Assembly: GCA_037447655.1 (NCBI GenBank)
Contig: JBBHKE010002290.1
Coordinates: forward strand, 225,322-289,321
DNA length: 64,000 bases
Direction of reading: 5' to 3'
Source of the DNA: Zygnema cylindricum
Lineage: Eukaryota; Streptophyta; Zygnematophyceae; Zygnematales; Zygnemataceae
The number at the start of each line of letters is the position of its first letter. Position 1 is the stretch's first letter. The translations under genes and the position numbers were made by a program. Under the pieces are notes generated by a model. It was given only the letters and a program-made list of their open reading frames with translations, was not told the origin of the DNA and made no database searches. Shown piece by piece: positions 1 to 64,000 of the stretch.

Positions 1-1400
1 GCGCTGAGTTTCGGATCTTGCGCTGCGGTCGACGCTGTGGTGTTCTCTTTCACAGAGTTTACGTTTACATGCTGCGATGCTTGTAGTTGTTGCTCTGCTA
101 CCGGCGCAGCGACTCCGAGTCTTCTTAACAGTGCATCCGTTAGGTTTGTCTTGCCCGGTTTATACTCGATGACCAATTCCGGTTCGAAGGTCTGAAGAAA
201 CGTCATCCATCGCACTTGTTTCTTGGACAACAGCGACTGTGTTTTAAGGTAGTGTATGACGTGGTGATTCGTGATAACCGTGATTCGCTTCCCCTGAACG
301 TAACACTTCCAAACCTCCAGCGCATTGATGATTGTGATTGTCTCTTTCTCATGGGTGGCCCAGTTAAGCTCCGCTGCCTTTAGTTTTTGACTATCGTAGG
401 CAATGGGTTGAAGACCTTTTCCTTGATCCTGCATAAGGATCGCTCCAATAGCTGTATCGCTGGCGTCGGTGATTATCGTCCAAGGTAAGTCCGGGTTGGG
501 AATAGCTAACACAGGAGCGGTAACCAACCGCTCCTTCAGCGTGTTAAAGGCTGCCATTTGCTCCGATTTCCAATCATAGGGCACGTCATTCTGGAGTAAC
601 TTTGTGAGCGGTGCAGCGATTTTTGCGAAACCCTCAACAAAACGTCGATAGAAAGAGCATAATCCTAGAAAGCTCCGTAACTTCGTTATATTCGCCGGCT
701 GGGCCACTCCTTTACTGCCCTCGTTTTGTTCAGATCCACTGCGATTCCGTCCCGACTCACCACATGGCCTAGAAAATCAATTTTCTCCTTAAAGAAGTCA
801 CATTTGCTTCTCTTTGCACACAACTTTTTTTCTCGAAGGACTTGTAGGACCGTGCGTTGATGCTTTATATGATCATCAGCGTTTGGCTATACACCAAGAT
901 GTCGTGGAGGAAGACGATTACAAAGGCGTCCAAATATTGACGAAAGATGGAATTCATTAAATGCATAAAAGTTGCCGGTGCGTTAGTCAACCCGAACGAC
1001 ATTACCCAAAACTGGAAATGACCACACTGTAGAAACTAATGGTTTTATTAGTATTTTCTAGGTCTGAAAAGAAATATAGAAGTCGAGGCAGTCTATCTCT
1101 AACTTTTCTCTCCAACTCTCAAACTTGTCGCAGTCACTGAGAAATTGGAGAGGAAGCTAGAGCGTACGCATTCTTCACCGTTAATTTGTTTAGCGCTCGG
1201 TAGTCTATACACATACGGAAACCTCAATCTTTCTTGTTTACGAAAAGAACAGGGGCTCCATACGGTGACTTGCTCGGTTCGATTGCTCCGGCTTCGACCA
1301 ACTCCGCGAGTTGCTTATTGAGTTCGTATAGCTCGGTGTAACTCATCTTGTACATCCGATTAGCCGGGGGTACTGATTCCGGAACAAGTTCTATCTTATG
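1..1400 (-). pseudogene. Ty3/Gypsy reverse transcriptase and RNase H, broken
   Basis: Minus-strand reading gives RT then RNase H. RT landmarks are a stretch reading SPYGAPVLFVNKKD near 1270-1230, the motif [13 protein letters not shown] near 1005-965, and FLHDIL in place of the usual FVDDIL box near 915-895. RNase H landmarks (ITDASDTAIGAIL, then ATHEKE) lie at about 480-340, and a RKKQV-like connection follows. Several frames are needed, so it is a pseudogene. Between NAY (near 1165) and GHFQF (near 1020) the normal codons for the RT fingers and palm are missing and an LTR fragment sits there instead. The domain assignment is firm; the exact limits are not. Confidence 0.85.
1028..1163 (+). 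repeat. First 136 bp of a family A Copia LTR inside the Gypsy RT
   Basis: The segment starts exactly at the LTR terminus TGTAGAAACTAATGG and ends at GAAGCTAGAGC. It is nearly identical to the first part of the A2 LTR at 45844. It takes the place of about 45-48 RT codons, so the event combined a deletion with an insertion. No target-site duplication is visible. Confidence 0.85.
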
Positions 1401-1402
1401 GT

Positions 1403-2165
1403 CTACTTCAAGCTTCGGAGGTAATCCTTCGAAAGCTTCGCGGGAAATACATCATCATACTCCTCCATATGTTTTGTCACGACTTCCGGGGCCTCTTCGG
1501 AAATCTTTCCAGGGTCGTCACTTTCTTTTGAGTCGCAGTCCTTCTTCTTCCATTCTTCCGGGATCTCCTCCTTCGCCTCCTCCATTGGCTGGAGAACCGC
1601 CATACCAATTGTTGCCCCTTTCTTGAGTGCCCTCTTAAGCTGTAAGTCCGAAAGTAGGCGTCCCTCTTCCACTCCCTTACCAGCCGCTCCCGCATTGACC
1701 TCAAACTCATCTTCACCTTTCTTCACTCTCATATCGCCACTTCGCCAATCGATCGTCGGATCCCATTTTTGCAGCCATGGTTTCCCAAGGAATACTTCAT
1801 GGTCCCCAAGAGGTAATACATGGCGGTCGTACCATCTAATTTCCCCACTTCGGGCCAGAACCCCGAGTAATGAAGGGTGATTGATAAGGAACTTCGGTCG
1901 GCCAATTTTACAGATTGATGATTTTTTAGCACTACGAGAGGAAGGTTCAACCTTTTCACCGTCGCCTTGTTCATGAAGTTCCCCGATGCTCCGGAGTCCA
2001 CCATGAAGTTAGTTGCATTCACTCCGATTAGACCCCTAAATATCAAAGGGTCTCCTCCTTCTCTAACTAACCTCATAACGTTAAGTTTTCCCTTTTTGGG
2101 ACCTTTCCGTTTTGGACATTCTCGAGCCATATGATCTGGGGAACCGCACTGGAAGCATACGCCAT
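1403..2165 (-). pseudogene. Gypsy CCHC knuckle, aspartic protease and PR-RT linker
   Basis: On the minus strand a knuckle with C-x2-C-x4-H-x4-C spacing (CFQCGSPDHMAREC) lies at about 2160-2110. It is followed by a retropepsin with the active-site motif VDSGAS at about 2015-1998. The protease frame stops near 1729. A charged linker in another frame (1732-1403) ends in EEYDDVFP, a motif common just before Ty3 RT domains. This part would mature the polyprotein in a live element. It is frameshifted here relative to gag. Confidence 0.8.
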
Positions 2166-2905
2166 TTTGCCTCCTCCGTTGGAGCTCCTCGGGGGATATT
2201 CATTTGTCTTGATCTTCGTAGGTTTCTTCGTTCTCCGCAAGAGGTTGACCACTTCTTTATCCTCGTCAATTGCGCCGAGCTCCATGGGGGTGGGACCATC
2301 GTCTCGTTGATTTCCTCCGCTGCTGCTCAACCCGTAGTGATAAGGTCTTCGGAGGTTGAAGTCGACCGAATTGGTCCGCTCCGCAAACTGGATGATTGCC
2401 AAGAGAGTAGGAGTCGTGCTTTCCTGAGCAAGCAACTGTTCCACATCCCTATGAATAGATGATTTAAGCCCCTTCACGTAGCGATCCACGGCTTCATCCT
2501 CCGTCATCGTATGTATTTGAACTTTGCACTCCAAGAACCGTTGCGTAAACTCCAACACTGAGGTTTGTTGCTTCAATATTGCGATCTTATCTCTTGCTTC
2601 CTTCACCATGTTGACGACTGCCAAACGTCGCAAAAAAGTTGAACGAAGAGTGCCCAAACGGTTGGTATCTCATCATCCTACACCAATGTCCTCCTCCATA
2701 CCCCCGCTGCCCCTTTAAGAAGACCACCCGCGTAGTGAAGTTTCTCCCGATCCGATAGACTAGGAAAATTCTAGAGATAGTTCGCAACGGAGAATAGCCA
2801 TGTGTCAAGGTTCTTGTGTCTTGCTGGGTAAACCTCGTCGGGAAGTCTTAATTTCGGTTTCCTGAAGTCTCTCTCCATGCCTCCATGGGGTCGCACCCCA
2901 AGACG
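2166..2905 (-). pseudogene. Gypsy gag (capsid-type), frameshifted
   Basis: Minus-strand frames give a capsid-like region. A stretch reading SVANYL, then SDREKLHYAGGLLKGAAG (about 2800-2690), precedes a segment (2657-2073) with FTQRFLECKVQIHTMTEDEA and YVKGLKSSIHRDV, typical of plant Gypsy retrotransposon gag. It lies upstream of the knuckle. At least two frameshifts separate the pieces. The start is probably the ATG near 2878, read as MERDFRKPK; this is inference. Confidence 0.75.
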
Positions 2906-3040
2906 AGACTCCAAGGCAGCGACGATGTTAATCAGCTGCGCGTTTTATAATCTAACACTTTCTAACTCCCTGAGAACTTGCGTTAACATTTCTGTAGTGG
3001 ATAGGTCGTGTTCATCTATGCTGTCGACTCACGAGAAATT

Positions 3041-3052
3041 GCTCCAATACCA
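3041..3052 (-). promoter_or_regulatory. Gypsy primer-binding site
   Basis: The minus strand reads TGGTATTGGAGC directly inside the LTR end. This is one or two bases from the TGGTATCAGAGC complementary to the 3' end of plant initiator tRNA-Met, recalled from memory. Confidence 0.7.
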
Positions 3053-3053
3053 G

Positions 3054-3589
3054 TGTAAAAGGGACAATAGTGCACACTGCACGCCACAATGCACAACGGA
3101 AAAACACCAAGGATCTTCTTATAGCAACAGTAGGAGCACACAACACTCACAGACCTAGTTGCGCTTTATTATTTGGAAGAGAGTACAAGGTTACGCTCGC
3201 TGCGTAGGTCTACTCGAAGAGTCTCTACTCACTAAGCCTACTTCACTATTTAAACTAGCTAACTGCTAGTCAACCTAGTATTGTACAACTGTAAACGTGG
3301 ACCTTCACGGTCAACCGAGATTTATCCAAACATTCTTCTAGAACTATACCGCTCGATCTACATTCTGCGACGTTGCTCTGTTGCGGTGCTATGTTGCTAC
3401 GCTACTAAGTTGCTACGTTGCTAAGTTGCTATGCTGCGCTGGTCTGGAATCGCAGCTGCGCTGCTCTATAATAGCCTATCCTATATATCGCAACTATAGC
3501 AGCCTAGCCCTAGCCACTAAGAACTCAAATCCTTTAACCCCGTTACACCTGGTATTTGTTAATTTTGGATTGCGTAAAGGATTTCCACA
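3054..3589 (-). repeat. Probable 5' LTR of the Gypsy remnant
   Basis: The inner edge is fixed by the primer-binding site; the minus strand ends TTTTACA. The outer edge at 3589 (minus strand starts TGTGGAAATCC) is a guess, because the partner LTR is outside the window. A TATATAGG stretch near 3480 on the minus strand could be the TATA box. Confidence 0.5.
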
Positions 3590-3696
3590 AAAATTAATAA
3601 TCAAAAAAACAATTTTCCAGTTGTTCCTTGTGAAGATCCGGATGTCCCCATTCTCCTTTCTTCCTCGATAGGACTAGTGAACCGTGGTGAGGCCTA

Positions 3697-4510
3697 TCAA
3701 GTGGGGCTGACAATCTGTGCGGGTGAGAATAACCTGGGATCTAAAATCTTGAGATCCGAACCGGTCTCTCCTGCAATAGGAATGGCAGTAGCAACATCAG
3801 TGGTTCCCTTCCCCACTGAGGAAGGTCTTGCTCTTGAAGAAGGTTTGTGATTGTCTACTCCTCTATATCCACGAGAGGCTTGTTCCTCTCTGAGATTTGT
3901 CTCCATTGATGGGATGTGGAGAGGAGGTTTGTTCAAAAGAGGTCTTTCGGGAATGGATGGTGGTGGAGACGGAGACGACTAGGGGCTATGAGGAAAAGGT
4001 GTCTGTCTCCTTGGCCGCCTTGTGGAGGTCTCGGTGGAGGAGTTTCTAAGCTAGAAGATGGGGAATGCTTGTGAAGAAGTGAGTAGGCGGGGACGTGATT
4101 GCAAGGTAAGACAAGCGAGTCCGGTGACCCACGGACTGCTGCAGCGCTAGAAAGGGATGGCGAAGGAGAGGAGGCCTGAGGTGGTGATGGTGGAGGAGTG
4201 GATAGTCCAAGGGAAATGTGTATTCTCCGATGGAGTTGTAGTTGCACCACGGCCTCCACAATGGAAGATCCCGCCACTGAGACAATAGTAGGATGCTCAG
4301 TGGAAGCGGGTGCCAAGTTACCCGATAGATTTGCACCCAACCGCTCTCCATTAGGCACTGATGTTTCCTCCCCTTCCCGATGAAGAGGAGATTTTGGTCT
4401 AGGTCTCGGTGAAGTCCTTGGAGCTTGCGTCGCAGGAGGAGTTGCTTGTCCACTAAGGATCCCTCCTGATCACCGTCTAGCCTCCCGAATGAGGAGCAGT
4501 TCATGTTCTA
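3697..4510 (-). pseudogene. Unrecognised minus-strand frame, 3' half, split by element A1
   Basis: This is the continuation of the frame at 10951-12110. If A1 and one copy of its target duplication are ignored, the minus frame passes from KKAL into EHELLLIREARR without a shift. A single TGA follows, then a serine- and proline-rich stretch (about 4358-3933) ending KDLF. A second short frame (3936-3697) ends in SPAQIVSPT. No family was recognised. Low-complexity proline-rich segments and in-frame stops fit either a host pseudogene or the ORF1 or gag of an older transposon. The function is unknown. Confidence 0.45.
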
Positions 4511-4716
4511 GTGCCTGTAGAAACTAATGGATTTATTAGTATTTTCTAGGTCTAAATAGAAATAGAAAGAAGCCGAGGCAGTCTATCTCTAACTTCTCTC
4601 TCCAACTCTCAAACTTGTTGCAGTCACTGAGAAGTTGGAGAGGAAGCTAGAGCCATGGCTACCTTGGCTATCCTGAAGTTTACGGGAAATTAATACTAGG
4701 GTTTATTTATTTAATT

Positions 4717-4812
4717 AAAAGTTAAGCGCCGGCGACAGGATTTGATCCCTGTACCTACCGGCCGGCAGATATGAAATAGCCGGTAGCCTTAGCCGTTAGG
4801 TCTAGCTATAGT
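4717..4812 (-). ncRNA. Antisense tRNA-like Pol III unit in the A1 5' LTR
   Basis: The minus strand reads an A-box-like TAGACCTAACGGCTAAGGCT (4804-4785), then a B-box-like GGATCAAATCC (4748-4738), then TTTT (4720-4717). A box/B box spacing is about 37 nt, within the tRNA range. The B box sits in a small hairpin (ACAGG/CCTGT) enclosed by a GCCGGC/GCCGGC stem. It is not a normal tRNA, because no 7-nt anticodon loop could be drawn. The copy in the 3' LTR is at 10111-10206. Confidence 0.6.
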
Positions 4813-5322
4813 GATACGTACCATTTAGTTTGATAATGATTTAAAGATGTATACGTACGATAAATTCATTTAACTGTTACGGATTACGGGATACATAGAT
4901 CCGGTACGGATGACGGTACGGATTACGAATCAATACCGCGCATTTGTTTCGGAAGTGAAATAAATACCGCGCATGTATTTATTACGGCTAAGATTAAATC
5001 TGAATTTAATCGGACGGCCGGAATTAGCGCCGAGATCGCGGAGGGAGATTTCGGCGGTTTGTGGCCATCGCCACATCAGATGACACGTGGCAAAATTCCG
5101 TTGGATTGTAGAATCTCCGGAGATTATGGCACCGAATCCGGATTTGACATGTGTCGACATTTAGGCCATGTCGTACAATGTCCGTACTGAAAGTACACCA
5201 GCGGCTGTACTTTTGCGTACGGAACTCAATTCTGATTGGTTCCGTACATCAGTAGATAGAGTCTGTGAGAGAGATAGAACTTAGAAAAATTAGAAGATAG
5301 GACCCTCTCTCCCAGAGAGCTT

Positions 5323-5332
5323 CTGTACAAAA
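5323..5332 (+). promoter_or_regulatory. TATA-like box of the A LTR
   Basis: TGTACAAAAG here aligns with TGTATAAAAG at 17839 (A3), CTATAAAGG at 18847 (B) and TATAAAT on the minus strand at 31393-31387 (C). The position is about 30 nt before the hairpin array in each. This suggests the transcription start, and so the start of the R region, lies near 5355. Confidence 0.55.
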
Positions 5333-5359
5333 GGTCAACTTTGACCCTCCATAACTTAC

Positions 5360-5463
5360 TGCTCAGGGGAGCAAATTCAGAGATTCTTTTTGCTACTGAC
5401 TCACGGGAGTCTTGCCTTCACAGGGGTGCAGGTTGTCAGGGTTTTTGTCTGCCAGGGTGGCAG
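5360..5463 (+). other. RNA hairpin array at the predicted 5' end of the A1 transcript
   Basis: Four short inverted repeats follow each other: TGCTC-AGGG-GAGCA (5360-5373), GACTC/GAGTC (5398-5411), an imperfect CTTCAC/GTGCAG (about 5416-5431), and CTGCC-AGGGT-GGCAG (5449-5463). The third is perfect in A2. Loops are AGGG or close variants. The array covers most of the predicted leader upstream of gag. Confidence 0.65.
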
Positions 5464-5536
5464 TTATTTTTGCTGGAACACAAAGGGGTCAGGATTATCC
5501 TAGAGGCTTCTTGGAAGCTGTCCACTCTGAGGACTT

Positions 5537-6406
5537 ATGGAGGTCTCAGAGTTACAGGTTATGGGCCCACCCTCTAGGGTACCAATCTTTAATGGAACTG
5601 GCTTCATATACTGGGAAAGTATGATGATTGGAGCTCTATGCGAAAAAAGGTTTTGGGGGATAGTGAGTGGACGATTGGGGCGTCCATCAAGTCTTGGAAT
5701 TCCTCCAGGGTTTGGAGGAAGCAGATTCACCAGGAAAGAGGATTCACCTTCAACGGAGGAAACAAAGGAAGGAGAGGTGGTGGACAAAGGAAAGGAGAAG
5801 GAGGCGACCACACCAATAGCAACTGGTTTAGCATTCATGTCACCTATTCCGAGGAACGAGGAGAATGATACTGAAACCTGGGACTTCAACAATATGGCGG
5901 CAAAGCACTTCATCCTACGCCATCTCACTCAAGGACTTGCATGTCCTCATTTGCAGGTAGAAAGAGCATCCGATCTTTGGATGACTCTCATAGAGATGTA
6001 CCGAAGTGGTACGATTCAGCAACAACAGTTGGCTGATCAGAAAGTTAAGGAGTATGTATACAAAGGGGGAAATATATTGGATTTTTGCAATGAGCTTGCT
6101 ACACTCTTCATGGAGCTACACAGTGCGGGAAAAGATTTTAGTGAAAAAGAAAAGGTTAACTGTTTACTGATGAGGTTACCTGATGATTTCGTGAACATAG
6201 TTTACCGTGTGCAGGACTTGCCTGACTCAAGGTGGATATGGAACTCAGTGGTAGGGATGATTCTCGTTCAAGAGAATACAATTGAGATCCGAAGGGGAGG
6301 AAAGAGTGGCCAAGCCTTGGCAACAGCGACTGATTGGAGGAATAGGGATTCCCGAAAACCGGTTGGAAACTATGGGGGTAGGGAGCAGAAAAAAACAGGC
6401 AGATGA
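5537..6406 (+). CDS. Copia A1 gag (capsid and nucleocapsid N-terminal part)
   Basis: This 289-codon frame is the gag part of the Copia polyprotein, which packages the RNA in cytoplasmic particles. The chosen ATG lies inside the 5' LTR (20 bp before its end). The next codons are read across the primer-binding site and give VMGPPSR. The middle part (about residues 110-240) has the UBN2-type gag pattern: repeated W/L positions, QQQLADQKVKEYVY, FCNELATLFMEL and LLMRLPDDF. The frame closes at 6404-6406, just after a run of seven A. A2 has two fewer A there and one base less overall, and reads straight into pol. The break is therefore most likely a mutation rather than programmed frameshifting. Confidence 0.88.
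   Translation: MEVSELQVMGPPSRVPIFNGTGFIYWESMMIGALCEKRFWGIVSGRLGRPSSLGIPPGFGGSRFTRKEDSPSTEETKEGEVVDKGKEKEATTPIATGLAFMSPIPRNEENDTETWDFNNMAAKHFILRHLTQGLACPHLQVERASDLWMTLIEMYRSGTIQQQQLADQKVKEYVYKGGNILDFCNELATLFMELHSAGKDFSEKEKVNCLLMRLPDDFVNIVYRVQDLPDSRWIWNSVVGMILVQENTIEIRRGGKSGQALATATDWRNRDSRKPVGNYGGREQKKTGR
5558..5571 (+). promoter_or_regulatory. Primer-binding site matching the initiator tRNA-Met anticodon arm
   Basis: GTTATGGGCCCACC begins one base after the LTR end. Its reverse complement, GGTGGGCCCATAAC, is the anticodon stem and loop of plant initiator tRNA-Met as recalled (anticodon CAT). This is the arrangement known for Drosophila copia, which is primed by a tRNA half. The ATG inside the site is the complement of the anticodon and is in frame with gag. 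Confidence 0.75.
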
Positions 6407-9400
6407 GTTCGAACCAAGGGCTCCCAAAGGTCTATGTCATTTTTGTAAGAAACCGGGGCACTATATGGCAGAGTGCACTAAGCTAACCGAGCTTTGGTTA
6501 AAGGAGGGGCAGACCGGTGGTACCCCGAGAGGAAAGAAAAAGGCCCTTGTCACACAGGTACTTGAGGCTGAATCCGAGGACGAGGACGATGAGCTCCTTT
6601 TGGATGAGGAGTTGGAGGCGAAAAAAGAGGTCGAAATTCCACGGAGGCAGAAATGTGCTTACGGTGGATTGAAAGGTGAAGCAGGCTGGATTGTAGATTC
6701 AGGTGCCTCCATGCACATGTGTAAGGATAGACACCTGTTCACTAAGATAAGAAAGATTCCCACCGTAGAGATAGAGTACGGGGATGGGAGGATAGTCACC
6801 ACTACTCTTGTAGGATCGGTAGATCTAAAAGTGTTAGTAGAAGGAAAGACATCCATATTAACATTCTCCGATGTATTGTTTATTCCGGAGCTGAACAAAA
6901 ATCTTATCTCTACATCAGTAATAAATGATAAGGGTTTTTTTACTAGCATTAGGGAAGGAGTCTTTACTGCTAGTTTTGAGGATGATGTCTATTTCATTGC
7001 TGAGAAAGGTAGCCATGGGATGTTTAGGATGATCTTAAGTAATGAAAAAAAGAAACTTTACTATGCTGGTGTTCATGATATTATGATGTGGCATAAGAGG
7101 CTTGGGCATGTGAATCTAGATAAGTTAAGAGAGATGAAAAAGATGGGAGTGGCGGAAGGGATTCAGTTCAGTGAGAGTGATGATATAAGTGATTGTAGTG
7201 GATGTGCTCAAGGTAAAGCACACAGATTACCCTTTCCTAAAACAGCCACCTATAAGGGAGAAAAACTTCTAGATCTAGTACACACAGATATTTGGGGACC
7301 GGCTAGAGTGCCCTCACCGGGGGGGAAGAGATTTATGATGACTATAACTGATGATTGGTCTCGGTATTCCCGGGTATATTTTTTGAAAAACAAGTCCGAA
7401 GCTGAGGATTGTTTTAGACAATATAAAGCATGGAGCGAAAAACTCCATGAAACTCCAATCAAGAGAGTAAGGAGTGACAATGGTGGAGAGTATACTTCTA
7501 ACCAGTTTGAGGATTTTCTGAGGGAAGATGGGGTTCAACACCAAAAGACAGTTCCAGAAAATCCGGAACAGAATGGGGTAGCTGAAAGGTTAAATAGAAC
7601 ACTAAGTGATAGTGCTAGAAGTATGTTGTCAGATAAAAAGATAGGAAAAAGGTTTTGGGCAGAAGCAATGAACTGTGCTAATTACCTCAAGAATAGAGTT
7701 CTTACTTCAGCTATAAAAGATCAAACACCTTATGAGAGATGGACAGGCCGGAAACCAGACATATCTCACTTAAAGGTTTTCGGTAGTCAAGTATTCAGTC
7801 TAGATACTGATCGGTCCAATTGGAAGCTAGATCCTAAAGGAAAACCGGGATACTTATTAGGATATGATGAAGATGTTAAAGGATATAGAGTTTATGATTT
7901 AAAAAGGGAAGATATAATCTTAGTAAAGCATCTAGTAGTTATGGATGAAGGAAAGTCTGTGGATCCCTTCAAATATACAAAGTCAGTAAAAATCAGATTT
8001 GAGTCAGAAAATTCCGATGACTTTGAGCTTCCTAACTATCCAGGTTTTAGAGAAGATGACATTCTTGCAGGAACAAATCAGACCGAAAAGGACTCGGCTG
8101 TGGAAACTCCAGTGACAACTCTACTCGAAGCGGAAGACATGGTGGAAATTGATTCGGGATCAAGGGATAGGGGAGAAGCCGAGTTTGTTCGAAAGAATCC
8201 ACGAGAACCATCTATTCCGGCATCAGATTTTGAGGGGGGGAGGAGAAGTAGCAAAAGACTGCAAGAAAAACAGGTTAATAACAAGGTAACTAAACTATCT
8301 CATCAAGATGAACCTCAATCTTATAAAGAGGCGATGACTTGTCCAGAAAGAAACCGGTGGAAGACAGCCATCAATGAGGAGATGGCTTCAATCATGGCAG
8401 CCGATACTTGGGAGCTGGTGGACTGTCCACCTAACCGAAAACCAATTGGTTGTAAGTGGGTCTTCAAATTAAAACTGAACCCAGATAACACAATCGAACG
8501 CTACAAGGCCAGATTAGTGGCAAAGGGATTTACACAAAAGGAAGGAATTGACTACGAGGAAACCTTTGCCCCGGTGGTCAGATTTCCCTCCGTCCGCATA
8601 CTTCTCAGTTTAGCAGCGGCGGAAGACATGGAAGTGCATCAGATGGACATCAAGACAGCCTTTCTGCATGGAGAATTGGAAGAGGAGATCTTCATGCGAC
8701 AACCCGAAGGTTTTGTGGAGGAAGGAGAGGAGAGTAAGGTATGCCGGCTGATTAAATCTCTTTATGGTTTGAAACAGGCACCTCGACAATGGAATAAGAA
8801 GCTTGATGAGTTTTTTACCGGTGTGGGATATATTCGGATCAGCTCAGATCACTCAATCTATGTTTTTGAAGATGAGGAAGGTTTGATATTTATTGCAATT
8901 TATGTTGATGATTTGCTTGTATTAAGTAAATCAATGGAAAAAATTAACAAACTGAAAACCGATCTTAAGGGGAGATTTGAAATGAAGGATATGGGAGAAG
9001 CAAGATATATTTTGGGAATTCAAGTAGAGAGAGACCGGAAAAGGAAAATTATAAAACTGACTCAAAAAGAAGCAATAGGGAACATGCTTGAAAAATTTCA
9101 AATGGATAAAGCTAATAGTTGTACAACTCCAATGGAGTTGAAGAAGGGAAGTGAGGGGAGTGAGGAAGAAGGAGTCATAGTCTTAGACGAGGAATTATCT
9201 CTTGATGAACAGAAGTTCATGCAGACTATTCCTTACAGGCAAGTAGTGGGAAGTCTAATCTATTTTATGAATTGTACCTGGCCGGATTTAGCTGCAGCTG
9301 TAGGAGTGCTAAGTAGAAGTCTAAATGCTCCCACTAAAAGGGATTGGGAAGCAGCTAAGAGAGTCCTTAGATATTTGGTAGGAACTAGAGATCTATGGTT

Positions 9401-9896
9401 GCATTTGGGTGGGGAGAATACTGACATCACTACTTGGAGTGATGCCAGTTATGGTGATGCTCCGATGAGGAGATGTACTTCTGGATATGTATTATATGTG
9501 GGTGATGGGGCTTGCTGTTGGAGTAGCAAACAGCAAAAGGTTATTGCTCAGTCCACCATGGAGGCTGAGTATATGGCCTCTTGCTCTGCTGTAAAAGAAT
9601 TTATGTGGGTCAAGTCTTTGCTTGGTGAGCTTGGTCACCTTAAGAGTGGTGTGCAGAAAATATTTTGTGATAATCAGGCAGCAATCGCTATTTCTGCCAA
9701 TCCTAAACACCATTTTAAAGCCAAACACATGGACATCAGACTCAGCTTTGTTAGAGAGAAAGTAGAAAACAAAATAATCAGTTTAGAGTACAGACCAGAT
9801 AGTGAGATGGTAGCAGATATGATGACCAAACCTGTGCCTTCCCCTAAGCTAATTTTTTGCAGGGAGAAGTGTGGTCTGAAATTAAAGATTGACTAG
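6384..9896 (+). CDS. Copia A1 pol (knuckle, protease, integrase, RT, RNase H)
   Basis: One open frame of about 1170 codons, shifted +1 relative to gag. In order: CCHC knuckle (6435-6476); retropepsin with DSGA (6696-6707); integrase HHCC domain (about 7085-7210); catalytic core with D in HTDIWG (7287), D in SDNGG (7476) and E in VAERLN (7584); RT with YGLKQAPRQW near 8762 and YVDD at 8901-8912; RNase H with SDASYGD, QSTMEAEYMA and CDNQAA; end ADMMTKP. All catalytic motifs are present. One difference from A2 and A3 is NCTWPDL for NCTRPDL near 9275. The protein would copy and integrate the element. Start 6384 is only where this frame takes over from gag. Confidence 0.93.
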   Translation, partial: SRKKQADEFEPRAPKGLCHFCKKPGHYMAECTKLTELWLKEGQTGGTPRGKKKALVTQVLEAESEDEDDELLLDEELEAKKEVEIPRRQKCAYGGLKGEAGWIVDSGASMHMCKDRHLFTKIRKIPTVEIEYGDGRIVTTTLVGSVDLKVLVEGKTSILTFSDVLFIPELNKNLISTSVINDKGFFTSIREGVFTASFEDDVYFIAEKGSHGMFRMILSNEKKKLYYAGVHDIMMWHKRLGHVNLDKLREMKKMGVAEGIQFSESDDISDCSGCAQGKAHRLPFPKTATYKGEKLLDLVHTDIWGPARVPSPGGKRFMMTITDDWSRYSRVYFLKNKSEAEDCFRQYKAWSEKLHETPIKRVRSDNGGEYTSNQFEDFLREDGVQHQKTVPENPEQNGVAERLNRTLSDSARSMLSDKKIGKRFWAEAMNCANYLKNRVLTSAIKDQTPYERWTGRKPDISHLKVFGSQVFSLDTDRSNWKLDPKGKPGYLLGYDEDVKGYRVYDLKREDIILVKHLVVMDEGKSVDPFKYTKSVKIRFESENSDDFELPNYPGFREDDILAGTNQTEKDSAVETPVTTLLEAEDMVEIDSGSRDRGEAEFVRKNPREPSIPASDFEGGRRSSKRLQEKQVNNKVTKLSHQDEPQSYKEAMTCPERNRWKTAINEEMASIMAADTWELVDCPPNRKPIGCKWVFKLKLNPDNTIERYKARLVAKGFTQKEGIDYEETFAPVVRFPSVRILLSLAAAEDMEVHQMDIKTAFLHGELEEEIFMRQPEGFVEEGEESKVCRLIKSLYGLKQAPRQWNKKLDEFFTGVGYIRISSDHSIYVFEDEEGLIFIAIYVDDLLVLSKSMEKINKLKTDLKGRFEMKDMGEARYILGIQVERDRKRKIIKLTQKEAIGNMLEKFQMDKANSCTTPMELKKGSEGSEEEGVIVLDEELSLDEQKFMQTIPYRQVVGSLIYFMNCTWPDLAAAVGVLSRSLNAPTKRDWEAAKRVLRYLVGTRDLWLHLGGENTDITTWSDASYGDAPMRRCTSGYVLYVGDGACCWSSKQQKVIAQSTMEAEYMASCSAVKEFMWVKSLLGELGHLKSGVQKIFCDNQAAIAISANPKHHFKAKHMDIRLSFVREKVENKIISLEYRPDSEMVADMMTKPVPSPKLIFCREKCGLKLKID

Positions 9897-9909
9897 AAAA
9901 TAAGGGGAG

Positions 9910-10950
9910 TGTAGAAACTAATGGATTTATTAGTATTTTCTAGGTCTAAATAGAAATAGAAAGAAGCCGAGGCAGTCTATCTCTAACTTCTCTCTCCAAC
10001 TCTCAAACTTGTTGCAGTCACTGAGAAGTTAGAGAGGAAGCTAGAGCCATGGCTACCTTGGCTATCCTGAAGTTTACGGGAATTTAATACTAGGGTTTAT
10101 TTATTTAATTAAAAGTTAAGCGCCGGCGACAGGATTTGATCCCTGTACCTACCGGCTGGCAGATAGGAAATAGCCGGTAGCCTTAGCCGTTAGGTCTAGC
10201 TATAGTGATACGTACCATTTAGTTTGATAATGATTTAAAGATGTATACGTACGATAAATTCATTTAACTGTTACGGATTACGGGATACATAGATCCGGTA
10301 CGGATGACGGTACGGATTACGAATCAATACCGCGCATTTGTTTCGGAAGTGAAATAAATACCGCGCATGTATTTATTACGGCTAAGATTAAATCTGAATT
10401 TAATCGGACGGCCGGAATTAGCGCCGAGATCGCGGAGGGAGATTTCGGCGGTTTGTGGCCATCGCCACATCGGATGACACGTGGCGAAATTCCGTTGGAT
10501 TGTAGAATCTCCGGAGATTATGGCACCGAATCCGGATTTGACATGTGTCGACATTTAGGCCATGTCGTACAATGTCCGTACTGAAAGTACACCAGCGGTT
10601 GTACTTTTGCGTACGGAACTCAATTCTGATTGGTTCCGTACATCAGTAGATAGAGTCTGTGAGAGAGATAGGACTTAGAAAAATTAGAAGATAGGACCCT
10701 CTCTCCCAGAGAGCTTCTGTACAAAAGGTCAACTTTGACCCTCCATAACTTGCTGCTCAGGGGAGCAAATTCAGAGATTCTTTTTGCTACTGACTCAGGG
10801 GAGTCTTGCCTTCACAGGGGTGCAGGTTGTCAGGGTTTTTGTCTGCCAGGGTGGCAGTTATTTTTGCTGGAACACAAAGGGGTCAGGATTATCCTAGAGG
10901 CTTCTTGGAAGCTGTCCACTCTGAGGACTTATGGAGGTCTCAGAGTTACA
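9910..10950 (+). repeat. 3' LTR of A1
   Basis: 1041 bp, matching 4516-5556 with about ten differences. The polypurine tract AATAAGGGGAG precedes it. The antisense tRNA-like unit is at about 10111-10206 (B box 10132-10142) and the hairpin array at about 10754-10857; here the second hairpin is a perfect GACTC-AGGG-GAGTC. Confidence 0.95.
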
Positions 10951-12110
10951 GTGCCTTTTTCCTTTCCCCTTCAAGAGCCTCCAAATCTATTGTGACGGGT
11001 CCGGCCCCCGTCTTATCCTTACTCTGTGAAAGCAGGATATCAACTAGTTTCTGTGTGCTGCTCACCACACGCGAGAGATCCGCAATCCCCAAACGTGGTA
11101 CCTCAGGGTTTGTGGGTCTTGAATGCCACAACCCTTCGGAAGGTCAAAGAATCGGTGCTGATGGAGACAAGGAGCTTGGAGAGATTGAGGTTGAAGGAAA
11201 GAACGGCTCCTCTTTAGGCCGGGGAGCAAACCTGCCCTTGCTGTCTCGATGGTCAAACCCGTGCACTCTCTTAGGCTTTGGTAATCCTCGTTTGCTAGTT
11301 CCTTCCCCGGCCCGGGCCAAAGAAGTTGCCCTGCCCCTAGGCGGTCTACTGGTTGCAATGTCTTGAGATTAGGTAGGTTGATGGTGTGAAGTTGATGGCA
11401 TCCCCTGTTGCTCCCGAACTTTGGTTGAAGAGCCACTCTCGGACGAACTGTTGAATATTTCCACTACACCTCCAATTGGGCATACGATCCTGGCTCGGTT
11501 TGTTCTGGCTACCCGCTGCACCAACTTCTTCTTAACCTTAAACTCATGGAGATTGTAAAGGGCTAAGATTTCCTTGCAACCTAGCCGGTAAGGATCTGAC
11601 AAAATTTCATTATCAATGTACATCTCAACTATCGGAGCCTTAGATCTCGTATAGGGCCCTACTTCGGAAAGGGGACTAGGGACCCCTTCCTTAGGGGCCA
11701 AACCCTTCCTACCTGATTTAGGAGATAACGTCTATCTCTGAATCTTCTCCGCGGCCCAAGCCTTGGCAGCCTCAGACAACGTAGGGAAGTTCTCGAGAGA
11801 GAAGACAAGCGGAGGTGGAGGAGAGGGTTGCCTCACTGGTTGTTTTGGAGGAGTCTTAGCTCTAATTGCCTCAGGCATCACTCCCTTAAGAAAATGCTTT
11901 ATGTTTAATGTTGAGGCCAAGGGGACTAATTCCTTGGGCAATTGTGACTCCACCTTCGTGCCACTGCTTCTTGCCTCTTTCACTCTTCCGAACCGACACC
12001 TGAAAGATCCGTATCCTAAACTTCTTTTCCTACCATAACTGACCAGAACATAGGAGCTTAATCCTTTTATGAAAGAACCACACCCTAAGCACTTATCCTC
12101 TTTAACCTAC
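10951..12110 (-). pseudogene. Unrecognised minus-strand frame, 5' half, split by element A1
   Basis: One frame runs from about 12100 down to 10956 with in-frame stops near 11732 and 11369. It starts with a cysteine-containing stretch reading DKCLGCGSF, then KELVPLASTLNIKHFLKG, a proline-rich segment, LENFPTLSEAAKAWAAEKI, and later LEALEGERKKAL, which may be helical. It continues in the same frame beyond A1 into 4510-3933. No family was recognised. The product could be a host protein or a transposon ORF1; no function is claimed. Confidence 0.45.
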
Positions 12111-13362
12111 GGGGATAGGGTGCTTTTTCAGTACTTTGCTAATCCATCGGAAGCCCACTAAATGCTACACCCCTGATCACTCTTCAAAGAATAGAAAAGG
12201 GAATGTGAGTCATCAAATCCAGCCCACAAGAACTCGAGACAAAAACCTAGGATTACCACAATGGTGCGCAAATAACTCCAACGCAAAAATATAGAAACAA
12301 TAAAAATCGGCTATTTCAGATTAAACAATATCACCTTGCCCCAGAGAATAGAAATAAAGATAGAAATTAATGATAATGGTGAAGCAAGATCACATACCTC
12401 GGAGTTTAAGGATGATAAAACTCAGAGAAGGAAACCTCTCCAAATTACGTCGAAGACAGATAAGATTCTCCTCACCCTTCGGTTCCGCCGTACAGATCCG
12501 ACCAAACTATTCTCAGTTTCAAATAGCGTAAGTCCAAACAGCCCAAAAAGAAGATAGTGCCAGTCAACCACCCGAGCTACGATTTCCACAAAGACAATCC
12601 AAAACAAAGATAGCAACAGAGTCCACGACACAATGCACTAGTTCTCCAATAGAAAGATTGATTGGATTCTCTGGGGGTTTTCTCAAGAGACAACACTGAA
12701 AAAGCAACCTGTCTCCTACGGCCTTAAGTGCCTTATACAACCAAGTATTGTCTTACCGCAGGTGCCAAAATCAAAGCAATGCTAAAAGCCAATCAGAGGC
12801 CAGCAATTGTTATCGTAGTGACATAAGACAAAACAGGTTGTATTACACTTAGGGCAAAAAGTTAGGTGACTGGCTCCGAATTGATTTGCTGCCAAAGGTC
12901 CTCCTATGGTACACAAATGGGCAACAAAGTCCTGAATTGACGTGAAAACGCCTAACTATGACCCAACTTAATTAAGGCTCCGCCAGTCTGTTGGGCCTAA
13001 ACTAACATCCTACAGACGGCTAACACCAAAATCTACAGGAAAATCCTAGAGGTTACGTGACTTTCCACAATGTACCCCTCCGCTAGAGGTACATAGAACA
13101 GATGTTATGTCATGGAGCCGCCACCGTTGCAACAGACTAACTCTACTATTTGACCTCTGTTTGAGGTGAACTAAAGTGCGTTGTGCTCCTAGATGAAAAT
13201 ACAAGGATGTGATCTGGCTGGTGGTCCTCCCCTTCCCCGTACGTTGGGGTCCGTACATGGTGGAATGAGGCCTCAAAAATCTTAAAAGTAGAAATGTGCC
13301 GAGAATGCACAGAGCTTGACAAATACTGCATTTTCTCCCTTGAGTCGTGCACTTTGACTAAC
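12111..13362. other. No supported gene
   Basis: Short chance frames only. No repeat shared with the rest of the window was noticed. It may hold upstream sequence of the minus-strand frame ending at 10951. Confidence 0.5.
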
Positions 13363-14330
13363 TCAACCTGGAAATTCTGTCACTAGTATAGATGGTTGGG
13401 TCCTCCTCCTCGATACATGTGATTCTTCTTGTGGTTCAGTTTCGGCTTGAGGTAGAGGAGAGTCTATAACTAATTCACGTATTACACTTCCTGTTTTTGG
13501 TGGAAGAGATGATTGCAAGTCACTTTTAGTTGATGTAGATGCATTTTCTATATGTTTTCTTGAAATACATAGGATTTTCCTCAAAAGATATATAATCAAC
13601 ACTTCGATCTTTCTTTTTGTTTGTACATTGTCTAAATACATCTACTCATTTTCCCTCATCTTTCCCTATGATGTTTTTGGCTACCACGACTCTATTTCTC
13701 TTAATGTTATATACTTTATAACCCTTTGCATGATCACCATACCCTAGAAATATACTTGGTATTCCTTTTGGCTCTAATTTCCATTTTTGCGGATCATTAT
13801 CTTGCATGAATATCTTACTTCCAAAAACCTAGAAGTGACATACATCTAGTTTTTGTCCTGTCCACATTTCGTAAGGAGTTTTATCTTTTACTACCTTTGT
13901 TTCTAACATGTTTCTCACATAAGCTTCACAATTCCTAACCTTGGCCCAAAATTTGTAATCTATGTCCAAATCAGCCATCATTGTCCTAGCACACTCTGAT
14001 ATGGTCACATTCATTCTCTGTGAAACACTGTTTTGTTCCGGAGAATAAGGAAACAATTAGCTGACGTGAGAATCCATGCAATTTTAGGAATTTTGCAAAC
14101 TCATTAGAAATTTACTCCCCTCCATTATCTTTCTCTCATGCAGATTTTCAACCCAAGCCTTATACTCGTTAAATTATGAAAAAAATTCATCCTTATTTTT
14201 CAAAAAATAAACTGTAGTAAATCTACTATAGTTATCAGGAAAGGTAAGCATAAACTTAGCACCTCTGTTGTGCATGAAAGACAAGCAAGCCAACATGCAT
14301 CACAACCAGCAAAGGCATGCTCACAAACAT
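13363..14330 (-). pseudogene. Decayed Copia integrase fragment
   Basis: Minus-strand reading gives integrase core pieces: an FLKNKDEFF-like stretch near 14200, then YSPEQN (near 14045) with the normal glycine-valine-alanine after it altered, ECARTMMADLDIDYKFWA, and DKTPYEMWTGQKLDVCHF ending at 13829. Then follow GIPSIFLGYGDHAKGYKVYN and a linker. Frameshifts and stops separate the parts, and gag and RT are absent. It is closer in wording to Copia D than to A. No LTRs are attached. Confidence 0.8.
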
Positions 14331-15371
14331 ATATACCAACAAAAATAAATATGAAAAGACAAATAATATATACACCATGAGAAGGTATAAAGGTAAAAAT
14401 GACCCAAAGAGAGAAAGGAGAAAAATTCTCCCCTAGAGTGAAGTTGACCCATTAATTCTATGCTAAGCCGAGAGGTAGCTACTAGGCTCTTTGATCTTTA
14501 TCACATTCCCTACAAGAGTTATCTTGTTATGACAACAAAGTAAGAAATATTTCAACTGGAAGATAAAATAATAATAAGGACATAACCTGCTTGGAAAAAA
14601 CCAACAAAAAAGGGAAAGGATAATAAAGAAGAAACTATCATGGGTCTCCAAAAATTTTATTTGCATTTTAGAGGAAAATGGTAATTGCCACGTCATACTG
14701 AGCCACTCCAATAAGAGCGTAGACTATTGCCAGATCATCAATGGTGGAGTTGACGGACAACAAAATGTTTGCCATTTCGTCTTAAACTGTAAAAAAACGG
14801 CGTAAAAGCGATGACATGCGCGAAGCAATTCATGGCGGTGAAAGAAGAAGCGAAACTGTGTCAGATCCTTGTTGAAAAAATGGAGAGATTTTCAAGATGG
14901 CGGCGTAGTCGTCAGATTCCACACGGAACCAAAAAAAAAAAAGAACTGCTGCGAGAGGACAAAGAAAGCATGATTGTGATAGGTCAAAGAAGATTGTATT
15001 TTGTGAGGTTTGTTCGCATTTGGCGTTATCTCACAAAATATATCACCCACACCAAATGTTGTATACTTATTCTTTTTTTGTCAGTATGTTTACTCTATTT
15101 CATGTGCCATTGTGGTAAAAAATCCCAAATTGCAGTAAAAAGTTACTCTTTTCAAGGGGCATTTTGGAAAATTTGGTTTTTTTAGAATTAATATCTACGC
15201 TAAAACAGATGCGATCCTATATCAGAATACAGTTTTAATTAAATTGGTGCAAAGTTCCCTATTCTAATTGAATACGCAAAACCTCGAACATCAGTTACAA
15301 AATTATTATACAAATAAACGCAAACACGTGTTGTCGCCGTTATACTATAAACTTGTAGCATGTAACTTAAG
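14331..15371. other. No supported gene
   Basis: AT-rich sequence. A 124-codon frame at 14811-15185 has no recognisable domain. Confidence 0.5.
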
Positions 15372-15745
15372 GTTAATGTTCACAGTGGCGACGATGCTGT
15401 TGACGGATGAAAGTTATGCGAACGAATTTTTTTCGATGTGATTGAGTCTTTTTGTTTATTGCGACTCCCCTTGCGACCGCGAGTCTATTAAATCGGTATT
15501 TGTACCTTTTAATTTAAAAAATTACAATTTTGCACGGTTGAACGTCGTCCGTACTCCTCTCTATTTAAAATGAAACTATATTATATTTTTTTACGATAAT
15601 TAAACCTTACCTAAATAAAAACAATGAAAAATTAGAATCGTTTACTCTATTTGATGTCATAGAGTCAAAATTTCGAACGACCGAATTAAAGTAATTTACA
15701 CTAGTTACTATTTGCGGAGTAGTGTGCCGCCAACTTGAGGAAAAT
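15372..15745 (+). repeat. Dispersed repeat R, copy 1
   Basis: Shares an ordered series of words with 58940-59300, including TTATGCGAACG, TTTTTTTCGATGTGATTGA, GTCGTCCGTA and TTTACTCTATTT. No coding capacity or terminal repeats were recognised. The class is unknown. Confidence 0.65.
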
Positions 15746-16654
15746 TCGATTCGCTCAGAGTCAACGAAAATCTGAAAGGGATATGCCGATTCTAATAATA
15801 TTATTGAAGTTTAACCCTTAAGTTGTGAGTGGATCATACAATCCTTACAGCTAGCTGGTAATTGAACATATGGTGCAACATACCACCATCAGGTTCGCCT
15901 TCAACATCATGGAAAATCTCTTCCGTGCAGACAATTTGAAATCTATTTGTCGGCCCGCAATCTTGGTGCAAAAAAATTGTACACAAGCAATCAACATTTT
16001 AATGTCAACATTTCACGGGGAAAGAGATAAACTGCCATTTTGATTGCCTTTATGTTCGCAAAATTAGTTAAAAGCGCGATGGTAAACCATCAAAGTCTAA
16101 GGGTACTAAAGGGGCGGCGTGGCCAAAACTAAAAAACAACAAAACATGGCAATATAAAATAAATAAAACAACGTGAACACAAAAAATTGGCGTGTAAAAC
16201 AAAAGCACTCGAACCCAAAAGAAAAACACAACAACTCAGCTTATTTAACCAACACAACAACCCAAGCCTCAACACAACTAAATATCTAAGAAAGGCAACC
16301 TCGTAAGTTCCCCAAGCCCGGGGGAGGACGTTTAGGGAGTTTCGGAACACGTCGACGATCCATAGTCGTAATAGCCGATCGAAGTAAAATAGAGGCTTGT
16401 ACTCATTTTAATTAGGACCTATTTTAATTGCGAAATACATATCTAAAAAGACTTCAAGACATGAACAAAGTGATATCGATACTGTAACAAAACATATAGA
16501 GACAAACTTACACGTCTGTGTGTGCGATATAACAATGTCGCATTGGAAGATATACGACCTTCTACGAAACAGTTGCCTACTGTAAATATAGTCCAGACTG
16601 AAATATCTTGATGTGAAGGATGTTGCATAACATGCCACAAAGGAGGTACAAAAC
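15746..16654. other. No supported gene
   Basis: No domain, repeat match or RNA gene was noticed. Confidence 0.45.
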
Positions 16655-16965
16655 ACAATGTAATACACAACACAACACAACACAAATACAATACAATACA
16701 ATACAAAGCAATAGAATATAATACAATACAATACAATGTAATATAATACAAAACAATATGATATAATATATTATAGTACTCTATATAAGATACAATACAA
16801 TATAAGTAAGCTATAGGTTAAACACAAGTATATTAAAGGTTGAGTATAGCTACAATATAGGTTTAATAAAAGTACAATACAAATACAATACACATACAGT
16901 ATAGGTACGATACATGCATAAAACAATAAAGGTACAAATCCGTATAAAACAAGTTAAATGCAAGT
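16655..16965. repeat. Degenerate AATAC/ACAAT microsatellite
   Basis: Many 5-bp units of the AATAC type (for example ACAATACAATACAATAC), increasingly interrupted towards the right. Chance frames on the minus strand rich in Y, C and V come from this repeat. Confidence 0.85.
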
Positions 16966-17087
16966 AACACCGTAACACATAACAGACACTTCAAATTGTT
17001 TGCATCTTATTGCTAGTATTTTTGGGAACATTGAAACATTGTGTGCTCCATTGCCCACAAAAATCGCAGATCCAAACGGTGTTTCAA

Positions 17088-18070
17088 ACCTCTAACTTCT
17101 CTCTCCAACTCTCAAACTTGTTGCAGTCACTGAGAAATTGGAGAGGAAGCTAGAGCCATGGCTACCTAGGCTATCCTGAGGTTTACGGGAAATTTATATT
17201 AGTTAAGGTTTATTTAATTAAAATGTATGTGCCGGCGACAGGAATTGATCCTTGTACCTACCGGCCGGCAGACAGGAAATAGCCGGTAGCCTTAGCCGTT
17301 AAGTCTAGGATTAATGTTACGTAGTATATAGGTTGATAATTATTTAAATATGTATACGTACGATTATTCATTTAACTATAATAGATTACGGGATACATAG
17401 ATCCGGTAATATATAAAGTACGGATTACGGTACGGACTAAAAATCAATACCACGCATTTGTTTCGTAAGTGAAACAAATACCGCGCATGTATTTATTACA
17501 GCTACGATTAAATTACATTCTAATCGGACGGCCGTAATTAGCGCCGAGATCGCGGAGGAAAATTTCGGCGGTTTGTGGCCATCGCCACATCGGATGACGC
17601 ATGGCGAAATTACGTTGGATCGTGGAATCTCCGGAGATTATGGCACCGAATCCGGATATGACATGTGTCAACATTTAGGCCATGTCGTACAATGTTCGTA
17701 CCTAAAGTACACCGGCAGCTGTACTTTTGCGTACGGAACTCAATTCTGATTGGTTCCGTACATCAGTAGATAGAGTCTGTGAGAGAGATAGGACTTAGAA
17801 AAATTTAGAAGATAGGACCCTCTCTCCTAGAGAGCTTCTGTATAAAAGGTCAAACTTGACCCTCCATAACTTACTGCTCGAGGAGCAAATTCAGAGATTC
17901 TTTTTGCTATCGACTCAGGGGAGTCTTGCCTTCACAGGGGTGCAGGTGGTCAGGGTTTTTGTCTTCCAGGGTGGCAGTTATTTTTGCTGAAACACAAAGG
18001 GGTCGGGATTATCCTAGAGGCTTCTTGGAAGCTGTCTACTCTGAGGACTTATGGAGGTCTCAGAGTTGCA
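17088..18070 (+). repeat. Family A LTR, 5' truncated
   Basis: It starts at ACCTCTAACTTCTC, about 95 bp into the A LTR, and ends in GAGTTGCA. It keeps the antisense tRNA-like unit (about 17212-17310), a good TATAAAA at 17841-17847 and the hairpin array. Confidence 0.85.
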
Positions 18071-18165
18071 CTCCGGTCCCCATACTTGTTGTAGTCACTG
18101 AAGACCAGAGAGAGAGCTAGAGCCATGGCTGTCTAAAGAGGATAGGCTAATTCGTAGTTTGTACC

Positions 18166-18245
18166 AAAATGGTTGTGACGGTTCCAGGATTTGATCCTGG
18201 TACCTACATCCTATAATAGACATTAGCTTTAGCCTATAGCTTGAG
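18166..18245 (-). ncRNA. Antisense tRNA-like unit 1 of LTR B
   Basis: Minus strand: D-arm-like AGCT-ATAGGCTAA-AGCT (an A box containing GG, about 18242-18224), a T-arm-like CCAGG-ATCAAAT-CCTGG with 5-bp stem and 7-nt loop (B box GGATCAAATCC, 18197-18187), and TTTT at 18169-18166. The second tandem copy is at 19316-19395. Confidence 0.6.
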
Positions 18246-18323
18246 TAAACAGTGGTATGTGTAGGGTACAATAGGTATTTATAAGTGTACAAGAAGAGAG
18301 TTCTAACAAACTAACAAATAACC

Positions 18324-18405
18324 AAAAACTGCTCTAGACCAGATTTGAACCATGGTCTGTGGTTACATTTGTAGAGGTAAGCCTTAACCAATAAGGCGTT
18401 ATCGA
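18324..18405 (-). ncRNA. Antisense tRNA-like unit 2 of LTR B
   Basis: Minus strand: D arm GCCTT-ATTGGTT-AAGGC (about 18397-18381), B box GGTTCAAATC (18351-18342, a match to GGTTCRANTC), and TTTTT at 18328-18324. The second tandem copy is at about 19474-19555 and a better-preserved relative lies at 33506-33590. The anticodon arm is not convincing. Confidence 0.62.
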
Positions 18406-19220
18406 AACGATACACGTGACGGGTTTCATAAATACATAATCATTAACGCAACAGTTAATTACCAGCAAACTAACCAAAAGGAGCAATTTCTGCATGTACG
18501 CGAATCTGAACCGTGTAAAATATGTTTTGATCGGACGGCCGGCATTATAGCCGCCACGCGAAGTGAGATTTTTGGCGGCATACGGAGATAGCGTCACGCG
18601 GTGCCACATGGCGCCACATTATTTGATACCGGAGAAGATGGGAGGAGGAACCATGGCTTCCGATTTGACAGGTGTCACCTTGTAGACCTTGTCGTACAAT
18701 TGTCGTACAATAAGTACATCGCCCATTCTACCTTCTTGTACTATATAATGTTCTTATTGGACTAGGGTTTAGTAGTAGGTAGTCGTGAGTAGGCAGACCG
18801 AGACTTAGTAATATTTAGGTACCTCTCTCTCTAAGAGAGCTTGTAACTATAAAGGTCATCTTTGACCAGCCATAACTTACTGCTCGGGTGAGCAAATTCA
18901 GTGATTCTTTTTGCTGCGCACTCAGGGGAGTCCAAGCTAAACAACGGTGTAGTTGGTCATAGTCTTTGCGTGCCAGGGTGGCACTTATTCTGTGGGAAAA
19001 TCACAATGGGGAATATTGTCCAAAACACATATTCAAGCTTTGCATTCTGTGGTGGAACTGAGCACACAGAAGGTCTTCTCTTCCTTGGGGTGCAGATTGT
19101 CAGGGTTTTTGTCTTCCAGGGTGGCAGTTATTTTTGCTGAAACACAAAGGGGTCGGGATTATCCTAGAGGCTTCTTGGAATCTGTCTACTTTGAGGACTT
19201 ATGGAGGACTCAGAGTTGCA

Positions 19221-20172
19221 CTCCGGTCCCCATACTTGTTGTAGTCACTGAAGACCAGAGAGAGAGCTAGAGCCATGGCTGTCTAAAGAGGATAGGCTAA
19301 TTCGTAGTTTGTACCAAAATGGTTGTGACGGTTCCAGGATTTGATCCTGGTACCTACATCCTATAATAGACGTTAGCTTTAGCCTATAGCTTGAGTAAAC
19401 AGTGGTATGTGTAGGGTACAATAGGTATTTATAAGTGTACAAGAAGAGAGTTCTAACAAACTAACAAATAACCAAAAACTGCTCTAGACCAGATTTGAAC
19501 CATGGTCTGTGGTTACATTTGTAGAGGTAAGCCTTAACCAATAAGGCGTTATCGAAACGATACACGTGACGGGTTTCATAAATACATAATCATTAACGCA
19601 ACAGTTAATTACCAGCAAACTAACCAAAAGGAGCAATTTCTGCATGTACGCGAATCTGAACCGTGTAAAATATGTTTTGATCGGACGACCGACATTATAG
19701 CCGCCACGCGAAGTGAGATTTTTGGCGGCATACGGAGATAGCGTCACGCGGTGCCACGTGGCGCCACATTATTTGATACCGGAGAAGATGGGAGGAGGAA
19801 CCATGGCTTCCGATTTGACAGGTGTCACCTTGTAGACCTTGTCGTACAATTGTCGTACAATAAGTACATCGCCCATTCTACCTTCTTGTACTATATAATG
19901 TTCTTATTGGACTAGGGTTTAGTAGTAGGTAGTCGTGAGTAGGCAGACCGAGACTTAGTAATATTTAGGTACCTCTCTCTCTAAGAGAGCTTGTAACTAT
20001 AAAGGTCATCTTTGACCAGCCATAACTTACTGCTCGGGTGAGCAAATTCAGTGATTCTTTTTGCTGCGCAGTCAGGAGAGTCCAAGCTACACAACGGTGT
20101 AGTTCGTCATAGTCTTTGCGTGCCAGGGTGGCACTTATTCTGTGGGAAATTCACAATGGGGAATATTGTCCA
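19221..20172 (+). repeat. Chimeric B/A LTR unit, tandem copy 2, 3' truncated
   Basis: Copy of 18071-19220 with few differences. It is cut at GAATATTGTCCA, where Copia integrase sequence begins. Here the third hairpin is perfect: CTACAC-AACG-GTGTAG (20087-20102). Confidence 0.85.
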
Positions 20173-22511
20173 GAAAACCCGGAACAGAATGGGGTAGCTG
20201 AAAGGTTAAATAGAACACTAAGTGATAGTGCTAGAAGTATGTTGTCAGATAAGAAGATAGGAAAAAGGTTTTGGGTAGAAGCAATGAACTGTGCTAATTA
20301 CCTCAAAAATAGAGTTCTTACTTCAGCTATAAAAGATCAAACACCTTATGAGAGATGGACAGGCCAGAAACCAGACATATCTCACTTAAAGGTTTTCGGC
20401 AGTAAAGTATTCAGTCTAGATACAGATCGGTCTAATTGGAAGCTAGATCCTAAAGGAAAACCGGGATACTTATTAGGATATGATGAGGATGTTAAAGGAT
20501 ATAGAGTTTATGATCTAAAAATGAGAAGATATAATATTAGTAAAGCATCTAAGTAGTTATGGATGAAGGAAAGTCTGTGGATCCCTTCAAATATACAAAG
20601 TCAGTACAAATCAGATATAAGTCTGAAAATTCCGATGACTTTGAGCTTCCTAACTATACAGGTTTTAGAGATGACATTCTTGCAGGTACAAATCAAACCG
20701 AAAAGGACTCGGCTGTGGAAACTTCAGTGACAACTCTACTCGACGCGGAAGACGTGGCGGAAATTGATTCGGAATCAAGGGATAGGGGGGAAACCGAGTT
20801 TGTTCGAAAGAATCCACGAGAATCATCTATTCCGACCTTAGATTTTGAGGGGGAAAGGAGAAGTAGCAAAAGATTGCAAGAAAAACATGTTAATAACAAG
20901 GTAACTAAACTATCTCATCAAGATGAACCTCAAACTTATGGAGAGGCTATGACTTGTCTAGAAAGAAATCGGTGGAATACAGCCATCAATGAGGAGATGG
21001 CCTCAATTATTGCAGCCGATACTTGGGAGCTGGTGGATTTTCCACCTAATCAAAAACCAATCGGTTGTAAGTGGGTTTTCAAATTAAAACTGAACCCAGA
21101 TAACACAATCGAGCGCTACAAAGCCCAATTAATTGTAAAGAGATTTACACAAAAGGAGGGAATTGACTACGATGAAACCTTTGCCTCGGTGGTCTGATTT
21201 CCCTCAGTCCGCATACTACTCAGCCTAGCAGCAGCGGAAGACATGGAAGTGCACCAAATGGAAATCAAGACAACTTTTTTGCATGGAGAATTCGAAGAGG
21301 AGATCTTCATGCGACAACCCGAAGGGTTTGTGGAGGAAGGAGAGGAGAGTAAGGTATGCCGACTGATTAAATCTCTTTATTGTTTGAAACAGACGCCTCG
21401 ACAGTGAAATAAGAAGCTTGATGAGTTTCTTACCGGTCTGGGATATATCAGGATCAGCTCAGATCACTCAATCTATGTTTTCGAAGATGAAGAATGTTTT
21501 ATATAAATTACAATTTATGTTGATGATTTGCTTGTTTTAAGTAATTCAATGGAAAAAATTAATAAACTGAAAATCGATCTTAAGGGGAGATTTGAAATGA
21601 AGGATATAGGAGAAGCAAAATATATTTTGGGAATTCAAGTAGAGAGAGACCGAAAAAGAAAAATTATAAGATTGACTCAAAAAGAAGCAATAGGGAGCAT
21701 GCTTGAAAAAATTCAAATGGATAAAACTAATAGTTGTACAACTCCAATGGAGTTGAAGAAGGGAAGTGAAGGGAGTGAGGAAGAAGGAGTCATAGTCTTA
21801 GACGAGGAATTATCTCCTGATGAACAAAAGTTCATGCAGACTATTCCTTACAGGCAAGTAGTGGGAAGTCTAATCTATTTTATCAATTGTACCCGGCTTG
21901 ATTTAGCTGCAGCTGTAGGAGTGCTGAGTAGAATTCTAAATGCTCCCACTTAGAGGGATAAGGAGGCAGCTGAGAGAGTCCTTAGATATTTGATAGGAAC
22001 TAGGGACCAATGGTTGCATTTGGGTGGGGAGAATACTAACATCACTACTTGGAGTGATGCCAGTTATGGTGATGCTCCGATGAGGAGATGCACTTCTGGA
22101 TATGTATTATATGTGGGTGATGGGGCTTGCTGTTGGAGTAGCAAACAGCAAAAAGTTATTGCTCAGTCCACCATGGAGGCTGAGTGTATGGCCTCTTGCT
22201 CTGCTGTAAAAGAATTGATGTGGGTCAAGTCTTTGCTAGGTGAGCTTGGTCACCTTAAGGGTGGTGTGCAAATTTCTTTTTGTGATAATCAGGCAACAGT
22301 CGCTATATCTGCCAATCCTAAACATCATTTTGAAGCCAAACACATGGACATCAGACTCAGTTTTGTTAGAGAGAAAGTAGAAAAGAAAATAATCAGTTTA
22401 GAGCACCGACTAAATAGTGAGATGGTAGCAGATATGATGACCAAACCTGTGCTTTCCCCTAAGCTAATTTTCTGCAAGGAGAAGTGTGGTATGAAATTAA
22501 AGATTGGCTAG
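20173..22511 (+). pseudogene. Copia A3 pol, 3' half, decayed
   Basis: It starts within the integrase core at NPEQNGVAERLNRT and runs through the integrase C-terminus, RT and RNase H to ADMMTKPVLSPK. Against A1 and A2 it has at least one frameshift (about 20520-20560) and several stops (about 21195, 21410, 21505, 21952). Changed RT codons include TFASVV for TFAPVV and LYCLKQTP for LYGLKQAP. It is clearly older than A1 and A2. Confidence 0.9.
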
Positions 22512-22524
22512 AAAATAACAGGAG

Positions 22525-23577
22525 TGTAGAAATTAATGGTCCATTTTAAGTATTTTCTAGGTCTAAATAGAAATATAAAAAGAAGCCGAGGCAATCTACC
22601 TCTAACTTCTCTCTCCAACTCTCAAACTTGTCGCATTCATTAAAAAATTGGAGAGGGAGCTAGAGCCATGGCTACCTAGGCTATCTAGAGGTTTACGAGA
22701 AATATATATTAGTTAGGGGTTTATTTACTAAAAGGTATGTGCCGACCACAGGATTTGATCCTGGTGCCTATCGGCCAGCAGACAGCCGGTAGCCGGTAGC
22801 CTTAGCCGTTAAGTCTAGAACTAGTTTTCCGTACTATATGGTTTGATAATTAATTAAACATTATCAGGTAGGATAATTCATTTAACTGTAACTGTTTACG
22901 GGATACATAGATCCATTGAATGTTAAAGTACGGATTACGGTACGGATAAGAAACCAATACCGCGCATTTATTTCTTTAATGAAACGAATATCGCGCATGT
23001 ATTTATTACAGCTACGATTAAATGTGAATTTAATCGGACGGCTAGAATTAACGCCGAGATCGGGGAAAAGGATTTCGATGGTTTGTGGTCATCGCAACAT
23101 CGGATGACACGTGGCGGAATGACATTGGATCGCGGCATCTCCGAGGATTAAGGGAGCGAATCCGGACATACCACGTGTCGACATTTAGGCCATGTCGTAC
23201 AGTGTCCGTACAAAAAGTACACCGGCAGCTGTACTTTTGTGTACGGAATGTAATATGATTGGTTCCGTACATTAGTAGATAGAGTCTGTGAGAGAGATAG
23301 GACTTAGAAAACTTAGGAGATAGGATCCTCTCTCCTAGAGAGCTTCGGTACAAAAGGTCAACTTTGACCCTCCATAACTTATTGCTCAGCGGAGCAAATT
23401 CATAGATTCTTTTTGTTATCGACTCAGGGGAGTCTTGCCTTCACGAGGTGAAGTTGGTCAGGTTATTGTTTGCCAAGGTGGCGGTTATTTTTGCTGAAAC
23501 ACAATGGGGTCAGGGTTATCCTAGAGGCTTCTTGGAAGCTGTCCACTCTGAGGACTTATGGAGGTCTCAGAGTTTCA
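22525..23577 (+). repeat. 3' LTR of A3
   Basis: 1053 bp, from TGTAGAAATT to GAGTTTCA, preceded by an altered polypurine tract (AATAACAGGAG). The antisense tRNA-like unit is at about 22733-22828, with B box GGATCAAATCC near 22760-22750 and an AAAA (minus TTTT) just left of it. Confidence 0.92.
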
Positions 23578-26054
23578 GCCCATGGAAAAGAACGTGCAAA
23601 GACGAATCACAGCAGAAGGCGTGAGTGGGTTGGAAGGATTCTGAAGAAAGAAACTAACATCTATTTTTAAAGTTTGACTCTACAGGAAATACCAAATTAC
23701 AGAAGCAGGAGCAGCAGGAAAGAAGATCTCATTTCAGGCAGCAATAAAATGTCATGTTGCATCTCGTCAACCATTCTAATTGTTTATATATTGGTATTAG
23801 GAGGGGCAGCCGCCACACTAACTTATATTTAGGTGTTATTAGGGTTTCGCAGGACCGTACATACCCACATTTTGCGTTCGCGTCAACCGTACAATTTTTA
23901 CATTGCCGTACGTATTCATTTTTGGCTGTAATATGCGCCGACGACAAGTCGACCGTACGACTTATGTTTTGCGAACATCGCACGACAACAAAACGGACTG
24001 TTCATGCGGTCCTACCGTACATACTTATCTATTTCTCTCGGATTTTCCGCCAACGACTCATGTTTAAATTCACGTCGATAAAAGGATCTTTCGGTACCAC
24101 ATGTATCAGTCGCGATTTCCGCCGATGGCTACTTCGATGATTTCACGTATACCGTACCTACTTTTATTCCCAGAAATCCTAGCCGACGACAATTTAAATC
24201 ATTTTGCGCGAGGGAGCATCTCGGCCGTCGACGCCGAATATGCAATTTTTGCTACATCATATCTGGATCGTCAATGCAAATGACAGACAAATCGGGTGTC
24301 AGTTCTGACGAAGTGATGTCATTGGACCATTTTAAGTCGTGAACCATTTGGAGGATTATGCGTTCACACGTAGATAGGAAGGGTTTTAATCCGTAGGTTA
24401 TAGATTTTATAACGTATGGCATACGATTCCGACCTCCTATTAGCTAAATCCAAACTAGACGCAAATACTTACATAGAACGCTGTACTCTGATTAGCCTGT
24501 TTTCACTAGGCGTAGTTTTTGTTACTTAGTTCATTTCGGATCATTTCCTGCACACAATTTACAAGTGCAAGAATTATTCATTTTATTTATTTTCAGTATT
24601 GTGGATTTTCTGCAGCCATCTTTTTATTTGTAAAATTGTCAGGACAGCTTAGAAGCGATTTTCTGCCTTTGCGTGAAGCGTCTAGTTTTCTATTGCATTA
24701 TCGTTATCCTGTAAAGCCTTACATATTAATCTATACGGCTTTGGCCAAGACCTACACGGTTTCCCTTCACTTCTCTCGTTCTTTTGAGTAGATTTCGACC
24801 GCGTTCTCACGACACAAACTTCTTTTCTCGGCTGTGGCTCAACTTTAATTAGTGGGGAAGTTGCATGTTAGGATTATTGATTTGTTGTTTTTATTTCTTG
24901 TGATTGTGTATTTATTTTTATTTGGCTTATGCGCATCTTTTGAGTTTGGCTATCTCAAATCTCATAAGTGTCGGAAATATTGTCATTTTCAGTTGTTATC
25001 TGTCTTTCTCGGTTGTTTATGCTTTGATTTGTTTTATTTAAGTATAAATTCAGATTATTTTTGATAAGATAACTCCTATAAAGAATATAAATAGACCGTA
25101 GGGCCTAGTGGCCATCCATCGGCTTAAAATTATTGCACTTGAAAATTGTGTCTTTTCTTTTCTCGCTTGTTTGTTTTATTTCAATTTTGGTTTTCTTTTT
25201 ATTTAAAAGAAATAAAAACAAAAAGTTAAAAAAAAAACAAAAACATATATTTATAGATACATTTCTACAAAAATCTATAACAAGCTTTACATTTATAATT
25301 ACCATTTGCTTCTTGGTTGACGTTTTTATCTTATTGGCCAATTTTCGGCCAACGATGTACTACACTAACTTAAGTATTTGGTTTTTGTTTCCTCCGTTTC
25401 CTTTGTTATATATAACTGCATCGTTTGCTCACATTGAGACATACTTCACTAAAAAATGGAGTTAGTGGAGCGGATCCGTTTTTGGGAGCTCTGCAAAACT
25501 TCGGTTGTAGCGAACAACCGCAGTTCACCCTTGGCAATCACCAAATTGCTAAGAGTGTCATGTAAGTATCACAATGCCTTGTGGGTACAGGCGCATGCTA
25601 AGGTAGTCGGTAGATCGTATATAGGGATCGTGTTTGGAGTGGATTAGTGTTAATCCACTTGTATTGAGCACTGCATTTGTCCAGCTTTCCATGCTTGCAA
25701 TCTAGCCCTGAGTGGCTTTGACTGAGTTTGCTTTGACCGGTGTGGAATTTCTTCCATAGATCTTGCCGTTGGAGGCATTGGTTAGCTCCTTTGTGGATTG
25801 TGCCGCTTTAGATCTGCACTTGGGAGTGTGTGGATAGTAAGTTATTTGCCTTTATAGATATGGCCCTTCGGCCTTGTCCCCTTGTTTGCACGGTAGAAGG
25901 TTTTGGTAATACTGCTTCCTGATAGATATGGCCATCGAGGCCCTGTTATAGATTGATTGACTGATTGGACGAGAGAGTGGTGTGGCTGGGCATTTGAAGC
26001 ATATTCGATAGATCGATTTTGTTATCTGGTCATCATTTGGTGTTATCATTTTTT
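23578..26054. other. No gene; possibly LTR and leader of the methyltransferase element
   Basis: AT-rich, with short hydrophobic chance frames. A TATATAAC stretch near 25408 and the leader ending CATCATTTGGTGTTATCA (about 26031-26048) right before the gag ATG would fit a 5' LTR plus primer site. No matching 3' LTR exists in the window, so the limits are unknown. Confidence 0.4.
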
Positions 26055-27380
26055 ATGCCCACCGATTGGGATAATCTCGATTATCCTTTCGGAACCACCC
26101 GATCGTTGGCCTCGTTTAGGCCCACAGAATCAGGACCATCAGATTTACCTAGTGTTTTTGACCATCGTTTCCCAAGTATCTCGGGTCAAATTTCCCATTC
26201 GATTCGATCTGCTCTCACCTCAGTATCTTCCTTATCATCAATCTCTTCCACATTTTCCGAGAAGGAATGTGACCGCGATTCCCTTGACGGGTCGGATTCC
26301 AATTCATTATTTTTTTGGTTTCCACAAATTACAAATTCACTATTATCCCCAATCATTCCATTATTGGAAATGGCTTCCACCTCCGAGAGAGGGGGTCGCC
26401 TTCATTTCTGTTTTTCAGGAATGAAGGACACCATGACTTTATCGCATTTTCGAATGCTATTCGATACCGAAATGCGTGATCTTGCACTTCGGTACCAAGA
26501 TCGGTTTGACCTACAGGTCGTTTTCTCTCTTTTATGCCTTTACCTTCGCGGTTCAGCCCTTACTCTTTATTCCCGGAAGTTTGATTTCGTACTTGCGATG
26601 ACACAATTTTCTCCAGCTTTCTTTGGGAGTCATGCTATTATAGGACAACCAGAAACTCCTTACTAACCGGATATTCCATAAGTCCTTGATCTCAACGGTG
26701 ATGTTATTACAGCAGCAATTGCGGAAATACCGCAACAGTTGGCTATAGCCGCACGTGCTCCAATTCCAGCACGACCATCGATGACAATACCTATATTGGT
26801 TCCGCTCTCTGTCATGTTTGAAATGTTGCAAGCGGAATACCGTATGCAAAACCCTGACCAAGTTCGTGAGTTAATGAACTTCGAACAAAAGTTAGGAGAG
26901 ACCGCCCATGCCATGTGTGCTCGTATGGAAGTTCTTTAGGAAGCATTGCCGAACTAAATGTCGGATGCTGAAGCTGTCCAAAAATTTGTAGGACAATTTT
27001 TGAGTTAGTCTAAGAAGTTTATTCAAAGTCACCTGACTCAAACGTACGGCTTGAAGTTCACTTTCGGCCAAGCCGCCCAGCATGCCGTGGAATAAGAAAT
27101 GTAAAATTGTTGGTGGGAAGCTCATGACCGTCCTAAAGCAGTCCCAAAAGAACCGATTGTTCCACCATGGAATAATCCTCGTCCTAACAATCGACCCCCT
27201 AAAGTTCTGGCCATGGGAACCCCACCTGTTGCTCCCGGAAACCGATTGTGTTTTCGATGTGGGAAGACAGGGCATGATGCCTGAATGTGTCCACACAAAA
27301 CCGTTACCTGTACGCATTGCAAGCAAACCGGACACTATGTCCAACGTTGTTATATAAAGAACCCAAAACTATCAGAACCA
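26055..27380 (+). pseudogene. gag with two zinc knuckles
   Basis: The frame starts with ATG at 26055 (MPTDWDNLDYPF). A serine-rich N-terminus precedes a capsid-like part (LHFCFSGMKDTMTLSHF, then LCLYLRGSALTLYSR), and further on LMNFEQKLGETAHAMCARMEVL. Two knuckles with C-x2-C-x4-H-x4-C spacing lie at about 27249-27352 (CFRCGKTGHDA-x-MC and CTHCKQTGHYVQRC). About eight stops interrupt this frame; several could be C-to-T changes of CAA, CAG or CGA codons. It would have formed the particle and bound RNA. Confidence 0.75.
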
Positions 27381-27980
27381 AATTAAGAATGGTGGCATTC
27401 CCGCTAGATCCGCAAAACCGGTTCAACCAGTTAAAGAACCAGAGAAGGACACCACTCCACCTAAGGTATCTCGAAGAAAGAGAGAGCGTTTAGAAATGTA
27501 AGAGCAAATGGCGGTTATGATGAAGGAACAATTCGCAGCCTTCATGACTCAAATGAAGCCACAATTTACTAGCATGGCTCGCACTGTTGTACACATTCCC
27601 ACGTTGGCAGGTCCAATCTTGCGAGATTCCACCATCCAACAATAAGAGGATACGTTCAATAAAGGTTCGACCGATCACAGTCGTGATGGTAAAACTCCTA
27701 ACACACGCATTCTTTTGTCATTCACTAAAGAACCTTCTCCTCCCTTGCCTAAAACTTCTTCAGCCATCGCGGCTGAAGCTCTCAACATAGTGGATCGAAC
27801 TATACATGAGGCACACCGCGTGAAGGAACACTTGTGCATTCTATCCACTATGATTTGCGACTCACCAAAAATCTCCCCTATCTCCTTTACCTCCGATAGC
27901 TCTGCTGCAGCTCCCGCATTACAAACACTTCAGCTACAGAGAAATCTTGCTGCTATTTTGCTTATTTCCATAGAGGAGCG
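27381..27980 (+). pseudogene. gag-protease linker of the methyltransferase element
   Basis: After a frameshift near 27380, the frame at 27715-27980 encodes a serine-, alanine- and leucine-rich linker ending LLISIEER. Element C interrupts it there. The same frame resumes at 32205. Confidence 0.6.
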
Positions 27981-29160
27981 TGAAACTCTAAGACCTCCAT
28001 TGGCCCTCAGAGTAAGCAGATCCAAAGAAGCTAATCTAGATAGTGCGACTCCTAACTTGATATAAACCCAAATGACTGACCCCTTGACAATCAGAACCCA
28101 AATATAGATTCACCCCTGTGAAATAAGACTTTGTGTGTGGTCAGTTCCACCACAAAATGCAAAGTTAGAATATGAGATTTGGACACATTCACCCACTTTG
28201 ACTTTACCTTTAAAATGCAGCCTTCCTGGCAGACAAAAACTCTGACCGACTACACCCCTATGTAGCCTGGACTGCCCTGAGTTTGCAGCAAAAAAAATCA
28301 CTGAAAATTGTCAAGTAAATTGATAGTTATGGCTGCCCAAAGTTAGCCATTTATACAAGATGCTCTCTGGGAGAGGCGACTACCTACTCAAAATATTCCA
28401 AGTCCTATTCTCACTCTAAGACCCTATCTACTGACGTACGGCACCAATCACTTTACTGTACTGTACAGATAAGTACATGTGCCGGTGTACTTTCAGTACG
28501 AGAATCGTACGATATGGCTGAAATATCGACACATGTCATATATCTATTTGTTCCCGTAATCTTCGGTGTCGCCGCAATCCAATGTTGACGTGCCACGTGT
28601 CATCCTATGTGGCGATGACCGCAAACCGCCAAAAGTACATATCCCGTGATCGCGGCGCCTATCGTGGCCGTCCGATCAAATCCGGCTAGATTTCTAGCCG
28701 TTGAAAAAAGACGCGCGGTATTTGTTTCGCGGTCGAACCAAATGCGCGGTATCAGTTTCAATAAAGAAATCCGTACTCCGTACTATCCATAACTGTATCT
28801 ATGCAATACGTATATATTTCCAATTAAATGAACTAGTCTACGTGTAACTATTTAAATATATGTCAAACCCCTATATCGTAACACTAGCTCTAGTCTAAAC
28901 GGCTAAAGTCACCGACTAAGGGCAGATTGACGGACGGTAGGTACCAGGATCAATTCCTGGGTCCGTCAAGTACCTTTTGGTAAGTCTTACTAATTTACCC
29001 CCTGTCTTTTCTAGAGAGCATAGGCAGCCATGGCTCTAGCTCCCTATCCAGCCTTCAGTGACTACAACAAGTGTGGGGGCTTGGAGAGGGGAGTTAAAGG
29101 CAGACTGCCTCTGCCTTTTTCTATCCTATTACAGACCTAGAAAATACACAAATATCTACA
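27981..29160 (-). repeat. 3' LTR of element C
   Basis: Minus strand starts TGTAGATATTTGTG and ends GAGTTTCA. It shares GTATTTTCTAGGTCT and the CTAGAGCCATGGCT block with families A and B. TATAAAT on the minus strand lies at 28355-28349. Confidence 0.92.
28885..28978 (+). ncRNA. tRNA-like unit, antisense to element C (3' LTR)
   Basis: Plus strand: A box CTAGTCTAAACGGCTAAAGTC (28890-28910), T-arm-like CCAGG-ATCAATT-CCTGG holding B box GGATCAATTCC (28947-28957), enclosed by a perfect 9-bp stem TTGACGGAC/GTCCGTCAA (28927-28935 with 28961-28969), then TTTT at 28975-28978. The outer stem differs from family A (GCCGGC) but stays paired. Confidence 0.65.
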
Positions 29161-29188
29161 CTCCCCTTATTTTCTAGTCTTTTCCCTT

Positions 29189-29740
29189 TTAACTTCCACA
29201 AAAAGTAAACAAACACCCCCTCCCCTTTTTCTTTTTCTTTTTCTTTTTTTCTTTTCTTTTCATAAAACTTAAGTATTTAACACAGTGCATTAAATGAACT
29301 GAAATAATAACTGCATCAGTCATTTTATTTAACATCCCACTTTTCATAAATCCGTGCAAAGATTTAATCCACTTCATCACTCTTTCATCCACACACAATC
29401 CGATTTCCCTCTTGCGATCCAAACAGCCAGCCACATCTCCAATCTGCAACATACACCCAGATGCTAACCCTTTTACAGGCACACCTTCATAAATACCATC
29501 ACTCCCTTTAGCGATGTCAAACCCATTACCCGCAAAAATTGAACTTTCCTCACTCTCTCCCATGGATTTCTTTCCACTCTCTCTTTCTAAATTTATTCCC
29601 AATAAATATTTCTCCTCCCCTAAACCTTTCGTTAAATATTCCTCTTCTCCCTTATCTTTAAAAACTCCTTGTAGTTTCACTTCTCCCCTCTCCTCGGAAT
29701 CCGTTGAGGTCTCCCTTTCCAACCAGTTTTCTGTTTCCAA
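29189..29740 (-). pseudogene. RT-end and RNase H remnant of element C
   Basis: Minus strand: GEEKYLLGINLERESGKK matches the Copia RT stretch GEAKYILGIQVERDRKRK. CMLQIGDVAGCLDRKREIG and MKWIKSLHGFMKSG recall the Copia RNase H stretches GYVLYVGDGACCWSSKQQK and MWVKSLLGEL. The catalytic residues are not preserved, so it is a passenger relic. Confidence 0.7.
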
Positions 29741-29899
29741 AATATCTATGAAACTATCCTCAATATTTTGAACTCTCTCAAGTATCTCCTCTCTCTTTAC
29801 TTCCCTTATACCTCCAAAAGCACATTGTTGCTTTCATGAAATTTCTCTGTGCTCTTCTCTCTTCCCCATACTACTAATCCGGAGAAGCTCTAAAATATA

Positions 29900-31036
29900 T
29901 TCATCCTCTTTCTCCTCTTACCCTTCGTCCTCCTCATCCACATTCCAACTTCTAAGTTTTCGAAACAAGGGCATTCCTCTATGTAATGACCCGGTTCCCT
30001 ACAAATGAAGCAAATCCTATTTTTCAAAGCTCCCCTTTCTTTTCCTCTCCCTCCCTTTCCACCAAAGTTCCGATAAGGTTTACCTTTGTCTTTCTTCCTC
30101 TCATCACGCTTCCACTCGTCACCACCGTTCCTCTCATCACGCTTCCGCTCGTCACCACCGTTCCTCTCATCACGCTTCCGCTCTTCACCGCCGTTCCTCT
30201 CATCACGCTTCCGCCAATCTCCTCAAGCTGAAAATGCATGACCCTGTCCCTTCCCCTACGAAGATCCAAAGTGCATTCTCTCACAAGAGTTATCCCCATG
30301 GTAAAGCTCCAAGTCCATGAGGAGCCATCCATTGCCTGCATAGGACAAATGATGTTTTCGTACTCATCTGGGAGTTTCATCAGTAGAGTATTAATCTTCC
30401 TCTCATGAGATTCTACATATCCCGCACTGGAAAGCTCAACATATAGCGCAGCAATATCATTGCAAAACTCTATCATGCTACAGCCTTTATATACATAGGC
30501 ATCTATTTCTTGGTTTACTAACTGCTGCCTCTGAATAGTCTTACTCTTATAAATCTGACTTAGTGCTTCCCATATCTCTGAAGACTTCATTAAGTTTATA
30601 AGAGTGATAGCTATGGACTTAGACACGTTTCTAAGTATAAGATGCTTTGCTATAGTGTTTTTGTATTCCCATATTTTTCTGTTATTTTCTTCAGTTTTAA
30701 TCCCTACAAATGGAACCATAGTCGAGAGCTTAGCTCCCCTCACCATCGGTGTTCCTTTTCCCTTCTCCCATTTTTCCCCATCCACGGAACGGTTTTTCCC
30801 TTCACCTTCCGTTGCATCCGAACTCCAATTGATATTTTGGGCAGCCTCAGATGATTCTCCATAATAAGCTCCTCCAAAGCTAGGTGGTGGACATCTCACT
30901 TGTCCCGAAACAATTCCCCATAAGTGCTTCTCGAAAAGCAATCCCTCCATAGTAAACTACGAATAAGTGAAGTCTGTTCCATCGAACATAGGCACCCTAG
31001 ATGGTAGGGCCATAACCTGGAACTTTGAGACCTCCA
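29900..31036 (-). pseudogene. gag of element C, frameshifted
   Basis: Minus strand. The ATG at 31036 lies inside the 5' LTR (MEVSKFQVMALPSRVPMF), as in A1. After a frameshift the main frame (30950-about 30230) aligns with A1 gag: FEKHLWGIVSGQV, QRQQLVNQEIDAYVYKG, FCNDIAALYVELSSAG and LLMKLPDEYENI. After a second shift near 30230 a charged repeat leads to a CCHC knuckle (CFICREPGHYIEEC, about 30010-29968). Gag is much better kept than pol, which suggests it mattered longer. Confidence 0.82.
30097..30213. repeat. 33-bp tandem repeat in element C gag
   Basis: Three and a half units starting CCTCTCATCACGCTTCC. In the minus gag frame each encodes the 11-residue unit RDERNGGDERK, a charged spacer just before the zinc knuckle. 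Confidence 0.9.
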
Positions 31037-32199
31037 TTGGCCCTCAGAGTAAGCAGATCCAAAGAAGCTAATCTAGATAGTGCCGACTCCTAACTTGATA
31101 TAAACCCAAATGACTGACCCCTTGACAATCAGAACCCAAATATAGATTCACCCCTGTGAAATAAGACGTTCTGTGTGGTCAGTTCCACCACAGAATGCAA
31201 AGTTAGAATATGAGATTTGGACACATTCACCCACTTTGACTTTCCCTTTCAAATGCAGCCACCCTGGCAGACAAAAACTCTGACCGACTACACCCCTGTG
31301 TAGCTTGAACTCCCCTAAGTTTGCAGCAAAAAAAATCACTGAAAATGGTCAAGTAAATTGATAGTTATGGCTGCCCAAAGTTAGCCATTTATACAAGATG
31401 CTCTCTGGGAGAGGCGACTACCTACTCAAAATATTCTAAGTCCTATTCTCACTCTAAGACCCTATCTACTGACGTACGGCACCAATCACTTCACTGTACT
31501 GTACAGATAAGTACAGGTGCCTGTGTACTTTCTGTACGACAATCGTACGATATGGCTGAAATGTCAACACATGTCATATATCTATTTGTTCCCGTAATCT
31601 CCGGTGTCGCCGCAATCCAATGTTGACGTGCCATGTGTCATCCTATGTGGCGATGACTGCAAACCGCCAAAAGTACATATCCCACGATCGCGGCGCCTAT
31701 CGTGGCCGTCCGATCAAATCTGGCTATATTTCTAGCCGTTGAAAATAGACGCGCGGTATTTGTTTCGCGGTCGAACCAAATGCGTGGTATTCGTTTCAAT
31801 AAATAAATTTGTACTCCGTACTATCCATAACTGTATCTATGCAATACGTATATATTTCCAGTTAAATGAACTAGTCTAAGTGTAACTATCAAAATAATTA
31901 TCAAACCCCATGTGTCGTAATACCAGCTCTAGTCTAAATGGATAAAGTCACCGGCTAACCGCGATTTGACGGACGGTAGGTACCAGGATCAATTCCTGGG
32001 TCCGTCAAACACCTTTAGGTAAGTCTTACTAATTTACCCCCTGTCTTCTCTAGAGAGCTTAGGAAGTCATGGCTCTAGCTCCCTATCCAGCCTTCAGTGA
32101 CTACAACAAGTGTGGGGGCTTGGAGAGGGGAGTTAGAGGCAGACTGCCTTTGCCCTTTTCTATCCTATTACAAACCTAGAAAATACACAAATATCAACA
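31018..32199 (-). repeat. 5' LTR of element C
   Basis: 1182 bp; minus strand starts TGTTGATATTTG and ends AGTTCCA. TATAAAT on the minus strand at 31393-31387. Hairpins follow: AACT-TAGGGG-AGTT (31321-31308), CTACAC-AGGG-GTGTAG (31303-31288) and a GCC-AGGGT-GGC stem near 31260. The primer site GGTTATGGCC follows at 31017-31008. The tRNA-like unit lies at about 31924-32008 on the plus strand (B box 31986-31996); its T-run is reduced to TTT. Confidence 0.92.
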
Positions 32200-32204
32200 G
32201 AGCG

Positions 32205-32778
32205 AAATGCCCTCGATCCTCACATCCGTGTTTTGGATAACGGGAAGGGTGCATTGTTGATCAATGGTATAGACCCTTTCTTGCCTCTCATGGATACTGG
32301 TGCAAAGCCGGTGATATTGGGCTCTAGCTTTGCACTAAAGCTTGGTCTAACTCCGGACAAGCTTCAATCCACTTCTACTCGCTTGTTAACATCAGCGGGT
32401 ACAATCGAGCCAGTCCTAGGAATCACTAAGAAACCGCTCGTTTTCAGGTTCCAGAACGGAACACCCACAAACTTTACTGAGATTTCGGTTCACGCTCTGG
32501 TCACTAAATGTAGTGACTATGAATGCCTAGTGGGACAGGACATTATATTTCGTGTAGGGGGTGGAGTTGACATGCATGATCAGACATTTTTTTATAGGCC
32601 CACTAACTTCCCAGAATGCAAAATCTGCATTCCGCTAATTTCTGCTAGGAAGCCATTGCATGTTATGGCGAATTCGGCCGCATCCGTACGTGCATTTTTA
32701 GGGAATTCAGTGGAGGCCGAAATACTTCATTCATTGTCAGCGGAAGAAATTATGCCCGATAGTTCTTACTTACCATAA
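32205..32778 (+). pseudogene. Aspartic protease of the methyltransferase element
   Basis: The frame continues the one interrupted at 27980: ISIEER joins NALDPHI. The active-site motif is MDTGA (DTGA at 32293-32304), followed by LGSSFALKLGLTPDKL and further strands with YECLVGQDI (near 32525), the usual retropepsin flap and C-terminal hydrophobic pattern. The frame is open for over 180 codons and then meets TAA at 32776-32778. In a live element it would cut the polyprotein. Confidence 0.8.
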
Positions 32779-33311
32779 ATTTTCAGTGACCCAGGTTTTC
32801 TTATAGATACGAGGGAATTTGATCGGATCTATAACCAAACTTTGTCAATTCAACTTTCTGCAGTCTCTCCTACAATCCCAGTCCCTACATACTCTTTTGG
32901 GTTTCTTCCCATTAATTCGAATCCGATCCAACTGAAACCTCATCCAAATTGATTGGTGATTTTGGACCTCTTCGCTGAAATTGGTACTTCCCTCATTGCG
33001 TGTTTGCAGAATGGATTATTAATCCGATTTTATTATTCGGTTGAGATTGATCCGTTAGGACGGAATGCACAATTACATCATTGTAATATGTTGCATTCCC
33101 AATATCCGCATTTAGTACCAAAATCTACATATGAGCATATGCATACTGCCCTCCCACAAGACATTCAGATTGTGGGCAACCATCACTTACCAGAGATTGG
33201 TCGAATCGATCTACTTTTTGGCGGATGGGAGTGCCAGGAATGTCTCGGGCCAGGAAAGGTCTCGGATTAGGCAATCCCCGCACCAAATTATTTTTTGAAT
33301 TGGTTCGCATT
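32779..33311 (+). pseudogene. DNA cytosine-5 methyltransferase domain fused to the retroelement protease (truncated)
   Basis: The same frame as the protease, past two stops (32776 and 32950), reads VILDLFAEIGTSL (motif I, normally DLFAGIG, SAM binding), YSVEIDP (motif II acidic residue), then a spacer, and RIDLLFGGWECQE (motif IV with the catalytic cysteine at 33232-33234; the usual proline before it is glutamate). After a one-base slip, the next frame reads SRARKGLGLGNPRTKLFFE, like the region after motif IV of Dnmt3-type enzymes. The family B LTR at 33312 removes everything beyond, including the ENV motif and target-recognition part. It would methylate DNA cytosines if intact. The domain call is firm on motif order. 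Whether it is Dnmt3-like or another DNMT group needs a phylogeny. Confidence 0.78.
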
Positions 33312-33988
33312 TGTTGAAATTTATGTATTTTCTAGGTCTGTATTGGAAAAATAAATAGAGTGTTGGAAAAAGTTAATTAACAGTTCACTTCTATATTTTA
33401 GTTAAAATGTAAAGAGAGAGAAAGAGAGGATCAAAGGCAGGCCATGGCTGCTGCGTCATTTAGAAGAAGGCAGAATGAATAAGAAGGAATTTTACTAGTT
33501 TTAGTAAAATAGTGCAACTGGCCGGATTTGAACTAGGGTCTGCAGATTACTATGTAGACATACGCCTTATCCATTAAGGCACTAACGAAAAGATACACAT
33601 GATATGTTTCACGCATATATATCTATTGATCTAAAGGACAAATTCGCAGCAGACTAACGAAAACGCGCATTTATCACTTCATGCATGGAAGCGAATCGAA
33701 GCCGTATAAATACAACTAATCGGACGGCCACCATTACAGCCGCCACCCACAATAAGCTTTCGGCGGCCTTTGGGGATAGCCTCACGAGGTGCCACGTGGA
33801 GCCACATTATTTAATATCGGAGAAGATGGGAGGAGGAACCATGGCTCCCAATTTGGCAAATGTCACCTTGTAGACCATGTCGTACAATGGCCGTACAATA
33901 AGTACATCGCCCATCGTACCTTCTTGTACTATATAGTGTTCCTATTAGACTAGGGTTTAGTAGTAGGTAGTCGTGAGTAGGCAGACCA
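33312..33988 (+). repeat. Family B LTR, 3' truncated
   Basis: It starts TGTTGAAATTTATG, shares GTATTTTCTAGGTCT with A and C, and matches the B part of 18071-19090. It cuts off the methyltransferase and is itself cut at 33989 by a family C LTR end. Confidence 0.85.
33506..33590 (-). ncRNA. Antisense tRNA-like unit of LTR B, best preserved
   Basis: Minus strand: A box TAGTGCCTTAATGGATAAGG (from 33584) with D arm GCCTT-AATGGAT-AAGGC, B box AGTTCAAATCC (33534-33524), then TTTT at 33509-33506. The A-box wording resembles tRNA-Arg genes (CCTAATGGATAAGGC), recalled from memory. The anticodon arm is not clean, so it is tRNA-derived rather than a tRNA gene. Confidence 0.65.
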
Positions 33989-34012
33989 TGAAACTCTGAG
34001 ACCTCCATTGGC
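33989..34012 (-). repeat. End of a family C-type LTR running into the gap
   Basis: Plus strand TGAAACTCTGAGACCTCC is the LTR terminus as at 27981. The rest is in the gap. Confidence 0.75.
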
Positions 34013-34237
34013 NNNNNNNNNNNNNNNNNNNNNNNNNNNNNNNNNNNNNNNNNNNNNNNNNNNNNNNNNNNNNNNNNNNNNNNNNNNNNNNNNNNNNNNN
34101 NNNNNNNNNNNNNNNNNNNNNNNNNNNNNNNNNNNNNNNNNNNNNNNNNNNNNNNNNNNNNNNNNNNNNNNNNNNNNNNNNNNNNNNNNNNNNNNNNNNN
34201 NNNNNNNNNNNNNNNNNNNNNNNNNNNNNNNNNNNNN
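34013..34237. other. Assembly gap (225 N)
   Basis: Run of N. It lies exactly where one LTR is nested in another, a likely assembly break. Confidence 0.99.
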
Positions 34238-36247
34238 TAATTTACTGCATTCTAGAGATAACCTACGTGTGTTCGTTTTGTTTTTAACACATCCCGATTT
34301 TGACACACTTTGTTTGTTCCTTGAAAAAAGTCTAAGAAGGCCGATGAAACAGAATTTGGACGAGAGCTCCACCAAGTGCAAATTGTGATTCTAATCAATC
34401 GTACTCCACCATCAACCATTTTTCGTTCTTATGTGGCGTTAACACTCATGTATAATATAATCGGCCGTCCGATTAAATTCGGCTTTAATCGTAGCCGTAA
34501 TAAATACATGCGCGGTATCTGTTTCATTTACGAAACAAATGCGCGGTACTGATTTGTGTCCGTACCGTAAGTCGTACATTATATATTAAAGGATAATATA
34601 ATATGTACTCACAATTGCGGTGTATTCTTGCTTTTTACCAACTACCACCTCATGCTAACTAATCTTAGTGTTAAACGTGAACCACCTCGAGAGCAGGTTT
34701 AAGACAAAGTAGCCGGAAGAATCTGAAAAAAGTTCCTTGTTTGTTTCACACAGTTTTAGCCCTACACAATTTTTGTTTTGCTTGTGTGCATCCAATAGAG
34801 ATCTTACGTCATTTAATGAAGCCTCGACGGACGTCACCTTTATCCGGTCTTGTCCCACCCACACCTCACTTCAGTTTCGAGGGAGAAAGTGCTATATAAA
34901 TTATGGTATGGTCGCAAACTAACCCTTTATCACATTCAAATTTGGGGGTGTTGTGCTAGAGTTTATGTTGAATCTCAAAGGATTCTCGAAGTTAGTCCGA
35001 TTAATTTGTTGGGTCTAACTCGAAAGGGAGATTTTTTCGCACCTACGATCTGATCCGCAATGACATTGAGGAATCTCACAATGTTGACTTTCAAAAGGAA
35101 CTTTCACCTACCAAGTGATTTCGAAGGAAAGAAAATTACGGTGGTTGTGAAATCCTCGTATGGACTTAAACAAGCACCCCAAACGTGGTATTTAAGTTTA
35201 CATAAAGTATTGACTTAGTTCGGATTCGGAAGTACTATTTCTTATTTTGGTGTATATTGAAAAGGCGAAGGCGAAGATTAAATTATATTTTCTATGTAAG
35301 TGGACTATTTTCTAATGATTTGTGAAGGTTCGATGAGAATTGAGAAGGCTTATTAAAGCATTCATTTTAATGTGACGGATGACGTACACTATATTATTGG
35401 CGCCTAAGTTTGAAGGTTTTCTAAATGAGATATTAAACTGCCGCAGTGGCGTTTAAGTTTTAATGTTTTCTAAAGGAGATATTAATTCATCGCAAGCGCA
35501 TTATTGCATGGAGGTGTTACCTAAATTTTCCATGTTGGACTTTAAACTAGTTTGATGCCGCTTGAGTCAAAAATTCAATATCGAAAATTTGAGGAGTAGA
35601 CAGTTGACGTGCTTTGTAAAGAAAACATTGAAGTTTGATGTATTTGAGTGTCGCGACACGACCATATATTTCGGCCGCGTAATGAACCTCACTTTTCGCC
35701 TGATGGAGGTTCACCCTAAAGAGAATTGCGGGTACTGTTGAAACCTGATTGGCCTTTTGATGAGATTTTGGATTCTTTAGATTGCGTTGAAATATGAGCT
35801 GCAAATGAAGGCGGCGACTTCGATATAAAGAAGTCAACGTCAAGTTTTGCTTCTGGCCTAACTTTTTGGAGCTAGCGCCTTCAGCCGACAATTAGCGTTA
35901 CTTCAAGTGAAGCGAAATACATTGCGGCGTCACATACGTGAAAAACACCAATTTGGATTAAGGAAAATGCTTAACACATGGGAGTTCCTATTGGTTCATT
36001 GAAAATTTGCGCTGACGCTATGAGTTCGATAGAGTTGTAAAATAATACGGTATTCCACAAGAAGACAAAGCATTTCTGCATATAGTGGCATTTTGTTCAT
36101 GATTTGGTCGGTGCGACAAAGATCTAATTCATGTACATACGTACGGATTTTTTGTAAAAAGCCGCTGATGTGGTTACGAAAGCGGCGGCGAAAACTAAAT
36201 TGGGGTTGATGTAATGATTGGTTCTGATTCACATTTGAGAGAGGGAT
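34238..36247 (+). pseudogene. Strongly decayed Copia pol
   Basis: Plus-strand pieces in changing frames: integrase end (ILINRTPPSTIF near 34410; LTLYHIQIWGCCARVYV near 34945), RT (SSYGLKQAPQTWY near 35155), RNase H (SEAKYIAASHT near 35910, ADAMSSIEL near 36015) and the end (ADVVTKAAAKTKLGL near 36170). A polypurine stretch GAGAGAGGGAT precedes the LTR at 36248. The wording differs from A to D, so it is another Copia lineage. Confidence 0.8.
34462..34592 (-). repeat. 131-bp family A-like LTR fragment between 10-bp direct repeats
   Basis: Reverse complement of the GC-rich hairpin part of the A LTR (compare 46215-46352), inserted in the decayed integrase. It is flanked on both sides by ATAATATAAT (34452-34461 and 34593-34602). 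Confidence 0.75.
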
Positions 36248-36626
36248 TGTTAGGGTTCAATTATATAGTCGGCCGACGGGGAAGGAATCGGTCGGCCGTT
36301 TAGTTTGGTCTTGTTTAATTTTTATGTCGTAGTTTAAATTTTAGTTCCTTGGTCTTGTGAGCGTTCAGCTTCGCGTTGATCAAATGTTGTTTGAATTGTA
36401 CTTATTTGTACTTTTGTGTGTAGGTTGTCGCCTTGTCGGCTTGTTTGATGTCGTCTTCGTTTCATTGGCCCCGCCAATTTTGCGTGTTGAATGTACGGTT
36501 CGATATTTCACGTTTGAAGTGTTATATTGAAGAGAAGAGAGAGAGATGATTATTATTTTATAACACAATTCCCCTTAGAGTACTTTGGTTTCGATAGAGT
36601 AATCTCTCTCTTGTGTGTGTATATCA
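36248..36626 (+). repeat. Probable 3' LTR of the decayed Copia
   Basis: Starts TGTTAGGGTTCAAT right after a purine tract; end set at ATATCA by analogy only. The 5' LTR is not present. Confidence 0.5.
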
Positions 36627-37135
<509 letters not shown>

Positions 37136-37353
37136 CCTTTCATTCTTCCTCCCTCACCTCTTTTTTTTCCCTTCCATCTTACTATGGTAAGTTTGTATGC
37201 TGAATAAGTTTTTATTCACCTTTTTTTTTCTCTCTGTGTCTATTTGTCTCTCCCCCTCCCCCCTTCGAGCTACTTTCTTTGTATTTTTTTTATGTTAAGT
37301 ATTTTATTTCTTTATTTTGGTTTGGGTTGTACCCCTTTGAAACCACTTCATTA

Positions 37354-37930
37354 TGTTAGGACTAAGTACTGAGCACTCAATTAGCAACGAGACATTCTCG
37401 TAGCTAAAGTATCGACAAATAGCGACGAAGTAGTTTTGTCGCTAGACAATTGAAGTGACATGGAAATTGGTTTTTCGTTTCGTTTCACTTAAGTTTGAGT
37501 TTTACCGTAGAAGTGACGTGGAAATTGGTTGTTCGTTTCGTTTCAAGTAAGGTTGATTTGTACCATAGAAGTGACGTGGAAACTATTTGGTCGTTTCGGT
37601 TCACGTAAGTTCTAGTCGTACCGTGTGGTTGAAGTCGGTTCGCAGTTAACCTTTCTAGTCGTACCGTGTAGATTAAGCCAGTTCGCAGTTGTCAGTGGTA
37701 TAATTCGCCACGTTGACCCTTACGCCATTCTAGTCGTGTACATATATATTTGTTAAGACTTAGTGGCAGAGTTATCTTTTGGAGGCGTAGCTTATTAAGG
37801 AGGCATAGAAGGTCAAAAGTAAAAGAAGAAGAAAAAGGAGTTGTGTACTTGCATTGTGTTTAATATATTGAATTTTTGGAGGAACACTCTTATTGTGTGT
37901 GTTTTTTTTTATTTGGTTTGTTATCTTTCA
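37354..37930 (+). repeat. 5' LTR of F
   Basis: TGTTAGGACT to TCTTTCA. It contains three 58-bp tandem units starting GAAGTGAC (37452, 37510, 37568), each with a TTCGTTTCG-like core. Confidence 0.93.
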
Positions 37931-37968
37931 ATTTGTATCGGAGTGGGTTACTGGCAACGCTTGCCGGT

Positions 37969-39092
37969 ATGGCGGAGAAAGGGAAATCCCCGGTGGATCC
38001 TAGTGGAGGAGCTAGTGCGGGAGTTAGTGGAGGAGGAATTACAGGGACACAATATAATGAGTATGACGAATGGGGGCAGAAAATTTGAAGATGGATGAGG
38101 TTATGTTTGAACGCTTTCAAGAGTTTCTCAAAACACAAAGAGATGATGGAGATGGAGGTGTAAGTGGAGACTCACACAACTCAAAGAAAATAAAGAAAAA
38201 GAAGGGGAAACATAAATTTTATGAGGAAGAGGAGGAGAGCGAAGATGATGATCTTAAAGTGTTTAATAAGACCATTGTCATTACGGGTTCCAAATACGCA
38301 ATTTGAAAGAGATACATTCGAGGAGCATTCACACCGAAAAAACTTTGGGACATCGTTATCTAGGAAGAAACACGACCGGATCCTTTTGTGGATACAACCA
38401 GAGCAAAGAAGTGGGACAAGAAAGATATGGCGGCCTCCACCGCAATAATACAAAGTTGTGCTAGTTCTATGCATGAACATCTTCTAATTTATGATAGGGC
38501 TAATGATTGTTGGACCGCTTTGCAAAATGCGTTTGAAAAAGGGTTTGAGGCAAATGAAAATTATCTCTTTGAGGAGTATATTGGGTTTAGAATGAAGGAG
38601 AATGAGTCCATCATCAAAAGGTTTAATGTCATCATAGAACAACTTAACTCACTCAATAACATTCCTACAAAAAAAGAGAGGTTGTTTGTTTTTATGAGGA
38701 GTCTTCCAAGCAAATTTGCGATAGCGAAGGAGGTCATCAAGAGGCGAGAGAAACTGACAATGGCATACGCTATTAATCACTTCAAGAGTATGGAGAAGGA
38801 AAAGGCAACATCGAAAGAGGAAAACAATGGGTCATCTTATCCGAGTTATCAAGAGGAGGATGAGGGAGTAGCTTACAACTTCAGGGGATTTAGGGGGAGA
38901 AGAGGCAGACCTCGTGGACGAGGAGGCAGGTCAGGGCCTAGGAAGAGGATCGCATCAACGTGATACCTCTAAGATGACATGTTACAATTGTAACGAGACT
39001 GGCCATGGCTCATTTGAATGCCCCGATAAAAGCAAGCAGTGTAACATTTGTCAGAAATGGGGACACACTAGTTGCGATTGTTATCAAAATTG
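37969..39092 (+). pseudogene. gag of F, frameshifted and interrupted
   Basis: The ATG at 37969 opens a glycine-rich N-terminus (MAEKGKSPVDPSGG). Other frames follow, with an acidic stretch, then a typical UBN2-type gag at 38388-38963 (CWTALQNAF, FRMKENESIIKRFNVIIEQL, FMRSLPSKF) and an RGRRGRPRGRGG stretch. Two CCHC knuckles (CYNCNETGHGSFEC and CNICQKWGHTSCDC) lie at about 38983-39081. The insertion at 39093 breaks the frame just after the second knuckle. Confidence 0.85.
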
Positions 39093-40169
39093 TTGTCCAT
39101 AGCCATTTTCAGCCATGGATTTACCCTCGGAAGCACCACAGACTACCCCAAAACAGCCTTATTTGATTCCACTCAGAATTCTTCAAAAAAACCAATCCAA
39201 GCTGAAACTACTCAAACAGATAGTTCCTTGGCCACTTAGTATTCCCACCAATTTTCATATAACAATACCAAACCGAATAATCACAACACTCAGTCAAAGT
39301 TGCAAAAAAATAGCTTGCCAGAACTTTGATAAATGTGACCAACTTCGCAATGAAGCCCCAAGCAAATCAGACACACAATAGGTCTACAAATTTCCCACAG
39401 TTTTTCCAATAAAAAGAGGAACACACATGCAAAATTTGAGATAATTCTATAAATATAACTGAGAGCAATTCTCAGATGAAATTCCCAAAAATGAGCATAA
39501 AACATTTTCTATCCAAGAATGTTCCTTAGTCTAAAAAAATGACTAAGTCCTATAAATATACACTACAGTTTACTACTAACTGTACGGAGGCATACCAGCC
39601 GTACGTAATCAATCAACTACCTCAATTAATGTGAGTGTACCTGAGATCTACACTAATAATTAATACACAGGACAAAACATTGCTAAATATTTACAAGTCT
39701 TACGAATTCTGTCAAACGAATCTAGACCGTCCAAAATAAATATCATGTGATGGACGTGATTTCGCGTCCCTCACCAAAATGACGGCGCCGCCGTCCGTAG
39801 CTCTTCTTCGGCACCCTTGATGTCGTGAAGCATAATCACCAAAATCTGCTTGGCAAAATGACATCACTCTATCCAAATTAGTCCGTACAGGCGGCGTACT
39901 TCTTCAAAAACATTTTTTTTCCTTCGCTATCCGCCGTATATTTACATATTCCGTACCTTTCCTCACGTTTTGTTCGCGCCACTCAAATAATAACGTACAT
40001 CCCAAAACAATTAGTACCATTACTCCCCCAATTCCAAAATCAATTCGAACCTCCACTGTAAATCAAGATAACATTAGAGTAGCGTACTATACCCACGAAA
40101 CATTGTGTACGCACGAAATGACAAGCACGCACGAAACTAACTTTTCAAACCAATAAAAATAAGGGAAAG
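39093..40169 (-). repeat. LTR-like insertion in F gag, related to LTR D
   Basis: 1077 bp between direct repeats AATTG (39088-39092, 40170-40174). Removing it with one repeat restores the gag reading YQNCGGGQF in frame. The minus strand carries words of LTR D, such as the complement of GCAATGAAGCCCCAAGCAAA near 39350, and a terminal ATG frame (MAENGYGQ), so it is probably a solo LTR whose end encodes a gag start. Its termini are not clean TG/CA. Confidence 0.65.
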
Positions 40170-40858
40170 AATTGCGGAGGGGGCCAATTTAGAGGTGGAG
40201 GAAGTGGAGGATATAGCTCATCAGGTAGAGGGAATATTTTTTTGGGGATGGGCCAATGGGACAGAATCAGGAATTCTTTGTTTCACTTATGGAGGAATCA
40301 CATGAAAAGAAAGAGGATGTCTTACTTCACACACGAGGCAAGGAGAGTAAAGGCAAATTTAAAAACTGGATCATAGACTCAGGTGCCACACATCACATGT
40401 GTTCAGATCTAGGACTATTCATTGACATTAGAAAATTCACTGTACCAAAATCCATCATAGTGGCTAACGGTTTGATGATGGTTATTGATACTGTGGGAAC
40501 AGTACGGTTAGATCTACCAACACAGGATAAAAAAGGGACAACTAGAGTTAACAAAGTACGTTTTAACAATGTGTTTTATAATCCAGGAGGATGCATCAAT
40601 CTCTTAAGTGTCCCACAACTTTTGTAGAAAGGTGGAAGGACCACATGCATAAAAGGAGGTAGAATTATTTTGAGTAGTAAAACTGGACCATTTGCAAAGG
40701 GAATCGTAACTGAAAATATGCAAAGTACGTTGATTTGGAGGAAACCAGAAAATAGGACAGCGAATGAAGAAAGGCATCTTCACTCGGTACAGGTCAACAA
40801 GGATGACCTCACATCATCGAATGTGGCATCATCGAATGTGTCACACTTCAGAGAGTAA
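40170..40858 (+). pseudogene. Protease region of F
   Basis: Glycine-rich end of gag, then NWIIDSGATHHMCSD (near 40366-40410), the retropepsin active site, then VRFNNVFYNPGGCINLLSV, typical of the Copia protease end. A stop at 40625 precedes the integrase entry. Confidence 0.85.
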
Positions 40859-42210
40859 CATCAAGGAGATGATTCGTCATGGTGCGGTTCGAGGAATCGA
40901 TGTGGCAACGAAGAGAAAGTTATTGGATGTGTAGGTTGCACAAAAGGGAAGCATAAAAGGAAGCCTTATCCAGTGAAAGATCTTCAGTTCAAGGCAAAAT
41001 CCCCTTTAGACCTAGTCCATTTAGATCTTTGTTGAGACATTTATCTAGAAACCATTGGAAAAAATAAATACATTATGGTAATAGTTGATGATTTCAGCAG
41101 AAGACATGGGTGTGTCTTTTAAAGGCTAAGTGAAATGCATTAGAGACATTTAAAGAATTTGTGGTCATGCTTGAGAGGGAAAGTGGGCGGCAGGTAAAGG
41201 CACTACGATCGGACCGTGGAGGTGAATTTCTTGCCTTCGCAGGATATTGCAAAGAGACGGGGATTAAGCAGCAATTCACGGTTTCCTATTCCCCACAATC
41301 AAATAGAATTGCAGAGAGGAAAAATTGGACATACGACAAAACTCACACATCGTCTTTGGGGAGAAGAAATTAGGGCGGCCAATCATGTTACAAACAGGAG
41401 AATAAACTCGGCTTTGGGCAACAAAACACCGAAGGAACTTTGGAGTGGACAGGTGCCTACTATAAAACACTTAAGGATTTGGGATGTGAGGCTATGGGGT
41501 ATGTAGAGGAAAGAAATCGAGAGGGGAAGTTTGCGGCACGGTCATGGGAAGGATAATTTGTGGGGTATAGTGAAAATTCAATGCAATATCGGATTTATAA
41601 CCTCGTTACCAGAAGGGTTAAACAGTGTAGAAATGTGGAGTTTAATAAAAACTTGGAATGGATGGTGAAAGGAGATAATGAGTCCAAACGGGCTCAAGAT
41701 TACGAGGAGGAGAGTCATTATGAGAAATTCATAGGAGAGGAGGAAGAGGAAGAAGTTTTGATGGAGGTGGGGACTAAGAACAAGGTGCGATTTGTAGAGA
41801 AAAATTTAGAGAAAGTTGCGACACCTAATCTTACCAGCAACGAATCACAAAGAGATAAGGTCATTATAGAATCACCTATTCGTAGTAACAACATGATATC
41901 AGAAGAGACACCCTTGGAGAAGGAGGATGATGATAAGATTGAGAGTAGTGATTCAGATAAGGAATATGCAGATGATGCACGAAGAAGTAAGAGATCAACA
42001 AAAGGGAAGGCACCGGAACGATTCTCACCAAGACAGTCATACAAAAAGCAAACCATTACCAGAGGGCAATTTCTGAAATTCGAGAGGGAAGGGCAGAATC
42101 CTTCCTCTTATGAAAGGCAATTACAGAAAATCGTCCGATCGATCCTTAATCATATCAACAGGCTCAAGAATCAGACGAATGGGAGGAGAAGTGGAAACCA
42201 ACGTTTATAA
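40859..42210 (+). pseudogene. Integrase region of F
   Basis: Pieces in several frames: GCTKGKHKRKPYP (zinc-domain end, near 40935), LDLVHLDLC (first D), IMVIVDDFSRR, RSDRGGEFL (second D, near 41210), SYSPQSNRIAERKN (E, near 41290), then the acidic C-terminal linker (41560-42210) with many E and D residues. Frameshifts make it inactive. Confidence 0.85.
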
Positions 42211-43666
42211 AAGAGTTAAATTATGTAAAAGCAAATGGGTGTTTTGAAAAAGTAGACTTACCGGTTAGAAAGAAGGCAATAGACTCAAAGTGGGTTATAA
42301 GATAAAGACGGGAGCCTCGAGAGAAATTCTTAAGTATAAAGCACGGTTAGTATGTAAGGGTTTCCAGCAAAAGGAAGGTATTGACTATTCAGAGACTTTT
42401 GCTCTTGTAGTTAAGTTCGATTCATTGCGTGCAATTATTGCAATGGCGCCAGCGGAAGGAATGCATATCCAACAGATAGATGTAGAGACAACCTTTTTAA
42501 ATGGTGGATTAGAGGAAAAGGTGAATATGAAAATTCCAGAAAGAGTTCCTAGAAAGAATAGTAAGGTATGGAGGTTGTTAAAGGATTTGTATGGTTTGAA
42601 GCAGGCACCAAAAACATAGAACCATAAGCTTCACAAGGATTTACTAACTTTGGGAATTAACAGACTTACTGGAGACTATAGAGTGTATATTCGGGGAGAA
42701 GGTTGGGACATGATAATTTTCAGTGTATATATAGATGATTTCATTTCCATCTCTCACAACTTGGAGTTACTTTGAGGATTAAAAAATGAAGTTAGAAAAC
42801 ATTTTAGAATTACAGACTTAGGGGATGCACAATACATAGTGGGAATTCAGATTCAGAGGAGGAGGAACGGAGACATTAAGCTAAGCCAAGAACAATATGC
42901 AAAAGAGGTACTAAAAAGATTTGGGTTCTTAGATTATAAGCCACTTGGAACTCCTTTTGATCCTCGTGACAAGCTTTCTAACTTTATTAAAAGTCCTGAT
43001 GTTGATGCTCCATATACGGAGGCGGTCGGAAGCTTGATGTATTTGAGTGTCGGAACTAGGCTAGACATTAGTCCCGCAATGAGTGTGGTTAGTCGGTATT
43101 GTAGTAATCCGAAAAAGATAAATTGGGATGCAGTGAAGAGAATCTTTAGATATTTGGTTGGAACACTTAGTCTTGGAATTGTTTATCTGAAAGGTGAGAG
43201 CTTGAGTTGTTATGGATATTGTGATGCCGACTATAGAGGGGACTATGATACAGGAAGGTCTATGTCACGATATGTGTTTTTACTTGCAAGAGGAGCCATC
43301 TCTTGGAATTCCCGCTTGCAACCTACTGTGACACTCTCATCTAGGGAGGCGAAATATATGGTTGCGTGTCATGCTGCAAAGAAGTCCGTGTGGATTAAGG
43401 AATTTTTATCGAAGGTTGCAGTGGAAAAAGAATGCATGCAAATATTGAGTGGTAATATGTCCTCCATTGCACTTAGTAAAAATCCTATTTTGCATAAGCG
43501 CACAAAGCACATTAAAATTCACTGGCATTTTGTTCGAGATTTAGTTTTGGAAAAAGAGGTTGAATTTGTGTTTGTACCTACAAAAGAACAAGCTGCTGAT
43601 ATGTTGACTAAAGTAGCATTGAAAGAAGAATATAAAATGGGAAAGAAGTTAGTGGGCATGGAGTAA
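42211..43666 (+). pseudogene. RT and RNase H of F
   Basis: RT pieces: KARLVCKGFQQKEGIDYSETF (near 42338), QIDVETTFLNG, LYGLKQAPKT followed by a stop (near 42618), and VYIDDFISIS (catalytic YxDD as YIDD, near 42725). The last 275 codons (42839-43666) are open: GTRLDISPAMSVVSRY, CDADYRGD, TLSSREAKYM, and ADMLTKV near the end. A polypurine tract AAGAGGGGGAA precedes the 3' LTR. Confidence 0.9.
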
Positions 43667-43700
43667 AAGGGGGCTTTGAGTGTCTCACTAAGAGGGGGAA

Positions 43701-44277
43701 TGTTAAGACTAAGTAGTGAACACTCATTTAGCGACAAGACATTCTCGTAGCTAAAGTATCGACGACCGGGGACGAAGTAGTTTTGTCGCTAGACATTTGA
43801 AGTGACGTGGAAATTGATTGTTCGTTTCGTTTCACGTAAGTTTGAGTTGCACCGTAGAAGTGAAGTGGAAATTGTTTTTTCGTTTAGTTTCAAGTAAGTT
43901 TAATTTGTACCGTAGAAGTGACGTGGAAATTGTTTGGTCGTTTTAGTTCACGTAAGTTCTAGTCGTACCGTGTGGTTAAAGTTGGTTTGCAGTTGACTTT
44001 TTTAGTTGTACTGTATAGTTGAACTCGGTTTGCAGTTGTCGGTTGTATAATTCGCCACGTTGACCCTTACGCGTTTCTAGTCGTGTACATATATATTTGT
44101 TAAGACTTAGTAGTAGAGTTATCTTTTGGAGGCGTAACTTATTAAGGAGGCGTAGAAAGATCAAAAGTAAAAGAAGAAGAAAAAGGAGTTGTGTACTTGC
44201 ATTGTGTTTAATATATTGAATATTTGGAGGAACACTGTTGTTGTGTGTGTTTTTTTTACTTGGTTTGTTATCTTTCA
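43701..44277 (+). repeat. 3' LTR of F
   Basis: TGTTAAGACT to TCTTTCA, 577 bp, with the same 58-bp internal repeats (from 43799). Clearly diverged from the 5' LTR by eye. Confidence 0.93.
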
Positions 44278-44497
44278 CATAAAACATCGTTGCCAAATAT
44301 AGGAAAAAATAATTTATTGTGGCGATGTGTGTACGAACCTTCTGCTTCCTACCTTCTTTACCACTTTTTTAACTTCTAATTACTTTTCTTATATTGATTT
44401 TTGCACTGACTCCCACTCCTTCTCCCACTTCTTTCAACTTCTCCTCCTTCCTCAAAAAAAATCTCTCAATTCAAAATAATGCCACAATAAACCCCCC

Positions 44498-45150
44498 ATG
44501 GCTCTGCTTAACTTCCTAGCAAGGTTTCTAAAGGTCCAGGCTTACGTGGCAACTCCCATTGAACTCCTCCGACCAACCTCCAACGGAACTTGCGAGGCAG
44601 CTTCCTTCTGCACAAAATTCTCCTTTAGTATCGCCCAAACTTTTTTATATCTAGCTGATGAATTCGCATTTTTCCTTTTGGGTTCAAATGCCGATTTTAA
44701 CCTATTTGGTAACCTGCCGGGCAATTATTGAGGCAAATTTCTCGGTTACAATTATAACGCGACTATTAAAATAGGCAGTGTGGCCGTCAATTTTGACACC
44801 TTTTATAATGTGGGTAGAGGCTATGAACTAGCCGACAGAAACGTGGCGTTCCGTGAGAGTTTCTATTCCATTCCAATAGGAGCGAAAGCGGCAAGTATTC
44901 TGAATCAGTTTATTAAAACTCTAACAGTGTGGGTGGACTATAACGGAACGGAGAGCACATGGAATGTGTATTTAAACAGAGGTTCTAAACCCAAAAATCC
45001 CATTGTGACGTGAACGAGATCGCTTTGTGAGCTTTTAAAGCCGACGGGTTGCCCCGAATGTAGTATGGTGACGTCAGCATATCTTGGATTTACTACAGCC
45101 ACGGGTGGTTATTATTCCACGCAAGAAATTCGATCATGGAGCTTCAGCAG
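44498..45150 (+). pseudogene. L-type (legume) lectin domain pseudogene
   Basis: One frame with two in-frame TGA stops (44729 and 45011) reads through the legume-lectin fold: FCTKFSFSIAQ, DEFAFFLLG, GSVAVNFDTFYNVG (the conserved VAVEFDTF), a TVWVDYNGTESTWNVYL strand like the usual V-x-I-x-Y strand, and AYLGFTTATGG with IRSWSFS at the C-terminus, matching GFSAATG and SWSFS. Such domains bind sugars in secreted lectins or in the outer part of receptor kinases. No kinase follows and the start looks incomplete, so it is a fragment. It is the only host-gene-like sequence recognised in the window. Confidence 0.8.
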
Positions 45151-45335
45151 GTATTCAGCAAGTATGTTGCAAGGAGAGGGAGGGAGTGGGAGGAGGAGGG
45201 GGAGGGGGAGGGGGAGGGGGAGGGGGAGGGGGATGGGGAGGGGGTGGGGGAGGGGGAGGCGGAGGGGGAGGGGGAGAGGGAGAGGTTATATTCGATCATG
45301 GAACTTCAACAATTATTGGCCAAGTATGGTAGAAA
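45129..45335 (+). repeat. GGGGAG minisatellite between copies of the lectin 3' end
   Basis: A run of GGGGAG-type hexamers (about 45175-45288) is flanked by two versions of the same sequence, starting ATTCGATCATGGA at 45129 and 45288. Both copies encode a related W-S/N-F stretch in one frame. An AT dinucleotide run follows at 45352-45370. Confidence 0.9.
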
Positions 45336-45395
45336 AGAGCCTTTATATGGATATATATATATATATATATTAATATTCATACGTTTTCGTTCTCT

Positions 45396-45843
45396 TGATT
45401 TGAGGCAAACGGTGACCCAAAGGAGGAAGAAGAAGCACCAGCAGTTGCCATCATATTCAGATTACAAAAGAGGAAACTCTCACGGAAACCACAAAAAGAC
45501 CGTCTTCACAATGAAGCCCCAAGCAAACCAGACGCACACTAGGTCTGCAAATTTGCCACAATATAAACAGTATAACAAAAAAAGCACATGCACAATTTCA
45601 CAGGGTTCCTCCAAAAGACCATAATGATCTTGCAAAAGACCATAATGATCTTGCAATTCAAAAGGACACAGAAACTGCTTCGCAGTTTTCCATTCACTGA
45701 AATCCTAACTCCAAAATATTCTAAGTCCTACATATACAAAGTGAACCTACAGCTGATCTAAACCGTAGCACATTTACCGTGGTGTGTCGGTATACTAAAC
45801 ATTAATCAAACAAAACCCCGCCATCTACCGTAGAAGTATTTAC
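45396..45843 (-). repeat. 3' LTR of D, distal part
   Basis: Matches 56781-57200, including the D gag start encoded at the LTR end (about 45451 on the minus strand). A short duplication (CATAATGATCTTGCAAAAGAC twice, near 45618-45660) is specific to this copy. Confidence 0.88.
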
Positions 45844-46042
45844 TGTAGAAACTAATGGTTTTATTAGTATTTTCTAGGTCTGAAAAGAAATATAGAAGTC
45901 GAGGCAGTCTATCTCTAACTTCTCTCTCCAACTCTCAAACTTGTCGCAGTCACTGAGAAATTGGAGAGGAAGCTAGAGCCATGGCTACCTTGGCTATCCT
46001 GAGGTTTACGGGAATTTTATATTAGGGTTTATATATTTAATT

Positions 46043-46135
46043 AAAATGTATGTGCCGGCGGCAGGATTTGATCCTTGTACCTGCCGGCCGGCAGACTCAA
46101 TGTAGCCGGTAGCCTTAGCCGTTTCATCTAGCGGT
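46043..46135 (-). ncRNA. Antisense tRNA-like Pol III unit in the A2 5' LTR
   Basis: Minus strand: A box TAGATGAAACGGCTAAGGCT (46130-46111), B box GGATCAAATCC (46074-46064) and TTTT at 46046-46043. The copy in the 3' LTR is at about 51444-51536. The same parts lie in the same order as in A1, B and C. Confidence 0.62.
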
Positions 46136-46269
46136 AGTGTTACCTAGCATATAGTTTGATAATTATTTATATATGTATACAAGCGATAAACCATTTAACT
46201 AGAATTAATTACGCGATACATAGATCCAGTAATATGTAATGTACGACTTACGGTACGGACATAAATCAG

Positions 46270-46310
46270 TACCGCGCATTTGTTTCGTAAATGAAACAAA
46301 TACCGCGCAT
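46270..46310 (+). other. GC-rich palindromic module of LTR U3
   Basis: A stem TTTGTTTC/GAAACAAA (46279-46300) is flanked by direct repeats ACCGCGCA (46271-46278, 46302-46309). Just downstream are CGATTAAA/TTTAATCG and TGTGGC/GCCACA inverted repeats. Counterparts occur in LTR C and in the fragment at 34462-34592. Confidence 0.6.
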
Positions 46311-46695
46311 GTATTTATTACGGCTACGATTAAAGCCGAATTTAATCGGACGGCCGGGATTAGCGCCGAGATCGCGGAGGAAGATTTCGGCGGTTTGTGG
46401 CCATCGCCACATCGGATGACGCGTGGCAAAATTCCGTTGGATTGTGGAAACTCCGGAGATTATGGCACCGAATCCGGATTTGACATGTGTCGACATTTTG
46501 GCCATGTCGTACAATATCCGTACATAAAGTACACCGGCAGCTGTACTTTTGCGTACGGAACTCAATTCTGATTGGTTCCGTACATCAGTAGATAGAGTCT
46601 GTGAGAGAGATAGGACTTAGAAAAATTAGAAGATAGGACCCTCTCTCCCAGAGAGCTTCTGTACAAAAGGTCAACTTTGACCCTCCATAACTTAC

Positions 46696-46799
46696 TGCTC
46701 AGGGGAGCAAATTCAGAGATTCTTTTTGCTATCGACTCAGGGGAGTCTTGTCTTCACAGGGGTGAAGTTGGTCAGAGTTTTTGTCTGCCAGGGTGGCAG
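46696..46799 (+). other. RNA hairpin array at the predicted 5' end of the A2 transcript
   Basis: Four perfect stem-loops: TGCTC-AGGG-GAGCA (46696-46709), GACTC-AGGG-GAGTC (46734-46747), CTTCAC-AGGG-GTGAAG (46752-46767), CTGCC-AGGGT-GGCAG (46785-46799). They begin about 30 nt after the TATA-like box and end 74 nt before the gag ATG. The 3' LTR copy is at 52097-52200. Confidence 0.7.
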
Positions 46800-46872
46800 T
46801 TATTTTTGCTTAAACACAAAGGGGTCAGGATTATCCTAGAGGCTTCTTGGAAGCTGTCCACTCTGAGGACTT

Positions 46873-47505
46873 ATGGAGGTCTCAGAGTTTCACGTTATGG
46901 GCCCACCCTCTAGGGTGCCAATATTTAATGGAACTGGCTTCATATACTGGGAAAGTATGATGATAGGAGCTCTATGCGAAAAAAGGTTTTGGGGGATAGT
47001 GAGTGGACGATTGGGGCGTCCATCAAGTCTTGGAATTCCTCCAGGGTTTAAAGGAAGCAGATTCACCAGGAAAGAGGATTCACCTTCAACGGAGGAAACA
47101 AAGGAAGGAGAGGTGGTGGACAAAGGAAAGGAGAAGGAAGCGACCACACCAATAGCAACTGGTTTAGCATTCATGTAACCTATTCCGAGGAACGAGGAGA
47201 ATGATACTGAAACCTTTGACTTCAACAATATGGCGGCAAAGCACTTCATCCTACGCCATCTCACTCAAGGACTTGCATGTCCTCATTTGCAAGTAGAGAG
47301 GGCATCCGATCTTTGGATGGCTCTCATAGAGATGTACCGAAGTGGTACGATTCAGCAACAACAGTTGGCTGATCAGAAAGTTAAGGAGTATGTATACAAA
47401 GGGGGAAATATGTTGGATTTTTGCAATGAGCTTGCTACACTCTTCATGGAGCTAGAGAGTGCGGGTAAAGTTTTTAGTGAAAAATAAAAAGTTAACTATT
47501 TACTA
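46873..47505 (+). pseudogene. gag of A2 with two in-frame stops
   Basis: It starts with ATG inside the LTR (MEVSEF) and crosses the primer site to VMGPPSR. Stops are TAA at 47176 (TCA in A1) and TAA at 47485 (GAA in A1). The rest matches A1 gag closely and continues in the same frame into pol, so the family normally makes one gag-pol reading frame. The copy cannot make full Gag. Confidence 0.9.
46894..46907 (+). promoter_or_regulatory. Primer-binding site of A2
   Basis: GTTATGGGCCCACC, one base after the LTR end, identical to the A1 site. See the A1 entry for the tRNA match. Confidence 0.75.
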
Positions 47506-50500
47506 ATGAAGTTACCTGATGAGTTCGAGAACATAGTCAACCGTGTGCAGGACTTGCCGGACTCAAGGTGGATATGGAACTCAGTGGTAGGGATGATTCT
47601 CGTTCGAGAGAATACGATTGAGATCCGAAGGGGAGGAAAGAGTGGCCAAGCCTTGGCAACAGCGACCGATTGGAGGAACAAGGATTCCCGGAAACTAGTC
47701 AGAAATTATGGGGGTAGGGAGCGGGAAAAACAGGTTGGCGAGTTCGAACCAAGGGCTCCCAAAGGTTTATGTCATTTTTGTAAGAAACCTGGGCACTATA
47801 TGGCAGAGTGCACCAAGCTAACCGAGCTTCGGTTAAAGGAGGGGCAGACCGGTGGTACCCCGAGAGGAAAGAAAAAGCCCCTTGTCACACAGGTACTTGA
47901 GGCGGAATCCGAGGACGAGGACGATGAGCTCCTTTTGGATGAGGAGTTGGAGGCGAAAACTGAGGTTGAAATTCCACGAAGGCAGAAATGTGCTTACGGT
48001 GGATTGAAAGGTGAAGCAGGCTGGATTATAGATTCAGGTGCCTCAATGCACATGTGTAAGGATAGACACCTGTTCACTAAGATAAGAAAGATTCCCATCG
48101 TAGAGATAGAGTACGGGGATGGGAGGATAGTCACCACTACTCTTGTAGGATCGGTAGATCTGAAAGTGTTAGTTGAAGGAAAGACATCCATATTAACATT
48201 CTCCGATGTATTGTTTATTCCGGGGCTGAACAAAAACCTTATCTCTACATCAGTATTAGATGATAAGGGTTTTTTCACTAGCACTAGGGAAGGAGTCTTT
48301 ACTGCTAGTTTTGAGGAGGATGTCTATTTCATTGCTGAGAAAGGTAGCCATGGGATGTTTAGGCTGATCTTAAGTAATGAAACGAAGAAACTTTATTATG
48401 CTGGTGTTCATGATATTATGATGTGGCATAAGAGGCTTGGGCATGTGAATCTAGATAAGTTAAGAGAGATGAAAAAGATGGGAGTGGTGGAAGGGATTCA
48501 TTTCAGTGAGAGTGATGATATAAGTGATTGTAGTGGGTGTGCTCAAGGTAAAGCACACAGATTACCCTTTCCAAAAACAGCCACCTACAAGGGAGAAAAA
48601 CTTCTAGATCTAGTACACACAGATATTTGGGGGCCGGCTAGAGTGCCCTCACCGGGGGGGAAGAGATTTATGATGACTATAACTGATGATTGGTCTCGGT
48701 ATTCCCGAGTATATTTTTTGAAAAACAAGTCAGAAGCTGAGGACTGTTTTAGACAATATAAAGCATGGAGCGAAAAACTCCATGAAACTCCAATCAAGAG
48801 AGTAAGGAGTGACAATGGTGGAGAGTATACTTCTAACCAGTTTGAGGATTTTTTGAGGGAAGATGGGGTTCAACACCAAAAGAGAGTGCCAGAAAATCCT
48901 GAACAGAATGGGGTAGCTGAAAGGTTAAATAGAACACTAAGTGATAGTGCTAGAAGTATGTTGTTGGATAAGAAGATAGGAAAAAGGTTTTGGGCAGAAG
49001 CAATGAACTGTGCTAATTACCTCAAAAATAGAGTTTTTACTTCAGCTATAAAAGATCAAACACCTTATGAGAGATGGACAGGCCGGAAACCAGACTTATC
49101 TCATTTAAAGGTTTTCGGCAGTCAAGTATTCAGTCTAGATAGTGATCGGTCCAATTGGAAGCTAGATCCTAAAGGAAAACCGGGATACTTATTAGGATAT
49201 GATGAGGATGTTAAAGGATATAGAGTTTATGATCTAAAAAGAGAAGATATAATCTTAGTAAAGCATCTAGTAGTTATGGATGATGGAAAGTCTGTGGATC
49301 CCTTCAAATATACAAAGTCAGTAAAAATCAGATTTGAGTCAGAAAATTCTGATGACTTTGAGCTTCCTAACTATCCAGGTTTTAGAGACGATGACATTCT
49401 TGCAGGAACAAATCAGACCGAAAAGGACTCGGCTGTGGAAACTCCAGTGACAACTCTACTCGAAGCGGAAGACGTGGTGGAAATTGATTCGGAATCAAGG
49501 GATAGGGGAGAAGCCGAGTTTGTTCGAAAGAATCCACGAGAACCATCTATTCCGGCCTCAGATTTTGAGGGAGGGAGGAGAAGTAGCAAAAGACTGCAAG
49601 AAAAACAGGTTAATAACAAGGTAACTAAACTATCTCATCAAGATGAACCTCAAACTTATCGAGAGGCGATGACTTGTCCAGAAAGAAACCGGTGGAAGAC
49701 AGCCATCAATGAGGAGATGGCTTCAATCATGGCAGCCGATACTTGGGAGCTGGTGGACTGTCCACCTAACCGAAAACCAATCGGTTGTAAGTGGGTTTTC
49801 AAACTGAAACTGAACCCAGATAACACAATCGAGCGCTACAAGGCCAGATTAGTGGCAAAGGGATTTACACAAAAGGAAGGAATTGACTACGAGGAAACCT
49901 TTGCCCCGGTGGTCAGATTTCCCTCCGTCCGCATACTTCTCAGTTTAGCAGCGGCGGAAGACATGGAAGTGCACCAGATGGACATCAAAACAGCCTTTTT
50001 GCATGGAGAATTAGAAGAGGAGATCTTCATGCGACAACCCGAAGGGTTTGTGGAAGAAGGAGAGGAGAGTAAGGTATGCCGGCTGATTAAATCTCTTTAT
50101 GGTTTGAAACAGGCGCCTCGACAGTGGAATAAGAAGCTTGATGAGTTTCTTACCGGTCTAGGATATATTCGGATCAGCTCAGATCACTCAATCTATGTTT
50201 TCGAAGATGAGGAAGGTTTTATATTTATTGCAATTTATGTTGATGATTTGCTTGTTTTAAGTAAATCAATGGAAAAAATTAATAAACTGAAAACCGATCT
50301 TAAGGGGAGATTTGAAATGAAGGATATGGGGGAAGCAAAATATATTTTGGGAATTCAAGTAGAGAGAGACCGAAAAAGAAAAATTATAAGATTGACTCAA
50401 AAGGAAGCAATAGGAAACATTCTTGAAAAATTTCAAATGGATAAAGCTAATAGTTGCACAACTCCAATGGAATTGAAGAAGGGAAGTGAGGGGAGTGAGG

Positions 50501-51231
50501 AAGAAGGAGTCATAGTCTTAGACGAGGAATTATCTCCTGAAGAACAGAAGTTCATGCAGACTATTCCTTACAGGCAAGTAGTGGGAAGTCTAATCTATTT
50601 TATGAATTGTACCCGGCCGGATTTAGCTGCAGCTGTAGGAGTGCTGAGTAGAAGTCTAAATGCTCCCACTAAGAAGGATTGGGAGGCAGCTAAGAGAGTC
50701 CTTAGATACTTGGTAGGAACTAGAGATCTATGGTTGCATTTGGGTGGGGAGAATACTGACATCACTACTTGGAGTGATGCCAGTTATGGTGATGCTCCGA
50801 TGAGGAGATGTACTTCTGGATATGTATTATATGTGGGTGATGGGGCTTGCTGTTGGAGTAGCAAACAGCAAAAGGTTATTGCTCAGTCCACCATGGAGGC
50901 TGAGTATATGGCCTCTTGCTCTGCTGTTAAAGAATTGATGTGGGTCAAGTCTTTGCTTGGTGAGCTTGGTCACCTTAAGAGTGGTGTGCAAAAAATATTT
51001 TGTGATAATCAGGCAGCAATCGCTATTTCTGCCAATCCTAAACACCATTTTAAAGCCAAACACATGGACATCAGACTCAGCTTTGTTAGAGAGAAAGTAG
51101 AAAACAAAATAATCAGTTTAGAGTACAGACCAGATAGTGAGATGGTAGCAGATATGATGACCAAACCTGTGCCTTCCCCTAAGCTAATTTTTTGCAGGGA
51201 GAAGTGTGGTCTGAAATTAAAGATTGACTAG
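47506..51231 (+). CDS. Copia A2 gag end plus pol, open
   Basis: An open frame of 1241 codons after the second gag stop. It holds the end of capsid, the CCHC knuckle (CHFCKKPGHYMAEC, near 47768), protease DSGA (near 48031), integrase HHCC and D, D, E motifs (HTDIWG, SDNGGEY, VAERLN), RT with YGLKQAPRQW and YVDD (50236-50247), RNase H with SDASYGD and QSTMEAEYMA, and the terminal ADMMTKP. Every catalytic motif expected of Copia is present. The start at 47506 is only the first Met after the stop; the natural protein begins at 46873. Confidence 0.95.
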   Translation: MKLPDEFENIVNRVQDLPDSRWIWNSVVGMILVRENTIEIRRGGKSGQALATATDWRNKDSRKLVRNYGGREREKQVGEFEPRAPKGLCHFCKKPGHYMAECTKLTELRLKEGQTGGTPRGKKKPLVTQVLEAESEDEDDELLLDEELEAKTEVEIPRRQKCAYGGLKGEAGWIIDSGASMHMCKDRHLFTKIRKIPIVEIEYGDGRIVTTTLVGSVDLKVLVEGKTSILTFSDVLFIPGLNKNLISTSVLDDKGFFTSTREGVFTASFEEDVYFIAEKGSHGMFRLILSNETKKLYYAGVHDIMMWHKRLGHVNLDKLREMKKMGVVEGIHFSESDDISDCSGCAQGKAHRLPFPKTATYKGEKLLDLVHTDIWGPARVPSPGGKRFMMTITDDWSRYSRVYFLKNKSEAEDCFRQYKAWSEKLHETPIKRVRSDNGGEYTSNQFEDFLREDGVQHQKRVPENPEQNGVAERLNRTLSDSARSMLLDKKIGKRFWAEAMNCANYLKNRVFTSAIKDQTPYERWTGRKPDLSHLKVFGSQVFSLDSDRSNWKLDPKGKPGYLLGYDEDVKGYRVYDLKREDIILVKHLVVMDDGKSVDPFKYTKSVKIRFESENSDDFELPNYPGFRDDDILAGTNQTEKDSAVETPVTTLLEAEDVVEIDSESRDRGEAEFVRKNPREPSIPASDFEGGRRSSKRLQEKQVNNKVTKLSHQDEPQTYREAMTCPERNRWKTAINEEMASIMAADTWELVDCPPNRKPIGCKWVFKLKLNPDNTIERYKARLVAKGFTQKEGIDYEETFAPVVRFPSVRILLSLAAAEDMEVHQMDIKTAFLHGELEEEIFMRQPEGFVEEGEESKVCRLIKSLYGLKQAPRQWNKKLDEFLTGLGYIRISSDHSIYVFEDEEGFIFIAIYVDDLLVLSKSMEKINKLKTDLKGRFEMKDMGEAKYILGIQVERDRKRKIIRLTQKEAIGNILEKFQMDKANSCTTPMELKKGSEGSEEEGVIVLDEELSPEEQKFMQTIPYRQVVGSLIYFMNCTRPDLAAAVGVLSRSLNAPTKKDWEAAKRVLRYLVGTRDLWLHLGGENTDITTWSDASYGDAPMRRCTSGYVLYVGDGACCWSSKQQKVIAQSTMEAEYMASCSAVKELMWVKSLLGELGHLKSGVQKIFCDNQAAIAISANPKHHFKAKHMDIRLSFVREKVENKIISLEYRPDSEMVADMMTKPVPSPKLIFCREKCGLKLKID

Positions 51232-51244
51232 AAAATAAGGGGAG

Positions 51245-52293
51245 TGTAGAAACTAATGGTTTTATTAGTATTTTCTAGGTCTGAAAAGAAATATAGAAGT
51301 CGAGGCAGTCTATCTCTAACTTCTCTCTCCAACTCTCAAACTTGTCGCAGTCACTGAGAAATTGGAGAGGAAGCTAGAGCCATGGCTACCTTGGCTATCC
51401 TGAGGTTTACGGGAATTTTATATTAGGGTTTATATATTTAATTAAAATGTATGTGCCGGCGGCAGGATTTGATCCTTGTTCCTGCCGGCCGGCAGACACA
51501 ATGTAGCCGGTAGCCTTAGCCGTTTCATCTAGCGGTAGTGTTACCTAGCATATAGTTTGATAATTATTTATATATGTATACAAGCGATAAACCATTTAAC
51601 TAGAATTAATTACGCGATACATAGATCCAGTAATATGTAATGTACGACTTACGGTACGGACATAAATCAGTACCGCGCATTTGTTTCGTAAATGAAACAA
51701 ATACCGCGCATGTATTTATTACGGCTACGATTAAAGCCGAATTTAATCGGACGGCCGGGATTAGCGCCGAGATCGCGGAGGAAGATTTCGGCGGTTTGTG
51801 GCCATCGCCACATCGGATGACGCGTGGCAAAATTCCGTTGGATTGTGGAAACTCCGGAGATTATGGCACCGAATCCGGATTTGACATGTGTCGACATTTT
51901 GGCCATGTCGTACAATATCCGTACATAAAGTACACCGGCAGCTGTACTTTTGCGTACGGAACTCAATTCTGATTGGTTCCGTACATCAGTAGATAGAGTC
52001 TGTGAGAGAGATAGGACTTAGAAAAATTAGAAGATAGGACCCTCTCTCCCAGAGAGCTTCTGTACAAAAGGTCAACTTTGACCCTCCATAACTTACTGCT
52101 CAGGGGAGCAAATTCAGAGATTCTTTTTGCTATCGACTCAGGGGAGTCTTGTCTTCACAGGGGTGAAGTTGGTCAGAGTTTTTGTCTGCCAGGGTGGCAG
52201 TTATTTTTGCTTAAACACAAAGGGGTCAGGATTATCCTAGAGGCTTCTTGGAAGCTGTCCACTCTGAGGACTTATGGAGGTCTCAGAGTTTCA
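51245..52293 (+). repeat. 3' LTR of A2
   Basis: 1049 bp, preceded by AATAAGGGGAG. Almost identical to 45844-46892. Confidence 0.96.
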
Positions 52294-52685
52294 TTTACAT
52301 CAATCCTTAACCCTAGCTGTTGCTAAAATACGCAGTCAAAGTTAGTCCATCGAAATGACGGTTCGGTCAACATTTCTCTTCCAAAAATGACAAAGAACTT
52401 CGTCTGCCGTACGCGTATTCATTCATCACCGAAGGTGAACCTCCATGTGTAAATCTGGTCCCTCAAGTAAATATGTACTTTGTGAACCAACTCAACCAAG
52501 CTTGACTTCCTCACGAATCGACACGTGTACATAGAGTGTACCAAATCTGTGAAATCCCTTTGGAGTTACATACCACACCACATCTTGTCTACGTCAACTC
52601 AGTCTATACACAAAAACAAGCTAAGTCTTCACTCTTTTCCTCACACACGAGATATAGAGAAGACTAAATGTTTCCAAAACCTACA
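52294..52685 (-). repeat. 3' LTR of D, proximal part
   Basis: Continues the D LTR after A2; the minus strand starts TGTAGGTTTTGG at 52685, after a purine tract (GGTTTAGGGGAT). Confidence 0.9.
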
Positions 52686-52759
52686 ATCCCCTAAACCTTT
52701 AGGCTCTCTCAGCCACTAAGTCCACATGCCTCTCTACAAAACTTCAACTTAGGTGCAGG

Positions 52760-54185
52760 TCAAGGCTTAGTCATCATATTTGCTACCATCATCTCATTTG
52801 GCAAATAATTGAGTTTTAAAATTTTGTTCACCACGTTCTCTCTTACAAAATGCAACTTTATATCAATGTGCTTGCTTTTGAAGTGATGACTCAGGTTAGA
52901 TGTAATCGCTATAGCAGCTTGGTTGTCACACCACACTATTTGAGGTCCAAATTGCATAAAGTGAAGTTGTTGAAGGAGAGACTTTACCCAAAGTAACTCC
53001 TTGACAGTTGAGCTGGCTGCCATGTATTCAACCTCCATTGTAGAGTGAGCTGTGACTTTTTGAAGGTTTTTTCTCCAGCAACATGTTCCACTTCCGATCT
53101 TTAGAAAAAATCCGGTGGTGGAGCGCTGGCTTGGCATGTCCCCATAGCTCGCATCGCTCCTAGTCTAAATCTTGACCTTTTCTCCACCGAGAGCGAGTCG
53201 TAGATTTCGTGTCCCTGCAAGATAACGAAGGACCCTCTTTGCTGCCTCCCAATTGGATCTCCTCGGATTTGGTAAACTCCGGCTTAGAGCACCAACTGCA
53301 ACCGCGATGTTCGGGCGTGTGCAGTTCATGAAGTAGATTAGGCTGCCAACAATTTGACGATATGGAATGGCAACCATAAAATCTGCCTCCCCTGATACCT
53401 TGGTGTCATCAAAAATGACTCCTCCCTCGGTCTCTATGCCTTCCACCTTTTGCTTGAATTCCATGGGAGTGGCACTTCCCTTTGCCTCTGCCATGCCAAA
53501 CTTCTCAAGCATATTCCCAATCGCTTCCCGTTGTTTTAGATAGATTATTCTCCTATCTCTATCCCTTTCTACCTGAATCCTGAAAATATACTTAGCCTCT
53601 CCTAAATCTTTCATCTCAAATCTCGAATTCAAGGCTGCTTTTATTTTCTTAATCTCATTTAATGACTTACTCACTAGCAGCAAATCATCTACATACACAG
53701 CAATGTAAATCATCCCATCTTCCCCTTCTATAACATAGACTGAGTGATCTGAACTAATCCTCACAAAACCGAGACCAGTTAGAAAATCATCTAGTTTCAG
53801 ATTCCACTTACGTGGAGCTTACTTCAGACCGTACAAATTTTTCAACAGTTTACCAGATTTTCTTTTTCGGTCTCTGCATACATTTCAGGCTGCCTCATAT
53901 AAATCACTTCCTCTAAATCTCCATGCAAGAAAGCTGTCTTAACATCCATTTGATGGAGTTCCATATCCTCAATGGCTGCTAAAGACAAAAGAATTCTAAG
54001 ATTGGAAACCGGACAACCGAAGAGAAAGTCTCCTCATAGTCAATTCCCTCCTTCTAAATATACCCTTTTGCAACAAGGCGAGCCTTATATCTTTCAATAG
54101 AATTATCTGGATTTAGCTTAACTTTATAAACCCACTTACAACCGATGGCCTTTCGATTCGGCGGAAGCTCCACAAGCTCCCAAGT
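52760..54185 (-). pseudogene. RT and RNase H of D
   Basis: Minus strand. RT pieces in shifted frames (DMELHQMDVKTAFLHGDLEE near 53980-53920) lead into an open part (53764-53165) with VYVIEGEDGMIYIAVYVDDL (YVDD near 53698), NCTRPN and a RVLRYLAGT stretch. A stop near 53163 is followed by RNase H (53137-52760) with STMEVEYMAAS, CDNQAAIAI and MMTKP. Closest in wording to family A. Confidence 0.9.
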
Positions 54186-55364
54186 TTAAGCCTCCATTAT
54201 CGTTCGCATTTCATTATTTGCCACGAAGATCCATTGATCCTTTTCCAGGGCTGAAAAGGCTTGTTGTATGGTGACTGGCTCCATTGTGGTTGCAGAAAAT
54301 AGGGCATGTTCCGCCGGTTCACCTCGCAGCCTGTTGCTTTGCCTTCTTCCCCTTGGAAAATCTGAGGCTGGAATAGTTGGATCCGTAAGCTGCCGTCGAG
54401 GAGGAGGAGGAGGAGCTTGCTGTACTGGTTGAAAAACCGGAATGACCGGAGTAAGAATAGAGAAAGAACTTGTGAAAGAGGAAAGAGGAACATTTTTAAA
54501 AATTACATATTCTTGATTTTTGGCATTTTTCTCAAAATCTGTCATGCCAAAAACATTGACCGATTGACTTTCTTCCTTAACCTGAATATTACTAGCAACC
54601 TGAAGAGTTTTCCTGTCTGGGTTGTAAACTCTATAGCCTACTGACTCATCATCATAACCCATAAAAATTCCCGGGACAGATTTTGGATGAAGCTTAGAAA
54701 TAGGAAGATTATCCAAAATAAAACATTTACTACCAAAAACCCGAAAGTGACTTACATTGGGTTTCTTTCCTGTCCACATTTCATAAGGTGTCTTCCCTTT
54801 TACCGCCTTAGTTTCTATTCTATTCCTTATATAAGATGCACAAGAGAAAGCCTCACCCCAAAACTTGAAATCTATCCCTTTATCCAACATCATAGATTTT
54901 GCACTCTCCGTTAAAGTCCGGTTAAGTCTTTCGGATACTCCGTTTTGCTCCGGAGTATAGGGAACTGTGAACTGACGAGATATGCCGTGTTCCCTTAAAT
55001 AATCCGAGAATGCATTCGAAATATATTCTCCCCCGTTGTCGGACCGAAGAGAGAGAATCGGCTTCCCGTGAAGCTTTTCCGCCCACGTCCGGAAATGCTT
55101 GAAGTGAGTGAACACTTCACTCTTCTCCTTCATGAAGTAAACTCGGCTGTACCGCGAGAAGTCATCCGTAAATGTAACTAGAAACCGGCTGCCACTAAGG
55201 GAAGGGACTTTAGACGGTCCCCACACGTCCGAATGAATAATTTGCAGCAAATCCGTAGCCCGATTATCCGCTGTTTGAGGTAGGGGCAGCTTGTGAAGCT
55301 TCCCTAAAGCACAACCATCACATACATGAGAATCTTTTTGTCCTAATATGACCCCGTCTATCAT
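54186..55364 (-). pseudogene. Integrase of D (open C-terminal 392 codons)
   Basis: Minus strand: zinc-domain cysteines CDGCALGK, then HSDVWGP (D), TDDFSRYSRVYF, RSDNGGEYIS (D), YTPEQNGVSERLNRT (E), then GKTPYEMWTGKKPNVSHFRVFGSK and a proline-rich linker before RT. The catalytic triad is kept, but the frame is shifted against the preceding part (break near 55365) and ends in a stop near 54186. Confidence 0.9.
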
Positions 55365-56308
55365 TTTTGTTTCACCATTTTATCAAGTTTTTCGTGATGA
55401 AGATGACCGAGCCTCTTATGCCACAAAACATTTTCCAGAAGAACATTTGAGTATGCAAATTCAATTTCATTAGCCAAGTCCATCCGGTACAACAAGTTTG
55501 GGCCTCTAGTTCTTACCAAGGCTACTCTCCCATCTTTGCTTACTCCTTTCTTTCCATTTTTTTGCAAAATTTCAAATCCTTTCATTTCAGCCACAGAAGT
55601 GGAAAACAAATTTTTCTTAATTTTTGGAATATAGAGAACATCATGTAAGGTTCTCTTTACAATCTGACCATTAATGTCACATGATAACTCCACGCTTCCC
55701 TTTGCCGTAGCCTCCACACCGCTATCATCCGCGCAGTAGATTCAACGAGTCGGAATCGGAGTAAGGGTTTTCAAGTAAGCCTGGTTGCCGCACATGTGGG
55801 AAGAGCACCTGGAGTCCATAATCCATCCATTCTCTTGAGGCCCCTCCATGAGATCTTTTGCAAGGGCAAAGAACTCATCATCTTCCGATTGCGGAAATCT
55901 GACCAAATCATCTTTTTCCCCCAACGATTCGTCTTGTGGCGTCTCATCAAATGCAAGGAACGCCGCATTTTTCACCGGCAGTTTTGGTGCTGACCCATTT
56001 GAAGGTGGTTCCTCTGATCGCACCTTCCACCCCGCACGGTAAATTCTTGTTTCACACGCTTTCATAAATGATGGGCACAGCCGGAAAACATGACCTTGAT
56101 CAAAGCAATAAACACACCTATCATATTGCCTATAAATATGATTGGGGGTGAAGTTCCTATTTCCGGAAAATCCAGCCGGCCTATATGTTTGAGCATTGTA
56201 CGCTTCCGCTGATTTTCCACCATTCAATGCTATCTGAGTTGCCACTTCCTCTAGAATGTAAGCTTCAGCTACACTTATATTCCATCTAGTCTTCTCGAAC
56301 CTTTTCAA
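55365..56308 (-). pseudogene. Knuckle, protease and integrase N-terminus of D
   Basis: Minus strand, same frame as gag: CCHC knuckle CVYCFDQGHVFRLC (about 56125-56084), then the protease site reading WIMDSRCSSHMC, where the catalytic DSG is DSR. A stop near 55742 follows, then VLYIPKIKKNLFSTS and the integrase HLGHLHHEKL stretch (near 55400). The altered active site suggests the protease is dead. Confidence 0.88.
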
Positions 56309-56836
56309 TTATTCCGCGGCTCCTTTATATTCAGCAGAAAGCCCTCTCATTAAAATCATAGCTTGATGATAGGGAGGAAAATTCCCCCCGGAACATGCAT
56401 TTTCCGACAACAAAATCATCAAGCCATTACAATAGGAGTTCATATCACCCCCGGTATACTTATAATCCCAAATTTTCCCAACAGTTATAACCCCATTCTG
56501 CTCACTAGCTAAGACATATGACTCCTGCAAAGCCTTCCATATATCAGATGCTTTAGAGATATTGATATATGTCATGTTCAGATCTTCGGACAAGAGTAGT
56601 TTGAGAACATGCAATGCATCCACATTTTTAATTTCAAAATCAAAATCCGTATCAGGAAGAACAACGGAAATCACATCATACAATCTAACTTGCTTAAGGT
56701 AAGACTTAGTCAAATCCGCCCAAAATAAATATTTTTGGCCATTAAACACCTGGATCCGTGAGGGTGGGCCCGTGACCTGCTGATTTGAGGAAACCAGTGA
56801 CCCAGAGGAGGAAGAAGAAGCACCAGCAGTTGCCAT
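56309..56836 (-). pseudogene. gag of D, one in-frame stop
   Basis: Minus strand. The ATG at 56836 lies 56 bp inside the LTR, so the first 18-19 residues (MATAGASSSSSG...) are LTR-encoded. The primer site codes VTGPPSR. Then follow FNGQKYLFWADL, a capsid-like part, and a TAA at 56309, after which the frame simply continues. The N-terminal VxGPPSR is shared with A and C gag. Confidence 0.88.
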
Positions 56837-57590
56837 AATATTCAGATTACAAAAGAGGAAACTCTCACGGAAACCACAAAAAGACCGACTTCACAATGAA
56901 GCCCCAAGCAAACCAGATTCACACTACGTCTGCAAGTTTGCCACAGTATAAAGAGTATAACAAAGAAACCACATGCAGAATTTCACAGGGTTCTGCCAAA
57001 AGATCACAATGATCTTGCAATTCAAAAGGACACAAAAACTGCTTCGCAGTTTTCCATTCACTGAAATCCTAACTCCAAAATATTCTAAGTCCTACATATA
57101 CAAAGTGAACCTACAGCTGATCTAAACCGTACCACATTAACTGTGGTGTGTCGGTACACTAAACGTTAATCAAACAAAACCCCGCCATCTACCGTACAAG
57201 TATTTACATCAATCCTTAACCCTAGCCGCTGCTAAAATACGCAGTCAAAGTTAGTCCACTGAAATGACGGTGTAAATATTTCTCTTCCAAAAATGACGGC
57301 GAACTCCATCCACCGTCCGCGTATTCATTCATCACTGAAGATAAATCTCCACGTGTAAATTTGGTCCCTCAAGTAAATATGTACTTTGTCAACCAACTCA
57401 ACCAAGCTTGACTTCCCCACGGACCGACACGTGTGCATACAGAGTACCAAATCTGTGAACTCCCTTTGGAGTTACATACCACACCACATTTGTCTACGTC
57501 TACTCATTCTATACACAAAAACTGGCTATGTCTAGACTCTCTTTCTCACACACGAGATATAGAGAGGACTAAAGGTTTCCAAAACCAACA
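56781..57590 (-). repeat. 5' LTR of D
   Basis: 810 bp. The plus strand starts TGATTTGAGG and ends AAAACCAACA. No tRNA-like unit or AGGG hairpin array of the A, B, C kind was seen here. Confidence 0.85.
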
Positions 57591-58063
57591 TGTTCTTCTT
57601 ATATTCATCTTGTTATAACCCTTACATATTTGCATTATTTTTTTAATCATCTATTTTCATATCGTAATGGGTGTATTCTTTATATTTGGATTCTTATATG
57701 AATACATTCTCTTTACTTTTCTTCTTATTTGTAAAAAAACTTTTTATACTCACCTAATAAAAACGTCTTTTGTTCATTTTCATATATGTAAGTACTTCTA
57801 ATTATATGCTTCTTATAGGAGTATAATTATTGGACGCCATAATAAAAGACAAAAAGAGTCAAAGCATTTAGGAATTGTGTGATCGAGTGATAATTTCATT
57901 TTGAAACGAGATCCTTTTATACAAAGTGACAAAATGCTAATTATTGTGGATAGTACTGTACTACGCCACACAAATAGATTTGGGCGGCTACACAGACCAA
58001 ATCTATTACAAAAAGTTGACCAACGAAAAGAAAAAGAAAGAATAAGACCAAACGTACAATTAC
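57591..58063. other. No supported gene
   Basis: AT-rich sequence with short chance frames. Confidence 0.5.
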
Positions 58064-58253
58064 GAGATCGCACTTGAATAAGTGGAGTATGGTCATGTTC
58101 ACGTAGGAAAAAAAAGACTAAAGTGGACGAGACCGCACTTGAATAAGTGGAGCACGGTCATGTTGACTTAGGACAAAAGAGACTAAGTGGACGACGAACT
58201 AACAAGTAGAATACGGTCGAGTACACTTAGGACAAAATATGCTAAAGTGGACG
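58064..58253. repeat. Three tandem units of about 64 bp
   Basis: Units start at 58064, 58129 and 58193, each with a GGTC core and ending AAGTGGACG; the third is more diverged. Confidence 0.85.
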
Positions 58254-58939
58254 TACTTATTCAAGAGAGAAAAACACAACGTGAAATTACCCTTACCACT
58301 TCTATTATATTCTTGCTAAATTTCCAATCCAGAAATAATTGTTGATTGTTCATCCAAATTATTATTGCCACTTGCAATGGTTTGGACGGAACTAGCCAGT
58401 CATGGTACTACTTCAAGTATTTTCCTCACTTGTCGTATCTTATTGGATGTGAAATTTACAAGGTATTTTTGGATGATTGTGATTAATTTGCAATGACGTG
58501 TTTACAAAATGTTGCAAAGATAAGCTGGATCATGTCCGCATTTCCTTAATAGGTTGTTAATTAAAATTCTTATAATCTGTTTTGTGAAGTCCAATTTTCA
58601 ATGGAATCAACGGCATCATCGACCTGGAAACATGTGAAAATAGTCTAAAAATGTAATGAAATAGGTTTTCTATCCGTTCAAGAATTTTATGATGATTATT
58701 CCTGGGCGGCTCAAAAGGTCCTACGTGGTACCAATCGCAATCTAACACCTCATTCACTGGCACGACCTGATGGAAGGGTGCTACAAATTTTACTCCCAGT
58801 AAACGTGTTCGTACGATTACTGGGAACGCCTGATGGAAGGTTACCCTTATGAACGCTAAATTACGTAGATGTGCAAAATCTGTCAGTCCGTATAGTTTGA
58901 CGTCATTATGACGTTAGTATTATTTGTCGTGCTGAATGT
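58254..58939. other. No supported gene
   Basis: No domain or repeat recognised. Confidence 0.5.
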
Positions 58940-59300
58940 CAGTTAACGTTCACACTGACGACAATGCTGTGTTATGCGAACGGATTTTTTTCGATGTGAT
59001 TGATTTTTTGTTTAGTGCGATATCACGTGCGAGCGCGATTCAATTAAATCATTATTTATACCTATTTAATTATAAAAGTACAAATCTGCACGGTCGGATG
59101 TCGTCCGTATTCCACACTATTTAAACAAACCTATATTATAATTTTTCACGCTATTTAAACTTTACCTTAAATAGTAAAATTAAAATTTTAGAATCATTTA
59201 CTCTATTTAAGGTGATAAAGTCGAAATTTAGGGCGACTGAATTACTTTTTTTTACTCTAATTTTGTCTTTACTCTAATTACGATTCGCGGTGTACTGTAC
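58940..59300 (+). repeat. Dispersed repeat R, copy 2
   Basis: Ordered matches to 15372-15745 over most of its length, ending near CGATTCGCGGTGTACT. Confidence 0.65.
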
Positions 59301-59744
59301 TATGTATTTTGGTGAACATTTTCCGTAATAATTTGCAGAGCGTTCCAAACCTCCAATATGCGAAAATGAAATTGCCACTTAGAAATGTGACGGTTGTAGG
59401 CGTGGGTAAAACTTGTCACGGTTGTAGACAGACTACAAAGTTGCGACAATTGGTGACGTCCATGACCGTCTATAAAAATAGCGACGGTTGTAGACATCTA
59501 CACCGCGAATCGTTATTAGTGTCAAAGTTTAATTAGAGTTGAGAAAAAGATATCGTTATTAATGTTAATTAGGAATTTGAATTTTTTTTTAAAAAAGGTG
59601 TATTTTAATTTTGGCGTTAATGCTCATTTGGGAGTTGTAAAAAAAGAATAATCGCCGGACAATTGTATACATTAATATATGTATTATACAAAATATTATA
59701 AAACATACGCCGTCGCAAAATTTAAATAGCTGTACATTTCAGAC

Positions 59745-60055
59745 TAATTTACGGCAGTTGTGCGACCAGATTGAATCCTTTTTTTTTAGCACACGTTCCT
59801 ATGCATGCGCGCCTGATTTAATTCATTTTTTATTTTTTTTTTACTTGAAAATATACATTTATGTACGGTCTGACATCGAATGTACACCACACTATTTATA
59901 TCTTATTGTACTTTCGTTCTTTACACTAGTTTTTACCGTACCTTAATTGACGTAAAGGACAAATTTAAATCATGTATACTATTTAAAAAAAAACCAAAAT
60001 TGCAAGAACCCAAACTAGAGTTAGATAGTCTAATAACGATTCGCGGTGTAGTTTT
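59745..60055 (+). repeat. Dispersed repeat R, copy 3, diverged
   Basis: Shares the order TTGTGCGACCAGATTGAATC, TACGGTCTGACATCG, CACACTATTTAT and CGATTCGCGGTGTAG with copy 2, so it may be a local duplication. Confidence 0.5.
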
Positions 60056-61858
60056 TTGTAACATTGTAGATGTTTAGGGTTTTGTGACATTGTGACAACA
60101 TGCTCATTCGTGACAGCATCGACGTTACTAAATTCAAAACTTTCCGCCATGGCTTCCCGATTTTGTTATCGAGTCTTTTCTCACTTGACATGCCATCAAA
60201 CTACGCCCGAAGGAAGTCAAAGAAAATGCTTTTCAAAAACTTTGTCATTTAATACTTGTATTGTCGTGTTTCGTTCCTATAAGTGTGATAAGAGCAGAAG
60301 TGTGAGAGGCGACGGCGACGTAGACTTTTTAAAAGGACCCACAAATAGACGTAGAGGATTGAGACCCCTACAATAATTTTATTATGCATGGACATTTTAC
60401 TATTTATTTTTTCATCTGATACTTTCACTAAAATGACCTCACGAGGTGATTTTGATTAAAAAAAAATGATGATCTGGAATTGCGTGCCCTTGGGTCAAAA
60501 AGAGGAAAACGCCGAAATGAGTATAAACGATGACCAAATTGGAAGACATTTGAAGTATTAAAATGACATTTGTTGCGTTGTGGTTTTTACATTTTTTCCT
60601 TACGGCAAAAAAATATTATATCTGTGCGAACTAAATTTTATAGGAAGACAATGACGTCTATCATTACCTCCCCATCAACATCCTCCTATTTGCCTCTCTT
60701 TTTCCTCTCTATGAGGGAAAAAAAGAGGGAGGGAGAGAGTGAGAGAGGAGACAAGAGAGAGGATCAGTGGAGGAACGACGAAGGGGATAAAAGAAAGGGG
60801 GGAGGGAGAAGATGTGAGAGAGGAAAGGGGATGTTGGAATATTGTTTTGATCGACGAATTAGACACAATTTGCTTGAAGTATGTTATATTTCAATTTATT
60901 GCGTCAATTTAGGAATCATTTTGTGTCAAATGTTGTTTCGTGCGTAGTGGTGCGGCGCACATGCGGATTCCTTTCTACTTGGATTTATTTAGAAGGTAAC
61001 TTGTCTAGCCTTTCCATGTGTCTTATTCGTTAATCATGGATAAGTAAAGGTCCAATCATGGTAAAATCTGTCGTATTTTGGTTATTCGATGAGTTATTGT
61101 AAGACTAAACCTAGTGATGTTTTGTTATGAGATTGTTACATAAGGTTTAGAAAAAAAAAGACAATGTTTACTTTATATTAGTGAGAAAATACCAAACTAT
61201 CATATGTGCATTTCATCAGTGTTTTGCTTATGGAGATGCTTTGAGTGTAAGGCAATAGCCACGTAAAAAACCAGACATTAGTTAGTATCACCATAGTGTG
61301 ACGTCGGAAATAACTTCGTGACCTAGTGTAATGTGAGACGTTGGTCGAACATTCGGGTACGAAACTTTATCACCGTCGAGCTTTTACAATATGCAATTAT
61401 TTTCTCTTGATATGTTATAACACACAATTTTTTATTTGTTGCCTTCAAAAGTAGGTCACCGTCTACAATTATACCAACCAATTACTTTGAATTTTTTAAC
61501 TTGAAATATGTTGATGTGTTTTTTGATTTTTTGTTACCGTAAAATTCGAGAAAGTATAAACATTATTATACAAAATGGTAAAATTGAAAAAAAAATATAG
61601 ATTACAAGAGTCACAAGAATGTAAGCTAGGTCGAAAATAGAAACAAACAGATAAACAGTAACAAAAACAAAAAAATTAAAACAAAAACTACAAAAGATGA
61701 CTGCGTACAATGAGATAAAACCAATAGTAGGAGTTTTTTGGTAACCCGAGCAAGCGACAATCCACAACCACATAAATGATAGATGTGGACCGGGTCTCTT
61801 AATGGAAATCTAGAAGACCCCTTATGCCATTTGCCAATTTGCTTTGTCGAATGAAGGT
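60056..61858. other. No supported gene
   Basis: A GA-rich stretch (about 60715-60830) and AT-rich sequence; chance frames only. Confidence 0.5.
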
Positions 61859-62430
61859 TGTTACGATTCATTGAAAGAATCGTACGCGCGCGGAATCAGT
61901 TCGATTTCGCAAAGTACCGTACCTTCCAGAATTTACCGAAAGTACTCATACGTACGTTTCGATAAAGTTCTATTCGTTTCGCGAAATATATTTTTCGTTT
62001 CGTTTCGCGTCTAGAATTGTGTTACGTCTAATATAGTACGATAGTACATTTAGATTTGTGTAGTACTTTCGTTTTGGTTTGTCGTTTTGCTATGTTTCAG
62101 CCCTTAGTGAGAATTAGAGTTTTCTAGTCTAATCTGCGGACAGGTGGCAGATTTCTGGAGGCTTCTTGGCGGCGCACGCTCACACGTGTCACGCCATGGC
62201 TGGTATTGTATTTAAGGGATACCATGACTGTGTGTTAATTTATCAATGAGGAATTGGAGGATTATATGGAGTAATAGAAGAGATAGAAAAAGATTGTAAT
62301 TTCAGTTTTATATTAATGTGAGAATTTTTTGAAATGTCTCTTCAATGTTGATTTAATGTTTTATAATCTGAATGCTTCTGCTGCTATAAGTGTTTGTAAG
62401 TGAGCTCAGAGTTTATTATCGATCCTTTCA
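61859..62430 (+). repeat. 5' LTR of E
   Basis: TGTTACGATT to CCTTTCA, 572 bp, with a TATTTAAGG TATA-like site near 62210. The start is inferred from the TG terminus; the end is fixed by the primer site. Confidence 0.75.
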
Positions 62431-62432
62431 TT

Positions 62433-62444
62433 TGGTATCGGAGC
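62433..62444 (+). promoter_or_regulatory. Primer-binding site of E
   Basis: TGGTATCGGAGC, one base from the complement of the plant initiator tRNA-Met 3' end (recalled). This is the ordinary site type, unlike family A. Confidence 0.85.
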
Positions 62445-62466
62445 GGGTAGAGCTCCATTGTAGTGT

Positions 62467-63760
62467 ATGGGAAGGAACAAAAAGAAGTCCCCTTTCACTC
62501 CCTCCTCTTCAGCTACCCCTGTTTCAAATTTTTGGGAAAATTTGCCGACCCCCGAGGATCCTCCTAAAGAAGAGAGAGAGTTCAGTTTTACCGGAGCCGC
62601 ATTTGAGTCATCATTCCCCACGGGTTCATTTGATCAAAATAGAGGTGTCGGTGGCTCGATGTCCGAAAATCAAATGCGAGAGTATTTGGAGAATTTTATG
62701 CGTCGGATTGATGAGAAATTCTCGGTCGTGGATAAGAGGTTTGATGAATTAGCTCACGGTGAGCCGGATCCCGATCTGATGGAGGAGATTCCGATGATAG
62801 TGATGAGGAGGCAAAGAAAGTGAAAGATAAGAGGGGGAAACTTAAGCTTGATGACGATTCCGATTTAGAAGAAGATAGTCAAGGAGGAGTGGAAATGTTC
62901 AGATGCCTGGAAAGACCGTCGTATTCAATTGATCGAATTACCCTTCGTGGAAGAAATATATTCGAGCTCAATTGATTTTGAGAGGCCTTTGGAAGGTCGT
63001 AAATGGAGAAGAGAAAATGCTGATCGGAGATGCGAAGGCTTGTCGTTTGTGGAGGCGAAAGAATCGTGCGGCTATCACCAGATTAATGCAAACGTGTTCA
63101 GTGTCCGTGCATGATCATTTCCTCACGCATAGCACTGCACACGGATGTTGGAAGAAGTTGGAATCCCAATTTGAGAGGTGAATCCAAAACAAAGGGCAAT
63201 ACATGTTTTCCGATTTCATGCAATTTAGAATGAAATCCAACGAATCTTTTGACTATGCCGTGAAGAGATTCAATATTATTGTGGAGCAACTTTTTAACAA
63301 TGGGAGAGTGATCACGGAGGAGGACAAAGTAACCGGATTTTTGAATGCATTACCGGATAAGTGGATCCACCTCAAGGAGATTTTACTTGCGAGGGAAAAT
63401 AACACCTACGAGTTTATTGTGAATTATTTAAAGATGGTGGAGAGTAATCGTGTTAGCTCTTCAAAGGGCTCATTGGGCACGGGATCCTTGAATGTGACTG
63501 CTCCAAAATTCGCGAACTTTCATTATTTTGGTGGAAGAGGGGGAGGAAAAGGATAAGGTCCGAGAGGTCATGGAAAATGGCTTGATAGGGGCGGGAATCT
63601 CATATTTCGGTCCGCCCAAAATGATAGTAGCAACGTCTTATGGTTCCGTTGCAATCGGCCTGGCCATATTTCGGCCTCTTATCCAAAAAAGGAGAGAGAA
63701 TGCATCAATTGTGGGAAACAAGGCCATACGAGCCAGCAATGCTACTCTAAATTAAGTACC
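62467..63760 (+). pseudogene. gag of E, frameshifted
   Basis: The ATG at 62467 opens a polar N-terminus (MGRNKKKSPFTPSS). Shifts at about 62823 and 62940 lead to a UBN2-type gag (63203-63556: FRMKSNESFDYAVKRFNIIVEQL, FLNALPDKW). A further frame carries knuckles: a damaged first one (CNRPGHISASYP, last Cys lost) and CINCGKQGHTSQQC, near 63650-63735. Confidence 0.83.
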
Positions 63761-64000
63761 GGAGGAATAAGAGGCGGTCGCAGTTTTGGCGGTCGCGGCC
63801 GCCCACGTGACAACCGTCGTGGTCGTGGACGTTATGGCGGCCATGGCGGAAGCCATGGAAACTTTGTTGACTTGGGAAATTTCGAAGGACGCGAAGGAGG
63901 ACAAACGTTCACTTGTCTTCACCTCACTATTGATTCACCAAGTGACGCACGCGATGACGCACAAGAAAAGGAATGGATAATTGACACGGGGGCGTCTCAC
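63761..64000 (+). pseudogene. Start of the E protease region
   Basis: A glycine- and arginine-rich stretch (GGRGRPRDNRRGRGR), then, at the very end of the window, EWIIDTGASH, the retropepsin active site. The rest is outside. Confidence 0.8.

Follow-up and report, generated by a model that had tools for sequence, protein, structure and literature searches.

LTR retrotransposons are read as Pol II elements. The window analyzed here (the whole stretch of 64 kb, belonging to a genome that was searched as 353 Mb in 2689 contigs) is rich in retrotransposons, and in several of their LTRs the motifs of a tRNA-type Pol III promoter stand on the strand opposite to the element. The first-pass annotation had named six places with such antisense motifs, all of which were confirmed on the strand given, and the layout of an antisense tRNA-type promoter in the LTRs of an autonomous Copia element was borne out by the sequence. 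The question is what these motifs represent: a Pol III unit that acts on the element, a second binding segment for the primer tRNA, a relic of an old insertion, or a site for a different factor.

The elements carrying the motifs belong to four families. A1 (4516-10950, plus strand) is an autonomous Copia element with the target site duplication (TSD) GTGCC, a 5' LTR at 4516..5556 and a 3' LTR at 9910..10950 (99.0% identical), and gag, integrase and RT domains recognized by Pfam; its gag (5531-6406) and pol (6261-9896) form two overlapping open frames. A2 has the TSD TTTAC, LTRs 99.8% identical and an open frame at 47488-51231. The third copy, A3 (17089-23577), is composite: an A LTR runs into duplicated tandem pieces of B LTR (about 18071-20168); these are joined to the internal region of an A element, present from the integrase part onward, and an A LTR forms the end. 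Family B is represented in the window by these tandem pieces within A3, and family X, the fourth beside A, B, and C, by one fragment. Family C is a short LTR element on the minus strand (27981-32199, TSD GAGCG, LTRs 94% identical), in which gag was the sole domain recognized by Pfam in the two pieces tested. LTR length here is about 1.04-1.18 kb. Relatives of the RT piece that were named by organism were all plants, with 37-50% identity, among the best 120 of 7740 relatives, which is a weak hint at the host. Two other segments of the window were noted: an isolated 138-bp start of an A2-type LTR (1026-1163, 99%), with no adjoining LTR match in the self-comparison, and a more distant Copia pol on the minus strand (52719-54968, about 65% DNA identity to A), near which the profile scan of the window gave no match to the units described below.

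Matches to the LTR queries come in pairs, about 3 kb apart for C and X and 3.2 kb apart for B. Given this pairing and the shortness of C with gag as its only recognized domain, the C, B, and X elements look like non-autonomous partners of A, with nearly the same primer-binding site (PBS). In the self-comparison, A, B, and C LTRs are about 70% identical over matched stretches, which argues for their common ancestry. The three families had been counted as repeated cases of the same arrangement; as their LTRs are homologous, one ancestral unit has been retained rather than gained three times.

Profile scans revealed two kinds of units in the window, ten of U1 and three of U2. U1 occupies a single antisense place in U3 of Copia family A, of families B and C, and of families D-H, known from partial copies. 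In the window it is present in ten LTR copies (two each for A1, A2, A3, C, and B); U2 occurs in the X fragment and the two B copies. A TATA-like TACAAAA in the A1 5' LTR (5326..5332, plus strand, about LTR position 811; TATAAAA in the A3 5' LTR) places the units, which lie at LTR positions of about 200-300, in U3. The A1 unit, directed towards the 5' end of the LTR, was found in the 5' LTR by both motif check and profile scan (4715..4812, minus strand) and comprises an A-box-like TAGACCTAACGG (4793..4804, one inserted base compared with the consensus), the B box GGATCAAATCC (4738..4748), and a T-run resembling a Pol III terminator (4717..4720), all on the minus strand. Further U1 units, all on the minus strand and found by the profile scan, are located at 10109..10206 (A1 3' LTR), 17218..17314 and 22727..22825 (A3 5' and 3' LTRs), and 46041..46137 and 51442..51538 (A2 5' and 3' LTRs). 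In C, the units are on the plus strand: the 3' LTR copy (28883..28981) has its B box at 28947-28957, its T-run at 28975-28978 and an outer hairpin of 9 bp, and the 5' LTR copy (31923..32020) reads CCTTTAGG. The B LTR carries U1 at 18163..18246 and U2 at 18319..18415, and its duplicate carries them at 19313..19396 and 19469..19565 (all minus strand; for U2 and for the duplicate by the profile scan). The profile scans placed the tRNA-Arg-like U2 of the X LTR fragment at 33501..33598 (minus strand); the X copy reads AGTTCAAATCC. Motifs reported earlier at 33590-33506 are present, and their assignment has been corrected to family X. The A-box part is weak in some units, with three mismatches in the U1 of B (B1).

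To what extent such motifs exceed chance was assessed with a strict set, an exact B box GGWTCRANNCC with an A box of at most three mismatches, optionally followed by TTTT within 45 nt. The two boxes together occur at 12 sites in the window, ten of which are U1 units (mean 1.5, maximum 5 in 30 shuffles). With TTTT added, nine sites are left, all U1, against a shuffle mean of 0.17 (maximum 2), which rules out a chance origin of the U1 motifs; since the U1 copies are related, the count speaks for one real unit, not for nine. The U2 units require one B-box mismatch to be found. At that setting there is no excess in the window (39 sites against a shuffle mean of 34.1, maximum 47), and with the T-run there are 22 sites against 9.6 (maximum 14); by motif counts alone, chance is not rejected for a single U2 unit. 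A boxes at tRNA spacing have two to three mismatches per unit in pre-set forms, their summed mismatch being 22 against 29.4 (p 0.0025, letter shuffles, kinship ignored), and the exact fit of most of them needs an inserted base, a form set after the A boxes had been seen. Neither Rfam nor ARAGORN at normal settings matched the units, and the candidate of a true tRNA gene was rejected on these grounds. Relaxed ARAGORN gave one same-strand overlap with a unit in two hits at -ps90, and three same-strand overlaps among 27 of 31 hits, mostly noise, at -ps80. The units are thus tRNA-like but not tRNA genes.

Searches of the genome with A1, C, B, and X queries gave at least 41, 40, 40, and 40 matches, respectively, out of 4165, 4497, 1373, and 1526 first-look candidates; as about 40 matches were scored per query, the samples favor close copies. 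After loci repeating the window (L001, L002, L029, L067) and hits above E 1e-9 had been dropped, 97 U1 and 34 U2 units were collected from the window and the fetched loci, and their retention counts lean upward, because the units were found by their own profile, mostly in loci fetched with unit-containing LTR queries. The type 2 Pol III B box GWTCRANNC is present in this collection: 81 of the 97 U1 units are exact to GGWTCRANNCC and 95 have at most one mismatch; the U2 B box is exact in 8 of 34, and its core GTTCAAATC is found in 26. A T-run had been described as usual behind the B box, and it is (TTTT within 40 nt in 96 of 97 U1 units; a T-run in 33 of 34 U2 units), with a loss in the C copy at 31923-32020. 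Five further lineages were detected in the flanks of the fetched loci, D (L059), E (L021), F (L026), G (L016), and H (L030), each with its unit inside a diverged LTR, which in matched stretches shares about 70-80% identity with A or C, and all seven extra units examined (lineages D-H, L007, and L051) lie within LTRs. At L007 (1300-1417), an A1 element has landed in a different A-type LTR, and the insertion lies about 20 bp from the 5' end of the U1 unit there; this is what a Pol III-targeting element would do, and it is one case.

Both kinds of units were compared with two general reference tRNA sequences, plant initiator tRNA-Met (iMet) and tRNA-Arg(UCU), against letter shuffles. The 3' half of U1 matches the reference iMet over 22-28 nt, F with 24 of 28; seven of eight units exceed all 300 shuffles, and for A1 p is 0.033. 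A54 is the hallmark of eukaryotic initiator tRNAs and gives the unusual GGATC. At T-loop position 60, where T is the usual B-box base, none of the ten lineages has the A of the reference iMet (T in nine, C in H). The X unit matches the reference tRNA-Arg(UCU) in the region of the D- and anticodon arms (score 44, shuffle maximum 24; for the X copy L085, 41 and 28). For the U2 of B (B2), the match to tRNA-Arg is weak (score 21, p 0.01), and an Arg-like A-box part is also seen in D (p 0.003). Directly 3' of the A1 LTR lies the PBS GGTTATGGGCCCACC (5557..5571, plus strand), of half-tRNA type and complementary to nt 25-39 of the reference iMet. Two elements each of B and X were inspected, and in all four the same PBS follows the LTR; that of A2 differs at the first base and that of C at two internal places. 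As PBS and U1 both match the reference iMet, reverse transcription is probably primed by half of an iMet, of which the elements also carry a part backwards in U3; by these matches U1 itself probably descends from iMet, the primer of the element.

Conservation between families was measured in seven LTR lineages (A1, A3b, C, D, E, F, and G) over C-LTR positions 60-520, with gaps counted as mismatches and E lacking about the first 100 positions; A2, which is near A1, and the partial H and B were aligned outside this count. The B box has a mean pairwise mismatch of 0.026 against 0.368 overall and is the 11-mer with the lowest mismatch, the top eight conserved 11-mers all belonging to the B box and T-arm (T-arm rank 0.009). 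The four T-run columns are invariant in all seven lineages, with neighboring columns at 0.57 and 0.29; 2.6% of 4-column windows reach the same conservation, and the terminator 8-mer ranks at 0.13. The A box is average (mismatch 0.374, rank 0.54), so that of the earlier expectation that A and B boxes would be the slowest-evolving part, the B box half stands, with no lower 11-mer, and the A box half does not. Slid jointly, the two boxes rank at 0.033 of 399 placements. Outer stem strands have a mismatch of 0.45-0.53, and the U1 sequence lying between B box and T-run evolves fast. Family by family, the U1 B box ranks at 0.049 (A-C), 0.014 (A-B), and 0.088 (B-C), and the terminator windows with their flanks at 0.463, 0.281, and 0.08. 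For U2, compared between B and X, the boxes rank at 0.25-0.28 (B box 0.253), the terminator at 0.813, and the whole unit at 0.949, so that U1 has to carry the argument. What these sequence comparisons show is where the unit lies, which way it is oriented, and that its B box and T-run are conserved.

Within families, the unit of A1 copies is little different from the LTR in variability (0.010 against 0.014). In C copies, variability is higher over the whole unit than over the LTR (0.067 against 0.046, 93rd percentile); by part, the B box (0.017, 14th percentile) and the terminator (0.014, 10th) vary little, the A box more (0.069, 83rd), and the middle most (0.128, 99.8th). That the unit in its entirety evolves most slowly within the LTR was rejected on this result and on the rank of the whole unit between lineages, 0.161 in the seven (0.388 for A-C). 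All parts of U1 in B copies are below the mean of 0.051, and for U2 of B copies variability is low in the T-run (0.0065), average in the B box (0.048), and high elsewhere. In X copies, the A box is low (0.031), and the B box and terminator are near or somewhat below the mean of 0.069.

Around the B box, the antisense strand can form a hairpin that has an outer helix of nine pairs, a bulge of 8 nt on the 5' side, a T-stem of five pairs, and a loop of 7 nt. It was first read from A and C, so the pair counts that follow lean towards it. In 62 units (61 distinct), 85.4% of cells are paired against 79.7% in shuffles, with 43 double changes against 14.5. With one row for each of the ten lineages, the values are 77.7% against 69.9% and 15 against 6.8; none of 500 shuffles reaches the observed pairing or double changes, slid versions of the hairpin reach at most 45.2%, and double changes occur in five of the nine outer pairs. 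Two of the five co-variation measures, the number of pairs with double changes and the number of further pair types, gave no excess, either in the 62 units (235 and 232 of 500 shuffles) or in the ten lineages (191 and 192). These counts indicate signs of hairpin co-variation across lineages. The claim that the outer stem changes in sequence and stays paired holds for A and C and fails for B1, where the stem is unpaired and the hairpin lost; RNAalifold did not recover the outer helix. Folding z-scores of the antisense units range from -3.5 (C), -2.9 (D), -2.2 (B1 and A2), and -1.5 (F and A1) to -1.2 (G), -1.1 (A3b), -0.8 (B2), and +0.25 (X), six of the ten being given as above -1.5, and the sense strands of C (-2.3) and A1 (-1.3) come close to their antisense counterparts in this respect. 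G-U and A-C pairs in the outer helix occur at 14:13, without strand bias; the T-stem leans towards G-U (15:3), and the ratio of 36:6 in the first helix comes mostly from one site. Which strand's RNA, if any, is selected is not told by the fold alone. Selection on all parts, as had been proposed, agrees with the B box, the T-run, and the signs of hairpin co-variation, and disagrees with the average A box and the more variable C unit.

B box and T-run are the parts a Pol III unit needs most strictly, and the sequence between them may drift. Their conservation around a drifting middle, together with the tRNA-Arg-like unit of X, favors a Pol III/TFIIIC role. Our leading reading, which we hold tentatively and put a little short of evenly probable, is that the LTRs of one superfamily of Copia elements carry in U3 an antisense, tRNA-derived type 2 Pol III unit that acts on the element. 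In such a unit, the A box is loose, the B box is strongly retained and sits in a hairpin resembling a T-arm, and a T-run follows the B box at 12-19 nt. From this layout we infer that TFIIIC would bind the B box of U1 and that Pol III would start near the A box. The predicted transcript, about 90-100 nt long and with U at its end, would be complementary to the U3 part that lies at the 3' end of the mRNA made from the element. Any effect on the element might come from this short antisense RNA with its hairpin, or from U3 being occupied by TFIIIC, as a boundary or insulator. The average A box, the unremarkable conservation of the whole unit, and the position of the B box within a dyad count against a Pol III unit.

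The strongest rival is a second primer-binding segment as in Ty3. Under this explanation, the primer iMet would anneal through its T-arm to the U3 segment near the 3' terminus of the genomic RNA, which would help primer placement or join the RNA ends, and the units would look like a tRNA because they complement the primer. Besides the PBS complementary to nt 25-39 of the reference iMet, U3 complements nt 42-63 with 16-19 Watson-Crick and one to three G-U pairs of 22 in the ten lineages (17-20 in all; best in B and F with 19 and one G-U), and in Ty3 a 3' part of the PBS, located in U3, pairs with the T-psi-C arm of iMet (PMC5371799). A nonamer near the A1 LTR end, CCACTCTGA (5522-5530, 26 bases ahead of the PBS), complements nt 2-10 of the reference iMet, which is chance-level by itself. 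Pairing with the primer accounts for the orientation of the unit, the strong conservation of B box and T-arm, and the average A box, but it leaves the invariant T-run unexplained, iMet bases 46 and 60 are mismatched to U3 in all ten lineages, and the half-tRNA priming implied by the PBS would use the 5' half of the tRNA, not the T-arm half. Moreover, X, with the same PBS in both elements looked at, has a tRNA-Arg-like unit where the iMet complement would stand, and no iMet complement above the shuffle maximum was found in six X LTR sequences; this control is soft, as it covered LTR stretches only and its scoring failed to list U1 of A1 and, for U1 of A3b, came no higher than the shuffle maximum. 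On balance, we consider primer pairing unlikely. If it is nevertheless the correct explanation, Ty3-type bipartite binding would be extended to half-tRNA-primed Copia elements.

A lower probability is given to a fossil, left by a tRNA or SINE that had entered U3 of the ancestor and was carried along without function, its core being kept by chance and by the kinship of the LTRs. The average conservation of the whole unit, the loss of the outer stem in B, and the loose constraint on U2 would all be expected of a relic. Against a relic stand the B box and T-run, which are the LTR's extremes of conservation on either side of fast-evolving sequence, and the double changes of the hairpin; we consider this explanation improbable. 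Least probable, and in our view doubtful, is a dyad-symmetric site CCAGGAT-CAA-ATCCTGG in U3, tRNA-like by descent or coincidence, which a dimeric Pol II factor could bind: the conserved 17-mer around the B box is an inverted repeat in most lineages (H is cut there at its 3' end) and the U3 blocks GAGCCATGGCT and GATCGGACGGC are likewise among the conserved 11-mers, but the T-run, the A-box-like part, the outer hairpin, and the second tRNA-like unit in X are left unexplained.

With regard to the antisense Pol III unit, the presence of a tRNA-Arg-like unit at the corresponding place in X suggests that what is kept is a Pol III unit and not one particular sequence. In its fullest form, the proposal would be that in one superfamily of Copia elements a Pol III gene antisense to the element has been maintained in U3 while the LTRs diverged extensively, derived first from the 3' half of the primer iMet and then joined (B) or replaced (X) by a tRNA-Arg unit, with the hairpin RNA serving as a self-encoded regulator or the TFIIIC site as a portable boundary; this whole chain of events is possible but rather unlikely. 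If the Pol III reading is true, each autonomous Copia copy would own a small RNA or a TFIIIC boundary, and abundant 90-100 nt RNAs, siRNAs, or boundary marks would be predicted at many loci.

Several known systems resemble parts of this arrangement. A Pol III transcript, the 'let' RNA, has reportedly been found to arise from U3 in the LTR of Moloney MLV, an autonomous element. For autonomous Copia elements, word searches of open-access literature found no title or abstract describing LTRs with an antisense unit of tRNA type. Tiny non-autonomous TRIMs and foamy viruses have been described as carrying Pol III promoters in their LTRs (PMC10886601, PMC8674446). Cassandra and Ajax share with the present units a Pol III-type promoter within the LTR; as described in the Helenus paper, theirs is derived from 5S, belongs to non-autonomous elements, and serves as promoter for the element RNA (PMC10886601). 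Ty5 and Drosophila copia have a PBS complementary to the anticodon region of iMet and half-tRNA priming, and the passages on them in the sources used mention no antisense tRNA-like unit in U3 (PMC5371799, PMC10886601). Ty3 shares the iMet primer and a U3 segment complementary to the T-arm, but according to the account used here it primes from the tRNA 3' end (PMC5371799), whereas here the PBS is complementary to the anticodon region, bases 46 and 60 are mismatched throughout, a T-run is present, and X has a tRNA-Arg-like unit.

The closest known counterparts, as far as these sources describe them, are Helenus (TRIMp3) and the U3 Pol III cassettes of foamy viruses. Helenus TRIMs carry in their LTRs a tRNA-like sequence with conserved A and B boxes, proposed to promote transcription of the element itself; they have no genes, measure 311-1263 bp with a longest LTR of 323 bp, and show a 5-bp TSD in plant and fungal members and a PBS for the anticodon region of iMet in most fungal members (Kojima 2024, PMC10886601). 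Their autonomous partners are argued to use Pol II, and not a few Repbase LTRs are said to resemble part of a tRNA, the study having followed TRIMs under 1000 bp only (PMC10886601). The first-pass annotation knew of no described unit of this tRNA type; Helenus shows that tRNA-like sequence in LTRs was known, in short, non-autonomous elements (PMC10886601). The likeness is a tRNA-derived A/B-box sequence in the LTR, with identities here drawn from general reference tRNAs and a weak A box. The differences are that A1 spans 4516-10950 with gag and pol, that the LTRs here are about 1.04-1.18 kb long, and that the unit is antisense with a T-run of its own and a TATA-like box near LTR position 811; the main text on Helenus does not contain the word 'antisense' or spell out the orientation of its unit (PMC10886601). 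In foamy viruses, A/B-box Pol III miRNA cassettes with a hairpin stand in U3 of an autonomous retroelement, and their miRNAs have been shown (PMC8674446). These are animal retroviruses, whereas the hairpin predicted here is short (9 + 5 bp).
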